DNA of 52,546 nt from Pseudoxanthomonas sp. (GTDB taxonomy: Bacteria > Pseudomonadota > Gammaproteobacteria > Xanthomonadales > Xanthomonadaceae), in contig JAGHZW010000213.1 in NCBI GenBank assembly GCA_017745195.1, forward strand, positions 17,999 to 70,544. Reading direction: 5' to 3'. The first letter of the stretch is position 1. Every line of letters starts with the position of its first letter. The notes below the pieces were generated by a model. The model worked only from the letters and a program-made list of their open reading frames with translations, did no database searches and was not told the origin of the DNA. Both the position numbers and the translations under genes were made by a program. Of the stretch, positions 1 to 52,546 are shown piece after piece.

Positions 1-28
1 CTGACCAAGGAGCTGACCGAACACAGCC
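1..28 (+). repeat. 28-bp exact copy of an internal dnaA segment at the window edge
   Basis: Bases 1-28 are identical to bases 1113-1140 inside dnaA. After one mismatch (C at 29, T at 1141) four more bases agree, then the sequences diverge. In the dnaA frame these 28 bases do not encode DnaA-like residues, and DnaA homology (Asp-Ser-Val-Val-Leu-Tyr) starts only near position 33. The simplest reading is a contig-end assembly artefact that joined two dnaA segments sharing a k-mer. A genuine rearrangement is possible but less likely. Confidence 0.8.
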
Positions 29-29
29 C

Positions 30-1280
30 GCCGACAGCGTCGTGCTGTACGCGCCCAACGCCTTCATCGTCGAGCAGGTCCGCGACCGCTACCTGCCGCG
101 GATCCGCGAGCTGGCCCAGCATTTCGCCGGGCACCTGAACGTGGCCCTGGAAATCGGCTCGCGGCCGCGCGCCGCCGAACCGATCCGGCCGACGGTCGTT
201 CCCGCCGCAGCCCCAGCGCTGGGCTCGACCCGCCCGGCCGTGCCGGTCGAGCCGTTCAACGGCAACCTCGACCCGCATTACACCTTCGAGAACTTCGTCG
301 AGGGTCGCAGCAACCAGCTCGGCCGCGCCGCCGCCTGGCAGGCTGCGCAGCGCCCCGGCGACCGTGCCCACAACCCGCTGCTGCTGTACGGGGGCACCGG
401 GCTAGGCAAGACCCACCTGATGTTCGCCGCCGGCAACGCGATGCGCGCCGCCAATCCCGCCGCGCGCGTGCTGTACCTGCGCTCGGAGCAGTTCTACAAC
501 GCGTTCTTCCGTTCGCTGCAGGAGAAGACCGCCGACCAGTTCAAGCGCCAGTTCCAGCAGATCGACGCGCTGGCCGCCGACCTGCAGCGCCACCTCGCCG
601 GCAAGGACCGCACGCAGGAAGAGTTCTTCCACACGTTCAACGCGCTGTTCGACAGCCGCCAGCAGATCATCATGACCTGCGATCGCTACCCGCGCGAAGT
701 CGACGGCCTGGAACCCCGCCTGAAGTCGCGCCTGGCCTGGGGCCTTTCGGTGGCGATCGATCCGCCGGATTTCGAGACCCGCGCGGCCATCGTCCTGGCC
801 AAGGCCAACGAACGCGGCGCGCAGATTCCCGACGAGGTCGCCTTCCTGCTGGCCAAGAAGATGCGCAGCAACGTCCGTGACCTTGAAGGCGCGCTCAACA
901 CGCTCGCCGCCCGCGCCAACTTCACCGGCCGGGCGATCAGCATCGAGTTCGCCCAGGAGACGTTGCGCGACCTGCTCCGTGCCCAGCAGCAGGCGATCGG
1001 CATCCCCAACATCCAGAAGACCGTGGCCGACTACTACGGCCTGCAGGTCAAGGATCTGCTGTCCAAGCGTCGCACCCGCTCGCTGGCGCGCCCGCGGCAG
1101 GTCGCCATGGCCCTGACCAAGGAGCTGACCGAACACAGCCTGCCGGAAATCGGCGACGCCTTCGCCGGCCGCGACCACACCACGGTGCTGCATGCCTGCC
1201 GCCAGATCCGCAGCCTGATGGAGACGGATGGCAAGCTGCGCGAGGACTGGGACAAGCTGATCCGCAAGCTGAGCGAGTAG
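30..1280 (+). CDS. dnaA: Chromosomal replication initiator DnaA (5' truncated)
   Basis: DnaA binds DnaA boxes at oriC and, with ATP, opens the origin. The start codon lies outside the window, and only the end of domain I ([13 protein letters not shown]) is present. The ATPase domain carries Walker A (GGTGLGKT near residue 117, counting from the GTG at 42) and the sensor/box VII segment [13 protein letters not shown]. The DNA-binding domain IV has [14 protein letters not shown], and the protein ends LIRKLSE as in Xanthomonas. One anomaly is serious: where the family has LLIDDIQFF (Walker B) this protein reads LAADLQRHL (bases 573-596, eight codons), in frame and with normal sequence on both sides, so the aspartate pair needed for Mg-ATP handling is missing. 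The identity as dnaA is certain. Whether this copy is functional or mis-assembled is not. Confidence 0.93.
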
Positions 1281-1571
1281 CAGCCGGGCTTTGGCGACGC
1301 GACGTGCCTGTGGTCAAACCGCAGGTGCGGTAAATTCCCTGGGAAGAACACGGGGATGGGTTGGGGATAAACCGGGGACAGAATCGGGTGCCCAAATCCA
1401 TCCACAGCTTGTCCTGATCCCGGGGTGTACCTTTTCCGCAGGCTTCTTCTTCCAATAAAATTGCTTTAAATCAATTAGTTAAATGCGTTTTCCACAGATG
1501 TCGGCTGCCTCCAGCACCACCTCTTTTAGATTTATTCCACATTCCTTTAAAGCGTAGAGGCACGGACTCCC
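1281..1571 (+). other. oriC: Candidate replication origin oriC (dnaA-dnaN intergenic region)
   Basis: This gene-free stretch between dnaA and dnaN has an AT-rich block at about 1453-1486, unusual in this high-GC window. Near-consensus DnaA boxes (TTATCCACA) are TTTTCCACA at 1488-1496 (8 of 9), TGGGGATAA at 1362-1370 (8 of 9 on the reverse strand), CCATCCACA at 1398-1406 (7 of 9) and TATTCCACA at 1533-1541 (7 of 9). Location, base composition and nearby parS sites fit the unwinding and initiator-binding region. The exact boundaries are inferred. Confidence 0.7.
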
Positions 1572-2672
1572 ATGCGTTTCACTCTGCAACGCGAGGCCTT
1601 TCTCAAACCCTTGGCCCAGGTCGTCAACGTGGTTGAACGACGCCAGACCCTTCCTGTGCTGGCCAATTTCCTGGTCCATGTGCAGGACGGTCAGCTTTCA
1701 TTGACCGGCACCGATCTGGAAGTGGAAATGGTCGCGCGTGCCGCAGTCGACGATGCCCAGGATGGCGAGACCACGATTCCGGCGCGCAAGCTGTTCGAGA
1801 TCGTCCGCGCTCTGCCGGATGGAAGCCGGGTGACCGTCAGCCAGTCCGGTGACAAGGTCACTGTCCAGGCCGGACGCAGCCGGTTCACGCTGGCGACTCT
1901 GCCGGCAAACGACTTCCCGTCGGTTGACGAGGTCGAAGCCACGGAGCGGATCGGCGTCCCGGAAGCTGGGCTCAAGGAGCTGATCGAGCGCACCGCGTTT
2001 GCGATGGCCCAGCAGGACGTCCGTTATTACCTCAATGGCCTGCTGTTCGACCTGCGCGAGCAGACCTTGCGCTGTGTCGCCACGGACGGCCATCGACTTG
2101 CGTTGTGCGAAGCGACGCTGGACCAGGCGGTGGGCACCAAGCGTCAGATCATCGTGCCGCGCAAAGGCGTGACCGAACTGCAGCGCCTGCTGGAAGGTGG
2201 TGATCGCGCGCTCGAGCTGGAACTGGGCCGCAGCCATGTGCGGGTAAAGCGCGACGATGTGACGTTCACGTCGAAGCTGATTGACGGTCGGTTCCCGGAC
2301 TACGAGGCCGTGATTCCGATCGGCGCCGAGAAGGAAGTGAAGCTTGATCGGGAAGTGCTGCGCGCGGCCCTGCAGCGTGCGGCAATCCTGTCCAACGAAA
2401 AATACCGGGGTGTGCGTGTAGAAATTTCGCCGGGACAACTCCGGATCAATGCGCACAATCCGGAGCAGGAAGAAGCACAGGAAGAAATCGAAGCGGAGAC
2501 CCGGGTCGACAACCTGGCGATCGGCTTCAATGTGAACTATCTGCTGGACGCTCTCGGCGCGCTGCGCGATGAGCATGTCGTCATTGCACTGCGCGATGCC
2601 AATTCGTCGGCTCTGGTCCGTGAAGCCAGCAGTGCCAAGTGCCGACACGTGGTGATGCCGCTGCGTCTCTGA
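1572..2672 (+). CDS. dnaN: DNA polymerase III beta subunit (sliding clamp)
   Basis: The clamp forms a ring dimer around DNA and tethers the replicative polymerase and other clamp-binding proteins. The 366-residue length is that of the family. The N-terminus (MRFTLQREAFLKPLAQVVNV) and the segment NGLLFDL followed by VATDGHRLALCEA are classic DnaN, and the C-terminus ends in the usual VVMPLRL that forms part of the partner-binding groove. The ATG at 1572 lies 12 bases after a GAGG ribosome-binding sequence. It sits between oriC and recF, as in most Gammaproteobacteria. Confidence 0.98.
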   Translation: MRFTLQREAFLKPLAQVVNVVERRQTLPVLANFLVHVQDGQLSLTGTDLEVEMVARAAVDDAQDGETTIPARKLFEIVRALPDGSRVTVSQSGDKVTVQAGRSRFTLATLPANDFPSVDEVEATERIGVPEAGLKELIERTAFAMAQQDVRYYLNGLLFDLREQTLRCVATDGHRLALCEATLDQAVGTKRQIIVPRKGVTELQRLLEGGDRALELELGRSHVRVKRDDVTFTSKLIDGRFPDYEAVIPIGAEKEVKLDREVLRAALQRAAILSNEKYRGVRVEISPGQLRINAHNPEQEEAQEEIEAETRVDNLAIGFNVNYLLDALGALRDEHVVIALRDANSSALVREASSAKCRHVVMPLRL

Positions 2673-2697
2673 CGGGAATCCGCGGTGGCAGTGCAGA

Positions 2698-2713
2698 TGT
2701 TCCACGTGGAACG
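2698..2713. promoter_or_regulatory. parS: parS centromere site 1
   Basis: TGTTCCACGTGGAACG matches the ParB-binding consensus TGTTNCACGTGNAACA at all but the last position. It lies in the dnaN-recF gap, about 1.2 kb from the oriC candidate. ParB loads here and spreads, and ParA then segregates the origin. parA and parB are not in this window. Confidence 0.88.
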
Positions 2714-2761
2714 CAATCGACGCCCGGCCGAAGCCGGGCGTCGTGCTGTGGAGAACCGACA

Positions 2762-7237
<4,476 letters not shown>

Positions 7238-7323
7238 CGGGCGTTCGCCGGGGTGTTTGACGAAAAGTTAAGCCCGGACCGCCCAAACTGGCGCAGATGA
7301 ACACGGGGCGGGGGAGGCATCCC

Positions 7324-8136
7324 ATGCGTTGGAAACCCATGGTACTGGCGCTGGCGACCGCCGCTGCTCTGGTGGCCTGTGCGACAACGACCTCGCCCAC
7401 TGGCCGCACCCAATACGTGTCCTATTCGGACAGCGAGCTCAACCAGATGGGCGCGCAGGCCTTCTCCGAAATGAAGGGCAAGCAGAAGACCGTCACCGGT
7501 GGCCAGCAGAACGCGTATGTGCAGTGCGTGGTCAACGCGCTGGTCCAGCAGCTGCCGGCGGAATGGCGCGATCTGCCCTGGGAAACCGCGGTGTTCGTTG
7601 ACGACACTCCCAACGCGTTCGCCCTGCCGGGTGGCAAGGTCGGCGTGAATACCGGGATGTTCAAGGTGGCCAAGAATCAGGACCAGCTGGCCGCGGTGAT
7701 CGGCCATGAGATCGGCCACGTGTATGCGCGCCATACCAACGAGAGGGTAACGCGGCAGAACGCGACGTCGACCGGACTGGCCGTGCTCGGCGCGCTGGCC
7801 GGCGCGCGCTACGGGCAAACAGGTTCGGACCTGGTGACCCAGGGCGGCGGCATGGCCGCGCAATTGGGAGTACTGCTCCCGTTCTCGCGCACCCAGGAAA
7901 GCGAAGCCGACGAGATCGGCCAGAAGCTGATGGCCCAAGCCGGATTCGATCCGGCCCAAGCGGTCGACCTGTGGCAGAACATGATCGCCGCCTCGGCTGG
8001 CCGCTCGCCCGAATGGCTCTCCACCCATCCCGACCCGCAGAACCGGATCCATGCCCTCGAGGCACGTGCGCCGTCTCTGCGGCCCCTCTACGAGGCCGCC
8101 CATGCGGCTGGCCGCAGGCCCAAATGCGGTCCCTGA
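7324..8136 (+). CDS. M48-family zinc metalloprotease, predicted lipoprotein (LoiP/YggG-like)
   Basis: This is a 270-residue envelope protease. The start chosen is the ATG at 7324 because it gives a lipoprotein signal (MRWKPMVLALATAAALVAC, lipobox LVAC); an in-frame ATG at 7297 would add nine uncharacteristic residues. The zinc motif HEIGHVYARH (HExxH) is followed by the third ligand in ESEADEIG, both standard for M48. The C-terminal segment WLSTHPDPQNRIHAL is also typical. Relatives such as LoiP act in periplasmic protein quality control. The substrate is not shown by the sequence. Confidence 0.88.
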   Translation: MRWKPMVLALATAAALVACATTTSPTGRTQYVSYSDSELNQMGAQAFSEMKGKQKTVTGGQQNAYVQCVVNALVQQLPAEWRDLPWETAVFVDDTPNAFALPGGKVGVNTGMFKVAKNQDQLAAVIGHEIGHVYARHTNERVTRQNATSTGLAVLGALAGARYGQTGSDLVTQGGGMAAQLGVLLPFSRTQESEADEIGQKLMAQAGFDPAQAVDLWQNMIAASAGRSPEWLSTHPDPQNRIHALEARAPSLRPLYEAAHAAGRRPKCGP

Positions 8137-8244
8137 CTCGGACCACAACGCCCATTTGGTGGCATTCCGTAAATATCCCGGTTCTGCTAGCTTTGCCGAC
8201 CGGTTCCCGCCCCGCGACACGCGTGGCCCGCACGAGGTGATCCA

Positions 8245-9414
8245 ATGAAATTCCGCAGCAAGCATGTCGTCCTGTCGATCGTCATCGCCGCTACCCTGGG
8301 TGGCGTGGTGGTGGCCGATGCTTCGGCGCAGTCATCGCGTTCGGGCAAGAAGTCCGAGAAGGCGGAGGTGATGTTCCCCAACGCCACGCGCAAGGAACCG
8401 TCGACGAAGCCGTCGAGCAAGGTCGGCAAGAAGCTGCAGAAGCTCATCGACGCGTACAACGCGCAGGACTATGCGCAGACCCGCACGCTCGCCGACGAGA
8501 TCCTCGCGATCGAGGGCGCGAACGAGTACGACAGGTCGGTCGCTGCCGAGCTGGCGGCGCAGGCTGCGTACAACCTTGACGACGCTGCTGCCGCCAAGGC
8601 CTACCTGCAGCAGGCGCTGCAGTTCAATGGCCTGGACAACAACGGCCACTTCCAGTCGATGCTGATGCTGGCGCAGCTTCAGCTCGCCGACGACCAGCTC
8701 GACGCGGGGCTGGCGACGCTGGAGCGCTTCCTCACCGAGACCAAGTCGACCCGTCCGGAAGACCTGGTGCTAAAGGGCCAGGCGCTGTATCAGGCCGAGC
8801 GTTTCCAGGAAGCAATTCCGGTGCTGAAGCAGGCGATCGATGCCACGCCCGAACCCAAGGACAGCTGGGTCCAGCTGCTGATGGCCTCCTATGCGGAGAC
8901 CAAGCAGAACGACCAGGCGGTTGCCCTCGCCGAGAAGCTGGCAGCGAAGAATCCGACCGACAAGAAGGCGCAGATGAACCTGGCCTCGGTCTACGGTCAG
9001 GCCGACCAGATGGACAAGGCGGCCGCCGTGCTCGAGAAGCTGCGTGCGAGCGGACAGCTCAGCGACGAGCGCGAGTACCGCCAGCTGTACATCACCTACG
9101 CGAACATGGACGGCCATGAGAAGGACGTCATCGCGGTGATCAACGAGGGCATCCAGAAGGGCGCGCTCAAGGCGGACTACCAGACCTACCTGGCGCTGGC
9201 CCAGTCCTACTACTACAGCGACCAGATTCCGCAGGCGATCGAGAACTGGCAGAAGGCCGCGCCGTTGTCCAAGGATGGCGAGACCTATCTCAACCTGGCG
9301 CGCGTGCTGTGGCAGGAAGGCCGCACGGCCGAAGCCAAGCAGGCGGCCCAGCAGGCACTGGCGAAGGGTGTAAAGAAGCCCGAGGACGCCAAGAAAATCA
9401 TCAACTTGAAGTAA
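8245..9414 (+). CDS. Secreted tetratricopeptide-repeat protein upstream of tonB
   Basis: The protein has 389 residues, a Sec signal (MKFRSKHVVLSIVIAATLGG, cleavage near ADASAQS) and a lysine-rich linker, followed by an alpha-helical repeat array of TPR type. Recognisable TPR-like units include KGQALYQAERFQEAIPVLKQAI and TYLALAQSYYYSDQIPQAIENW. The start at 8245 follows GAGGTGATCC. It is probably periplasmic and mediates protein-protein contacts. Its position directly before tonB recalls TPR partners of Ton systems, but a functional link is only inferred from adjacency. Confidence 0.8.
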   Translation: MKFRSKHVVLSIVIAATLGGVVVADASAQSSRSGKKSEKAEVMFPNATRKEPSTKPSSKVGKKLQKLIDAYNAQDYAQTRTLADEILAIEGANEYDRSVAAELAAQAAYNLDDAAAAKAYLQQALQFNGLDNNGHFQSMLMLAQLQLADDQLDAGLATLERFLTETKSTRPEDLVLKGQALYQAERFQEAIPVLKQAIDATPEPKDSWVQLLMASYAETKQNDQAVALAEKLAAKNPTDKKAQMNLASVYGQADQMDKAAAVLEKLRASGQLSDEREYRQLYITYANMDGHEKDVIAVINEGIQKGALKADYQTYLALAQSYYYSDQIPQAIENWQKAAPLSKDGETYLNLARVLWQEGRTAEAKQAAQQALAKGVKKPEDAKKIINLK

Positions 9415-9429
9415 CTTCACGGAAAAGTG

Positions 9430-9453
9430 CCGCGCCTTGGCACAGAGGCGCGG
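9430..9453. other. Inverted repeat upstream of tonB
   Basis: CCGCGCCT (9430-9437) and AGGCGCGG (9446-9453) form a perfect 8-bp stem with an 8-base loop, 16 bases after the TPR gene stop. No T-run follows, so it is a weak intrinsic-terminator candidate. It could instead be a protein-binding palindrome or an attenuating hairpin. Confidence 0.45.
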
Positions 9454-9555
9454 GATTGGTATATGCTTGGCGGTTCATGCGGTGTTATCCGCGAGAACCT
9501 GGGCCCTCTGCGCAACACGCAGGCGGTCCGGCCCCACACCTGAGTCATTAGGCGC

Positions 9556-10224
9556 ATGGCTGAACAACTGGTTGTCCACAGGAATTACGAAGAAACCGAA
9601 GATCGCGGGCTGAGCTGGCCGCGCATCATCGGCATTGCGTTCGTCATCGCGCTGCACCTGGCTGCACTCATGCTGCTGCTGATCCCTGCCGTGGCGCCGA
9701 AGGCGGAGGTGGAGAAGGAGCGCAACATCCTCGTCACCCTGGTCGACGCGCCGCCGCCGCCTCCCCCGCCGCCGCCGCCGCCGCCGCAGGACAAGCCGCC
9801 GCCGCCGATCAAGGAGCTGTCGCCGCCGAAGCCGTCGCCGGTGCCGCCGCCGCCGGAAGCGCCGCCGATCGACGTGGCCGAGCCGCGCCCGACCGACGTC
9901 TACCAGGAGCCGTCGCCGCCCGCGCCGCCGGCACCGGTGGCCGACATCTCGGCCAGCGTGGACATCTCGTCCAAGAACATGAATCCGCCGCGTTATCCGC
10001 CGGCTGCCGCGCGCTCCGGTATCGAAGGCGAGGTCATCCTCGTCATCGACGTGGCGGCCGACGGTACGGTCACTAACGTGTCGGTCGAAAAATCCAGCCG
10101 CAATCGCGACCTGGACCGTGCCGCCATGGAGGCCGCGCGTAAATGGCGTTTCAATCCCGCTACTGTGAACGGCCAGAAGGCGGCCGGTCGCGTTCGGGTC
10201 CCGGTGAATTTCACCCTGGGTTGA
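9556..10224 (+). CDS. tonB: TonB energy-transducing protein
   Basis: TonB couples the proton motive force harvested by ExbB/ExbD to outer-membrane TonB-dependent receptors. The 222-residue protein has one N-terminal membrane anchor (about residues 20-42, IIGIAFVIALHLAALMLLL). A long Pro-rich span (about 58-130, mostly runs of CCG codons) bridges the periplasm. The C-terminal domain has RYPPAAARSGIEGEV and ends VPVNFTLG, as in TonB of Xanthomonas. The exbB-exbD1-exbD2 genes follow. It is a plausible energiser for the receptor at 42481-45282. Confidence 0.95.
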   Translation: MAEQLVVHRNYEETEDRGLSWPRIIGIAFVIALHLAALMLLLIPAVAPKAEVEKERNILVTLVDAPPPPPPPPPPPPQDKPPPPIKELSPPKPSPVPPPPEAPPIDVAEPRPTDVYQEPSPPAPPAPVADISASVDISSKNMNPPRYPPAAARSGIEGEVILVIDVAADGTVTNVSVEKSSRNRDLDRAAMEAARKWRFNPATVNGQKAAGRVRVPVNFTLG

Positions 10225-10312
10225 TGTCCGCACCCGTAGCGCCGCCACAACGGCAACCGGGCCTTAGCGTCTCCGCCTTCCTTCTCCATCAAACAAACCA
10301 AAGGTAAGCGTC

Positions 10313-11071
10313 ATGCTGCAGGAACTCTTCATCGCCGCCGCTGCCGGGGGCAACAGCGCCACCGCCCTCACGCAGATGGGCTTCGACCACCTTCTGTCTG
10401 AGATGGTCGCCAATCCGGGCGGGTTTGCCGTCTCCTGGGTCGTGCTGATCACCCTGGTCACGATGTCGGCCGCGTCCTGGTACTGGACCATCTTCAACGT
10501 CATCAAGAACACCCGCCTGAAGTCGGCTGCTGACCGCGTCGTCAACGCGTTCTGGGAAGCTCCGAACGCGCAGGAAGCCATCCGCGTGATGGAAGAGCAG
10601 CCGCGCAGCGAGCCGTTCTCCAAGATCGCCCTGGATGCCGCCCAGGCCGCTGCCCACCATCAGCGCACCGAAGGCACCGGTGCCGGTCTCGGCGAGTCGC
10701 TGAGCCGTTCGGAGTTCGTCGACCGTGCCCTGCGCCAGGCCGTTACCCGCGAGAGCTCCAGGCTGCAGTCGGGCATGATCCTGCTGGCGACCGTCGGTGC
10801 GACCGCGCCGTTCGTCGGCCTGCTGGGTACCGTGTGGGGCATCTACGGCGCGCTGATCAAGATCGGTGCGACCGGTTCGGCCTCGATCGACGCCGTTGCT
10901 GGCCCGGTGGGTGAAGCGCTGATCATGACCGCGATCGGTCTGTTCGTCGCGATCCCGGCGGTGTTCGCGTTCAACTTCTTCAGCAAGATCAACAGCGCCA
11001 CGATCGCCAAGTTCGATTCGTTCGCCCACGATCTGCACGACTTCTTCGCCACCGGCTCGCGCGTGCGCTGA
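10313..11071 (+). CDS. exbB: ExbB proton-channel subunit (MotA/TolQ/ExbB family)
   Basis: ExbB forms the pentameric inner-membrane channel that holds ExbD and drives TonB. It has 252 residues and three membrane segments: about 30-52 (WVVLITLVTMSAASWYW), 137-160 (GMILLATVGATAPFVGLLGT) and 200-222 (ALIMTAIGLFVAIPAVFAF). The region ATVGATAPFVGLLGTVWGI is the family signature. It lies 88 bp after tonB and shortly before two exbD genes, as in the Xanthomonas operon. Confidence 0.95.
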   Translation: MLQELFIAAAAGGNSATALTQMGFDHLLSEMVANPGGFAVSWVVLITLVTMSAASWYWTIFNVIKNTRLKSAADRVVNAFWEAPNAQEAIRVMEEQPRSEPFSKIALDAAQAAAHHQRTEGTGAGLGESLSRSEFVDRALRQAVTRESSRLQSGMILLATVGATAPFVGLLGTVWGIYGALIKIGATGSASIDAVAGPVGEALIMTAIGLFVAIPAVFAFNFFSKINSATIAKFDSFAHDLHDFFATGSRVR

Positions 11072-11115
11072 GCCGGTTCCCGAAGAACGATCCAAGAAGC
11101 TAACGGAGAGCCCGC

Positions 11116-11541
11116 ATGGCCTTCAGTTCCGACAACAGCGGCGGCCCCATGGCCGACATCAACGTCACGCCCCTCGTGGACGTGATGCTGGTGCTGCTCA
11201 TCATCTTCATCATCACCGCACCGCTGATGCAGCATAAGGTGAAGATCGATCTGCCGGAGGCGAACCTCGTCCAGAAGCCGGACGAGGCCGAAAAGCGCGT
11301 CCAGCCGATCACCATCTCGGTGAAGGAAGACGGTTCCCTGTTCTGGAACGACGAGGCGATCACCCGGGAGGTGCTCGAGTCGCGCCTGTCGAGCGCCGCG
11401 CAGCAGACCCCGCAGCCGCCGCTCAACCTGCGTGGTGACAAGACCACGAAGATGCGCACGATCAACGACATCACCAAGATCGCGCAGTCGCAGGGCATGC
11501 TCGACATCGGCTTCGTCGCCACCAAAGAGAAGGGTCAGTAA
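11116..11541 (+). CDS. exbD1: ExbD proton-channel subunit 1
   Basis: This 141-residue protein has a single N-terminal membrane helix ([19 protein letters not shown]) with the essential aspartate in LVDVML and a periplasmic domain. It works with ExbB to power TonB. The second exbD follows after 3 bp. A 56-bp stretch (11143-11198) covering the start of the helix is identical at every base to the same part of exbD2. Confidence 0.94.
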   Translation: MAFSSDNSGGPMADINVTPLVDVMLVLLIIFIITAPLMQHKVKIDLPEANLVQKPDEAEKRVQPITISVKEDGSLFWNDEAITREVLESRLSSAAQQTPQPPLNLRGDKTTKMRTINDITKIAQSQGMLDIGFVATKEKGQ

Positions 11542-11544
11542 GCC

Positions 11545-11961
11545 ATGGCTTTCAGTTCCGGTTCCCGTAAGGGCCCCATGGCCGACATCAACGTCACGCC
11601 CCTCGTGGACGTGATGCTGGTGCTGCTGATCATCTTCATCGTGACGGCGCCGATCATGACCTACCCGATCGACGTGGCGCTGCCGCAGCGGGTGATCAAC
11701 CCGCCGCCGCAGCTGCGCGAGCCGCCACCGCCGATCGACCTGCGCATCGACGCGAGCAACCAGATCTTCTGGAACGACAGCCCGGTGGCAGCGGCTACGC
11801 TCCAGCAGATGATGGAGACCGAAGTGCAGCGTGACCCGACCAACCAGCCGGAGCTGCGCATCGACGCCAGCTCCGACTCGGAGTACGAGGTCATGGCCAA
11901 GGTCCTGGCTGCGGCGAAGAACGCGCAGATGATGAAGATCAACTTCGTGCAACAGCAGTAA
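11545..11961 (+). CDS. exbD2: ExbD proton-channel subunit 2
   Basis: This 138-residue ExbD paralogue has the same helix motif ([19 protein letters not shown]) but a different periplasmic domain ([20 protein letters not shown]). Xanthomonas also carries two exbD genes in its ton operon, and exbD2 there has been reported to matter for plant-related functions rather than iron uptake. Bases 11572-11627 repeat 11143-11198 of exbD1 exactly. A strong terminator follows 60 bp after the stop. Confidence 0.93.
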
Positions 11962-12021
11962 CGCGACGCCTGCCGATCCCGCCTCCTGCAGCGGCGGGAC
12001 CTGCAGTGCCAAGCCATTCGA

Positions 12022-12048
12022 AACGCCGCCTTCGGGCGGCGTTTTTTT
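12022..12048 (+). terminator. Rho-independent terminator of the tonB-exbBDD operon
   Basis: AACGCCGCC (12022-12030), loop TTCG and GGCGGCGTT (12035-12043) form a 9-bp stem with a UUCG tetraloop, running into seven T residues. It follows exbD2 and faces the convergent pdxJ. Confidence 0.95.
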
Positions 12049-12109
12049 GTGTGCCAAGGACCAGGGCGGCGACGCGTGCCGGGCGACCGCGGCGGGTGCT
12101 GGCAGGTGG

Positions 12110-12865
12110 TCAGTGGCCGCCTGTGATGGCGAGATAGGCGCGTACGGTCGCGTCGAGGCCGTCGTACAGCGCTTCACCGATCAGCGCATGGCCGATCGAT
12201 ACCTCCAGCACATCTGGCACAGCCTGCAGGAACATCCCGAGGTTGGCCTGCGACAGGTCGTGGCCCGCGTTGACGCCCAACCCGACGGCCTGCGCCCGCC
12301 GGGCCGTGTCGGCGCACAGACGCAGGGCATCGCCCGCGTCGCCCGCGGCAAATGCCTCCGCGTAAGGGCCGGTGTACAGCTCGATGCGGTGCGCGCCCAT
12401 CGCCGCCGCACGTTCGAGGCCGGTCACACCCGCATCCACGAACAGGCTGACCCGGCAGCCCAGCGCGGCGAATGCCGCGATGTGGGCGGACAGTGCCGTG
12501 GTGTCATCCTGGAAGCTGAAACCGTGGTCGGACGTCAGCTGGCCGTCACTGTCCGGGACGAGGGTTACCTGGGCGGGCCGGACCTGTTCGCACAACGCCA
12601 ACAGGCCCGGATAGCCGGTTCGCGCCGGCGCGAACGGGTTGCCTTCGATGTTCAGTTCCACGCCGAACCGCGCGGTCAGCGCAGCCAGCGGTGGAAGGTC
12701 CTCGGCCACGACATGCCGTCGATCAGGCCTGGGATGGACAGTGATGCCGTCCGCTCCAGCCTCCAGGCACGCCTGTGCGGCGCCGAGCACATCCGGATCG
12801 TGGCCGCCGCGCGAATTGCGCAGCACCGCGACCTTGTTGACGTTGACGCTTAGCTTCGTGGTCAT
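12110..12865 (-). CDS. pdxJ: Pyridoxine 5'-phosphate synthase PdxJ
   Basis: PdxJ condenses 1-deoxyxylulose 5-phosphate with 3-amino-2-oxopropyl phosphate to pyridoxine 5'-phosphate, the last ring-forming step of the DXP-dependent vitamin B6 pathway. The 251-residue TIM barrel starts [20 protein letters not shown] and carries the family segments [59 protein letters not shown] and [11 protein letters not shown]. The start is the ATG at 12865, which overlaps the stop of the small membrane protein gene upstream. The frame stays open beyond it but without homology. It is convergent with the ton operon, as in Xanthomonas. Confidence 0.97.
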
Positions 12866-13140
12866 GCGGAAGGCGGCGCAGGATCGCTGGACTGGACCTG
12901 GCCGGCGTTCTCGCGCTTGCGCGCTTCGGCCAGCTCGCGCAGGCGACGCAACTCGAGGGGATCGATCATCGCCATCTCGTCGCGTCTCCCGCCGCCCGTG
13001 CGATCCAGATACCAGCCACGCATCCATGCCACGAATAGCGTGAACGCGGCCGCCAGCGAAAGCAGCAGCAGCCAGCCATGCACCGTAGTGATCGCCAGAA
13101 GCAGGGCGCCGCATGCAAGCAGCAGATAGAGCCAGTGCAT
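12862..13140 (-). CDS. Small membrane protein of unknown function
   Basis: This 92-residue protein has two hydrophobic helices ([22 protein letters not shown] and [21 protein letters not shown]) followed by a charged cytoplasmic tail ([21 protein letters not shown]) that may form a short coiled coil. The stop overlaps the pdxJ start (ATGA), so the two are probably co-transcribed and translationally coupled. I do not recognise a named family. Confidence 0.72.
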
Positions 13141-13256
13141 TACCCGTCTCTCCGGAGTCCGTCCGGCCGCGGAATGCCGCCGGGTGCAGGAAATAATGCC
13201 GCGCCCGGCATGTTCCCGGCCACCCGTACGTCCGTCCCGGAGCCCGCCCGTCGTCG

Positions 13257-14699
13257 TTACAGCAAGGGCGACAGCAGGCGCGCGAAGGCCTCGGGCAGGC
13301 GATGACGCCACAGCCCCAACGGTCGATCCAGGCGCACGCGGCGTGACCTGGCGAACTCGCCCTCGAGGTGCCGCGCCAGCGCATAACAGCTGCCGCGATC
13401 GCGCAGCAGCATCGAGGCCTCGAAATTCAGGCGGAAGCTGCGGTGATCGAAGTTGGCGCTGCCGACCAGGCACAGGTCTTCGTCGGTCAACAGGGCCTTG
13501 GTATGCAGCATGCGCGGGCCGTATTCGTAGACCTTGACGCCGGCCTTGAGCAGCTCGTCGAAGTACGATCGTCCAGCCAGCGTCACCAGTTTCGAGTCGC
13601 TCCAGCGCGGCACCAGCAGGCGCGTGTCCAGGCCACCCAGGGCCGCCGACGTCAGCGCCATGCGCGCGGCTTCGCCGGGAACGAAGTAGGGCGTCACCAG
13701 CCATACCCGACGCCGGGCTTCGTGGATCGCCGCCACCTGCATGCGGTGGATCGCTTCCCAGGACGAGTCCGGTCCGGACACGAGTACCTGCGCGCCGATC
13801 GATCCGACCGGCGCATCCGGCCAGTAGGCGGCCGCGGAGAACACGCGGGGCTCGCAACCGATCGCATACACCCAGTCCTCGACGAAGACCAGTTGCAGGC
13901 TGCGCACGATCGCGCCCTCCATGCGCATGTGCAGGTCGCGATAGGCATCCGCAACCAGTGCTTCGTTCTCCTCGTCGGTAACGTTGATGCCGCCGATGAA
14001 GCCGGTCGATCCGTCGATCACCACGATCTTGCGATGGCTGCGCAGGTTGACCCAGGGGCGGGTGAAGGGCCGGAAGCGGGTCGGATGGAACCATGCGACT
14101 TCGCCGCCGGCATCGAGCAGGGGTTGCAGGTGGCGCCGTCGCATCCGGCCGGCGCCGACCGCGTCGAGCAGCAGGCGCACCTTGATCCCGGCGCGGGCCC
14201 GCTCGATCAGTGCGTCGCGCAGGCGCAAGCCGGTGCGGTCCGGGTTCCAGATGTAGTACTCCAGGTGTATGTGGTGCCGGCTCGCGGCGATCGCCTGCAG
14301 CAGGGATTCGTAGGTGGCCTGGCCGTCGACCAGCCAGTCCACGGACGTCGCCGAAGAGGGTGGCAGCCCGGTCGTGGCCTGGCCGAGCCGGGCCAGCTCC
14401 AGACCCTGGGAATCGCCGACGAGCGGCCCGGCGAACTGTTCGAGTCCGGAACGGGACCGGCCGCGGCGCAGGCGCTGGCGCTGGATCTTCTGCGGCCCGA
14501 GGAGGAAATAGATCAGGAAGCCCACGTACGGCAGCAATGCCAACGACATCAGCCAGCTCAGCGTGGCGACCGGCTCGCGCTTCTGCAGCACGATCCACAC
14601 ACCGAGCCCGATCATGTACAGCAGCCACGCCACCAACAGGTACAGGCCCAGTCGCGGCAGGTCGACGAGCCAGCTCCAGAGGGCGTGGGGAAAGGTCAT
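13257..14699 (-). CDS. cls: Cardiolipin synthase (phospholipase D family)
   Basis: The enzyme condenses two phosphatidylglycerol molecules to cardiolipin and glycerol in the inner membrane. It has 480 residues. Two N-terminal membrane helices ([20 protein letters not shown] and [19 protein letters not shown]) come first, then two PLD domains with HKD motifs: [18 protein letters not shown] (about residue 225) and [20 protein letters not shown] (about 395). [13 protein letters not shown] is also typical of ClsA-type enzymes. It is transcribed divergently from the radical SAM gene, with 95 bp between the starts. Confidence 0.94.
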
Positions 14700-14794
14700 G
14701 GGTCGATTCTAGGCGAGACGCGCGCCGCTGAACGGCTCATCCGCGGGATGTGCAGGTCGCCTTCGCTGAGACGCCGCAGGGGTACGCTGGACCG

Positions 14795-15877
14795 ATGACC
14801 GCAACGATCAAGGGCCGCGGTTCGCGGCAATACCTGCCCGGCCGCTACGAACGCACGACCACCGAAGCGGTCGATGACGGGTGGGCGTCGCCGGCCGAAC
14901 CGGAGGCCGGACCGGACCCGCTGCGGCCACGCACCGAAGTGCGCGAGGAAGCCGCACGCAGTATCGTCAGCCGCAACGATTCGCCGGACGTGGGCTTCTC
15001 GCAGTCGGTCAATCCCTATCGCGGTTGCGAACACGGTTGCAGCTACTGCTTCGCCAGGCCGTCGCACGCCTACCTCAACCTGTCGCCGGGGCTGGACTTC
15101 GAGACGAAAATCTTCGCAAAGACCAACGCGCCGGAACTGCTGCGCCGCGAATTTTCCCGTCGTGGCTACACACCCAGTCCGATCGCGCTCGGCATCAATA
15201 CCGATGCCTACCAGCCGATCGAGCGGCGCCTGCAGCTGACCCGGAAGATCATCGAGGTGATGCTCGAATGTCGGCATCCCTTCAGCCTGATCACCAAGAA
15301 CGCGCTGGTCGAGCGCGACATCGACCTGTTGCAGCCGCTCGCGGAGCAGCAGCTGGTTCACGTCAACTTTTCGGTGACCACGCTCGATCCGCACCTGAGC
15401 GCGCGGCTGGAACCACGCGCGTCCGCCCCGCACGCACGCCTGCGCGCCATGCGGCGGCTGCACGAGGCCGGCATCCCGGTCGGCGTGCTGTTCGCGCCGG
15501 TCATTCCGTGGGTGAACGACCACGAGTTCGAAGCGGTGCTGGACGCGGCCGCGGCGGCCGGTGCCGGCAGCGCCGGCTACGTGCTCCTGCGCCTGCCGCA
15601 TGAGGTCGCGCCATTGTTCAACGACTGGCTGCAGGCACATCTGCCCGACCGGACCGCGCGCGTGATGGCGGCCGTGCGGCAGATGCGCGGCGGCCGCGAT
15701 TACGACGCCACCTTCGGCACCCGCATGCGCGGCCTCGGCCCCTATGCCGAGCTGCTGGCCCGACGCTTCGCCCTGGCGCATGGCCGCAGCGGATTCGACC
15801 GCCACCGGGAGCGTCCGCTGGATTGCAGCCGCTTCGTCGCACCGCGACCACCTTCGCCGCAGGCCGAACTGTTCTGA
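14795..15877 (+). CDS. PA0069-family radical SAM protein
   Basis: The protein has 360 residues. The [4Fe-4S]-binding CxxxCxxC motif is in PYRGCEHGCSYCFARPSH (about residue 80), followed by the glycine-rich and TIM-barrel segments LGINTDAYQPIERRLQLTRKIIE and LITKNALVERDIDLL. This matches the SplB-like radical SAM proteins annotated as the PA0069 family. The start at ATG 14795 gives MTATIKGRGSRQYLPGRYE, the usual N-terminus, in preference to an ATG 15 codons upstream. The substrate is unknown; similarity to spore photoproduct lyase does not show a repair role in a non-sporulating bacterium. Confidence 0.87.
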   Translation: MTATIKGRGSRQYLPGRYERTTTEAVDDGWASPAEPEAGPDPLRPRTEVREEAARSIVSRNDSPDVGFSQSVNPYRGCEHGCSYCFARPSHAYLNLSPGLDFETKIFAKTNAPELLRREFSRRGYTPSPIALGINTDAYQPIERRLQLTRKIIEVMLECRHPFSLITKNALVERDIDLLQPLAEQQLVHVNFSVTTLDPHLSARLEPRASAPHARLRAMRRLHEAGIPVGVLFAPVIPWVNDHEFEAVLDAAAAAGAGSAGYVLLRLPHEVAPLFNDWLQAHLPDRTARVMAAVRQMRGGRDYDATFGTRMRGLGPYAELLARRFALAHGRSGFDRHRERPLDCSRFVAPRPPSPQAELF

Positions 15878-16050
15878 GCGCTGTAAACCCGGCGATACCT
15901 GTTGCAGTTGTGAAACACCCCCGGAATGCCCGTCGTTGCTCGCATGCGCACCGGAACCTCTGTCGTCGCTGCTGCGCGGATGAAACACCAGTGCTGGCGC
16001 TGGATGGAGAGTTCACCTCCTAAGTCGATGTTTCAAAAGAAAAATAGAAG
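15878..16050 (+). promoter_or_regulatory. Upstream control region of the Fap-like operon with TGTTTCA half-sites
   Basis: This stretch has no gene. It holds TGAAACACC twice as direct repeats (15911-15919 and 15981-15989, 70 bp apart) and the reverse form TGTTTCA at 16029-16035. All three share the 7-mer TGTTTCA in one orientation or the other and lie 16-140 bp before a sigma-54 promoter, where enhancer-binding proteins normally bind. The half-site resembles the palindrome arm in front of the regulator gene (23663-23684). Binding by that regulator is inferred. Confidence 0.5.
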
Positions 16051-16067
16051 TTGGCACGGCTCGTGCG
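16051..16067 (+). promoter_or_regulatory. Sigma-54 (RpoN) promoter of the Fap-like operon
   Basis: TTGGCACGGCTCGTGCG has the invariant GG-N10-GC spacing of a -24/-12 promoter and a full TTGGCACG -24 element (consensus TTGGCACG-N4-TTGC). The -12 element is GTGC rather than TTGC. Transcription would begin near 16077, about 25 bases before the first gene. A sigma-54 activator gene lies at the far end of the cluster. Confidence 0.75.
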
Positions 16068-16100
16068 CTCTTGTCCCTGCCCATTGCCGGGGGAGCGCCA

Positions 16101-16598
16101 ATGCCACGACATCTCGCCTATCTGCTGCCTTCGCTGGCCCTGCTGGCCGCACCCGCGGTCGTGCTGGCGGCCGACGCGCATACCGGCGTGTACGCCGAGC
16201 CGGGTGAAATCGTCCTGCTGCGGGACGTGAACGCCCGTTACGCATATCGACCGGCGCCGCCGAGCATCGCGGTGATCGCCGATCCGACCCCGACCCGCGA
16301 GATCCAGCAGAGCCTGGGCACCGGCGAGTTGTCCGACGAAGAATACGCGTCGCTGTCGTCGGGCCAGGTCGACGCCCGGGGCGTCACGCTGCCCGAGCAG
16401 ATGACCGGCCGTGCGCTGCAGGGTTCGCTGGGCCGGCTTACTGGCGACAACAGCACGCTCAGCGGCAGCGCCATCGGCAAGAGCGTCGGTGGAGTAACCG
16501 GCGCGGTCACCGGCGCCACCCGCGGCATCGGTCCCACGATCACCGGCGCGCTCTCGCAGTTCCCCTTGGGTAGCGGCGGCCAGGGGACAGGCCCGTGA
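16101..16598 (+). CDS. FapA-like secreted protein, first gene of the amyloid cluster
   Basis: This 165-residue protein has a clear signal peptide (MPRHLAYLLPSLALLAAPAVVLA, cleavage before ADAHTG). The mature part has a proline-rich stretch (YAYRPAPPSIAVIADPTPTREI), an acidic LGTGELSDEEYASLSSG segment and a Gly-rich tail (GKSVGGVTGAVTGATRGIG). Position, size and export signal fit FapA, the putative periplasmic chaperone that opens Pseudomonas fapABCDEF. The assignment rests mainly on position. The ATG at 16101 follows GGGGGAGCGCCA. The stop overlaps the GTG start of the next gene. Confidence 0.6.
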   Translation: MPRHLAYLLPSLALLAAPAVVLAADAHTGVYAEPGEIVLLRDVNARYAYRPAPPSIAVIADPTPTREIQQSLGTGELSDEEYASLSSGQVDARGVTLPEQMTGRALQGSLGRLTGDNSTLSGSAIGKSVGGVTGAVTGATRGIGPTITGALSQFPLGSGGQGTGP

Positions 16599-17254
16599 CA
16601 GTCATGCTGCGGCATCGGCCCGCACTCGCGGGCGCCAGGTTGTCCCTGCTGGTCGCGACGGGCATGGCCCTGTGCGCCGGCCGGGCGTTCGCCGCTGATG
16701 ATTACACGGAGATGCTGGGCTACCTGGCGCAGACCCGCATCGACGACCACGCGCTGGCCGGAAGCACCGGCGCGATCGCGGTGAACATGGCGGCCGGGGA
16801 CCTCAACCAGCAGGCCAACCTGCGGGCCATGGCGATCGGCGTCGACGGCGCGCACGTGCAGTCAGGCGCGCGCCAGCAGCGCGACGGCGACATCCACGAC
16901 ATGCCGCTGGCGGCAAGCGCGACCATCGGCGGTTCCGCGCTGGCCGACGCCAGCGGCATCGCATCGATCAACCAGGCCAGCGGCAGCGGCAACGCGGAAC
17001 AGAACGCGGTCGCGCTCGTGCTGGCGCAACAGGGCATACGCGAAACGCCGGACAGCATGCTGTCCATGGGCGTTGCCGCGTCGGCGGAGCAGCAAGCGTC
17101 CCCCAATCCGGCGGGAAAGACCGCCAGTCGCAACGTGGCAGTGGAAGCCACCGCGCTGCGCGGATTCGAGGGCGTCCTGCAGCTCAATCAGATCGCGGGA
17201 TCCGCCAACGAGACCGGCAACGCACTGACGTTGTCGCTCCCGCCGGGACCGTGA
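16595..17254 (+). CDS. FapB-like minor amyloid subunit
   Basis: This 219-residue exported protein has a signal segment (LSLLVATGMALCAGRAFA, cleavage near AADDYTE). It carries imperfect repeats of the amyloid-subunit type: GAIAVNMAAGDLNQQANLRAMA, GIASINQASGSGNAEQNAVALVLA and a weaker third copy near the C-terminus (LQLNQIAGSANETGNALTLSL). The G-x-x-x-x-N-x-A-x-G-x-x-NQQ-x-N pattern is shared with the larger downstream protein. In Fap systems FapB is the minor, possibly nucleating, component and FapC the major fibre protein. The GTG at 16595 overlaps the preceding stop (GTGA), implying coupling; an ATG at 16604 is an alternative. Confidence 0.65.
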   Translation: MTVMLRHRPALAGARLSLLVATGMALCAGRAFAADDYTEMLGYLAQTRIDDHALAGSTGAIAVNMAAGDLNQQANLRAMAIGVDGAHVQSGARQQRDGDIHDMPLAASATIGGSALADASGIASINQASGSGNAEQNAVALVLAQQGIRETPDSMLSMGVAASAEQQASPNPAGKTASRNVAVEATALRGFEGVLQLNQIAGSANETGNALTLSLPPGP

Positions 17255-17296
17255 GGCGGTAATCCAACCAACCAAGAGCAAGAGAGAGAGGACACC

Positions 17297-18853
17297 ATGA
17301 AAAGGACCCTGAAGTGGACCGTGCTTGCCGTGGCGATCACCGCCGCGACGGCCGCCAATGCCGCAGTCGTCAACAACATCGAGAACAACTGGACCAACAA
17401 CGTCGAGAACAACGTCACCAACAACGTCGAGAACAACTGGACGGCGAACACGACGCATGACGTCGATACCTCGTACAGCGACAGCTTCGACCGCGACACC
17501 ACGGTCACCCATGATGTCGACACCTCGTACAGCGACTCGTTCGACAAGAGCACCACGATCGACAAGTCCTACAGCGACTCGTTCGACAAGAGCACGACGA
17601 TCGACAAGTCCTACAGTGAATCGACCGAGAAGAACACCACGGTCAACAAGAACGTGGACGTCGACCTGAGCCTGAACTCCGCGGTGAACTACGAGCGCAA
17701 CGTCGTCGACACCGACATCACCCATGACGAAGACGTCAACATCGACCATGACACCACCATCGACAAGAAGGTGGACGAGCATGGCGTGTCGGCCGAGCTC
17801 GAGTCCGACCTGTCGCTGACCTCCGACATCGACTTCACCGGCGCGCCGACCGTGTCGGGCGACCTGGAGATCGATTCGGCCGCCATCGCGGTGATCGACA
17901 ACCGCCAGACCAACTCCGGCAACCTGGCCGGCAACGACGTCGTCACCAACGACGCGTCGATCGCCGACAACACCGCGACCGAGGCGTCGGGCAACCTGCA
18001 GTTCAACGTCGCCGCCGGTGACAACAACCAGCAGGACAACGCCGCCGCCCTGTCCGCTGCCGACGCCAGCTTCGCATTCGGCCTGGCCGATTCGAAGGTG
18101 TTCGTGCAGCAGACCGGCACCGGCAACGCGACCGCCAACGTCGGCCAGACCAACACCGCCAGCGTGGGTGACGCGGCCTTCGCCTCCGCTACCGGCAACA
18201 TCGGCGTCAACGTGACCTCGGGCAACAACAACCAGCAGAAGAACTCGCTGGCGGCCTCGGTGGCCACCTCGAGGTACGCCTCGGCGGCGGTCAGCTCCAA
18301 CCAGATCTCCTCGGGCAACTACGTGTCCAACACGCCGAAGGTCGAAGAGACCTACCAGACCCTGGAGTTCTCGCTGTCCGGTGCGGTCACCGGCGACATC
18401 GCTTCCAGTGGCACTGGCTCGTATGAAGGGCGTGGTTCGGCCTACCAGAAGGACAACTTCTATCTGGATACGTGGGATGGCGCCCTGCCGCACGAGAACG
18501 GCGATTCCACCGGCCACATCGACATGGACAACGACATCCAGAATGCGGTCGACAACCCGTATGCCGACGGCGTGGGCGGCATCGCGTTCGACACCGACGA
18601 AGAAGGTGACCTGAGCTACGACGAGCTGGGCGACGCCGACCTGTGGGCCAGCCTGAGCGGCACCCTGCAGGTCGCCAGCAACGAGGTGTCGGCCTACACG
18701 ACCAACACCGCGTCGCTGTCCGGTGATGCCTTCGCGAACGCCAGCGGCAACATCGGCGTGAACGTCTCGGCCGGCACCGGCAACCAGCAGGCCAACAGCC
18801 TGTCGCTGGCCGTGGCCCAGCCGTCTGCGGGCGGCGCGGGTGGTGGCGAGTAA
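17297..18853 (+). CDS. FapC-like major functional-amyloid subunit
   Basis: This 518-residue secreted protein has a signal peptide (MKRTLKWTVLAVAITAATAANA) and is rich in Asn, Asp, Ser, Thr and Gly. Residues 26-49 are a run of NNVENNWT-like units, and 53-115 are tandem TSYSDSFDKSTTID-like units. The rest contains at least three amyloid-type repeats: GNLQFNVAAGDNNQQDN (about 229), GNIGVNVTSGNNNQQKN (about 298) and GNIGVNVSAGTGNQQAN (about 481), separated by long linkers, as in FapC. A purine-rich ribosome-binding sequence (AGAGAGAGAGGACACC) precedes the ATG. A strong hairpin follows the gene. The protein is probably exported through the FapF-like pore and assembled into fibres on the cell surface for biofilm cohesion; the role is inferred from the family. 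Confidence 0.7.
   Translation: MKRTLKWTVLAVAITAATAANAAVVNNIENNWTNNVENNVTNNVENNWTANTTHDVDTSYSDSFDRDTTVTHDVDTSYSDSFDKSTTIDKSYSDSFDKSTTIDKSYSESTEKNTTVNKNVDVDLSLNSAVNYERNVVDTDITHDEDVNIDHDTTIDKKVDEHGVSAELESDLSLTSDIDFTGAPTVSGDLEIDSAAIAVIDNRQTNSGNLAGNDVVTNDASIADNTATEASGNLQFNVAAGDNNQQDNAAALSAADASFAFGLADSKVFVQQTGTGNATANVGQTNTASVGDAAFASATGNIGVNVTSGNNNQQKNSLAASVATSRYASAAVSSNQISSGNYVSNTPKVEETYQTLEFSLSGAVTGDIASSGTGSYEGRGSAYQKDNFYLDTWDGALPHENGDSTGHIDMDNDIQNAVDNPYADGVGGIAFDTDEEGDLSYDELGDADLWASLSGTLQVASNEVSAYTTNTASLSGDAFANASGNIGVNVSAGTGNQQANSLSLAVAQPSAGGAGGGE
17372..17641 (+). repeat. Tandem coding repeats in the FapC-like gene
   Basis: Bases 17372-17443 encode NN-[IV]-ENN-[WV]-T-type units. Bases 17453-17641 encode four units of about 14-18 residues built on D-[TK]-SYSDSFD-[RK]-x-TT, the last copy degenerate (SYSESTEKNTT). 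The DNA repeats are near identical (ACAGCGAC followed by a TTCGAC core), so the number of units may vary between strains. Confidence 0.85.
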
Positions 18854-18931
18854 GCGTGTAGCGATCAACCATCCCGCGAGGGATGAAAGAGTGACTCCCG
18901 GCCATCCGCCGTGACCGGGAACTCACGGAAC

Positions 18932-18962
18932 GCCCCGTCCCGCCTCCCCCGCGGGACGGGGC
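18932..18962 (+). terminator. Strong intercistronic hairpin after the major amyloid gene
   Basis: GCCCCGTCCCGC (18932-18943) and GCGGGACGGGGC (18951-18962) form a perfect 12-bp GC-rich stem with a 7-base loop. The downstream sequence is CTTCCACTTCC, not a T-run, so read-through is likely. Such a hairpin could stop most transcripts or protect the subunit mRNA from 3' decay, giving more fibre subunit than export machinery. Confidence 0.65.
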
Positions 18963-19018
18963 TTCCACTTCCACACGGCGGACACCGCCATCCCGTCCAG
19001 GACCAGAGAGCCGCCACC

Positions 19019-19738
19019 ATGTCGCGACTGCTGCCGTCGAGCCTGATGCCGTTGTTGCTGGCGTGCCTGCTGTCGTGCGCGATGGCGGCAGTGCCGGCGC
19101 GTGCGTCGGACGTGGCGTTCACGGGCGTCCTGCCGAACGGGGCGCTCTACCACGCGCCTGTCGTCAGCATGCGCGAATCCCGCTTCGCCAACATCGTGCG
19201 CCAGCAGACCGACTACAGCTGCGGCGCCGCGTCGCTGGCGACGATCCTGCGCTATGCCTACAACCTGGATGCCGACGAGAACACCGTGATCGAAGGCATG
19301 CTGGCGCTCGCCGATGCCGACGTGGTGAAGGAGCGCGGCTTCTCGCTGCTGGACATCAAGCGCTACGTCGAATCGCTCGGCATGCGCGGCCGCGGCTACC
19401 GGGTCGACGAGGCCCGCCTGCGCTCGCTGCGCGTTCCCAGCCTGGCGCTGATGGACGTGAACGGCTTCCGCCACTTCGTCGTGCTCAAGCAGGTCAACGG
19501 CGAGGTGGTCGAGATCGCCGACCCGATCCTGGGCAACCGGGTGATGGCGCTGCCCGATTTCCTGGCCGCGTGGCCGTCCCATGCGGTCTTCGTCGTTATC
19601 GGCACCGACTTCGACCGGAATACGGTGCTGTTGCAGCCCAGCACCAGGCCCAGTGCCCGCGCACTGTATGCGCGGCAGGGTCCGATCACCGACGCCGAGT
19701 TGCTCGACTTCGGTTTCACCCACGCCGACCTGTTCTGA
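19019..19738 (+). CDS. FapD-like C39-family cysteine peptidase
   Basis: The protein has 239 residues with a signal peptide (SLMPLLLACLLSCAMAAVPARA). A C39-like papain-fold domain has the catalytic Cys in TDYSCGAASLATILRYAY (about residue 70) and the His in GFRHFVVLKQV (about 151), followed by EIADPILGNRVMAL, whose Asp is the expected third residue. In Pseudomonas, FapD is such a periplasmic peptidase, required for amyloid export. The frame is open upstream, but the ATG at 19019 gives the signal peptide. It is separated from the FapC-like gene by the 12-bp hairpin. Confidence 0.78.
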   Translation: MSRLLPSSLMPLLLACLLSCAMAAVPARASDVAFTGVLPNGALYHAPVVSMRESRFANIVRQQTDYSCGAASLATILRYAYNLDADENTVIEGMLALADADVVKERGFSLLDIKRYVESLGMRGRGYRVDEARLRSLRVPSLALMDVNGFRHFVVLKQVNGEVVEIADPILGNRVMALPDFLAAWPSHAVFVVIGTDFDRNTVLLQPSTRPSARALYARQGPITDAELLDFGFTHADLF

Positions 19739-19751
19739 AAGGAATCCGACC

Positions 19752-20576
19752 ATGAATGGAAAACGCACCCTCTGCATCGCCATCGGACTGGCGACTGCTC
19801 CGGCCGCGTTGCCTGCGTGGGCGCAGCAGCAGGCCGAGCCGGGCGCCACGCCCGCGCCCGCGGCCAGCGGCCTGACCGAGCTGACGGACGAGGAAATGGG
19901 TGACATGCGCGGCCGCTACACGGTCAGCAGCAATACCGTGGCCTGGTTCGGCGTCACCATGGTGTCGACCTGGCAGACCCAGGCCGGCCAGCAGCTGGCC
20001 AGCACCATGACCGTGACCATGGACGGCCGGCAGCCCGACAAGCCGGTGGTGACCTTCGAGCCGCATGTCAGCATCACCGCGGTTGATGCCCCGGCGCCGA
20101 CGCAGGCGCCGTCGGGCCAGCGCGAGATCGACAATGCCGGCCTGGCCAACGTCACCGGCGTGACCCAGAGCGTGCAGGTCGCCGGCGACGGCAACGTCGC
20201 CCACAACACTGCCAACATCACCATCCGCGATGAACCGGCGCAGGAATCTGCCGCGCCGGCGGCAGCCAGCGTGCTTGCGCCCGCGGCCCAGTCGACGACC
20301 ATCGCGACCGCGTCGGCGAACGGCATGAGCGCCGTGGCGCAGCTGGAGAACAACGCCGCCCGCGTGCTGCTGCAGATCGACGGACAGGGTGCGGTGGAGC
20401 AGTGGATCAGCGGCAGCGGGATGGGCCAGACCATCCAGTTGGCTGCCGACGGACACCAGGCCAGCAACTGGATGGAACTGGACGTGGTCCGCAACACCTC
20501 GCAGGGCCGCACGGTACTCGGCCAGAACGTGGCCCAGGCGATCGCCCTGAGCCGGGGCATAGCGGTCGGCTACTGA
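19752..20576 (+). CDS. FapE-like secreted protein
   Basis: This 274-residue protein has a signal peptide (MNGKRTLCIAIGLATAPAALPAWA). After a Pro/Ala linker comes LTELTDEEMGDMRGRYTVSSN, a D-E-E-M-x-x-M-R-G-[RK]-[YF] motif typical of FapE-type proteins, then a segment rich in alternating polar residues (TMVSTWQTQAGQQLASTMTVTMD) and GVTQSVQVAGDGNVAHN. FapE is a minor extracellular fibre component in Pseudomonas. It starts 13 bp after the FapD-like gene behind a GAAAGGAA ribosome-binding sequence. Confidence 0.68.
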   Translation: MNGKRTLCIAIGLATAPAALPAWAQQQAEPGATPAPAASGLTELTDEEMGDMRGRYTVSSNTVAWFGVTMVSTWQTQAGQQLASTMTVTMDGRQPDKPVVTFEPHVSITAVDAPAPTQAPSGQREIDNAGLANVTGVTQSVQVAGDGNVAHNTANITIRDEPAQESAAPAAASVLAPAAQSTTIATASANGMSAVAQLENNAARVLLQIDGQGAVEQWISGSGMGQTIQLAADGHQASNWMELDVVRNTSQGRTVLGQNVAQAIALSRGIAVGY

Positions 20577-20602
20577 AGCGCCGGCCCGACAAGGAGAAGC
20601 AG

Positions 20603-21985
20603 GTGACCAGGAAGACTACGGCGGTACCTTCCACTGCACTGAGCCTGGCGATCGCCTCGGCGCTGGCTGCCGCGGCGCTCGCAGCACCCGCATCCGCCCA
20701 GCAGGCCGCCGCGCCGGCGAACGAGGCCGAACTGCGCCAGCTCACCCAGGAACTGTCCGAACTCAAGTCGGCCTATGCGCAGGAAGTGCGCCGGCTGCGC
20801 GAGCTGGACATGCAGGTGCAGGCGATGCAGGCGCGTCTGGCCGGCAAGGCGCCGGTCACCTCGCCCGATGCGCCGATCGCGGCCACCGCCACCGTTGCCG
20901 CACCCATTGCCGCCGCGCCTGCGGCACCCGCCCCCGCGACCGCTGGCGCCGCCGAGCCGTCGCCGCCACCCCAGGCCGGCTATGCCAGCACCGCGGCCGA
21001 GGCCGAGGAGGCCCGCAAGGAACTGCCGCGTAGCGTGGCCGACGTGAAGCAGGCAACCCGCACCCTGTTCAACCAGCGCCTGGTGATCGAGAACGGCCTC
21101 ACCTACAACCGCTACGACCGCAAGCAGCTCACCCTCAACGGCTTCCTTGCCCTGGACGCGATCTTCCTTGGCAACATCGCCATCGAGAACGTCGAATCGG
21201 ACACGGTGAACTACAACTTCGCCGCGCGCTGGGGCGTGACGCCGAAGCTGACCCTGAACCTGGACGCGCCCTACCTGTGGCGCAAGACCGTCTACCAGAA
21301 GGGCGGCGCCGGTGGCGCGGCCGCGGCGATCGCGCAGGAGGAGACCAGCGGCAGCGGCCTGGGCGACATCACCGTCAGCGGCAACTACCTGATGCTGCCG
21401 GAGAACACCGGCCGCCCGGAGCTGGTGCTCAATGTGGGTGTCACCGCGCCGACCGGACGCGAGCCCTACGGGATCCCGTGGCGGGTGCTCGAACGCGACG
21501 ACGACGACTTCATCCGTTTCGCCGTGCCGGAGGAACAGCCGACCGGAAACGGTGCCTGGCAGGCCAGCGTCGGCGTATCGGCGGTCAAGACCAGCGATCC
21601 GGCAATCCTGTACGGCAACATCGGCTACACCTATTCGTTCGAATCCAGTTTCGACGACATCGACAACAACCCGGACACGGTCAACCCGGGCGACGTCAAG
21701 CTCGGTGATTCGTTCTACTTCGGCGCCGGCGTGGCGTTCGCCTTCAACGAGCGCACCAGCTTCAGCATGTCGCTCAGCAACCGGCTCAGCGCCCGCGCAC
21801 GCATGCGCTACGACGGCCAGCCCTGGAACAAGGTAATCGGCAGCGATGCGAACTCGGCCTTGTTCAACCTGGGCGTGACCTACGCGCTCAACGCCAACAC
21901 CACGATGGTCGGCCTGCTCGGCATCGGCATGACCCCCGACGCGCCGGACTTCACCCTCGGGTTCCGGCTGCCGTATTCGCTGTAG
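20603..21985 (+). CDS. FapF-like outer-membrane amyloid exporter
   Basis: This 460-residue protein starts at GTG 20603 behind AAGGAG. A signal peptide (cleavage near ASAQQ) is followed by a trimerising coiled coil (about residues 35-75, ELRQLTQELSELKSAYAQEVRRLREL) and an Ala/Pro linker. The C-terminal porin-like beta-barrel (from about 155, TRTLFNQRLVIENGLTYNRY) shows alternating strands and ends FTLGFRLPYSL with aromatic and aliphatic residues, as outer-membrane barrels do. This is the architecture of FapF, the trimeric gated channel for FapB, FapC and FapE. It is the last gene of the cluster, convergent with the regulator. Confidence 0.8.
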   Translation: MTRKTTAVPSTALSLAIASALAAAALAAPASAQQAAAPANEAELRQLTQELSELKSAYAQEVRRLRELDMQVQAMQARLAGKAPVTSPDAPIAATATVAAPIAAAPAAPAPATAGAAEPSPPPQAGYASTAAEAEEARKELPRSVADVKQATRTLFNQRLVIENGLTYNRYDRKQLTLNGFLALDAIFLGNIAIENVESDTVNYNFAARWGVTPKLTLNLDAPYLWRKTVYQKGGAGGAAAAIAQEETSGSGLGDITVSGNYLMLPENTGRPELVLNVGVTAPTGREPYGIPWRVLERDDDDFIRFAVPEEQPTGNGAWQASVGVSAVKTSDPAILYGNIGYTYSFESSFDDIDNNPDTVNPGDVKLGDSFYFGAGVAFAFNERTSFSMSLSNRLSARARMRYDGQPWNKVIGSDANSALFNLGVTYALNANTTMVGLLGIGMTPDAPDFTLGFRLPYSL

Positions 21986-22039
21986 CCGTCGATCGTGGAA
22001 CCGGCGAAGCCACGATGGCTTCGCCGGGCCGGGCCGGTA

Positions 22040-23371
22040 TCAGGTCCGCAGGGCCTCGAGTTCGAGCTGGTGCTTCTTGCACAACCGGTAGACGGTCACC
22101 CGCGAAACCCGCAGCCGGCGCGCGCATTCGCTCACGTTGAAGCCGGTGTCGCGCAACGTGGTCAGGATCGCTTCGCGCTCGGCGTGCACGCGCCGGCCAT
22201 CGAGGCCGTCGCCGTCATCGGCGGAGACCGCCTGCTGCAGCTGGAGCGCCTTGGCGTCGATCAGTTCACCTTCGCTGACCACCGCCGCGCGGCGGACCCG
22301 GTTGAGCAGTTCGCGGACGTTTCCCGGCCAGCGATGCGCATGCAGCTGGCGCCGCGCGGTCGCGTCGAAGCCGCGCGCGCGCACCCGGTGCTGTTCGCGG
22401 AACTGGGCGAGGAAGTGCTTCGCCAGCAGTTCGACGTCGTTGCCGCGGTCGCGCAACGGCGGCATATGCAGCCGCAGAACGTCCAGGCGGTAGAACAGGT
22501 CCTGCCGGAAACGGCCCTGGGCAACCGCTTCCTCGAGGTCGACATGGGTGGCGGCGAGCACGCGTACATCGACCCGGATCGACTGCCGACTGCCGATCCG
22601 TTCGAGCGTGCCTTCCTGCAGCACGCGCAGCAGGTTGGTCTGCGCGTCCAGAGGCAGGTCACCGACCTCGTCAAGGAACACGGTGCCGCCATCGGCCGAT
22701 TCGAATAGGCCGATGCGGCGGGCCGATGCGCCAGTGAAGGCGCCACGTTCGTGGCCGAACAGTTCTGCCTGGACCAGGTTGGGCGGCAATGCGCCGCAGT
22801 TGATCGCGATGAACGGGCCGCCGCGGCGCGGCGAAAGTTCGTGCAGGGCCCTGGCCGCAAGTTCCTTGCCGGTCCCCGTTTCGCCGGTGACCAGCACCGG
22901 CAGGTCGACCGGGGCGAACTTGTTGAGGTTGGCGCGGACCTGCAGCAACGCGGGACTGTCGCCGATCAGGCAGTCGCCTTGCTGGGAGGACGGGCGGATG
23001 TGGTCGCCCTCGACGATCTGCTGCAGCCGGCGGATCTGCGACAGGTCCAGCGGCTCGTGCAGGGCGAGCAGGCAGTTGCCAGGAAGCTCGACGTCATCGC
23101 CGCTGTCTACCGCCGTGCACAGCGCGACCAGCGGAAGATCGGGATGACGGGAAAGAAGGTCGCGCATCTCCGCCAGCCAGGCCGGGTCGTTGCCGCGCAG
23201 GTCGACCAGCGCCGCGACCTGGTCGCCACCACGCAGGCCGATCCGCGCGCCACGCGCGTCTTCGACCACGCGCAGCTCCCAGCCTGCGGCGGCAAGCACC
23301 TCGCGCTCATGCGAGCCTGGATTGCCCAGCCAGATGATGCAGCGTTTGCGTATGTCGGGAACAGCCGCCAT
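22040..23371 (-). CDS. Sigma-54-dependent transcriptional activator (VpsR/FleQ-like)
   Basis: This 443-residue enhancer-binding protein has three parts. The N-terminal receiver-like domain (1-120, VAALVDLRGNDPAW) is atypical, like the degenerate domains of VpsR and FleQ. The AAA+ domain has Walker A GETGTGKE (163-170), GAFTGA (210-215) and Walker B VFLDEVGD (231-238). A Fis-type helix-turn-helix (NVSECARRLRVSRVTVYRLCKKHQL) is near the end. The start is the ATG at 23371, which has AGGAG seven bases upstream. It lies 54 bp convergent with the FapF-like gene, and the cluster has a sigma-54 promoter, so it is the likely activator. c-di-GMP control is possible by analogy only. Confidence 0.88.
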   Translation of the reverse strand: MAAVPDIRKRCIIWLGNPGSHEREVLAAAGWELRVVEDARGARIGLRGGDQVAALVDLRGNDPAWLAEMRDLLSRHPDLPLVALCTAVDSGDDVELPGNCLLALHEPLDLSQIRRLQQIVEGDHIRPSSQQGDCLIGDSPALLQVRANLNKFAPVDLPVLVTGETGTGKELAARALHELSPRRGGPFIAINCGALPPNLVQAELFGHERGAFTGASARRIGLFESADGGTVFLDEVGDLPLDAQTNLLRVLQEGTLERIGSRQSIRVDVRVLAATHVDLEEAVAQGRFRQDLFYRLDVLRLHMPPLRDRGNDVELLAKHFLAQFREQHRVRARGFDATARRQLHAHRWPGNVRELLNRVRRAAVVSEGELIDAKALQLQQAVSADDGDGLDGRRVHAEREAILTTLRDTGFNVSECARRLRVSRVTVYRLCKKHQLELEALRT

Positions 23372-23775
23372 GTCGTGCTCCTGGAATCCATCCGGGACGA
23401 CGAGGGCTTCACCGCCCTCGCGGACCCTGCGGACAGGCATCGAGAGCCTGCCAGCGTGCGATGACAACGATCTGAAATCGACGCAGGCGCCGCAGCCGCC
23501 CGGAGGGCGCCGCGAACGCGGGTCGTGTTCAGGCCCCTGGTCAGCGCGGACAGGCCCCGGGCTTGGGACGCGGGTGCGCGAACGCGCGCGCCGAACGAGC
23601 TTGGGCGCGCATGGCTGGAAGCGGAACGGCATTCGACTGCATGAGCAGATTCCCCCGAATCATGTTTCCGCAGGGACGGAAACAGTGGCACACCTCAGTA
23701 AAGAGGAGAACGCCGGATGGTGCTCGCGCAGGACACAGGCGCGTTCAGTTATGTGAGGGAAATAGGCCCTGCAAA
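23372..23775. other. Intergenic region upstream of the sigma-54 activator
   Basis: This 404-bp gap between the activator start and the 3' end of the esterase-cupin gene must contain the activator promoter. Apart from the palindrome at 23663-23684 I see no convincing gene; open frames across it lack ribosome-binding sites and family features. Confidence 0.5.
23663..23684. promoter_or_regulatory. Palindrome upstream of the activator gene
   Basis: TGTTTCCG (23663-23670) and CGGAAACA (23677-23684) form a perfect 8-bp inverted repeat with a 6-base spacer, about 290 bp before the activator start. Its arm TGTTTC recurs three times before the Fap-like operon, suggesting an operator of the activator, possibly for autoregulation. 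It could also form a hairpin. Confidence 0.5.
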
Positions 23776-24915
23776 TCACGAAGACGTAAGCGGATAGGCG
23801 ATAAGCAACACCAGGTCCGCGTCGCCCACCTGTTCGATCGCGTGCGTGCTGCCGGGACGGGTCAGCATCGCGTCGCCGGGCACGACGTCATGGACCTTCC
23901 CGTCGAGCACATAGCGTCCGCGGCCTTCGAGCACGTAATAGATTTCGTCCTTCTCGTGCAGGTGCAGGCCGATCCCCGCGCCCTTGTGCAACACGCGCTT
24001 GCGCATGACGAACGACAGTCCGGCCGCGTCGGCGAACAGCGGATAGGCGGTGGTGGCGCCGGCTCCGCCGTGTGGCCCGGGCTGGGCCTTGGCGTAGTCG
24101 CGTTCGTGGACGACCGACGATGGATTCTTCTGCGCGGCCAGGTCGGCACGCGCGCCCGCGGGCGCGCCGCAATCGGTGTCGCGGACCACGTGCGCCGCCA
24201 GCGCCGGATCGATCGCCTTCCAGTCGCGCACCACCAGGCAGGCGACCATGGTGGCGCCGGCGGCGCTGAAGTGAGTGTCGTCGCGCACACCGCGTTCGGG
24301 TACGTGTTCGAAGTACGCCTTCGACGGCTCGTCGCCGAGCACGCGCAACCAGTCCGTGCTGCCGGCATTGAGGTCGATCAGCGCGACCTGCTCGCGCGCG
24401 GCCAGCTCGCGCACGGCCTGGGTGTAGCGCGCATGGGTATCAAGCAGCGAGCCGAAGTCCCAGACCCGCCGCGACACCGGGGTCAGCAGAATGGGCGTGG
24501 CGCCACGCTCCCGCGCCGCGGCGACGTAGCGCATCAGCCACTGCGGATAAGCCTGCTCCGGCTCGTCGTAGCGGCGCGGGTCTTCGTACTTGGCGTCGTT
24601 GTGGCCGAACTGGATCAGCAGCACGTCGCCCTTGCGCAGCTCGCGAACGATCGGTTCCAGGCGACCTTCCTCGATGAAACTGCGCGAGCTGCGTCCACCG
24701 GCGGCATGGTTGCGGACTTCGAACCAGGCCGGGTCGAGGAAGCCCTGCAGCTGCTGGCCCCATCCGTTGCGCGGCGCGCGCTCGGGGCCGTACTCGGCGG
24801 CGGTGGAATCGCCGGCGATGAATACCCGGCGTGGTTCGGCGCTGGCATCACCGATACCGGCAATACCGGCCAGGCCGGCAAGGAACAGGACCAGCAATGG
24901 GAAGCGGACGGACAT
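23776..24915 (-). CDS. SGNH (rhamnogalacturonan acetylesterase-like) esterase fused to a cupin domain
   Basis: This exported protein of about 379 residues has a signal peptide (MSVRFPLLVLFLAGLAGIAG, cleavage near ASAEP). Residues 30-230 are a GDSL/SGNH hydrolase: GDSTAAEYG with the nucleophile Ser, NHAAGGRS, QFGHND and DDTHFS with the Asp/His pair, the pattern of CE12 rhamnogalacturonan acetylesterases. Residues 295-375 form a cupin: HLHEKDEIYYVLEG and GDAMLTRPGSTHAI supply typical metal ligands. KdgF, a small cupin, linearises unsaturated uronates in pectin pathways, so the fusion might couple deacetylation with that step, but KdgF is cytosolic and this protein is exported. The start is the ATG at 24915, set by the signal peptide. 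It ends the kduI-kduD operon. Confidence 0.82.
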   Translation of the reverse strand: MSVRFPLLVLFLAGLAGIAGIGDASAEPRRVFIAGDSTAAEYGPERAPRNGWGQQLQGFLDPAWFEVRNHAAGGRSSRSFIEEGRLEPIVRELRKGDVLLIQFGHNDAKYEDPRRYDEPEQAYPQWLMRYVAAARERGATPILLTPVSRRVWDFGSLLDTHARYTQAVRELAAREQVALIDLNAGSTDWLRVLGDEPSKAYFEHVPERGVRDDTHFSAAGATMVACLVVRDWKAIDPALAAHVVRDTDCGAPAGARADLAAQKNPSSVVHERDYAKAQPGPHGGAGATTAYPLFADAAGLSFVMRKRVLHKGAGIGLHLHEKDEIYYVLEGRGRYVLDGKVHDVVPGDAMLTRPGSTHAIEQVGDADLVLLIAYPLTSS

Positions 24916-25053
24916 GGCAAGGTCCCTCGCAAAAAAGAACGCCCCGCGACTGGCATGGCCGGGCGGGGCGGGGTGCTTGCGGCCGCGGGTGTGCGCGACG
25001 ACCGCGGCATCGGAACGGCGGCGGCATGGCACGCGCCGCCACTCCGGCATAGC

Positions 25054-25809
25054 TCAGCGCGCCAGCCAGCCGCCGTCGACCGGGATCACCGCGCCGTTGA
25101 TGTAGTCCGACGCGGTGCTGGCCAGGAACACGGCCGTGCCGCCGAGGTCGGCGGGCACGCCCCAGCGCCCGGCCGGGATGCGGTCGAGGATCGCCTTGCT
25201 GCGGTCTTCGTCGGCGCGCAGCTGCGCGGTGTTGTCGGTGGCCATGTAGCCCGGCGCGATCGCGTTGATGTTCACGCCCTTGGCCGCCCACTCGTTGGCC
25301 AGCAGGCGGGTGATGCCGGCGATGCCGCTCTTGGACGCGGTGTACGACGGCACGCGGATGCCGCCCTGGAACGACAGCATCGAGGCGATGTTGATGATCT
25401 TGCCGCGGCCCTGGGCGATGAAGTGCTTGCCCGCGGCCTGCGACATGAAGAACGCGGACTTGATGTTGACGTTCATGACGTCGTCCCAGTCCTTCTCCGA
25501 GAACTCGACCGCGTCGGCGCGGCGGATCAGGCCGGCGTTGTTGACCAGGATGTCGAGCCCGCCCAGGCCGGCGACGGTCTCGGCGACGATGCGCTCGACC
25601 GGCTCGATGCTGATCAGGTTGGCGTCGATGTTGAGGAAGCGGCGGCCCAGTGCCCGCACCTTCTCGCCGGTTTCGTCGGCAGGAACAATCCCCGCGCCGG
25701 CGATGTCGGCGCCCGCGGCGGCGAGCGCCAGCGCGATGCCCTGGCCCAGGCCGGTGTTGGCGCCGGTGACCAGCGCGACCTTGCCTTCCAGGCTGAACGG
25801 ATTCGTCAT
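25054..25809 (-). CDS. kduD: 2-dehydro-3-deoxy-D-gluconate 5-dehydrogenase KduD
   Basis: KduD reduces 2,5-diketo-3-deoxygluconate to 2-keto-3-deoxygluconate with NAD(P)H. It is a 251-residue short-chain dehydrogenase with the cofactor loop TGANTGLGQG, NNAGLIRR and the catalytic Tyr-Lys pair in YTASKSG; MTNPFSLEGKVALVTGA is the usual KduD N-terminus. It lies 67 bp downstream of kduI and upstream of the esterase-cupin gene on the same strand. Its substrate comes from KduI and its product goes to KdgK (45537). Confidence 0.93.
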   Translation of the reverse strand: MTNPFSLEGKVALVTGANTGLGQGIALALAAAGADIAGAGIVPADETGEKVRALGRRFLNIDANLISIEPVERIVAETVAGLGGLDILVNNAGLIRRADAVEFSEKDWDDVMNVNIKSAFFMSQAAGKHFIAQGRGKIINIASMLSFQGGIRVPSYTASKSGIAGITRLLANEWAAKGVNINAIAPGYMATDNTAQLRADEDRSKAILDRIPAGRWGVPADLGGTAVFLASTASDYINGAVIPVDGGWLAR

Positions 25810-25876
25810 GGTGTTCCCCTTCCTCTGCGTGCGGGTGTGGAGTGCGCCGCGCGTCGGCCGCGCGGCGCGTGAGCGC

Positions 25877-26725
25877 TTACTTCAGCTGGCAGATGTCCAG
25901 CACGTTCATGTCGGTGTAGTCCAGGTTCTCGCCGCCCATCGCCCAGATGAAGGCGTAGTTGGCGGTACCCGAACCCATGTGGATCGACCACGGCGGCGAG
26001 ACCACCGCCTCGTCGTTCTGCATGACGATGTGGCGCTGCTGGTCCGGCTGGCCCATGAAGTGGTAGACGCGGTCGTTGGCGCCGAGGTCGAAGTAGAAAT
26101 AGACCTCGCTGCGGCGGTCGTGCAGGTGCGGCGGCATGGTGTTCCAGACGCTGCCCGGCTTGAGCACGGTCAGGCCCAGCAGCAGCTGCGAGGACTGGCA
26201 GGTGGCCGGCACGATGAACTGGTAGATCGTGCGCTCGTTGCTGGTCTCCAGCGCGCCGCGCTCCAGCGCCACCGCGTCCTTGATCGACAGCTGCTTGGTC
26301 TCGAAGCGCGCGTGCGCCGGGGTCGAGGTCAGGTAGAACTTGGCCGGATTGGCGGCGTCGGCCGAAGCGAAGCTCACCTCTTCGCTGCCCATCGCCACGT
26401 ACAGGCCGTCCTTCGGGCCCAGGGTGTAGGCGGTGCCGTCGACGGTCACCGTGCCGGTGCCGCTGCCGACGTTGATCACGCCGAGCTCGCGACGCTCCAG
26501 AAATGCCTTCCCCGCGGCCGAGGCCGGTTCGGTCTGCTTAGGCAGCGACACGGTCTTGCCCACCGGCGCGGCGCCGCCGATCACGAAGCGCTCGTAGTGG
26601 GTGTAGTTCAGCCGCACTTCGTCGGCGGCAAACAGCTCGCCGATCAGGTACAGGTCGCGCAGCTCGTCGTTGCTCGCGCCCTGCATGACGCCGGGGTGGG
26701 TCGCGTAATAGGTCTTCTGGTACAT
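25877..26725 (-). CDS. kduI: 5-dehydro-4-deoxy-D-glucuronate isomerase KduI
   Basis: KduI converts 5-keto-4-deoxyuronate, formed from unsaturated uronic acids, to 2,5-diketo-3-deoxygluconate. The 282-residue cupin protein begins [20 protein letters not shown], and the zinc-binding segment [18 protein letters not shown] is typical. [24 protein letters not shown] is near the C-terminus. The start at ATG 26725 has GAGGAG upstream; the frame extends further without homology. A LacI-type operator lies about 80 bp upstream. KduI points to pectin- or glucuronan-type uronates rather than alginate. Confidence 0.95.
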
Positions 26726-26805
26726 CGGTCGGCTCCTCGGGGCGGGGCGCGGTGCTGCTGGCGCGGGCCGCGGCATTGCGGTGGAAAGGCATTCTAGCGA
26801 ATGGC

Positions 26806-26820
26806 GGTAACCGGTGTCAT
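26806..26820. promoter_or_regulatory. LacI-type operator upstream of kduI
   Basis: GGTAACCGGTGTCAT (reverse complement ATGACACCGGTTACC) has a central CG and the ATGACACCG arm repeated at 31775, 42282, 45343 and 45455. It lies between the 3' end of the LacI gene and kduI, in the kduI promoter region. Confidence 0.78.
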
Positions 26821-26869
26821 ATCGCGGTGCGGCATGAAATCCGGCACTGCCCTGCCGGGTTGGCGGGAC

Positions 26870-27925
26870 TCAGGCGGGGGGCTGGCAGGAGTCGCGGACG
26901 ATCAGGTGCGGGCGGACGCTGGCCATCGGCACGGGCGCGCTGTCGGTGCGGATCAGCATGGTCGCGGCGATCCGGCCGGTGTCGCGGGTCTGGCGCCGCA
27001 CCGAGGTCAGCGATGGCCACAGCCGTGCGGCCAGCGGGCTGTCGTCGTAGCCGATCACCGACAGGTCGCGCGGGATGCTGATCCCGGCACGCATGGCGAC
27101 CTTGTAGACGCCGGCGGCCATCTCGTCGTTGCCGCAGAAGATCGCGGTCGGCCGGTTCTTGCCGGCCAGCAGCTTCTCGGCCGCGGCCACGCCGGACTCG
27201 AAGGTGTAGCTGGCCTCGATGATCCGCGACTTCGGCACTTCGATGCCGCGCCGGGCCAGCGTTTCGACGAAGCCCTCGGTGCGCTCGATCGCCGAGCCGT
27301 AGGCCAGCGGGCCGGTGATCAGGGCGATGTCGCGGTGGCCCAGGGTCAGCAGGTAGTCGGCCGCCTCGGCCGCGCCATCGCGGTCGTGGGTGACGATCAT
27401 CCGCCCGTCGGTGTCCTCGAAGCCGACCGGCACGATGCGGGTGTAGCGGCAGCTCATCTCGGCCAGCATGTCGGCCAGGTTCTGGTCTTCGGACGCGCGC
27501 GGAATCAGCATCACCCCGTGCAGCTTCTGCTGCTGGACGAAGCGGCGCACGCCGTCGATGTAGCCGGGGCTGCGCGTGTCGCAGGGATGCACGACCAGCT
27601 CGAAGCCCGACTCGCGCAGCGCGTCCAGCGCGCCGTACTGGATGTCGACGATGTACTGGGCGGTCGGGTTGTCGTAGACCATGCCGATCAGGAACGAACG
27701 GCGGAAGGCCAGGCCGCGCGCCAGCGGATCGGGCACGTAGCCGACTTCGCGCATCAGCGTCTCGACCTTCTCCCGGGTGTCCTTACGAACCAGCGGCGAG
27801 TGGTTGATGATCCGCGAGACGGTTTTCTTCGAGACGCCGGCCAGCCGGGCGATGTCGTTGATCGTGGCCGCCTTGCCCTTGGGCAGGCGGTCGGCCGGTG
27901 GTGCGGAAGAAGGACGCGCGGGCAT
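26870..27925 (-). CDS. LacI-family transcriptional regulator (KdgR-like)
   Basis: This 351-residue regulator has an N-terminal LacI helix-turn-helix (ATINDIARLAGVSKKTVSRIIN) and the hinge helix DPLARGLA, which reads the minor groove at a central CG. A periplasmic-binding-type sugar domain follows (SFLIGMVYDNP, FCGNDEMAAGVYK, LSVIGYDDSPLAARLWPSLTSVRR). The operator copies around it have the symmetric form expected for a LacI protein. It sits between kduI-kduD and the TRAP transporter, so 2-keto-3-deoxygluconate or a related keto-deoxy sugar acid is the likely inducer. It may be co-transcribed with dctM, 97 bp upstream. Confidence 0.9.
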   Translation of the reverse strand: MPARPSSAPPADRLPKGKAATINDIARLAGVSKKTVSRIINHSPLVRKDTREKVETLMREVGYVPDPLARGLAFRRSFLIGMVYDNPTAQYIVDIQYGALDALRESGFELVVHPCDTRSPGYIDGVRRFVQQQKLHGVMLIPRASEDQNLADMLAEMSCRYTRIVPVGFEDTDGRMIVTHDRDGAAEAADYLLTLGHRDIALITGPLAYGSAIERTEGFVETLARRGIEVPKSRIIEASYTFESGVAAAEKLLAGKNRPTAIFCGNDEMAAGVYKVAMRAGISIPRDLSVIGYDDSPLAARLWPSLTSVRRQTRDTGRIAATMLIRTDSAPVPMASVRPHLIVRDSCQPPA

Positions 27926-28022
27926 CGGGAGGGTCGGCGGAAGGGTCGGTCGATTCTAGCCGGAGCGGCGGGGTCGTTGTCCCCCCGGGGACAAACCCGG
28001 GGATCTGCGGAAAGCGTGCCGG

Positions 28023-29306
28023 TCAGGCGCGCAGCACCGCCGGCAGCCACAGCGACAGCTGGGGGAACAGGGCCACGATCAGCAGCACGATCAGCGCGGC
28101 CAGCCAGAACGGCCAGATCGTGCGCATGCTCTGGGCCACGGTGATGTTGCCGATCGAGGTGCCGATGAACAGCACCGAGCCCACCGGCGGGGTGATCAGG
28201 CCGAGCCCGCCGGCCAGGATCATCACCAGGCCGAAGTGGATCGGGTCGACTCCGTAGGCCTTGACCACCGGCAGGAAGATCGGCGTGCAGATCAGGATCT
28301 TCGGCGCCAGGTCCATGAACATGCCCAGCACCAGCAGGATCGCCACGACCATCAGCAGCACCGTGGTCTGGCTGTCGGCGACCGACTTGAGGAAGTCCAC
28401 CGCCGCCGCCGGCACCTGCAGGTAGGCCAGCAGCCAGCCGAACACCGCCGCGGTCGCGATCACGAACAGGATCACGCCGGTGGTGCGCGCGGCGTGGACC
28501 ACGGCGGCGCGGAACTCGGCCCAGCGCAGCTGCCGGTACAGGACGACGGTGACCAGCAGCGCGTAGACGACCGCTATCGCGGCCGACTCGACCGCGGTGA
28601 AGATGCCGGCGCGGATGCCGACGAAGATCAGCAGGATCAGGCCCAGGCCCGGCAATGCGGTGAGCAGGCGCAGCGCCACCGCGCGCCAGCCGGGGAACAC
28701 TTCGGTGCCGTAGCCGCGGTAGCGGGCCACCGCATAGCCGGTGATCATCATCGCCACGGTCATCAGCAGCGCCGGGATGATGCCCGCGGCGAACAGGTCG
28801 GCGATCGACAGGCCGCCACCGGCCGCGGCCGAGAACAGGATCAGGTTGTGCGAAGGCGGCACCAGCAGCGCGACCAGCGCCGCGGTCATGCACACGTTCA
28901 CCGCGTAGTCGCGCTCGTAGCCGCGGTTGATCATCTGCGGGATCATCGTGCCGCCGACCGCCGAGACGTCGGCCAGCGCCGAACCGGACACGCCGCCGAA
29001 GAACAGCGAAGACAGCACGCTGACCTGGCCCAGGCCGCCGCGCATGCGCCCGACCAGGGCCGCGGCGAGCGCGATCAGCCGTTCGGAGATGCCGCCGCGC
29101 AGCATCAGTTCGCCGGCGAAGATAAACAGCGGGATCGCGATCAGCGACACCGAGCCGCCGCCGGCGGAAATCTGCTGGACCAGCACGATCGACGGCACGT
29201 CCAGGTAGAACAGGGTGGCCAGCGAAGCCACCGCAAGCGAGAAGGCGACCGGAACGCCGAGCAGCAGGAGCAGGACGAACAGCCCCAGGAGGATGGCGAT
29301 GGCCAT
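28023..29306 (-). CDS. dctM: TRAP transporter large permease (DctM)
   Basis: This 427-residue inner-membrane protein has about 12 hydrophobic segments and is the sodium-driven translocating subunit of a tripartite ATP-independent transporter. GGSVSLIAIPLFIFAGELMLRGGIS, LFFGGVSGSALADVSAVGGTMIP and DPIHFGLVMILAGGLGLITPPVG are DctM signatures. It is downstream of dctQ with a 3-bp gap. In this setting it probably imports an oligo- or monomeric (keto-deoxy) uronate. Confidence 0.94.
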   Translation of the reverse strand: MAIAILLGLFVLLLLLGVPVAFSLAVASLATLFYLDVPSIVLVQQISAGGGSVSLIAIPLFIFAGELMLRGGISERLIALAAALVGRMRGGLGQVSVLSSLFFGGVSGSALADVSAVGGTMIPQMINRGYERDYAVNVCMTAALVALLVPPSHNLILFSAAAGGGLSIADLFAAGIIPALLMTVAMMITGYAVARYRGYGTEVFPGWRAVALRLLTALPGLGLILLIFVGIRAGIFTAVESAAIAVVYALLVTVVLYRQLRWAEFRAAVVHAARTTGVILFVIATAAVFGWLLAYLQVPAAAVDFLKSVADSQTTVLLMVVAILLVLGMFMDLAPKILICTPIFLPVVKAYGVDPIHFGLVMILAGGLGLITPPVGSVLFIGTSIGNITVAQSMRTIWPFWLAALIVLLIVALFPQLSLWLPAVLRA

Positions 29307-29309
29307 GGA

Positions 29310-29834
29310 TCAGGCTTCCTTGTTGCGCGCGGACTGCAGGACCAGCCACGCCTTGTTCAGGGCGAACACGCAGATCAGCGCACCGCCAATGGACAGCGGC
29401 AGGTAGTTGATGCTCTGCGGCATCGACGCGCCGGCGGCCTTGATGTCCAGCCCGTCGAGCAGCAGCACGCCGGACCAGCCGGCGATCAGCATGCCGACGC
29501 CGGCCATCAGCAACGGGCGGGCCACGTCCAGCACCCGGCGCACGCTGCGCGGCAGCTGCTCGGCCAGCAGGTAGAAGCCGAAGTGGCGGCCGGTGTGCAC
29601 GCCGGTGGCGGCACCCAGGCTCATCGCCGTGCTCAGCAGCAGCAGGGTGACCGGCTCGGTCCAGCTGGGCGAATCGTTGATCACGTAGCGCGCGAACACC
29701 TGCCAGCCCTGCACCACCACCAGCCCGACCAGCGCGGTGGCGGCAATGGCGATGGCGATGCCGGCGAGGCGGTCGAGCAGGCGTTGCGCGGGACTGTGGA
29801 CGACGGGAACGGCGGGCTCGCTGGTATGACTCAT
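29310..29834 (-). CDS. dctQ: TRAP transporter small permease (DctQ)
   Basis: This 174-residue protein has four membrane helices (IAIAIAATALVGLVVVQGW, TLLLLSTAMSLGAATGV, PLLMAGVGMLIAGWSGVLL and LPLSIGGALICVFALNKAW). The motif WQVFARYVINDSPSWTEP is characteristic of DctQ. It lies 11 bp after dctP and 3 bp before dctM, a compact dctP-dctQ-dctM unit. The ATG at 29834 is set by homology; the frame continues upstream in a non-coding reading. Confidence 0.92.
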   Translation of the reverse strand: MSHTSEPAVPVVHSPAQRLLDRLAGIAIAIAATALVGLVVVQGWQVFARYVINDSPSWTEPVTLLLLSTAMSLGAATGVHTGRHFGFYLLAEQLPRSVRRVLDVARPLLMAGVGMLIAGWSGVLLLDGLDIKAAGASMPQSINYLPLSIGGALICVFALNKAWLVLQSARNKEA

Positions 29835-29845
29835 GGGGACTCGGC

Positions 29846-30865
29846 TCAGGCGAGGTCGCGGATGCGACGGTACAGCGCTTCGATCTCGGGAACGCGGTGG
29901 TATTCGTCCAGCAGTGGCTGCGCCGCCTTGCGGAACGCGGCCAGGTCGACGTCGTTGATCTTGATGCCGTGCTCGATCACCGCCTTGCGCGCCACGCCAT
30001 CCGACTCGTCCCACTTGGCGCGCATCAGCGGCACCGACTCGCGCGCCACGCGTAGCAGCAGCTCGCGGTCGGCGGGCGACAGCGACATGAAGCTGGCGCG
30101 CGACATCAGCAGCACGTCCGGCGCGTACGAGTGCCGGGTTTCCGACCAGTACTTCGCGGCTTCGAAGTGGCGGCTGGAGTGGAAACTGCGCATGTTGTTC
30201 TCGGCGCCATCGATCATGTGCGTTTCCATCGCCGAGAAGGTCTCGCCCAGCGACATCGGCGTCGGATTGGCGCCGAGCAGGCGGACCAGCTCGATGAAGA
30301 TGTCCGAGGCCGCCACGCGCATCTTCATGCCGTGCAGGTCCTTCGGCTCCACGATCGGGTGCTTGGTGTTGTAGAAGCAGCGCGCGCCGGAGTCGTAGAT
30401 GGCCAGGCCGACCAGCTCGCGGGTCTCGAAGCTGCGCAGCACCTCGTCGCCGACGTCGCCGTCGATGACCCGGCGCAGGTGCTCGACCGAATCGAATACG
30501 TACGGCAGGCACAGCGCCTGGGTCAGCGGGAAGGCGTTGTTGAGCGCGCCGGAGAACACCCGGGTGATGTCGATCACGCCGTAGCGGGCCATGTCGATGG
30601 CTTCCGACTCGCGGCCGAGCTGGCCGGAGTGGTACAGGCGCAGCTTCAGCCGGCCACCGGTCTCGCGTTCGAGGGTCTGCCCGATCCAGCGCACCGCTTC
30701 GACGGTCGGGTAGTCGGTGACGTGCACGTCGCTGGCGGTGAGCACGCGATGCCCTGCGTCGTCGATCTTGTCCGAGCCGGCGAAGGCACGCCCGCTCATG
30801 GCCAGCGGCAGCGCGCAGGCGCTGGCGCCGCCGAGCAGCAGCCGGCGCCGGGTCAGGCCGCTCAT
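29846..30865 (-). CDS. dctP: TRAP transporter substrate-binding protein (DctP)
   Basis: This 339-residue periplasmic binding protein has an Arg-rich signal (MSGLTRRRLLLGGASACALPLA). Typical DctP features include LKLRLYHSGQLGRESEAIDMAR, PYVFDSVEHLRRVIDG and the substrate-binding region GMKMRVAASDIFIELVRLLGANPTPMSLGETFSAM. The conserved Arg in KMRV normally binds the substrate carboxylate, in line with a uronate ligand. The start overlaps the stop of the hydratase-like gene (ATGA), so the genes are coupled. Confidence 0.93.
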   Translation of the reverse strand: MSGLTRRRLLLGGASACALPLAMSGRAFAGSDKIDDAGHRVLTASDVHVTDYPTVEAVRWIGQTLERETGGRLKLRLYHSGQLGRESEAIDMARYGVIDITRVFSGALNNAFPLTQALCLPYVFDSVEHLRRVIDGDVGDEVLRSFETRELVGLAIYDSGARCFYNTKHPIVEPKDLHGMKMRVAASDIFIELVRLLGANPTPMSLGETFSAMETHMIDGAENNMRSFHSSRHFEAAKYWSETRHSYAPDVLLMSRASFMSLSPADRELLLRVARESVPLMRAKWDESDGVARKAVIEHGIKINDVDLAAFRKAAQPLLDEYHRVPEIEALYRRIRDLA

Positions 30866-31704
30866 GCAGCCGGCTCCGCGCCGGCAGGCACCGCGTGGCA
30901 GTCGAGCGTGCCGTGGCCGTCGAACACCACGCGCGCGTGCTGGCCGGCGACGATGTCGTGGATGCCGGTGGCATTGCCGGTGGCGATGTACTCGCCGGCC
31001 CTGAGCGGGCGGCCGCGTCGGGCCGAGCGCGACAGGGCGAAGGCGAAGGCGGCGCGCAGGCCACCGGGCAGGCGCTGGGCGCCGCCGCTGCCGACGCTGG
31101 CGTCGTCGATGAAGGTCTCGGCCAGCAGCGTCGATTCGTCCAGTGCGGTCCAGCCGGGCACTTCCGCGCCCAGGATCAGGCCGTTGTTGTTGCCGAAGTC
31201 GGAAATCACCACGCGCGGGCCGAGTTCGTTGATCGTCGCCAGCGGACTGCTGGCCACTTCCACGCCGATATACAGGGTCGCCGGCAGCGCGGCGGCCTCC
31301 TCGGGGCTCCAGTCGAGCTTGCCTTCCGGGGCATCGGCGTCGAGCCGCAGCACGTATTCGGCCTCGACCGCGCCGAAGCCGCCGCTGAACACCGGAATCG
31401 GCGTGCTGCCACCGGTAGCATTCCAGAACCGGCGGGCGAAGATCGGGCCGAGCAGGCGCTCGTCGCCGGACCCGTCGCGGCGCTCCGCGGGGATGTAACC
31501 GACTTTCCAGCCGACCACGGTGTCCGGCCACTGGGCGATCGCCAGGTCCTGGACCTTGTAGGCGGTGACCAGGTCGCCGGGAATGGCGCCAGGAAAGGCG
31601 GCCAATGCCTCGCCGCGACGGCGCGCGGCGACGAACCGGTCCGCGATGGCCGACAGTTCCGTTGCCGCCGGCACGTCGCCGTCGTGGCCTGTAACAGTGC
31701 TCAA
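30862..31704 (-). CDS. 2-keto-4-pentenoate hydratase / FAH-superfamily enzyme
   Basis: This 280-residue protein resembles MhpD-type hydratases: DLAIAQWPDTVVGWKVGYI, GPIFARRF, EAEYVLRL, VISDFGNNNGLILG and AGEYIATGNATGIHDI. The family uses Mg2+ to hydrate or hydrolyse 2-keto acids. As first gene of the TRAP operon it may act on a 2-keto-3-deoxy sugar acid, but no substrate can be read from the sequence. The best start is a TTG at 31704 (GAGGAAACACC upstream); the frame continues upstream without homology and across the operator. Confidence 0.8.
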   Translation of the reverse strand: MSTVTGHDGDVPAATELSAIADRFVAARRRGEALAAFPGAIPGDLVTAYKVQDLAIAQWPDTVVGWKVGYIPAERRDGSGDERLLGPIFARRFWNATGGSTPIPVFSGGFGAVEAEYVLRLDADAPEGKLDWSPEEAAALPATLYIGVEVASSPLATINELGPRVVISDFGNNNGLILGAEVPGWTALDESTLLAETFIDDASVGSGGAQRLPGGLRAAFAFALSRSARRGRPLRAGEYIATGNATGIHDIVAGQHARVVFDGHGTLDCHAVPAGAEPAA

Positions 31705-31774
31705 GGTGTTTCCTCGGAAAAGTGCGCGTGATGTGTTGCGCCGCGGCTCGACAGCGAGCGCTTGGCCTGTATAT

Positions 31775-31790
31775 GGTAAACCGGTGTCAT
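31775..31790. promoter_or_regulatory. LacI-type operator in the divergent hydratase/esterase promoter region
   Basis: GGTAAACCGGTGTCAT (reverse complement ATGACACCGGTTTACC) lies 71 bp before the hydratase start (minus) and 66 bp before the esterase start (plus). One site could control both the TRAP operon and the three-esterase operon. Confidence 0.78.
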
Positions 31791-31855
31791 GCGGCAATGT
31801 GCACTGCGTCCCCGTATCGCTGCACGCTGCAACGCAACATCCGCAGGAGGGCTTC

Positions 31856-32893
31856 ATGCATGCATCCGGTTCGGTCCTGTCGGCCGTCCGTCAGCGGCCG
31901 ATCAGGGCCCGGTGGCGGGCCCTGCTGGCCAGTCTGGTGGCGCTGGCCACGATGACGGCGGTGCCGTCCCTGGCCGCGAACCCGCCGCCGCAGTTGCAGG
32001 TGTGGCCGGGCATGGCGCCCGGTTCCGAGGGCCTGGATCTGGTCCAGCGCGTGGTCGAACGCAGTACCGATCCGGCCCTGCCCGACCGCTATGTCGACAG
32101 CGTGGCCGCCCCGTCGCTGACCGTGTACCGCCCGGCCCATCCGGACGGTCGTGCACTGCTGGTGATCCCCGGCGGCGGCTACCAGCGCGTAGTCCTGGAC
32201 AAGGAAGGCAGCGCGCTGGCGCCGGCGTTCGCCGACGCCGGCGGCCTGACCCTGTTCGTCCTGCAGTACCGCCTGCCGGGCGAAGGCCATCGCAACGCGC
32301 GCGACGTGCCGCTGGCCGACGCCCAGCGTGCGCTGCGGCTGATCCGCCTGCACGCGGCCGAATGGGGCCTCGATGCGGCCAGCGTCGGGGTGATGGGTTT
32401 CTCTGCCGGCGGACACGTCGCCGCCAGCCTGGCCACGCGCCACGCCGAGCGCGCCTATGCGCCGCAGGACGCGGCCGATGCGCTGGACGCGCGGCCGGCG
32501 TATGCGGTGCTGGTCTATCCGGTGATCGACATGGGCGCGCACGCGCACCCCGGATCGCGGCAGAAACTGCTCGGCGATGCGCCGGATCCGGCGGCGGTGC
32601 GCGCGTACTCGCTGCAGGAGCGGGTCGACGCGTCGACCCCGCCGGTGTTCCTGCTGCATGCGCAGGACGACACCACCGTACCGGTGGAGAACAGCCTGTT
32701 GTTCGAGGCGGCGCTGCGTCGCGCCGGCATCGAACACGAAACCCACCTCTACGCGCACGGCGGCCACGGCTTCGGCGTGCGCGGCGCGCAGGGCACGCTG
32801 GCGTCGTGGCCGTCGCTGGCGATTGCCTGGATCCATGCGCATGCACTGCTGCCCCGCACCGCCAGCGCACCCTCCGACGACAGGACCGATTGA
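31856..32893 (+). CDS. Secreted alpha/beta-hydrolase (acetylxylan esterase-like)
   Basis: This 345-residue exported protein has an N-terminal hydrophobic signal (RALLASLVALATMTAVPSLA). The fold is alpha/beta-hydrolase of the BD-FAE/Axe type: oxyanion loop IPGGGYQRV, nucleophile Ser183 in GFSAGGH, Asp in LHAQDDTTVP and His in AHGGHGFG. Such proteins remove acetyl or feruloyl groups from plant polysaccharides. The ATG at 31856 has AGGAGG eight bases upstream. It is the first of three hydrolase genes, with only 3 bp before the next. Confidence 0.84.
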   Translation: MHASGSVLSAVRQRPIRARWRALLASLVALATMTAVPSLAANPPPQLQVWPGMAPGSEGLDLVQRVVERSTDPALPDRYVDSVAAPSLTVYRPAHPDGRALLVIPGGGYQRVVLDKEGSALAPAFADAGGLTLFVLQYRLPGEGHRNARDVPLADAQRALRLIRLHAAEWGLDAASVGVMGFSAGGHVAASLATRHAERAYAPQDAADALDARPAYAVLVYPVIDMGAHAHPGSRQKLLGDAPDPAAVRAYSLQERVDASTPPVFLLHAQDDTTVPVENSLLFEAALRRAGIEHETHLYAHGGHGFGVRGAQGTLASWPSLAIAWIHAHALLPRTASAPSDDRTD

Positions 32894-32896
32894 ACG

Positions 32897-34555
32897 ATGT
32901 CGAATCCGAATCCGCCGGCTGTCCCCGACACCACGACCGCCGATCCGCAGCGCCGCCGCCTGCTGCAGGCGGCCGGCGCGCTGACCGGCCTCGGCCTGGC
33001 CGGCGTGATGCCGTGGGCGCACGCCGCATCCGGCGCAAGGACTGTCGTCGCCGGCACCCGCCATGGCCGCGTGCGCGGCAGCGTCGAGCAGGGCGTGCAC
33101 GCCTTCCGCGGCATCCGCTACGGCGCCGACACCGCGCCCACCCGCTTCCAGCCGCCGCGCGCGCCGCAGGCCTGGCACGGCGTCGCCGACGCGCTGGCCT
33201 ACGGCGCGTCGGCACCGCAGCGCGGCAAGGAAGGACAGGAAGGCGGCGAGGATTGCCTGTTCCTCAACGTGTGGACGCCGGGCCTGGGTGATGGTGCGCG
33301 CCGGCCGGTGCTGTTCTACATCCACGGCGGCGGCTTCGACACCGGCTCGGGCAGTTCGCCGCTGTACGACGGCAGCCGCCTGTGCGTGCGCGGTGACGTG
33401 GTCGTGGTCACGGTCAACCATCGCCTCAACGCGTTCGGCTACCTGTACCTGGGCCAGCTCGGTGACGCCGGTTACGCCGCGTCCGGCAACGCCGGCCAGC
33501 TCGACCTGGTGCAGGCGTTGCAGTGGGTGCGCGACAACATCGCCGGATTCGGCGGCGATCCGGACAACGTCACCGTGTTCGGCCAGTCCGGCGGCGGCGC
33601 CAAGATCGCCACGCTGATGGCGATGCCGGCCGCGCGCGGTCTGTTCCACCGCGCCTGGACGATGAGCGGACAGCAGGTCACCGCCGCCGGTCCGCGCGCG
33701 GCGACGCAGCGTGCGCAACGCTTCCTCGAGACGGTCGGGATCGATCCGGCGGCGGCCGACGCGGTCGCGCGGCTGCGTGCATTGCCGGCGGAGCGGATCC
33801 TCGATGGCACGAGCGCCCGCGACTTCTCGCGGATCGAGGACACGCGCCTGTACTTCGGTCCGGTCATGGACAGCGAAGTGCTGCCGCGGCATCCGTTCTG
33901 GCCCGACGCGCCGGCGCAGTCGGCCGCGATCCCGATGGTGATCGGCAACACCCGCGACGAGACCCGCGCCTTCCTCGGCAACGATCCGCAGAACTTCGCC
34001 CTGGACTGGGACACGCTGCCGGCGCGGCTGGAGAAGAACCAGTTCGTCGACATCCGCGTCGACCGGGTGGTGGACGAATACCGGCGCCTGTATCCGCAGG
34101 CCACCGCGTCGGACGTGTTCTTCGCCGCGACCACCGCCGGCCGTTCCTGGCGCGGTGCGATCGAGGAACTGGAAGCGCGCGCGCGCCAGGAACACCCGCT
34201 GGCACCGACCTGGGCCTACCAGCTGGATTGGGGCTCGCCGCTGGACGGCGGCAGGTTCCGCGCCTTCCACACCCTGGACATCCCGCTGGTGTTCGACAAC
34301 ATCGGCCAGCCCGGCTCGCGCACCGGCAACGGCGCGGACGCGCAGGCGATGGCCGACGCGATGAGCGGTGCGTTGCTGGCGCTGGCGCGGCATGGCGATC
34401 CCAACCACGCCGGGCTCGCGCGCTGGGAGCCGTATTCGATGGCGCGCCGGCAGACCATGCTGTTCGACGTGCCGGCCACGCTGGCCGACGATCCGCGCGG
34501 TGCCGAACGCCGCTTCTGGCAGCAGGCGCCGTTCGTCCAGCGCGGCACGATGTGA
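32897..34555 (+). CDS. Type-B carboxylesterase, exported
   Basis: This 552-residue protein has a twin-arginine-like signal (QRRRLLQAAGALTGLGLAGVMPWAHA). The carboxylesterase type-B signatures are EDCLFLNVWTP, YIHGGGFDTGSG and the nucleophile elbow VFGQSGGGAKI (Ser231), with the acid in IGNTRDETRAF and the catalytic His probably in FRAFHTLDIP. The substrate is unknown. Here it probably cleaves ester side groups of the glycan. It is transcribed with its neighbours and its stop overlaps the next start. Confidence 0.86.
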   Translation: MSNPNPPAVPDTTTADPQRRRLLQAAGALTGLGLAGVMPWAHAASGARTVVAGTRHGRVRGSVEQGVHAFRGIRYGADTAPTRFQPPRAPQAWHGVADALAYGASAPQRGKEGQEGGEDCLFLNVWTPGLGDGARRPVLFYIHGGGFDTGSGSSPLYDGSRLCVRGDVVVVTVNHRLNAFGYLYLGQLGDAGYAASGNAGQLDLVQALQWVRDNIAGFGGDPDNVTVFGQSGGGAKIATLMAMPAARGLFHRAWTMSGQQVTAAGPRAATQRAQRFLETVGIDPAAADAVARLRALPAERILDGTSARDFSRIEDTRLYFGPVMDSEVLPRHPFWPDAPAQSAAIPMVIGNTRDETRAFLGNDPQNFALDWDTLPARLEKNQFVDIRVDRVVDEYRRLYPQATASDVFFAATTAGRSWRGAIEELEARARQEHPLAPTWAYQLDWGSPLDGGRFRAFHTLDIPLVFDNIGQPGSRTGNGADAQAMADAMSGALLALARHGDPNHAGLARWEPYSMARRQTMLFDVPATLADDPRGAERRFWQQAPFVQRGTM

Positions 34556-35262
34556 GCGCGGGCATGGCCGGGCGCACGCCGCTGCTGTTGCTGCCCGGCC
34601 TGCTCTGCGACGCGCGGGTCTGGCGCGACCAGGTGCAGGCGCTGGCCGACGTCGCCGATGCGGCCGTGCCCGACCTCAGCCTCGACGACAGCATCGCCAC
34701 GATGGCCGCACGCGTGCTCGCTTCCGCACCGGAGCGTTTCGCCCTGGCCGGGCTGTCGATGGGTGGGTATGTCGCGTTCGAGATCCTGCGCCAGCAGCCG
34801 GCGCGGGTGTCGCGCCTGGCCCTGTTCGACACCAGCGCCGCACCGGATTCACCCGAGCGCGCGCGGCAGCGGCGGATGGGGATTGCCGCCATCGGGCAGG
34901 GCCGCTTCGTCGGCGTGACCCGCCAGCTGCTGCCGCGGCTGGTGCATGCGCGCCATGTCGACGGGCCGGTTGGCGCGGAGGTGCAGGCGATGGCGCAACG
35001 CGTCGGCGCGCAGGCCTACCTGCGCCAGCAGGGCGCGATCCTTGGCCGCGTCGATTCGCGTCCGTTGCTGCCGAAGATCGACGTGCCCACGCTCGTCGTC
35101 GTCGGGGCCGACGACGTGATGACGCCGCCCGCCGAGTCCGAGGCGATCGCCGCGGCGATTCCCGGCGCCGTGCTGCACAGGCTGTCCGCATGCGGCCACC
35201 TGCCGCCGATGGAACTTCCCGCCGAAAGCACGGCGCTGCTGCGCGACTGGCTGCGCGGCTGA
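34552..35262 (+). CDS. Alpha/beta-fold hydrolase
   Basis: This small alpha/beta-hydrolase has 236 residues from GTG 34552 or 232 from ATG 34564. The GTG overlaps the previous stop as GTGA, favouring translational coupling, but neither start has a clear ribosome-binding sequence. Motifs are LLLLPGLLCDARVW (oxyanion region), ALAGLSMGGYVAFE (nucleophile Ser), VVGADDVMTPP (Asp) and SACGHLPPMELP (His). No signal peptide is visible, so it is probably cytoplasmic. It ends 6 bp from the convergent BNR-type gene. Confidence 0.82.
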   Translation: MSAGMAGRTPLLLLPGLLCDARVWRDQVQALADVADAAVPDLSLDDSIATMAARVLASAPERFALAGLSMGGYVAFEILRQQPARVSRLALFDTSAAPDSPERARQRRMGIAAIGQGRFVGVTRQLLPRLVHARHVDGPVGAEVQAMAQRVGAQAYLRQQGAILGRVDSRPLLPKIDVPTLVVVGADDVMTPPAESEAIAAAIPGAVLHRLSACGHLPPMELPAESTALLRDWLRG

Positions 35263-35268
35263 CCGGCC

Positions 35269-36456
35269 TCAGGGCGCGACGACGAGCGAGGCCAGCGGCA
35301 CCCGTGTCACCGCGATGTCTTCCTTGTTGATCGCGTAGGCGACATACAGGGATCCGTTCCAGACCACGCTCTTGGGATAGTGGTAGCCGGGCCGCTTGTA
35401 GCGGCCGGCGTGGCGCAGCGGCGGCAGCGTGTCGCCACCGCGCAGCAGGAAGCTGCGATCGAACACGCGCCCGTCGGCGGACAGGGTCAGCGCCAGCGGC
35501 ACGCGTACGCGGTCGGCATTGGACGCGTTGACCAGGAAGGCGCTGCCGTCGGCCAGGTTGCCGGCGCTCTGCTTGGCGCGCGCGTCCGGCATCGCCGTCA
35601 GTGCCGGCGTCGACCAGTGCTCGCCGCGATCGCAGCTTTCGCTGGCCAGCTGCCGGTAGCTGCTGGCCTGGTCGCGGAACACCATCACCGCGCACTCGCC
35701 GGCCGCGTCGCGGCGCAGGAACAGGCTCGGCTCCAGTTCGCGGCTCACCCGTCCCTCGTGTGCAAGGTTGGCCATCGCACCGCGCCGCCAGCCCGACACG
35801 CCGAGCGGATCGTCGGTGAAGAACGGCGCGACGATCATTCCCGGCCGGGTGTGGAACGCGCCGACGATCCGGCCATCGGCCAGCGCATGCGGATCCTGCT
35901 CGATGACGCCTTCGAGCGGGGCGCCGTCGCCGGCGGTCACGCGTTGCGGCGGCGACCAGTGGCTGCCATCGCTGCTGCGCATGTACGCGGTCCAGCCGCC
36001 GTCGCCGGACTGGAAGCCGCTGGGCCAGACGTTGAGGTAGGCGACCAGCGTATCGCCGTCGGTCCACCAGCCGCCGCTGGAATGCATCGCGCCGCCTTCG
36101 CCGGCCGGCGCCAGCACCTGCGGTGGCGACCAGTGCATGCCGTCGTCGCTGTGGCTGTACAGCACCCTCGTGTCCGCCGAGTCCTCGTCCTCGCGCGAGC
36201 TCTGCCACTGCACGTACAGCCGGCCCTTGAACGCGACCGGCACCGCGCCGTTGTTGAAGCGGTCCTGCGCCGGTGCCGGCGCGAACACGGTGAAGCTTTC
36301 GGTACCGGGGGCCGGACGCAGGCCGCGATCGGCGGCGGCCGGATCGAACAGACCGGGTGCGATCGCGTAGGGCGCATCGGCCGCGGGTTGCACGGTCGAC
36401 GCGGCCGGCACCCCGGCGGCGGCGAGAAGCAGCGACAGCAGGGTGGGCAGCGGCAT
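35269..36456 (-). CDS. Secreted BNR/sialidase-like beta-propeller protein
   Basis: This 395-residue protein has a signal peptide (MPLPTLLSLLLAAAGVPAAS). It shows several BNR/Asp-box-like S-x-D-x-G-x-x-W repeats: SHSDDGMHWSPP, MRSSDGSHWSPPQ and ESCDRGEHWSTP, as in sialidase-like propellers. The end (HYPKSVVWNGSLYVAYAINKEDIAVTRVPL) resembles BNR-type proteins of uronate-glycan loci. Propellers with this look occur in GH33 sialidases, GH145 and uronate lyases of PL24, PL25 and PL42; the sequence alone does not decide. No sialic acid catabolic gene is nearby, so a role on uronate or rhamnose-uronate linkages is more plausible. Confidence 0.72.
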   Translation of the reverse strand: MPLPTLLSLLLAAAGVPAASTVQPAADAPYAIAPGLFDPAAADRGLRPAPGTESFTVFAPAPAQDRFNNGAVPVAFKGRLYVQWQSSREDEDSADTRVLYSHSDDGMHWSPPQVLAPAGEGGAMHSSGGWWTDGDTLVAYLNVWPSGFQSGDGGWTAYMRSSDGSHWSPPQRVTAGDGAPLEGVIEQDPHALADGRIVGAFHTRPGMIVAPFFTDDPLGVSGWRRGAMANLAHEGRVSRELEPSLFLRRDAAGECAVMVFRDQASSYRQLASESCDRGEHWSTPALTAMPDARAKQSAGNLADGSAFLVNASNADRVRVPLALTLSADGRVFDRSFLLRGGDTLPPLRHAGRYKRPGYHYPKSVVWNGSLYVAYAINKEDIAVTRVPLASLVVAP

Positions 36457-36510
36457 GATCGATCCCGGTCGTGGGGTGCGGGGCGCAGCGCGCACCCTGC
36501 ACGTCGTTGC

Positions 36511-38103
36511 TCAGTAGTCGAGCGCGCGGTACCTGAAGTCGCGGAAGTGGACCTTGCCCTCGCCGGCGGCGTAGATCGCCGGCTTCAGCGCGAGGAACTG
36601 GCCGGCCACGTTGTGGTGGTAGCCGGACACCTCCATCTGCACCGGGTACTTCTGCCAGGTCTTGCCGTCGGTGCTGGTGTGGATGGTCAGGATGTGCTGG
36701 TTGTTGGTCACGCGCAGCCACAGGCGGCCGCCCTTGCCTGGCGGCAGGCCACCGGTCGGGCGTTCCTGGCCGTAGCGGTGCATCACGAACTTTTCGCCGT
36801 TGCTGCCCACGCCCGCGTACAGCCGGTCGTTGTAGAACAGCAGCGCGCCACCGACTGCGCCCGGCTCGATCTCCATCTCCACTTCGAACTGGTAGGCCTT
36901 GTCGCCGGCGATCACGGTCAGCGGCGAGCTGTCGGCTGGCGTGCGGCCCTTGCCCTGCACGGTCATCGCGCCGTCGCCGAAGGACAGGCGCTTGTACTCG
37001 TCCTGCGCCGGCGCGAAGAACGACCACTGGCCGCCCAGCGACGTGCCATCGAAGCTGTCCGACAGGGCCATGCCATGCTGGCCCACCGAGGTGCCGCTGG
37101 GCTTCTTCAGCGGCTTGCCGAGGTCGCCGCCCCTGGCGACGAACCAGCCGTCGGCGGTCCACTCGATCGGTTCGAGCAGCGCCTGCCGGCCCAGCGTCCA
37201 GTACCCGTTCTCGTAGCCGTGGTACATCATCCACGAACGGCCGTCGGTGCCGTCGACCAGCGTGGCGTGGCCGCGCGACCACCACGGTTCATCGCGGCTG
37301 ACGGTGCGGGTGATCGGATTGTGCGGCGAGTTCTGCCACGGCCCGTGGATCGACTTCGAGCGCGCGGTGATGACCATGTGCCCGGTCGGTGGGCCGGCGG
37401 TGCCGCCGACCGCAGTGGTCATGTAGTACCAGTCGCCGTGCTTGCTGATCTTCGGGCCTTCCTGCGCGTAGCCTTCCACGTCCCAGCTTTCCGGATACTT
37501 CCAGCCGTCGTAGACGTGCTTGGGTTCGCCGACCACGCTCAGGCCGTCGTCGGACAGCTGCACGTAGTCGCCACCTGACAGGAACAGGTAGCGCTTGCCG
37601 TCCTCGCCGACCGCATGGCCCGGATCGATGTATTTGCCCAGGCCCAGGTTGACCGGCTCGCTCCACGGGCCGCGGATGTCGTCGGCCCAGACCACGTAGT
37701 TGCTGCGCAGGTTGCCTTCGGTGCCGCCGGTGCGGGCCGGGAAATAGATGTAGTAGCGGCCCTTGTGCTTGACGATGTCCGGCGCCCACACCGAGCCGAC
37801 GTTCCTGGTGATCGCATGGCCCAGCGGCTGCCAGTTGACCAGGTCGCGCGAGTGCCAGATCGGCAGGCCGGGATAGGCGTCGAACGAGGACGAGGTCAGG
37901 TAGTAGTCGTCGCCGTCCTTGAGCACGGACGGATCGGGCCGGTCGCCGGCGAACACCGGATTGAGATAGGTGCCGTCACCGAGGTCGGCCTGGCGCTGGT
38001 GTTCGATGCCGCGCTTCCACGGACTGGTGGTGGCGACGGGCGCGGCGGCATGCGCCGCCAGCGGCAGCATCAGGAACAGCAGCGAGGAAACGCGGAAGAC
38101 CAT
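36511..38103 (-). CDS. Glycoside hydrolase family 43 protein with C-terminal beta-sandwich
   Basis: This 530-residue secreted enzyme has signal peptide MVFRVSSLLFLMLPLAAHA. The GH43 five-bladed propeller (about 40-340) shows the catalytic base Asp in AGDRPDPSVLKDGDDYYL, the modulating Asp in KYIDPGHAV and the acid Glu in YAQEGPKISK. A C-terminal concanavalin-like domain follows (QFEVEMEIEPGAVGGALLFYNDRLYAGVG). Related enzymes are xylosidases, arabinofuranosidases or galactosidases. The start at 38103 has GGAG six bases upstream; ATG 38115 is an alternative. It is downstream of the giant LamG gene on the same strand. Confidence 0.85.
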   Translation of the reverse strand: MVFRVSSLLFLMLPLAAHAAAPVATTSPWKRGIEHQRQADLGDGTYLNPVFAGDRPDPSVLKDGDDYYLTSSSFDAYPGLPIWHSRDLVNWQPLGHAITRNVGSVWAPDIVKHKGRYYIYFPARTGGTEGNLRSNYVVWADDIRGPWSEPVNLGLGKYIDPGHAVGEDGKRYLFLSGGDYVQLSDDGLSVVGEPKHVYDGWKYPESWDVEGYAQEGPKISKHGDWYYMTTAVGGTAGPPTGHMVITARSKSIHGPWQNSPHNPITRTVSRDEPWWSRGHATLVDGTDGRSWMMYHGYENGYWTLGRQALLEPIEWTADGWFVARGGDLGKPLKKPSGTSVGQHGMALSDSFDGTSLGGQWSFFAPAQDEYKRLSFGDGAMTVQGKGRTPADSSPLTVIAGDKAYQFEVEMEIEPGAVGGALLFYNDRLYAGVGSNGEKFVMHRYGQERPTGGLPPGKGGRLWLRVTNNQHILTIHTSTDGKTWQKYPVQMEVSGYHHNVAGQFLALKPAIYAAGEGKVHFRDFRYRALDY

Positions 38104-38201
38104 CTTCGACTCCATTGCGGGGGTGGAGGCAGGGCTGGCACGCCATGGGTGCAGGTCCTGCAGGAACAACCGCGCGGGCTCGCGCCCGCGCGGGTCGGAC
38201 G

Positions 38202-41200
38202 TCAGTGCAGCGGACGGCGGTTGTTGAGCCGGGTGGTTTCCTCGGCGTCGCCGTCCAGCGAAACGCGTACGTGCAGGTTGGCCGGGTCGATGCCGGTCGG
38301 CAGCGGCAGGCGCACCTGCGTGGTCCTGGGCTTCAGGTCGGCCGGAGCTTCCATCGCCGGCACGACCGCGCGCGCCAGCTCGCGGCCACGCGCATCTTCC
38401 AGCACCGCGTAGCCGGTGCCGGTGCCGACATGGCCCAGGCTGTGCACGGTCAGCTCGACCACGCCATCGGCCACGCGCACGTCGCCGCGGCCGATGCCCA
38501 GGTCCGGGCGGCGATCGACCGGCGTGCCCTTCTCCACCAGTTCGAACTCCATCACCACCGTCTGCATCGGCGGGAACACCACGTCCACCGATGCGCTCTT
38601 CTCCAGGGTGAACTCGCGCGTGGTGGCCTTGCCGTCGATGCGGTCGTCGCCATCGCGATCGCTGCCGCTGGTCATCCGCCAGGTGCCGGCGTCGATGTTC
38701 CAACCGGTCATCGTCGCGTGCTGCGCCCGCTTGCCGGTATTGAAGCCGATCACCTTGAAGCGGTCGCGACGCGGGTCGGGCACCAGGATCGCGACCTGCT
38801 CGGCCGCGCCGTCCTGCGCGAAGCGCCAGCTGACGGTATGGCCGGGATAGGACTGGTTGCGCTCCAGCGCGATGCCGCCCAGGCGCTCGCGCTGCAGCAG
38901 GTCGGTCGCCACTTCCACGCGGTCGGACCACCAGTGGCCTTCGGTGACCATGTACGCGTACAGGGCCTTGGTCTCGATCGCCTCGGCGTGCAGCGCTTCC
39001 AGGTACTTCTTGTCGCCGGTGAGCTGCCAGGCGACGAGGCTGGCGAAGCCGGTGTCGCCCTTGTCGGCGTTTTCGACCAGCGTCTTGCCCCAGTCGGCCT
39101 GGCGGCCGAGCACGCTCAGGAAGTTCTCGCCGACATTGCCCAGGCTGCCGACGCCGCTGCGCAGGGCGCGGTAGTCGAGCGCGCGTAGGTAGCGGTCGTC
39201 GCCGGTCCAGCGCCACGCGGCCCAGAACAGGTGCATCACGTCGCCTGCGCCCGAACCCTTGACCAGTTCGCCGCCGCGGGTCTTGCCGGTAGCCCAGTTG
39301 ATCTCGTTGGGCAGCACCCACTGGCCGTCCTCGGCGGTGTAGGCGTGGGCCAGGTAACCATCGGCCAGGCCGGTGACCAGCTTGCGGCCGGTCGGGTCGG
39401 CGTTCCAGTCGCCGAGCAGGAACGCCGGCGCCAACGCCGGGAACGAATACGGCTTCTGCCACTGCCAGTTCGGCTCGCGGTAGACCTTGTTGCCGCCGTA
39501 CCAGTTGCTGGAGAACAGCAGGTGGCCCTGCGGATTGGGCAACACGATGCGCTCGTCGAACGCCTCGACCGTGCCCATCAGCCGCTCGAGGGTCAGCGGA
39601 TCGCCCCAGTTGAGGTAGAGCATCGCGCTGTTGGCGTTGATGCCGTCCTCGTAGGCGTGCAGCTCGTCGGTGGTGATCGCGCCCATGCCATTGGCGAACA
39701 TGTCGTTGCGGTAGATCGCATCGGACAGCGCGGTCATCGAGGCGTTGATCTTGTCCGGCTGCACGCCCATCAGCGCGATGCCCGGCCACTGCTGGATCAG
39801 GTCGGAATCGTCGGACAGGCCACCACCGAAATCGCCGTACTCGACCTGGCGGTTGTCGATCCACCAGTCGACGAAGCGGCGCGCGTAGCCGAGATCCTCG
39901 AGCTGGCGGAACGCCCACAGCGGCACGCCCTTCGGCGCCCGCGGCTGGGTGAACGGCGGCCGGCCCTGGCTGTTGTAGCTGATGTCGTTCCAGTACTGGC
40001 GGCCGAGCACATGGTCCGGATCGACCCGCAGCAGGTCCGACAGGTCGGCGAACAGGCGCGAATACAGGCGCTGGCGCTTGGAGGTGGTGTGTTCCTCGAC
40101 CAGGAAGCCCCAGTTGTCGCGGACCTGGTTGAAGCGGTCGGCGACGTGCTCCTTCTTCGCCTCGGCGCGGTCCTTGAACACCAGGCGGATCTGCGCGCCA
40201 TCGAGCGAGCTCGCGTTGAAGCCGGGCGCGGCCGAGGCGACGCTGAGCCACAGGCTGTCGGCGCTGAGGATGCGGTCGCGCAGGTCCAGCCACAGCGTGC
40301 GCTTCTGGTTCGGCTTGACCGACACCGACACGTCGATCATGTCGCGCGCAGGCCAGATCGGATCCTTGATCCGGATGTTGAGCGGGATCAGGCCGTCCTG
40401 CGTGGCCGGCAGGTCCAGCGCGGGAAGGTCGATGGCCACGCCATCCAGGCCGTCGTACATGTTCTCCCAGCTGTAGGACCAGCTGCGGATCAGCGGCTGC
40501 GCGGCCGGCGCGGCGCCGACGCTCGAAGGAATGAGCACGTGCACGATCGGCTCGGGCGACGCCGGCAGGGTGTCGTCGTCGCGCTTGCGCGAACCTGCTC
40601 CCTTGGGCAGCGCCAGCACCGTGCTGCGCCCGGCGGGCTGGAAGCGGCCGTCGATGTAGCGGCGCAGCGCCTGCACGTTCTCGTAGTCGGGCAGCGCGGT
40701 GCTGTTGACGATGTAGGTCTGTTTGACCGTGCCCTTCGGCTCGGCCGCATCGCTGGCGTGGTAGGCCCAGATCTCCTGGATCGGGGTTTCCTGGGTGGTG
40801 TTGGTGAAGCGCACGTGGCCGCCGCGGCGTTCGGCGAAATCGTCGACGCTGCGGACCACGCCCTGCGCGCGCTCGAACAGCGGCTGCAGGTGCGTCGCAT
40901 CGCTGCCGTAGCTGGCCTGGCCGTAGGCGGCGCCGCGGATCTCGATGCGGTTGAACGGTTCGTCGGGCATGGTCAGGTCCAGCGCCTGGCCGCCTTCGAC
41001 GTAGGTGTTCCAGTCGGGCAGCTGGAAGTAGTCCAGGCGGCCGGGCAGGCGCGAGCGGTTGTACACGCCGGGCCAGGTCGTCTCCGGGATGCCGTCGCTG
41101 CCCTTCCACATCCACGCCTTCTTGTCGCGCACGTCGTCGAAGCCGAGCAGGCGGATCGTGTTCGTCGCCGCCTGCAGCGCCGGCGGCGTGGCGTGGTCCC

Positions 41201-42029
41201 AGCCGTAGCGGTGGCGCCACGCGGCAGTGCGCGCGTCATCGCCGATCGCGACCGCCGTCGTCGGCGTGGCGCGGGCCAGGTCGCCGCGCCTGGCCAGCAC
41301 GGCGACACCCGATGCATCGAGCATGCGGTCGTAGACGCGGATCTCGTCGAAGTCGCTGCCGCGCAGGAAGTTGTAGCGACTCTGCACCTGGTAAGGCGCC
41401 ATCACCCGCCCGGCCAGACCGAGCTGGTCGAGCGCGGCGTCGTAGTCGGCGGTGGTGTCGACCTTCGCCACTTCCCTGCCATCGACGAACAGGCGCACGC
41501 CCCGGGTCTCGTCCCAGGCGAAGGCCAGGTGGGTCCAGTCGTCCGGACCTGGCGCCTTGTCGAGCTTGAACGACACCCGCGTGCGCGCCAGGTTGGCGTC
41601 GGTGACGAACGCGTCGAAACCATGGCCGTTCCAGTCGATGCGCAACCAGGCCATGTCCCAGCTGCTGTGGTCGGCGTAGCCGACGCGGAAGATCACGAAC
41701 GGCGCCTCGCCCACCGCATAGCGCGGGCGCCAGAAGAACGACAGCGTGCCGCGCTCGGCGAAGATGTTGCCCGGCGCATCCCAGGCCAGCACGCCATCGT
41801 CGGCCCATTCGATCGCGCCACCCTGCACGCCGGTCGGAACGATCTTCACCCGGTCCTGGAAGTTGGGCACCGCTTCGCCGCCGGCGTGGTCGGCGACGAA
41901 GCCCTGGTCGGCCGAGACACGGAACAGCAGCTGCGGCGGATCACCCGGCGGTGCGGCCAGGGCTGGCAGCGCCGCCAGGGTCGAGCCGAAGAGCAGGGAA
42001 TGCAGGCAGGTGCGGAGGGACGACTTCAT
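38202..42029 (-). CDS. Giant secreted LamG-containing protein of unknown activity
   Basis: This 1275-residue protein has a signal peptide (LHSLLFGSTLAALPALAA). Residues 40-240 look like a LamG/concanavalin jelly-roll (GTLSFFWRPRYA, DWTHLAFAWDETRGVRLFVDGREV, FDEIRVYDRMLD). The middle contains beta-rich segments (FNRIEIRGAAYGQASYG). A long, apparently helical region (about 640-1000: PLWAFRQLEDLGYARRFVDWWIDNRQVEYGDFGGGLSDDSDLIQQWPG, GNVGENFLSVLGRQADWGK, MVTEGHWWSDRV) is Trp-, Asp- and Glu-rich, like an alpha/alpha-barrel carbohydrate enzyme. A C-terminal beta region follows. I cannot place it in a named GH or PL family. Its context makes it a depolymerase candidate. Confidence 0.8.
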   Translation of the reverse strand: MKSSLRTCLHSLLFGSTLAALPALAAPPGDPPQLLFRVSADQGFVADHAGGEAVPNFQDRVKIVPTGVQGGAIEWADDGVLAWDAPGNIFAERGTLSFFWRPRYAVGEAPFVIFRVGYADHSSWDMAWLRIDWNGHGFDAFVTDANLARTRVSFKLDKAPGPDDWTHLAFAWDETRGVRLFVDGREVAKVDTTADYDAALDQLGLAGRVMAPYQVQSRYNFLRGSDFDEIRVYDRMLDASGVAVLARRGDLARATPTTAVAIGDDARTAAWRHRYGWDHATPPALQAATNTIRLLGFDDVRDKKAWMWKGSDGIPETTWPGVYNRSRLPGRLDYFQLPDWNTYVEGGQALDLTMPDEPFNRIEIRGAAYGQASYGSDATHLQPLFERAQGVVRSVDDFAERRGGHVRFTNTTQETPIQEIWAYHASDAAEPKGTVKQTYIVNSTALPDYENVQALRRYIDGRFQPAGRSTVLALPKGAGSRKRDDDTLPASPEPIVHVLIPSSVGAAPAAQPLIRSWSYSWENMYDGLDGVAIDLPALDLPATQDGLIPLNIRIKDPIWPARDMIDVSVSVKPNQKRTLWLDLRDRILSADSLWLSVASAAPGFNASSLDGAQIRLVFKDRAEAKKEHVADRFNQVRDNWGFLVEEHTTSKRQRLYSRLFADLSDLLRVDPDHVLGRQYWNDISYNSQGRPPFTQPRAPKGVPLWAFRQLEDLGYARRFVDWWIDNRQVEYGDFGGGLSDDSDLIQQWPGIALMGVQPDKINASMTALSDAIYRNDMFANGMGAITTDELHAYEDGINANSAMLYLNWGDPLTLERLMGTVEAFDERIVLPNPQGHLLFSSNWYGGNKVYREPNWQWQKPYSFPALAPAFLLGDWNADPTGRKLVTGLADGYLAHAYTAEDGQWVLPNEINWATGKTRGGELVKGSGAGDVMHLFWAAWRWTGDDRYLRALDYRALRSGVGSLGNVGENFLSVLGRQADWGKTLVENADKGDTGFASLVAWQLTGDKKYLEALHAEAIETKALYAYMVTEGHWWSDRVEVATDLLQRERLGGIALERNQSYPGHTVSWRFAQDGAAEQVAILVPDPRRDRFKVIGFNTGKRAQHATMTGWNIDAGTWRMTSGSDRDGDDRIDGKATTREFTLEKSASVDVVFPPMQTVVMEFELVEKGTPVDRRPDLGIGRGDVRVADGVVELTVHSLGHVGTGTGYAVLEDARGRELARAVVPAMEAPADLKPRTTQVRLPLPTGIDPANLHVRVSLDGDAEETTRLNNRRPLH

Positions 42030-42198
42030 CGGATCCGGGGGTTCCCAATCAGGCGGGCGCGCGGGCCGGTATCGGCCTGTCGTGCCCGGGGCAGGTCTTC
42101 GGTCACCGCCGGGCCGGAAAGTTCCTGCGCAACGGACTGGCGACGAAGGTTGGCGTGGAAAGATCGAGGTGGCTACGGAGGGGAAAGGGAGGGCGGCA

Positions 42199-42213
42199 GG
42201 TAACCGGTGTCCG
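42199..42213. promoter_or_regulatory. Second LacI-type operator upstream of the LamG gene
   Basis: GGTAACCGGTGTCCG shares the 13-mer GGTAACCGGTGTC with the kduI operator. Its centre is 84 bp, eight turns of DNA, from the centre of the operator at 42282-42297, so a tetrameric regulator could loop between them. Confidence 0.6.
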
Positions 42214-42281
42214 GCTTCTCCGGTACCGCGGCGGCACTTTCCGTCATGGCCGCAGAGGGTTGAAGCCGGTGCCCCGGTCAA

Positions 42282-42297
42282 ATGACACCGATGGTCA
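42282..42297. promoter_or_regulatory. LacI-type operator upstream of the LamG gene
   Basis: ATGACACCGATGGTCA differs by one base from the two identical sites at 45343 and 45455. On the minus strand it is preceded by the run CTATTTT, a possible -10 element. Confidence 0.78.
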
Positions 42298-42323
42298 AAA
42301 ATAGAGGCTCCGCTGCTCCTTGG

Positions 42324-42341
42324 CATCTTGCAACGCAGCAC
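42324..42341 (-). promoter_or_regulatory. Conserved 18-mer upstream of the LamG promoter
   Basis: On the minus strand this reads GTGCTGCGTTGCAAGATG. It matches 17 of 18 bases of the element upstream of the receptor gene (45391-45408) and lies upstream of the operator in the same orientation. It may be an activator site or part of the promoter. Confidence 0.55.
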
Positions 42342-42417
42342 CGGAGAGCCGGATGGCGTGCCTTTGCGGCACGGATGGCATGAAGTCCGCCGGGTGTCGC
42401 GCACGCGTTGCGCGCGC

Positions 42418-42455
42418 AAACAAAAAGGCCGAAGCGGCAACGCCGCTCCGGCCTT
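42418..42455 (-). terminator. Rho-independent terminator of the TonB-dependent receptor gene
   Basis: In minus-strand orientation, AAGGCCGGAGCGGC (42455-42442), a 3-base loop and GCCGCTTCGGCCTT (42438-42425) form a 14-bp stem with one mismatch, running into TTTTTGTTTG. It starts 25 bp after the receptor stop. Confidence 0.92.
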
Positions 42456-42480
42456 CCACCACAGCAACCGGTGGGATCGA

Positions 42481-45282
42481 TCAGAACTTGTAGCGGATGC
42501 CCAGCAGGACCTGGCGACCGGTCTCGGCGTAGTCGAGCGGCAGCTGCGAGGTCGCACCCACCCACGACTGCAGCGTCGGCTCGTTGGTCAGGTTGATGCC
42601 TTCCAGGCTCAGCTCGATCTGCTCGCTCATCTTGTAGCGCACCGAAGCATCGACGAAGGTGCTGCCGGTCTGGCCATGCACGTCCTCGGTGAAGCCCGCC
42701 TCGGTGCCCGGTACCTGGATCAGGTAGTCGTCGCGGTTGGTGGCCGAGACGCGGCCGGCGAACTTGGCGCCTTCGTAGAACAGGGTGGCGTTCCACGAGT
42801 GGCGCGACAGGCCCAGCAGGTCGGTCTTCAGCGAGCTGGCGCCCGTGGAGGTCAGGTACTGGATCTCCGAATCGACGTAGGTGTAGTTCAGCTGGACGCC
42901 GAGGTTGCTCCAGTTGCCCGGCAGGAAGGTGAAGGGCTGGATGTAGTTGGCTTCCAGGCCCTTGACCGGACCGCCCGGCGAGTTGACCGGAACCGAGAAC
43001 ACGAAGTCGTCGGTCGGGCTCACGCCGAAGCTCTCGGCGACGCTGTCGGGCAAACCGCTGGTGTAGAACGGACGCACCTCGCGGGTGGTCTGCGCCCAGC
43101 TTTCGATGTCCTTGTAGAACAGACCCAGGCTCAGCAGGCCCGCGTCCTGGAAGTACCACTCGGTGCTGAGGTCGTAGTTGGTTGCGCGGGTCGGATCCAG
43201 GTTCGGATTGCCGCCGGTGATGGTGCGCGCGCCGCCGCTGACGCTGACGGTATTGCCGGGGGTCAGGCTGCCCAGGCTCGGGCGGCTCATCACCTTGGCC
43301 GCGGCGAAGCGGACCAGCAGGTCCGGCATGACCTCGGCGACCAGGTTCAACGACGGCAGGGTGTCGCTGTATTCGCGCTCGGCGACGATCGGGGTCAGCA
43401 CGCCGCCGATGGTGGCCAGGCCGCTGGCGGTCTGCTTGGTCTTGACGTAGCGCACGCCGAAGTTGCCCGAGAACGGCACGTTGCCCAGGTCGGTCGAGAA
43501 CTCGCCCATCAGGTAGCCGCCGCGGTCCTTCTCCTCGACGCTGCGGTCGCTGGCCGCGTACGGGCTGAGGGCGAAGGTGCCCTGGCCGCTGAAGATGTCG
43601 AAGTAGTCGGCGATGGAATCGAAGTTCGGCACGACCCAGGCGCCGGGCGAGCCGTCGACGCCGCTGAGGCGGGCCATCTGGATCATGTCGACCGGCACGA
43701 TCGGCGTGCCGCTGGCGAAGTTCGGCACGATCGCCTCGTTGGCGGTACGGCGCCACTCCATCGAGTCGAAGGTGTAGTCCTTGGCCAGCACGCCGCCCTT
43801 CAGGCGGAAGCCGGGGCTGATCGCCCAGTCGAAATCGAGCTGCGCGGTGTCGAAGTCGTTCTCGACCTGGTTCTGGCGCATGCGGATGGTGGACAGCTCC
43901 CAACCGTTCGGGTTGGTCGGGTCGATGCCGTAGTTGAGCACCGGCGCCCACTTGTCGCCGCGGTAGTCGTAGCTGTACCCGTCGACGTCGTTCTTGTCCA
44001 TCATGATCGTCGCCTGGATCGGGTTGTCGTGCTTGGACGACGAGGTGCCGATCTTGCCGCTGATGCTGAAGGCGTCGTTGAACTCGTGCTCACCGCTCAG
44101 GCTGATCTGCTTGAACTCGGTGCTCCACTCGTCGTAGCGGTTCTCCGCGCGCACGTCGACGTTGTCGAACTGGCCGTAGAGCAGGGCGCCGGTGGCCGGA
44201 TCGATGTAGCCGTCCTTGACGATGGTGTTGGGCTTGCCGACGATCTTGGTCCCGTTCGGCAGCGTGGTCGTGTTGCGGCTGAAGGAGATCGCCTCGATGT
44301 AGTTCTCGCGGCGCTTCGCATCGATGTTCGAGTACAGCGCGTCGAGCGAGAACTCGGTGCTGTCGGTCGGCTTGAACTGCAGCGAGCCGGTGATGCCGGT
44401 GCGCTCCTGCTCGTGCTTCATCCAGGTGTAGCGCGGGAAGCGCGGGTGGTAGACGTCGGCCGCCAGCGCGTCGGTGAACGGCGAGGTCTTGGAGAAGCCG
44501 CCGTTGCTCGGGCCGTTGGCCCAGCGGCCGCTGCCGGTGCCTTCTTCCAGCGCTTCGCGCTCGGAATAGGCCACCGAAAGCAGGGCGCCGAACTTGCCGT
44601 CGGCCCAGGTGTTGGCGATCAGGCCGGCGAAACGCGGGTCGGCCGCGCCGGCCATGTCGTTGTAGCTGGCCTGGGCGCTGGCGGCGACGGTGAAGCCGTC
44701 GAAGTCGAACGGCTTGGAGGTGTTCAGGTCGACCGTGGCGCCGAGCGAGCCTTCCTCGACGTCGGCCTGCGCGGTCTTGCGCACGATCATCTGCGAGAAC
44801 AGGTCCGAGGCGAAGACGTTGAAGTCGAAGCCGCGGCCGCGGTTGGTGCCGCCGTTCTGGTCGGTACTGCCGACCGTGGTCATGGCTTCCATCCCGTTGA
44901 TGCGCACGCGGGTGAATTCCGGACCCAGGCCGCGCACGGAGATGCTGCGGCCTTCGCCGCCGTCGCGGGTGATGACCACGCCCGGGATGCGCTGCAGCGA
45001 CTCGGCCAGGTTCAGGTCGGGGAACTTGCCCACGTCCTCGGAAACGATCGCGTCCACCACGCCGGCTTCGCCGCGCTTGATGTCGATGGCGCGCTCGAGG
45101 CTGGCGCGGTAGCCGGTGACGACGATGGTGTCCAGGTCGGTCGTCTGTCCGGCGCCAGCGGCCTGATCCTGCGCCGTGGCGGTGGCATCCTGGGCGAACG
45201 AAGCCGGCACGTACAGCGCCAGGCCGATCGCGGCGGCCAGTAAGGTAACCGGTGTCTTCCGGCGAATGTTGCGGGTATGCAT
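42481..45282 (-). CDS. TonB-dependent receptor (oligosaccharide-type)
   Basis: This 933-residue outer-membrane transporter has a signal peptide (RKTPVTLLAAAIGLALYVPASFAQ). The TonB box region is DLDTIVVTGYRASLERAIDIKR, the Xanthomonas oligosaccharide-receptor type. The plug domain contains ESLQRIPGVVITRDGGEGRSISVRGLGPEFTRVRINGME, then a long 22-strand-type barrel, ending RQVLLGIRYKF with the terminal Phe needed for assembly. The start ATG 45282 has GGGAGGGG upstream. Operators at 45343 and possibly 45244 control it, and a terminator follows. It probably imports oligosaccharides released by the locus enzymes, powered by the ton operon at 9556-11961. Confidence 0.95.
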   Translation of the reverse strand: MHTRNIRRKTPVTLLAAAIGLALYVPASFAQDATATAQDQAAGAGQTTDLDTIVVTGYRASLERAIDIKRGEAGVVDAIVSEDVGKFPDLNLAESLQRIPGVVITRDGGEGRSISVRGLGPEFTRVRINGMEAMTTVGSTDQNGGTNRGRGFDFNVFASDLFSQMIVRKTAQADVEEGSLGATVDLNTSKPFDFDGFTVAASAQASYNDMAGAADPRFAGLIANTWADGKFGALLSVAYSEREALEEGTGSGRWANGPSNGGFSKTSPFTDALAADVYHPRFPRYTWMKHEQERTGITGSLQFKPTDSTEFSLDALYSNIDAKRRENYIEAISFSRNTTTLPNGTKIVGKPNTIVKDGYIDPATGALLYGQFDNVDVRAENRYDEWSTEFKQISLSGEHEFNDAFSISGKIGTSSSKHDNPIQATIMMDKNDVDGYSYDYRGDKWAPVLNYGIDPTNPNGWELSTIRMRQNQVENDFDTAQLDFDWAISPGFRLKGGVLAKDYTFDSMEWRRTANEAIVPNFASGTPIVPVDMIQMARLSGVDGSPGAWVVPNFDSIADYFDIFSGQGTFALSPYAASDRSVEEKDRGGYLMGEFSTDLGNVPFSGNFGVRYVKTKQTASGLATIGGVLTPIVAEREYSDTLPSLNLVAEVMPDLLVRFAAAKVMSRPSLGSLTPGNTVSVSGGARTITGGNPNLDPTRATNYDLSTEWYFQDAGLLSLGLFYKDIESWAQTTREVRPFYTSGLPDSVAESFGVSPTDDFVFSVPVNSPGGPVKGLEANYIQPFTFLPGNWSNLGVQLNYTYVDSEIQYLTSTGASSLKTDLLGLSRHSWNATLFYEGAKFAGRVSATNRDDYLIQVPGTEAGFTEDVHGQTGSTFVDASVRYKMSEQIELSLEGINLTNEPTLQSWVGATSQLPLDYAETGRQVLLGIRYKF
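45244..45256. promoter_or_regulatory. Operator-like site inside the receptor signal-peptide codons
   Basis: GGTAACCGGTGTC equals the core of the kduI operator and the second LamG operator. It falls in the codons for TPVT of the receptor signal peptide, 100 bp from the site at 45343. A coding coincidence is possible, as this peptide is common in such receptors. Confidence 0.4.
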
Positions 45283-45342
45283 ATCCCCTCCCAAAGGAAA
45301 TACTCGTGACTCTCGTGGATAGCGAAACGGTCATTGCCAGCT

Positions 45343-45358
45343 ATGACACCGCTGGTCA
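45343..45358. promoter_or_regulatory. LacI-type operator upstream of the receptor gene
   Basis: ATGACACCGCTGGTCA is identical to the site before kdgK. It lies 61 bp upstream of the receptor start. TTGACC on the minus strand within it may serve as a -35 element, so bound repressor would block polymerase. Confidence 0.82.
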
Positions 45359-45390
45359 AACGGGAAGCTAACACCTGCATCCGGCGGCAT

Positions 45391-45408
45391 CATCTTGCAG
45401 CGCAGCAC
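45391..45408 (-). promoter_or_regulatory. Conserved 18-mer upstream of the receptor promoter
   Basis: On the minus strand this reads GTGCTGCGCTGCAAGATG, 17 of 18 bases identical to the element before the LamG gene. Its edge is 40 bp from the operator centre. A weaker copy (13 of 18) at 31823-31840 has the same 40-bp distance to the hydratase/esterase operator. Confidence 0.55.
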
Positions 45409-45454
45409 GGTCCCCGGCGGTCGGACGCCGTCGCCGACCTGTCCCGTGGCTAGA

Positions 45455-45470
45455 ATGACACCGCTGGTCA
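45455..45470. promoter_or_regulatory. LacI-type operator upstream of kdgK
   Basis: ATGACACCGCTGGTCA, an exact copy of the receptor operator, lies 67 bp before the kdgK start and overlaps its probable promoter (TAGAAT at 45451 is a possible -10). Confidence 0.82.
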
Positions 45471-45536
45471 GCGGCATCCGGGACGCCCGGCGTGCCACCA
45501 TTCGCCGCCTGTCGGCGGTCGACGTGAGGAGAAGAG

Positions 45537-46553
45537 ATGGCGCGTGTCGTGTGTTTCGGTGAACTGCTGCTGCGCATGAGCGCGCCCGGCCGCGAGCGGC
45601 TGCTGCAGAGCCCCCAGCTGGAAGTGCGCATCGGCGGTGCCGAGGCCAATGTCGGCGTGTCGCTGGCGTATTTCGGCCACCAGGTCGCGGCGGTGAGCAC
45701 CGTGGCCGACAACGCGCTGGGCGAGGCCGCCAGCGGCGAGCTGCGCCGGCACGGGCTGGACACCACCGCGGTGCGCAAGGTGCCCGGGCGCATGGGCCTG
45801 TACTTCCTCGCCCCCGGCGCGATCCACCGTCCGGCCGAGGTCCTCTACGACCGCGCCGGCTCGGCCTTCGCCCTGGCCCCGGCCGACGCCTACGACTGGC
45901 CGGCCCTGCTCGACGGTGCCGACTGGCTGCACCTGTCCGGGGTGACCCCGGCGCTGGGCGCCAACACCGCCGCCACCGCCCTGGCCGCCGCGCGCGCCGC
46001 GCGCCGGGCGGGGGTCAAGGTCTCGTTCGACGGCAACTTCCGGCCCAAGCTGTGGGAGGTGTGGAAGGGCGATGCCAAGGCGATCCTGTCCGAGCTGATG
46101 GCCGAGGCCGACCTGCTGTTCGCCGACTACCGCGACATGGGCGTGGTGCTCGGCGGCCAGTATCCGCAGGCCGCGGCGCTGGCCCGGGTCGAGGCCGCGG
46201 CCGCCGATGCGTTCGCCGCCTTCCCGCACCTGAAGTGGATGGCCTGCACCATCCGCGAACCGCGCAACGTCGATGCGCACGCGCTGTCGGGCGTGCTGGT
46301 CGGCCGCGACGCCGGCACCGCGCTGGCGCCGCAGGAGGAAGTGGGCCCGATCGTCGATCGCATCGGCGGCGGCGATGCCTTCGCCGCCGGGGTGCTGCAC
46401 GGCCTGGTCAAGGGTTGGATGCCGGAGAAGACCATCCGCTTCGGCCTGGCCGCCGGCTGCCTCAAGCATTCGATCCCCGGCGACTTCAACCTGGTTTCCG
46501 AAGCCGACGTCGAAGCGCTGGTCGGCGAAGGGCGCTTCGACGTCAAGCGCTAG
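45537..46553 (+). CDS. kdgK: 2-keto-3-deoxygluconate kinase (PfkB family)
   Basis: KdgK phosphorylates 2-keto-3-deoxygluconate to KDPG for entry into the Entner-Doudoroff pathway. The 338-residue protein has the PfkB features RIGGAEANVGVSLAYFG near the N-terminus and DRIGGGDAFAAGVLHGL with the catalytic Asp. Context (kduI, kduD, shared operator) supports the KDG assignment over other sugars. The ATG at 45537 is preceded by GAGGAGAAG. It is divergent from the receptor and convergent with the next gene with a 3-bp gap. The aldolase that cleaves KDPG is not in this window. Confidence 0.9.
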   Translation: MARVVCFGELLLRMSAPGRERLLQSPQLEVRIGGAEANVGVSLAYFGHQVAAVSTVADNALGEAASGELRRHGLDTTAVRKVPGRMGLYFLAPGAIHRPAEVLYDRAGSAFALAPADAYDWPALLDGADWLHLSGVTPALGANTAATALAAARAARRAGVKVSFDGNFRPKLWEVWKGDAKAILSELMAEADLLFADYRDMGVVLGGQYPQAAALARVEAAAADAFAAFPHLKWMACTIREPRNVDAHALSGVLVGRDAGTALAPQEEVGPIVDRIGGGDAFAAGVLHGLVKGWMPEKTIRFGLAAGCLKHSIPGDFNLVSEADVEALVGEGRFDVKR

Positions 46554-46556
46554 GCG

Positions 46557-47534
46557 TCAGCGTTCGGGCACCCACGCGAAACCGTCGCCCTCGGCCTGGA
46601 TGCGACCCAGGCCGGGGAACGGAAAGTGCACGGCGTAGATGCGCAGGTTGCCTTCGGCGGCGCGCTGCAGCAGTGCGCCGCGGCTGGCCTTGGCCAGCGC
46701 CGCATCGCCATCGAACTGCACCGTCCATTGCGGACGCCGCAGCGAAATCACGGAGTGATGCGCGGCATCGCCGATGTACAGCAGCTTCGCGTCGCCCGAG
46801 GTGATCTCGTAGGCGCTGTGCCCGGGGGTGTGGCCGTCCACGGCCACGGCGGTGACCACGCCCGGGACGACCGCCGCGCCCGGCTCGAAGGTCGCGACCT
46901 TCGGCTCGATCGCGCCGACGAGGGCCGCGGCGTCGGGCCGCTGCTTCAGCGCCGCCCATTCCGGCGCGGAAAGATGGATCGCCGCATTGGGAAACGCGAG
47001 CGCGCCATCGCCGGCCAGCAAGCCGCCGACATGGTCCGGATGCGCGTGCGAGATGAAGATGTCGGTGACCTGGCCCGGCTCGACGCCGGCGTCGTGCAGC
47101 GAGGCCTGCAGGTGGCCGGCGCGGGCGAAGTCCGCGTTACCGGCGCCGGTGTCGAACAGCAGGACCCGTGTGCCGGCGTGCACCAGCAGCGGCTGGATGG
47201 CCAGGTGCAGCGTGCCGGTTTCCAGGCCGGCGTCGGCCAGCACGGCGGAGATGTCGGCGACCGGCTGGCCGACGCCAAAGACGCTGCCGTCGTTGGGCAG
47301 GTCGATATCGCCGTCCTTGAGCGCGACCGCGTCCAACGCGCCGATGCGGAAGCGGAACACGTCCGCTTCGGCCGCCGCCGGCGCCGGCGCGGCGGGCGCT
47401 TCCGCCGCGGTCTGCGCTTCGGTGCCTGCCGTCGCGGTCGCCGCGGGCGGGGGATTCGAGCATGCGCCCAGGCCGGTGCCGGCGAGCAGGGCGAACATCA
47501 GTGCGGGGAGCGGCTTGCGGGTCATGCGGACCAT
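46557..47534 (-). CDS. Metallo-beta-lactamase-fold hydrolase, predicted lipoprotein
   Basis: This 325-residue protein has a lipoprotein signal (LMFALLAGTGLGAC, lipobox LGAC) and an Ala/Pro-rich linker. The metal motif is SHAHPDHVGG (HxHxDH), with further ligands in DGHTPGHSAYEI and IGDAAHH. This is the pattern of lactonase-like MBL hydrolases of the AiiA/quorum-quenching type, but substrate specificity cannot be read. The ATG at 47534 has GGAG seven bases upstream. It lies downstream of the two-component pair on the same strand, with a 101-bp gap. Confidence 0.85.
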   Translation of the reverse strand: MVRMTRKPLPALMFALLAGTGLGACSNPPPAATATAGTEAQTAAEAPAAPAPAAAEADVFRFRIGALDAVALKDGDIDLPNDGSVFGVGQPVADISAVLADAGLETGTLHLAIQPLLVHAGTRVLLFDTGAGNADFARAGHLQASLHDAGVEPGQVTDIFISHAHPDHVGGLLAGDGALAFPNAAIHLSAPEWAALKQRPDAAALVGAIEPKVATFEPGAAVVPGVVTAVAVDGHTPGHSAYEITSGDAKLLYIGDAAHHSVISLRRPQWTVQFDGDAALAKASRGALLQRAAEGNLRIYAVHFPFPGLGRIQAEGDGFAWVPER

Positions 47535-47635
47535 GTGGATCTCCGGTGGGGACGCGGGATGTGGCGAAGGCTGCGAGACTAGGCAGCCGCTGTCGACGCG
47601 ACAAGCTGCCGCGCCGGGACCTTCCGTTCCACGCC

Positions 47636-48280
47636 TCAGATGACCCGCAGCGTGATCGCCTTGAGCACCGCGCGGGTGCGGTCGCGGGTGCCGAGCTTGT
47701 CGAGGATGGTGGACACGTAGTTCTTCACCGTGCCTTCGGCCAGGAACAGGCTGCGCGCGATCTCCTTGTTGGAGTAGCCGCCGGCGAGCAGGCGCAGGAT
47801 CGCGATCTCGCGTTCGCTGAAGGCATCGTGCGCCGGCGCCTCGTCGTGGAAGCGATAACGCGCGCGCACCGGCTCGGTGCTGACCGGGGCCAGCAGGCTT
47901 TCGCCGGCGGCCACGCGCACGATCGCCTCGCGGAGCTCCTCCGGCGCGGCGTCCTTGAGCAGGAAGCCCTGCGCGCCGGCTTCGCGCGCATGCAGCATCA
48001 GGTCGCTTTCGTCGAAGGTGGTCAGCAGCAGCACGGGGGTGGGGTCGCCCTGCTCGCGCAGTTCGCGCAGCGCGGCGATGCCGTCCAGGCCGGGCATGCG
48101 GATATCGCTGAGGACCACGTCCACCGGCTGCAGCTGCAGCGCATCGAGCAGGCCCTGGCCGTCCTCGGCCTCGAACGTGACCTGGATTCCCAGCCGTTCG
48201 AGCAGGGCGCGCAGGCCGGCGCGGACCAGCGCCTGGTCATCGGCCAGGGCGACCCGCAGCGACGGTCCGGCACCGCTCAC
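47636..48280 (-). CDS. NarL/LuxR-type response regulator
   Basis: This 214-residue regulator has a receiver domain (VALADDQALVRAGL; phospho-acceptor Asp in VVLSDIRMPGLDG; Thr in LLLTTFDE; Lys in GFLLKDA) and a C-terminal LuxR helix-turn-helix (FSEREIAILRLLAGGYSNKEIARSLFLAEGTVKNYVSTILDKLG). Its start overlaps the stop of the histidine kinase gene, its likely partner. The target genes are unknown. Confidence 0.93.
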   Translation of the reverse strand: MSGAGPSLRVALADDQALVRAGLRALLERLGIQVTFEAEDGQGLLDALQLQPVDVVLSDIRMPGLDGIAALRELREQGDPTPVLLLTTFDESDLMLHAREAGAQGFLLKDAAPEELREAIVRVAAGESLLAPVSTEPVRARYRFHDEAPAHDAFSEREIAILRLLAGGYSNKEIARSLFLAEGTVKNYVSTILDKLGTRDRTRAVLKAITLRVI

Positions 48281-49383
48281 CGGGGCAGTCCGGCCGACAG
48301 CTTCAGGCCGCCGCGCGAGGTGCGGCCGACGTCGAGCGATCCGCCCAGCGCAGCCAGCCGCTCACGCATGCCGGCGATGCCGTTGCCCTCGCGGATGCTG
48401 GCATCGCACTGGCCGTCGTCATGGATGTCGATGCGCAAACCCTGTTCCCCGTTGTCGATCCGCAGCCACACCCGCTCGGCGCCGGCGTGGCGTGCCGCGT
48501 TTGTCAGCGCCTCCTGCGCCAGGCGCAGTACGGTCTCGGCTACGGCCGGATCGGTGACGCGCACGCCGGGTGCGATTGTGAGATGCAGCGAAGGCCGCGG
48601 GAAGGGGGCGGCGAGCGCACGCAGCGCGGTGGCCAGGTCCAGGCCGCGGTCGTCGCGCAGCGACTGCACCACCTGGCGGATGTCGGCCAGCAGTTCGGCG
48701 GACAGGCGTTCGGCCACGGCCACCTCGGGGTGCACGCCGAGCACCGGATCGGCGGACAGGGCGCGCAGGTTGAGCCGCATCGCGGTGAGCTTGTGCCCGG
48801 CCACGTCGTGCAGTTCGCGGGCCACGCGCAGGCGCTCGGCATCGCGGGCGCTGTCGGCGAGCAGGGCACGGGTGGCCAGCAGGTCGGCGTTGACCCGGGC
48901 CAGGGCGTCGCGCGACTGCTCGGCCGAGCGCGCGTAGTACACGCAGATCGCCGCCAGCGCCTGGAAGCCCATGTTGATCAGGACCATCGGCGCGGGCGAA
49001 CGGAAACCGACGCGCAGCAGCAGCAGGTAGAACACCGCATTGGCCAGCAGGCCGGCGACGACCGCCACCCGGGTCGAGGCCATGGCGAACGCGCAGGCGA
49101 TCCACACCACCAGCAGCACCTGGGTCACGTTCAATCGCGCGGCCATGGTGCTCAGGCCCAGTGCGATCAGCAGCATCGCCGCCAGGACCAGGTGCTGCCA
49201 GGCGCGCCGATGTTCCGGGACCACGTGCAGCAGCAGGAACAGGAACCCGTATCCGCCCAGCAGGAGGAAACCATGGCCGCGTTGCGGGGCCTCGAGCAGG
49301 CCCAGCGCATAGGCCACGGTCAGCAGCGTGACCATGCCGGCGATCGGCAGCGGTTGCAGCAGGGTGCGGATGGTCTGGCGCAT
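48277..49383 (-). CDS. DesK-type sensor histidine kinase
   Basis: This 368-residue inner-membrane kinase has about six N-terminal helices (for example IAGMVTLLTVAYALGLL, LVLAAMLLIALGLS and VAVVAGLLANAVFYLLLL). The HisKA_3 phospho-acceptor is in RVARELHDVAGHKLTAMRLN, and the ATPase has ALTNAARHAGAERVWLRI and GNGIAGMRERLAALGGSL. There is no periplasmic domain of size, so it may sense membrane state or a small molecule within the bilayer, as DesK-like kinases do. The start at ATG 49383 was chosen because the upstream extension is not hydrophobic or conserved. Confidence 0.9.
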   Translation of the reverse strand: MRQTIRTLLQPLPIAGMVTLLTVAYALGLLEAPQRGHGFLLLGGYGFLFLLLHVVPEHRRAWQHLVLAAMLLIALGLSTMAARLNVTQVLLVVWIACAFAMASTRVAVVAGLLANAVFYLLLLRVGFRSPAPMVLINMGFQALAAICVYYARSAEQSRDALARVNADLLATRALLADSARDAERLRVARELHDVAGHKLTAMRLNLRALSADPVLGVHPEVAVAERLSAELLADIRQVVQSLRDDRGLDLATALRALAAPFPRPSLHLTIAPGVRVTDPAVAETVLRLAQEALTNAARHAGAERVWLRIDNGEQGLRIDIHDDGQCDASIREGNGIAGMRERLAALGGSLDVGRTSRGGLKLSAGLPR

Positions 49384-49464
49384 GCGCCCATGCTCGACGC
49401 CGGAGCGGGCGCCTGCAATGCCAAGCCGCCACGAAGTGACTTCCGGCACCCGCCACCGGGGGCC

Positions 49465-52047
49465 TCAGCCGGTCGGCAGCGACTGCCGCAGCCGCTCGAT
49501 GCCCTCCCACGGATCCTTGCGCAGCCGCGCCGCGCGCTGCAGGGCCTTGGCCGGGGAGAACGCGCCGGGCCCGGCGATCCGTGCCAGCTCTTCCCAGCGC
49601 AGCGGCACGGCCACGGTCGCGTGCTCGCGCGCGCGCAGCGACCAGCTGGCCACGCTGGTGGCGCCGCGGGTGTTGCGCAGCCAGTCCAGGAAGATGCGCC
49701 CGCCGCGCTGCGCCTTGCGCGCGCTGGCCAGCCAGCGCTCCGGCGCATGCGCTTCCATCGCCCGGGCGAAGGCCTCGCAGAAGTCGCGCGCCTGTTCCCA
49801 CGGCACCGCCGGCGCCAGCGGCACCACCACGTGCAGGCCCTTGCCGCCGCTCATCCGCAGGAAGCTGTCCAGGCCGGCGTCCTGCAGCCGGGCGCGGATC
49901 TCGCGGGCACCGTCGCGCACCGCCTTCCACGACACGCCTTCGCCAGGATCCAGGTCGAACACCAGCCGGTCGGCGCTTTCCGGATCGTCGACGGTCGCGC
50001 CCCATGGATGGAACTCGAGCACGTTCATCTGCACCAGCTGCAGCAGGCCGGTGGCGTCGTCGATCCAGACGTAGTCCTCGACGCCGCTTTTCTGCCGCAG
50101 CGGCAGCGCATGCACCGCGTCGCCGAAGCCGGCGCCGTGGTGTTTCTGGAAGAAGCACTGGCCCGACGCGCCATCGGGACAGCGCAGCAGCGACAGCGGG
50201 CGCCGCGCGACGTCGCGCAGCAGCCACGGCGCGATGTCGCGGTAGTAGGCGGCGACGTCGCCCTTGGTCACGCCGTCGGCGGGATAGACCACGCGTTCCG
50301 GATGGGTGATGGCGACATCGTCCGCGGTGCGCGCCGACGACCGCTTCGCACCGCGGCCGGGGGCTTTCTTCGCGGTACGCGTGGCCCGCGCGGTGGCGGA
50401 CGCGGCCGGAGCGAGATCGGCCATGCGCTTGTCCTCCCTCAATCCGCGGAAACTGGCCTGGCGCAGCAGGCCTTCCTTGGCCCAGCCGCGGAACGCCACT
50501 TCCACCACCAGCCGTGGCTGCAGCCAGTGCACGTTGCGCGGCCGCAGCGGAATGTGGGTCGGCAACTCGACTGGCGGCTGGTCGGTTTCCAGCGCGCGCA
50601 TGCGCTTGAACAGGGTCCGCAGCATCTCCTCGCCGAAGCCGCTGCCGACGCGGCCGACGTAGCGCAGGCCGCCGGACTCCGGGCGCGCGAGCAGCAGCGA
50701 GCCGAAATGGCCGCGCGAGCCCTTCGGCGCGGTATAGCCGACCACCACGAACTCGTCGCCCGCCTCGTGCTTGACCTTGATCCAGTCCTGGCCGCGGCCG
50801 CCGCTGTAGCGCGCATCCACGCGCTTGCTGACGATGCCTTCGAACCCGGCCTTGCCGCTGGCGGCGAACACCTCCGCGCCGTGGCCGAGCACGTGGTCGC
50901 TGTAGGCGAGCACGCCAGGTGCCTCGCCCACCAGCTCGCGCAGCAGCGCTTTGCGCCCGAGCAGCGGCGCGGCGGACAGGTCGACGCCGGCCAGGCCGGG
51001 CAGGTCGAACACCACATAGCGCAGCGGTTGCCGCGAGCTGCCTTCGAGCACGCGCTGCAGCGCGGAGAAGTCGCTGTGGCCGTTGCCGTCGAGCACCACC
51101 AGTTCGCCATCCAGGCGCGCATCGGATACCGGCAGCGCCTCGATCGCCCGCGCCACCTCCGGCACGCGCGCGGTCCAGTCCAGGTCGTTGCGCGAACGCA
51201 GCCTGGCCTTGCCGCCGACGAGGTCAGCCAGCAGCCGGTAGCCATCCCACTTGATCTCGTGCAGCCAGCCGTCACCGGCCGGTGGCGTGGCACGCAGCGT
51301 GCACAGCTCGGGCGCGAATCCGGGCGGATGCGGCTGATCGCGTGCGCCGGGCAGGGCCAGGGCGCGTTTGTGCCAGGACGCGTCCGCCTTGCGTGCGCGG
51401 CGCGGGGAAGGGGTGGAGCGGGGTTCCGGAGAAGCGGAACGGGCGGTCTTGCGCGCCGGAACAGGGGTCCGGCGGCCGCTTGCCGGGGCGCCCGCGTCCT
51501 TCCTGCGGGAAGGACGGCGCTGCCTTGCCGCGGTGCCTTCGACCAGGTCGTCCGCTTCGAGGTCGGTGGCATGCGCGTCGCTGCGCTTGATCAGCAGCCA
51601 CTGCGGTTGCCGCTCCTGCTTGCCGGTGCGGACCAGTTTCCAGGCACCGTTGAGCTTGTCGCCATGCAGCTCGAAATCCAGCGAGCCCCTGGCGATCGCC
51701 GCGAGCGGGTCCTGGTCGGTCGCCCAGGTGCCCGCGTCGAAGATGTCGACATGGCCGGCCCCGTAATGGCCTTCGGGAATGTCGCCGGTGAACCCGGCGT
51801 AGTCCAGTGGATGGTCCTCGACCTGCACCGCCAGCCGTTTCTCGCCGGCGCGCAGCGAAGGGCCCTTCGGCACCGCCCAGCTCTTGAGCACGCCATCGGC
51901 TTCCAGCCGGAAGTCATAATGGCGACGCGAAGCGTGATGCAGCTGGACCACGAAGACGGGCCGGTGCGCGGCACGGTGCTTCGCCGCGCCCCGCGGCTCC
52001 GGCGTGGCCGCGAAGTCGCGTTTGCGGGCGTAATCGTGCAGCGACAC
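49465..52047 (-). CDS. ligD: Multifunctional DNA ligase D (NHEJ)
   Basis: LigD repairs double-strand breaks with Ku. The 860-residue protein has the Pseudomonas-type domain order. The 3'-phosphoesterase comes first (about 20-170, FVVQLHHASRRHYDFRLE). The ATP-dependent ligase follows (about 250-540, adenylated Lys in HEIKWDGYRLL, then GFEGIVSKRVDARY). The primase-polymerase is last (about 590-850, catalytic LVFDLDPGEG). Long Lys/Arg/Ala linkers join them (RRKDAGAPASGRRTPVPARK and AKKAPGRGAKRSSARTADD). It ends 6 bp after ku on the same strand, one operon. Confidence 0.96.
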   Translation of the reverse strand: MSLHDYARKRDFAATPEPRGAAKHRAAHRPVFVVQLHHASRRHYDFRLEADGVLKSWAVPKGPSLRAGEKRLAVQVEDHPLDYAGFTGDIPEGHYGAGHVDIFDAGTWATDQDPLAAIARGSLDFELHGDKLNGAWKLVRTGKQERQPQWLLIKRSDAHATDLEADDLVEGTAARQRRPSRRKDAGAPASGRRTPVPARKTARSASPEPRSTPSPRRARKADASWHKRALALPGARDQPHPPGFAPELCTLRATPPAGDGWLHEIKWDGYRLLADLVGGKARLRSRNDLDWTARVPEVARAIEALPVSDARLDGELVVLDGNGHSDFSALQRVLEGSSRQPLRYVVFDLPGLAGVDLSAAPLLGRKALLRELVGEAPGVLAYSDHVLGHGAEVFAASGKAGFEGIVSKRVDARYSGGRGQDWIKVKHEAGDEFVVVGYTAPKGSRGHFGSLLLARPESGGLRYVGRVGSGFGEEMLRTLFKRMRALETDQPPVELPTHIPLRPRNVHWLQPRLVVEVAFRGWAKEGLLRQASFRGLREDKRMADLAPAASATARATRTAKKAPGRGAKRSSARTADDVAITHPERVVYPADGVTKGDVAAYYRDIAPWLLRDVARRPLSLLRCPDGASGQCFFQKHHGAGFGDAVHALPLRQKSGVEDYVWIDDATGLLQLVQMNVLEFHPWGATVDDPESADRLVFDLDPGEGVSWKAVRDGAREIRARLQDAGLDSFLRMSGGKGLHVVVPLAPAVPWEQARDFCEAFARAMEAHAPERWLASARKAQRGGRIFLDWLRNTRGATSVASWSLRAREHATVAVPLRWEELARIAGPGAFSPAKALQRAARLRKDPWEGIERLRQSLPTG

Positions 52048-52053
52048 GGGTGG

Positions 52054-52546
52054 TCAGCCGGCTTTGCGCCGCGGTGCGGTCTTGCGTGCGCCGGCTTTCT
52101 TCGCGGCGGCCTTGCGCGCGGTCTTCTTCGCCGGCGCGGCGGCCTTCTGCGGCGCCCGCGCCGTGCCCGCATGCTTCTTGGCCGGGGTGCGCTTCTTCGC
52201 ATCCAGGCTCTGTTGCAGCAAGGACATGAAGTCGACCACATTCGTCGTCGCCTCTTCCGGCGCCTCGTGCTCGTCCTCGATCCGTGCGGTGCCGCCCTTG
52301 CTCTTGACCCGCTTGCGGATGATCGCGTGCAGGCGTTCGCGGAATTCGTCCTTGTAGTCGTCCGGCTTCCAGTCGCCGCTCATCGAATCGATCAGCTGCT
52401 CGGCCATCTGCAGCTCCTTCGCGCTGACCCGGTAGTCGGATGATTTGCCTTCCGGCAGTGCGTAATCGGAGGGATCGACCAGCTCCTGCGGGTAGCGCAG
52501 CAGCATCAGGATCAGCGCGTCGCCCTGCGTGGCGGCCTGGTGCAGA
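52054..52546 (-). CDS. ku: Ku protein, non-homologous end joining (partial, 5' end outside window)
   Basis: Only the C-terminal part is present (about 163 residues); the frame runs open to the window end. LMLLRYPQELVDP and ELQMAEQLIDSMSGDWKPDDYKDEFRERLHAII are Ku signatures. The Lys/Ala-rich tail (from about 52230 down, KKHAGTARAPQKAAAPAKK) is typical of extended bacterial Ku C-termini that bind DNA. Ku rings thread DNA ends and recruit LigD, encoded directly downstream. Confidence 0.94.
   Translation of the reverse strand, partial: LHQAATQGDALILMLLRYPQELVDPSDYALPEGKSSDYRVSAKELQMAEQLIDSMSGDWKPDDYKDEFRERLHAIIRKRVKSKGGTARIEDEHEAPEEATTNVVDFMSLLQQSLDAKKRTPAKKHAGTARAPQKAAAPAKKTARKAAAKKAGARKTAPRRKAG

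Follow-up and report, generated by a model that had tools for sequence, protein, structure and literature searches.

We find that the largest gene of a Pseudoxanthomonas sp. locus, lying in the window (the whole stretch of 52,546 nucleotides that was analysed), encodes a LamG-containing protein that we read, on balance, as a secreted enzyme depolymerising pectate (oligogalacturonate). It is probably a lyase that works by beta-elimination, and we could match its family to none already described. Its position in pectin gene clusters, together with its alternation with a known pectate lyase, implies that it is probably an unrecognised pectin-cutting enzyme. Observed directly are the gene and its architecture, its linkage to the locus, the operator-like sites it shares with other genes, and the PelZ-like alternation. 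This context supports well the role of an unrecognised glycan-degrading enzyme that feeds the Kdu pathway, and a pectic (galacturonan) substrate is favoured over glucuronan or arabinogalactan. In three annotated records the protein is called only "LamG domain-containing protein", and among the matches listed we recognised no published description of it in the open-access literature.

The initial annotation had described a frame of 1275 residues, the largest protein of the locus, secreted, with a jelly-roll N-terminus followed by a Trp/Asp-rich helical region, and our results agree with it in each of these respects. The gene runs on the minus strand, which had been left unstated, from an ATG at 42029 (1275 codons; Table 1), and among the proteins assigned to the locus the next named, the TonB receptor, has 937 aa. 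A longer mechanical frame begins with a GTG at 42557 (1451 aa; codon-position GC 0.67/0.50/0.89 over this longer frame), but the ATG is preferred because homologues align from its region. Judged by eye, the N-terminus is Sec-like and resembles a signal peptide. The LamG_3 domain scores 35.8 bits against a curated cut-off of 27.6 and is matched in 19 of the 20 members of the set A1 (E up to 1), and residues 605-1075 contain 4.5% W and 8.1% D. Full-length matches are present in 37 of 299 genomes of the order, free of internal stops in all but one of them (G292, with one TAG). Carriers include Xanthomonas, Stenotrophomonas, Pseudoxanthomonas, Luteimonas and some sphingomonad records, and homologues from Alphaproteobacteria are full length with identities down to about 46%. 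No relatives on viral contigs were found among 79 pattern-matching stretches.

Table 1. Features of the locus and of the LamG protein (window positions)
Feature	Position	Strand	Basis
LamG-containing secreted protein, 1275 aa, candidate pectate/uronan depolymerase	38202..42029	-	ORF and translation, homologues
LamG_3 (concanavalin A-like) domain, residues 92-242	41304..41756	-	Pfam PF13385, E 1.1e-8
Conserved block DGIxETTWPGVYNRSRLxGRxDYFxLPDWN, residues 312-341	41007..41096	-	15-sequence alignment, two classes
Alpha/alpha toroid and edges, residues 605-1075, presumed catalytic domain	38805..40217	-	AlphaFold2 models, Foldseek
GGGxSDDxDL motif, residues 735-744	39798..39827	-	15-sequence alignment
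TonB-dependent receptor, 937 aa	42481..45294	-	Pfam
PfkB sugar kinase, KdgK-like	45537..46553	+	Pfam; NCBIfam KDG-kinase models below cut-off
GH43 glycosidase with GH43_C2	36511..38115	-	Pfam
BNR_2 beta-propeller protein	35269..36495	-	Pfam
Carboxylesterase	32897..34555	+	Pfam COesterase
BD-FAE-type esterase	31856..32893	+	tblastn of Pfam BD-FAE relative L040:14063-15061, 55% identity
2-keto-4-pentenoate-hydratase-like protein	30862..31857	-	NCBIfam E 2.6e-5, below cut-off
TRAP transporter (DctP 29846-30865, DctQ 29310-29834, DctM 28023-29306)	28023..30865	-	Pfam
LacI-family regulator	26870..27925	-	Pfam
KduI	25877..26776	-	NCBIfam PRK00924, 408 bits over 250
KduD	25054..25809	-	NCBIfam TIGR01832, 415 bits over 339
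GDSL esterase fused to cupin_2 domain	23776..25050	-	Pfam; NCBIfam below cut-off
Operator-like site ATGACACCGATGGTC, 253 bp upstream of LamG protein gene	42282..42296	+	pattern search
Operator-like site before TonB-dependent receptor gene	45343..45357	+	pattern search
Operator-like site before kdgK	45455..45469	+	pattern search
Operator-like site before kduI	26806..26820	-	pattern search
Operator-like site before hydratase/TRAP operon	31776..31790	-	pattern search

Profile searches, proposed earlier as a way to reveal an already characterised family, assign none: Pfam, NCBIfam and PDB sequence searches recognise LamG_3 alone, and no lyase among all PDB chains is matched. Two AlphaFold2 models predict an alpha/alpha toroid flanked by beta domains, which also follow it on the C-terminal side. 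The suggested alpha/alpha-barrel is supported in the models, and the Foldseek matches of the toroid are weak; the best among those listed are GH47, epimerases, GH88, GH105 and GH76, with E 0.0035 and above and TM up to 0.50. By Foldseek the toroid has no clear solved relative, and the models speak for an alpha/alpha barrel at the level of the fold only. Searches with the whole model gave composite, spurious best matches such as complement C3b, which we discarded. In the alignment of 15 sequences spanning two classes, G735-G737, S739-D741, D743 and L744 are invariant, and from sequence this motif is a candidate catalytic or metal-binding cluster. H791, Y793, E794 and R1037 are invariant as well. 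The conserved block at residues 312-341, which falls in a low-confidence stretch of the model, is possibly an active-site loop.

The absence of a known polysaccharide lyase from the window, noted in the initial annotation, holds in tblastn searches, which find no PL10, PL1, CE8 or PelZ-like homologue there; PL10, PF00544, PelZ-like and GH88/105 genes were likewise not found in the genome, the assembly of which is 88% complete. Among the accompanying genes, the BD-FAE-type esterase frame is open from the ATG at 31856, and the hydratase-like gene, which has no Pfam match at 0.001, probably has its true start inside the listed frame. The GDSL esterase-cupin_2 protein partially matches the pectin acetylesterase PaeY (NCBIfam, below cut-off), and its cupin_2 domain is, we presume, perhaps KdgF-like.

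The gene had also been thought to be under operator control, and an operator-like site does lie upstream of it: the pattern ATGACACCGNTNNNC, chosen after the sites had been seen, occurs 5 times in the window, with 0.01 expected from shuffles. In relatives, such a site stands directly before the LamG gene in only 5 of 79 cases within 900 bp (4 of 79 within 500 bp), but before kdgK in 46 of 49 and before the TonB-dependent receptor (TBDR) gene in 44 of 47, so that the LamG gene is probably read from the TBDR promoter there. Sites precede the hydratase in 27 of 39 relatives, measured from the first aligned base, and were found before the carboxylesterase in 0 of 41 and before BNR_2 in 0 of 8.

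In 80 relative loci of the LamG gene, tblastn finds a PL10 homologue in 30 and CE8 in 24, neighbours that Pfam confirmed in the loci sampled. PL10 occurs in 18 of the 299 genomes from the order; 12 of these also carry the LamG gene, and in 10 of the 12 the two matches lie 109-279 bp apart on one strand. KduI accompanies the LamG gene in 33 of 37 genomes and occurs in 56 of the 262 that lack this gene. With PL10/CE8 neighbours and Kdu genes, these are galacturonan utilisation loci, though not in every carrier: KduI is missing from 4 of 37, in several Xanthomonas-type genomes it lies far from the LamG gene or on another contig, and the stretch read of five carriers (L032, L034, L097, L133, L135) contains no Kdu gene. 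PL10 or PF00544 is present in 21 of 37 carriers, while the other 16, including the window's genome, show no PL10, PF00544 or PelZ-like lyase; 13 of these 16 have KduI. A search for PL22 gave 0 of 53, but control genomes likewise gave no match, which deprives the zero of weight. Polygalacturonate induces XCC0120, a TBDR gene of Xanthomonas campestris that neighbours genes for PME and pectate lyase, according to PMC1790865 (other literature consulted: PMC8377490, PMC3551730 and PMC5132194). From synteny we infer that the LamG gene lies at this locus, and XCC0123 may be its orthologue; the name XCC0123 does not occur in the open-access literature searched.

The LamG gene alternates with that of a PelZ-like PL1_2 pectate lyase. 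Of 47 genomes that belong to the window's family and share its KduI type, 46 carry exactly one of the two (LamG gene in 32, PelZ-like lyase in 14), and none of the 47 has both. The PelZ-like lyase occurs in 0 of 37 LamG-gene genomes against 14 of the 16 in the family that bear KduI and lack the LamG gene (Fisher p 5e-11, a value inflated, like all such p-values, by shared descent). At least 4 changes between the two are needed on the KduI tree. KduI may itself have passed from one genome to another. In Sphingomonadaceae, the same swap separates Novosphingobium capsulatum (L033) from N. aromaticivorans (L207). In G699, a genome from another class, both genes lie in one locus, hence the two are not always substitutes. 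Moreover, PL10 is also found in 4 of 5 PelZ-like loci read, which together with the carriers that have PL10 or PF00544 means that neither protein is always the sole lyase. The alternate protein is pectate-lyase-like, matching the PDB entry 9buj, the PL1_2 enzyme PfPL1 (PMC11229556), at E 2e-20 and the NCBIfam PelZ model at E 1e-118, below its cut-off.

The LamG protein had been nominated as the maker of the unsaturated uronate needed by KduI, KduD and KdgK. PL10/CE8 adjacency, KduI linkage and the PelZ-like alternation lend this strong but indirect support; catalysis, beta-elimination, substrate and the order of steps are what we infer. The protein would act on the outer face or in the periplasm as part of a pectin utilisation locus, its toroid, aided by the N-terminal LamG and beta-sandwich, cleaving pectate or oligogalacturonate by beta-elimination and leaving 4,5-unsaturated galacturonate ends. 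Products would enter through the TonB-dependent receptor and small unsaturated uronates through the TRAP transporter, the cupin might linearise the latter, and KduI, KduD and KdgK would convert them to KDPG. Its job here would thus be that of the PelZ-like lyase in sister genomes. More tentatively, and with slightly less than even confidence, we propose a new PL family of galacturonan lyases of about 1.25 thousand residues with LamG and alpha/alpha toroid, which would take the place of the PL1_2 beta-helix lyase in pectin loci of Xanthomonadaceae and Sphingomonadaceae, would have swapped with it several times, could be the sole depolymerase, and would perhaps release unsaturated monomer directly, such that GH88/105 is unneeded. 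If the protein is a lyase, pectin degradation is under-called in these plant-associated and environmental bacteria, given the 16 carriers without the three pectate lyase types searched, and the protein would help to explain how the Kdu pathway is fed where GH88/105 was not found.

Neither the sequence nor the fold points to a lyase over a hydrolase, and beside PL10 the protein may act after a lyase rather than as one. The main rival, which we consider unlikely, is a GH88/GH105-like hydrolase that frees unsaturated galacturonate from lyase-made oligogalacturonides, for which an adjoining PL10 would supply the substrate. Foldseek ranks GH88 (2fv0, 1vd5, 3wiw) and GH105 (4xuv) within its 14 best matches to the toroid, and most LamG-gene genomes seem to be without these enzymes, PF07470 occurring in only 1 of 37. 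However, PF07470 is rare across the order anyway (20 of 299; 19 of the other 262, p 0.49), so that exclusivity with the LamG gene was rejected as evidence; profile comparison with 12 PF07470 proteins (hhalign) yields a probability of 1.8%; it is the PelZ-like lyase, not GH88/105, with which the gene alternates; and 16 carriers show none of the three lyases to feed a hydrolase.

Membership of a CAZy lyase or glycosidase family already described, for instance near PL27 with its beta-sandwich and (alpha/alpha)6 plan, appears improbable, since the PDB profile searches give no lyase, none of the 50 Foldseek matches listed bears the name of a PL27 or PL26 structure, the context is galacturonan and not gum arabic, and further beta domains follow the toroid. 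LamG domains are often binding modules, and a TonB receptor gene is found in 80 of 83 LamG-gene loci, both of which would suit a non-catalytic surface protein that captures pectin for the receptor; yet the size, the toroid fold and the invariant polar motifs within it fit an enzyme, and it is with an enzyme that the protein swaps, which makes mere binding very improbable.

The candidate depolymerase can be set beside several known families. The L-rhamnose-alpha-1,4-D-glucuronate lyase of PL27 (BT0263), our first guess, has a similar plan, but the LamG protein differs in its galacturonan context and its extra C-terminal beta domains, and no chain of this kind (BT0263/BACCELL_00875) matched it in the PDB profile searches. 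PL27 was not supported as its family. GH88/GH105 enzymes would likewise feed the Kdu enzymes, and Foldseek sees a weak resemblance between their (alpha/alpha)6 barrel and the toroid, with E from 0.008 to 0.021 and target-based TM of 0.40-0.45, but homology was rejected, PF07470 being unmatched in Pfam. PL10 pectic acid lyases, too, are alpha/alpha helical, and PL10 is the immediate neighbour in many relatives; at about 370 aa it is far smaller, however, and homology was again rejected (PF09492 unmatched in Pfam; hhalign 0.4% against six PL10 proteins). The protein does not belong to PL1/PL1_2 either: the PF00544 and PelZ models are unmatched (Pfam, NCBIfam), BLASTP against four PelZ-like proteins finds no match at E 1, and where 9buj folds its 458 residues into a parallel beta-helix, the LamG protein joins LamG, beta domains and a predicted alpha/alpha toroid in 1275 aa. 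It is the loci that are alike, those of PL1_2 (PelZ, PfPL1) and of the LamG protein having in common the TBDR, the Kdu genes, GH43, the carboxylesterase and the hydratase.

The 1275-residue LamG-containing protein proposed in the initial annotation was recovered as a reading frame starting with ATG on the minus strand, with a Sec-like N-terminus in its translation and a GC content by codon position of 0.67/0.50/0.89, computed on a longer frame beginning at 42557. LamG_3 is its sole Pfam domain over the cut-off, NCBIfam gave no match, and single-sequence and profile searches against PDB sequences gave nothing credible; no characterised family was matched in the HMM searches.

Features of the window and of the LamG protein
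Feature	Position	Remark
GDSL esterase fused to cupin domain	23776-25050	
2-keto-4-pentenoate-hydratase-like protein	30862-31857	
BNR_2 propeller protein	35269-36495	short match to BT_1020-like N-terminal propeller model
LamG protein gene	42029 to 38202	minus strand, 1275 aa
LamG_3 domain	residues 92-242	Pfam, over cut-off
Highly conserved block	residues 312-341	holds conserved polar residues
GGGxSDDxDL	residues 735-744	conserved polar motif
TDELHxYEEGIN	residues 787-798	conserved polar motif
GHWW(S/T)DRV	residues 1031-1038	conserved polar motif
QRxRLGG	residues 1046-1052	conserved polar motif

Relatives occur in 37 of the 299 genomes of the order, in 7 of 398 genomes sampled from the phylum (E 1e-5; in one of the seven the match covers only the LamG part), in 3 of 240 genomes in the class of genome G642, on three plasmid records and in 448 of 503 pattern stretches among genome_contigs, the 80 best of which were retained as loci L035-L114. 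Full-length identity to the window's protein goes down to about 46% (15 sequences, two classes). Common class codes and the likeness of locus L136 to the Sphingomonas locus L114 would place genomes G642, G516, G699 and G840 in the Alphaproteobacteria. One genome carries, next to the complete gene, an additional partial copy (G298:C2:5955-6803; residues 993-1272, 58% identity), and a small second LamG protein directly follows the large one in Novosphingobium capsulatum (L033:21732-22415). A record titled Bacillus subtilis (L057) has the locus at 72% identity, within the range of Stenotrophomonas records, and is probably a contaminating contig.

The neighbourhood was surveyed in 83 loci, the 80 retained ones (flanks up to 8 kb) and the three plasmids (18 kb), and its companions were a TonB-dependent receptor (80), KdgK (51), a carboxylesterase (42), the hydratase (40), DctP (32), GH43 (21) and the BNR_2 protein (8). 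By tblastn, 30 of the 80 loci contain a PL10 pectate lyase gene, mostly immediately upstream of the LamG protein gene, and 24 contain a CE8 pectinesterase gene. In Pfam scans, PL10 was confirmed for L035 and L038, CE8 for L038 and L062, and a PL1 for L042. Across the order, PL10 was found in 18 of 299 genomes, 12 of which also have the LamG protein gene, and in 10 of these 12 the two matches lie on one strand, 109-279 bp apart. In genome G292, an internal stop interrupts both matches. Because PL10 and CE8 genes adjoin the LamG protein gene, the locus is a pectin locus in many carriers.

In the window, KduI and KduD score over the NCBIfam cut-offs, and near their genes are found a LacI regulator, a DctPQM TRAP transporter, the hydratase-like protein, two esterases, the GDSL-cupin fusion, GH43, BNR_2, a TonB-dependent receptor and a PfkB kinase. 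The hydratase-like protein is a frequent companion of Kdu genes in gamma- and alphaproteobacterial pectin loci; we know of no role for it in the Kdu pathway, and it might act on unsaturated uronate. In Novosphingobium aromaticivorans and Sphingobium the gene after that of the pectate lyase codes for a separate cupin, and this cupin or that of the fusion may provide a KdgF-like step. The motif ATGACACCGNTNNNC, a pattern picked after the sites had been seen, occurs in five copies in the window (0.01 expected), preceding kduI, the hydratase/TRAP operon, the LamG protein gene, the receptor gene and kdgK. Its 10-base core has 181 copies in the 80 relative loci, whereas a single base-shuffled draw had 9. 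A copy was located no more than 500 bp upstream of kdgK in 46 of 49 cases and of the receptor gene in 44 of 47; the hydratase had one in 27 of 39 and GH43 in 9 of 20, while the LamG protein gene had one in only 4 of 79.

Of the 37 genomes that carry the LamG protein gene 33 have KduI, compared with 56 of the 262 others (Fisher test, uncorrected for kinship, on the 299 genomes of the order, the same set being taken from matching handles). When PL10, PF00544 and the PelZ-like lyase were searched, 21 of the 37 carriers had another pectate lyase type and 16 showed none of the three. Among the 25 PL10-free carriers, PF00544 occurs in 9 and the PelZ-like lyase in none, and 13 of the 16 carriers in which none of the three was found do have KduI. 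The window's own genome (87.6% complete) yielded no PL10, PF00544, PelZ-like lyase or GH88/105.

The PelZ-like lyase came from five KduI loci without the LamG protein gene (L122, L123, L124, L125, L128), each of which encodes such a protein of about 450 residues. Four that were tested had no Pfam match at 0.001, while the L125 protein matched the "pectate lyase" PDB 9buj at 2e-20 and NCBIfam PelZ at 1e-118, yet under the cut-off. According to PMC11229556, 9buj is the structure of PfPL1, a member, like PelZ, of subfamily PL1_2. A search of 53 genomes found this lyase in none of the 37 with the LamG protein gene versus 14 of the 16 non-carriers in the window's family that bear KduI; it was likewise absent from loci L035-L114 (0/80). 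Of the two genomes with neither gene, G170 has as its sole KduI one that differs in type and scores higher, and the assembly of G219 is fragmented, which would explain them. Exactly one of the two genes is present in 46 of the 47 family genomes with the window's KduI sequence type (LamG 32, PelZ-like 14; G219 has neither), a count that includes genomes whose KduI gene is not beside the LamG protein gene. Mapped on the tree of these 47 KduI proteins, the two states require four or more changes, and well-supported branches alone force three for the PelZ-like state, though part of them could be transfer of kduI itself. Among closely similar gene sets in Sphingomonadaceae, that of N. capsulatum (L033) contains the LamG protein gene and those of N. 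aromaticivorans (L207) and Sphingobium (L208) contain the PelZ-like lyase; none of these three stretches has both, and kduI was not found in that of L207. Against this alternation counts G699, where both genes occur in a single locus, separated by about 12 kb, alongside KduI, KduD, a TonB-dependent receptor, CE8 and KdgK. Outside the family, 15 more KduI-bearing genomes of the order, all without the LamG protein gene, have the PelZ-like lyase in 11 cases at 1e-10, three of them weak or partial, and neither gene in four.

For residues 246-1275, AlphaFold2 predicted an alpha/alpha toroid flanked on both sides by beta domains (52 sequences; pLDDT 82.5, pTM 0.78), and the toroid again for residues 605-1075 alone (pLDDT 80.7, pTM 0.80). 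For the toroid, the matches of Foldseek in the PDB all had E 0.0035 or above and included GH47, glucose-2-epimerase, GH88, GH105 and GH76; in the best 50 of 243 matches, the TM-score by target reached 0.50 at most. The models thus support the alpha/alpha barrel that the initial annotation proposed to look for, but not a family. Candidate active-site residues lie in the four polar motifs and in the block 312-341, whose placement in the model is poor.

We consider it somewhat probable that the LamG protein is a galacturonan beta-eliminating enzyme. In agreement with this reading, it is exchanged for a PL1_2-like lyase, many carriers showed none of the lyases searched for, and Kdu genes are present. 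The earlier proposal that it supplies unsaturated uronate to KduI, KduD and KdgK agrees with the exchange and the Kdu genes. The predicted toroid would suit a hydrolase as well as a lyase. The main rival, though an unlikely one, is a GH88/105-like hydrolase, and both families are among the Foldseek targets; profile comparison of the toroid domain was negative, with a probability of 1.8% against 12 PF07470 proteins and of 0.4% against six PL10 proteins. Since this profile is shallow (Neff 1.7), distant kinship to either is possible. Less likely still, the protein is an unrecognised member of a family already described in CAZy. That it is a binding protein seems very improbable to us.

In Xanthomonas campestris, according to Blanvillain et al. 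(PMC1790865), the receptor gene XCC0120, upstream of pectin methylesterase and pectate lyase genes, is induced by polygalacturonate; two other Xanthomonas have the conserved neighbouring genes but lack this trio between them. The order receptor-CE8-PL10-LamG protein gene in locus L127 suggests that XCC0123 is the X. campestris orthologue. Our literature search recognised no paper on the LamG protein. The type of locus is already known, while the putative LamG enzyme family appears to be new relative to the libraries searched (Pfam, NCBIfam, PDB).
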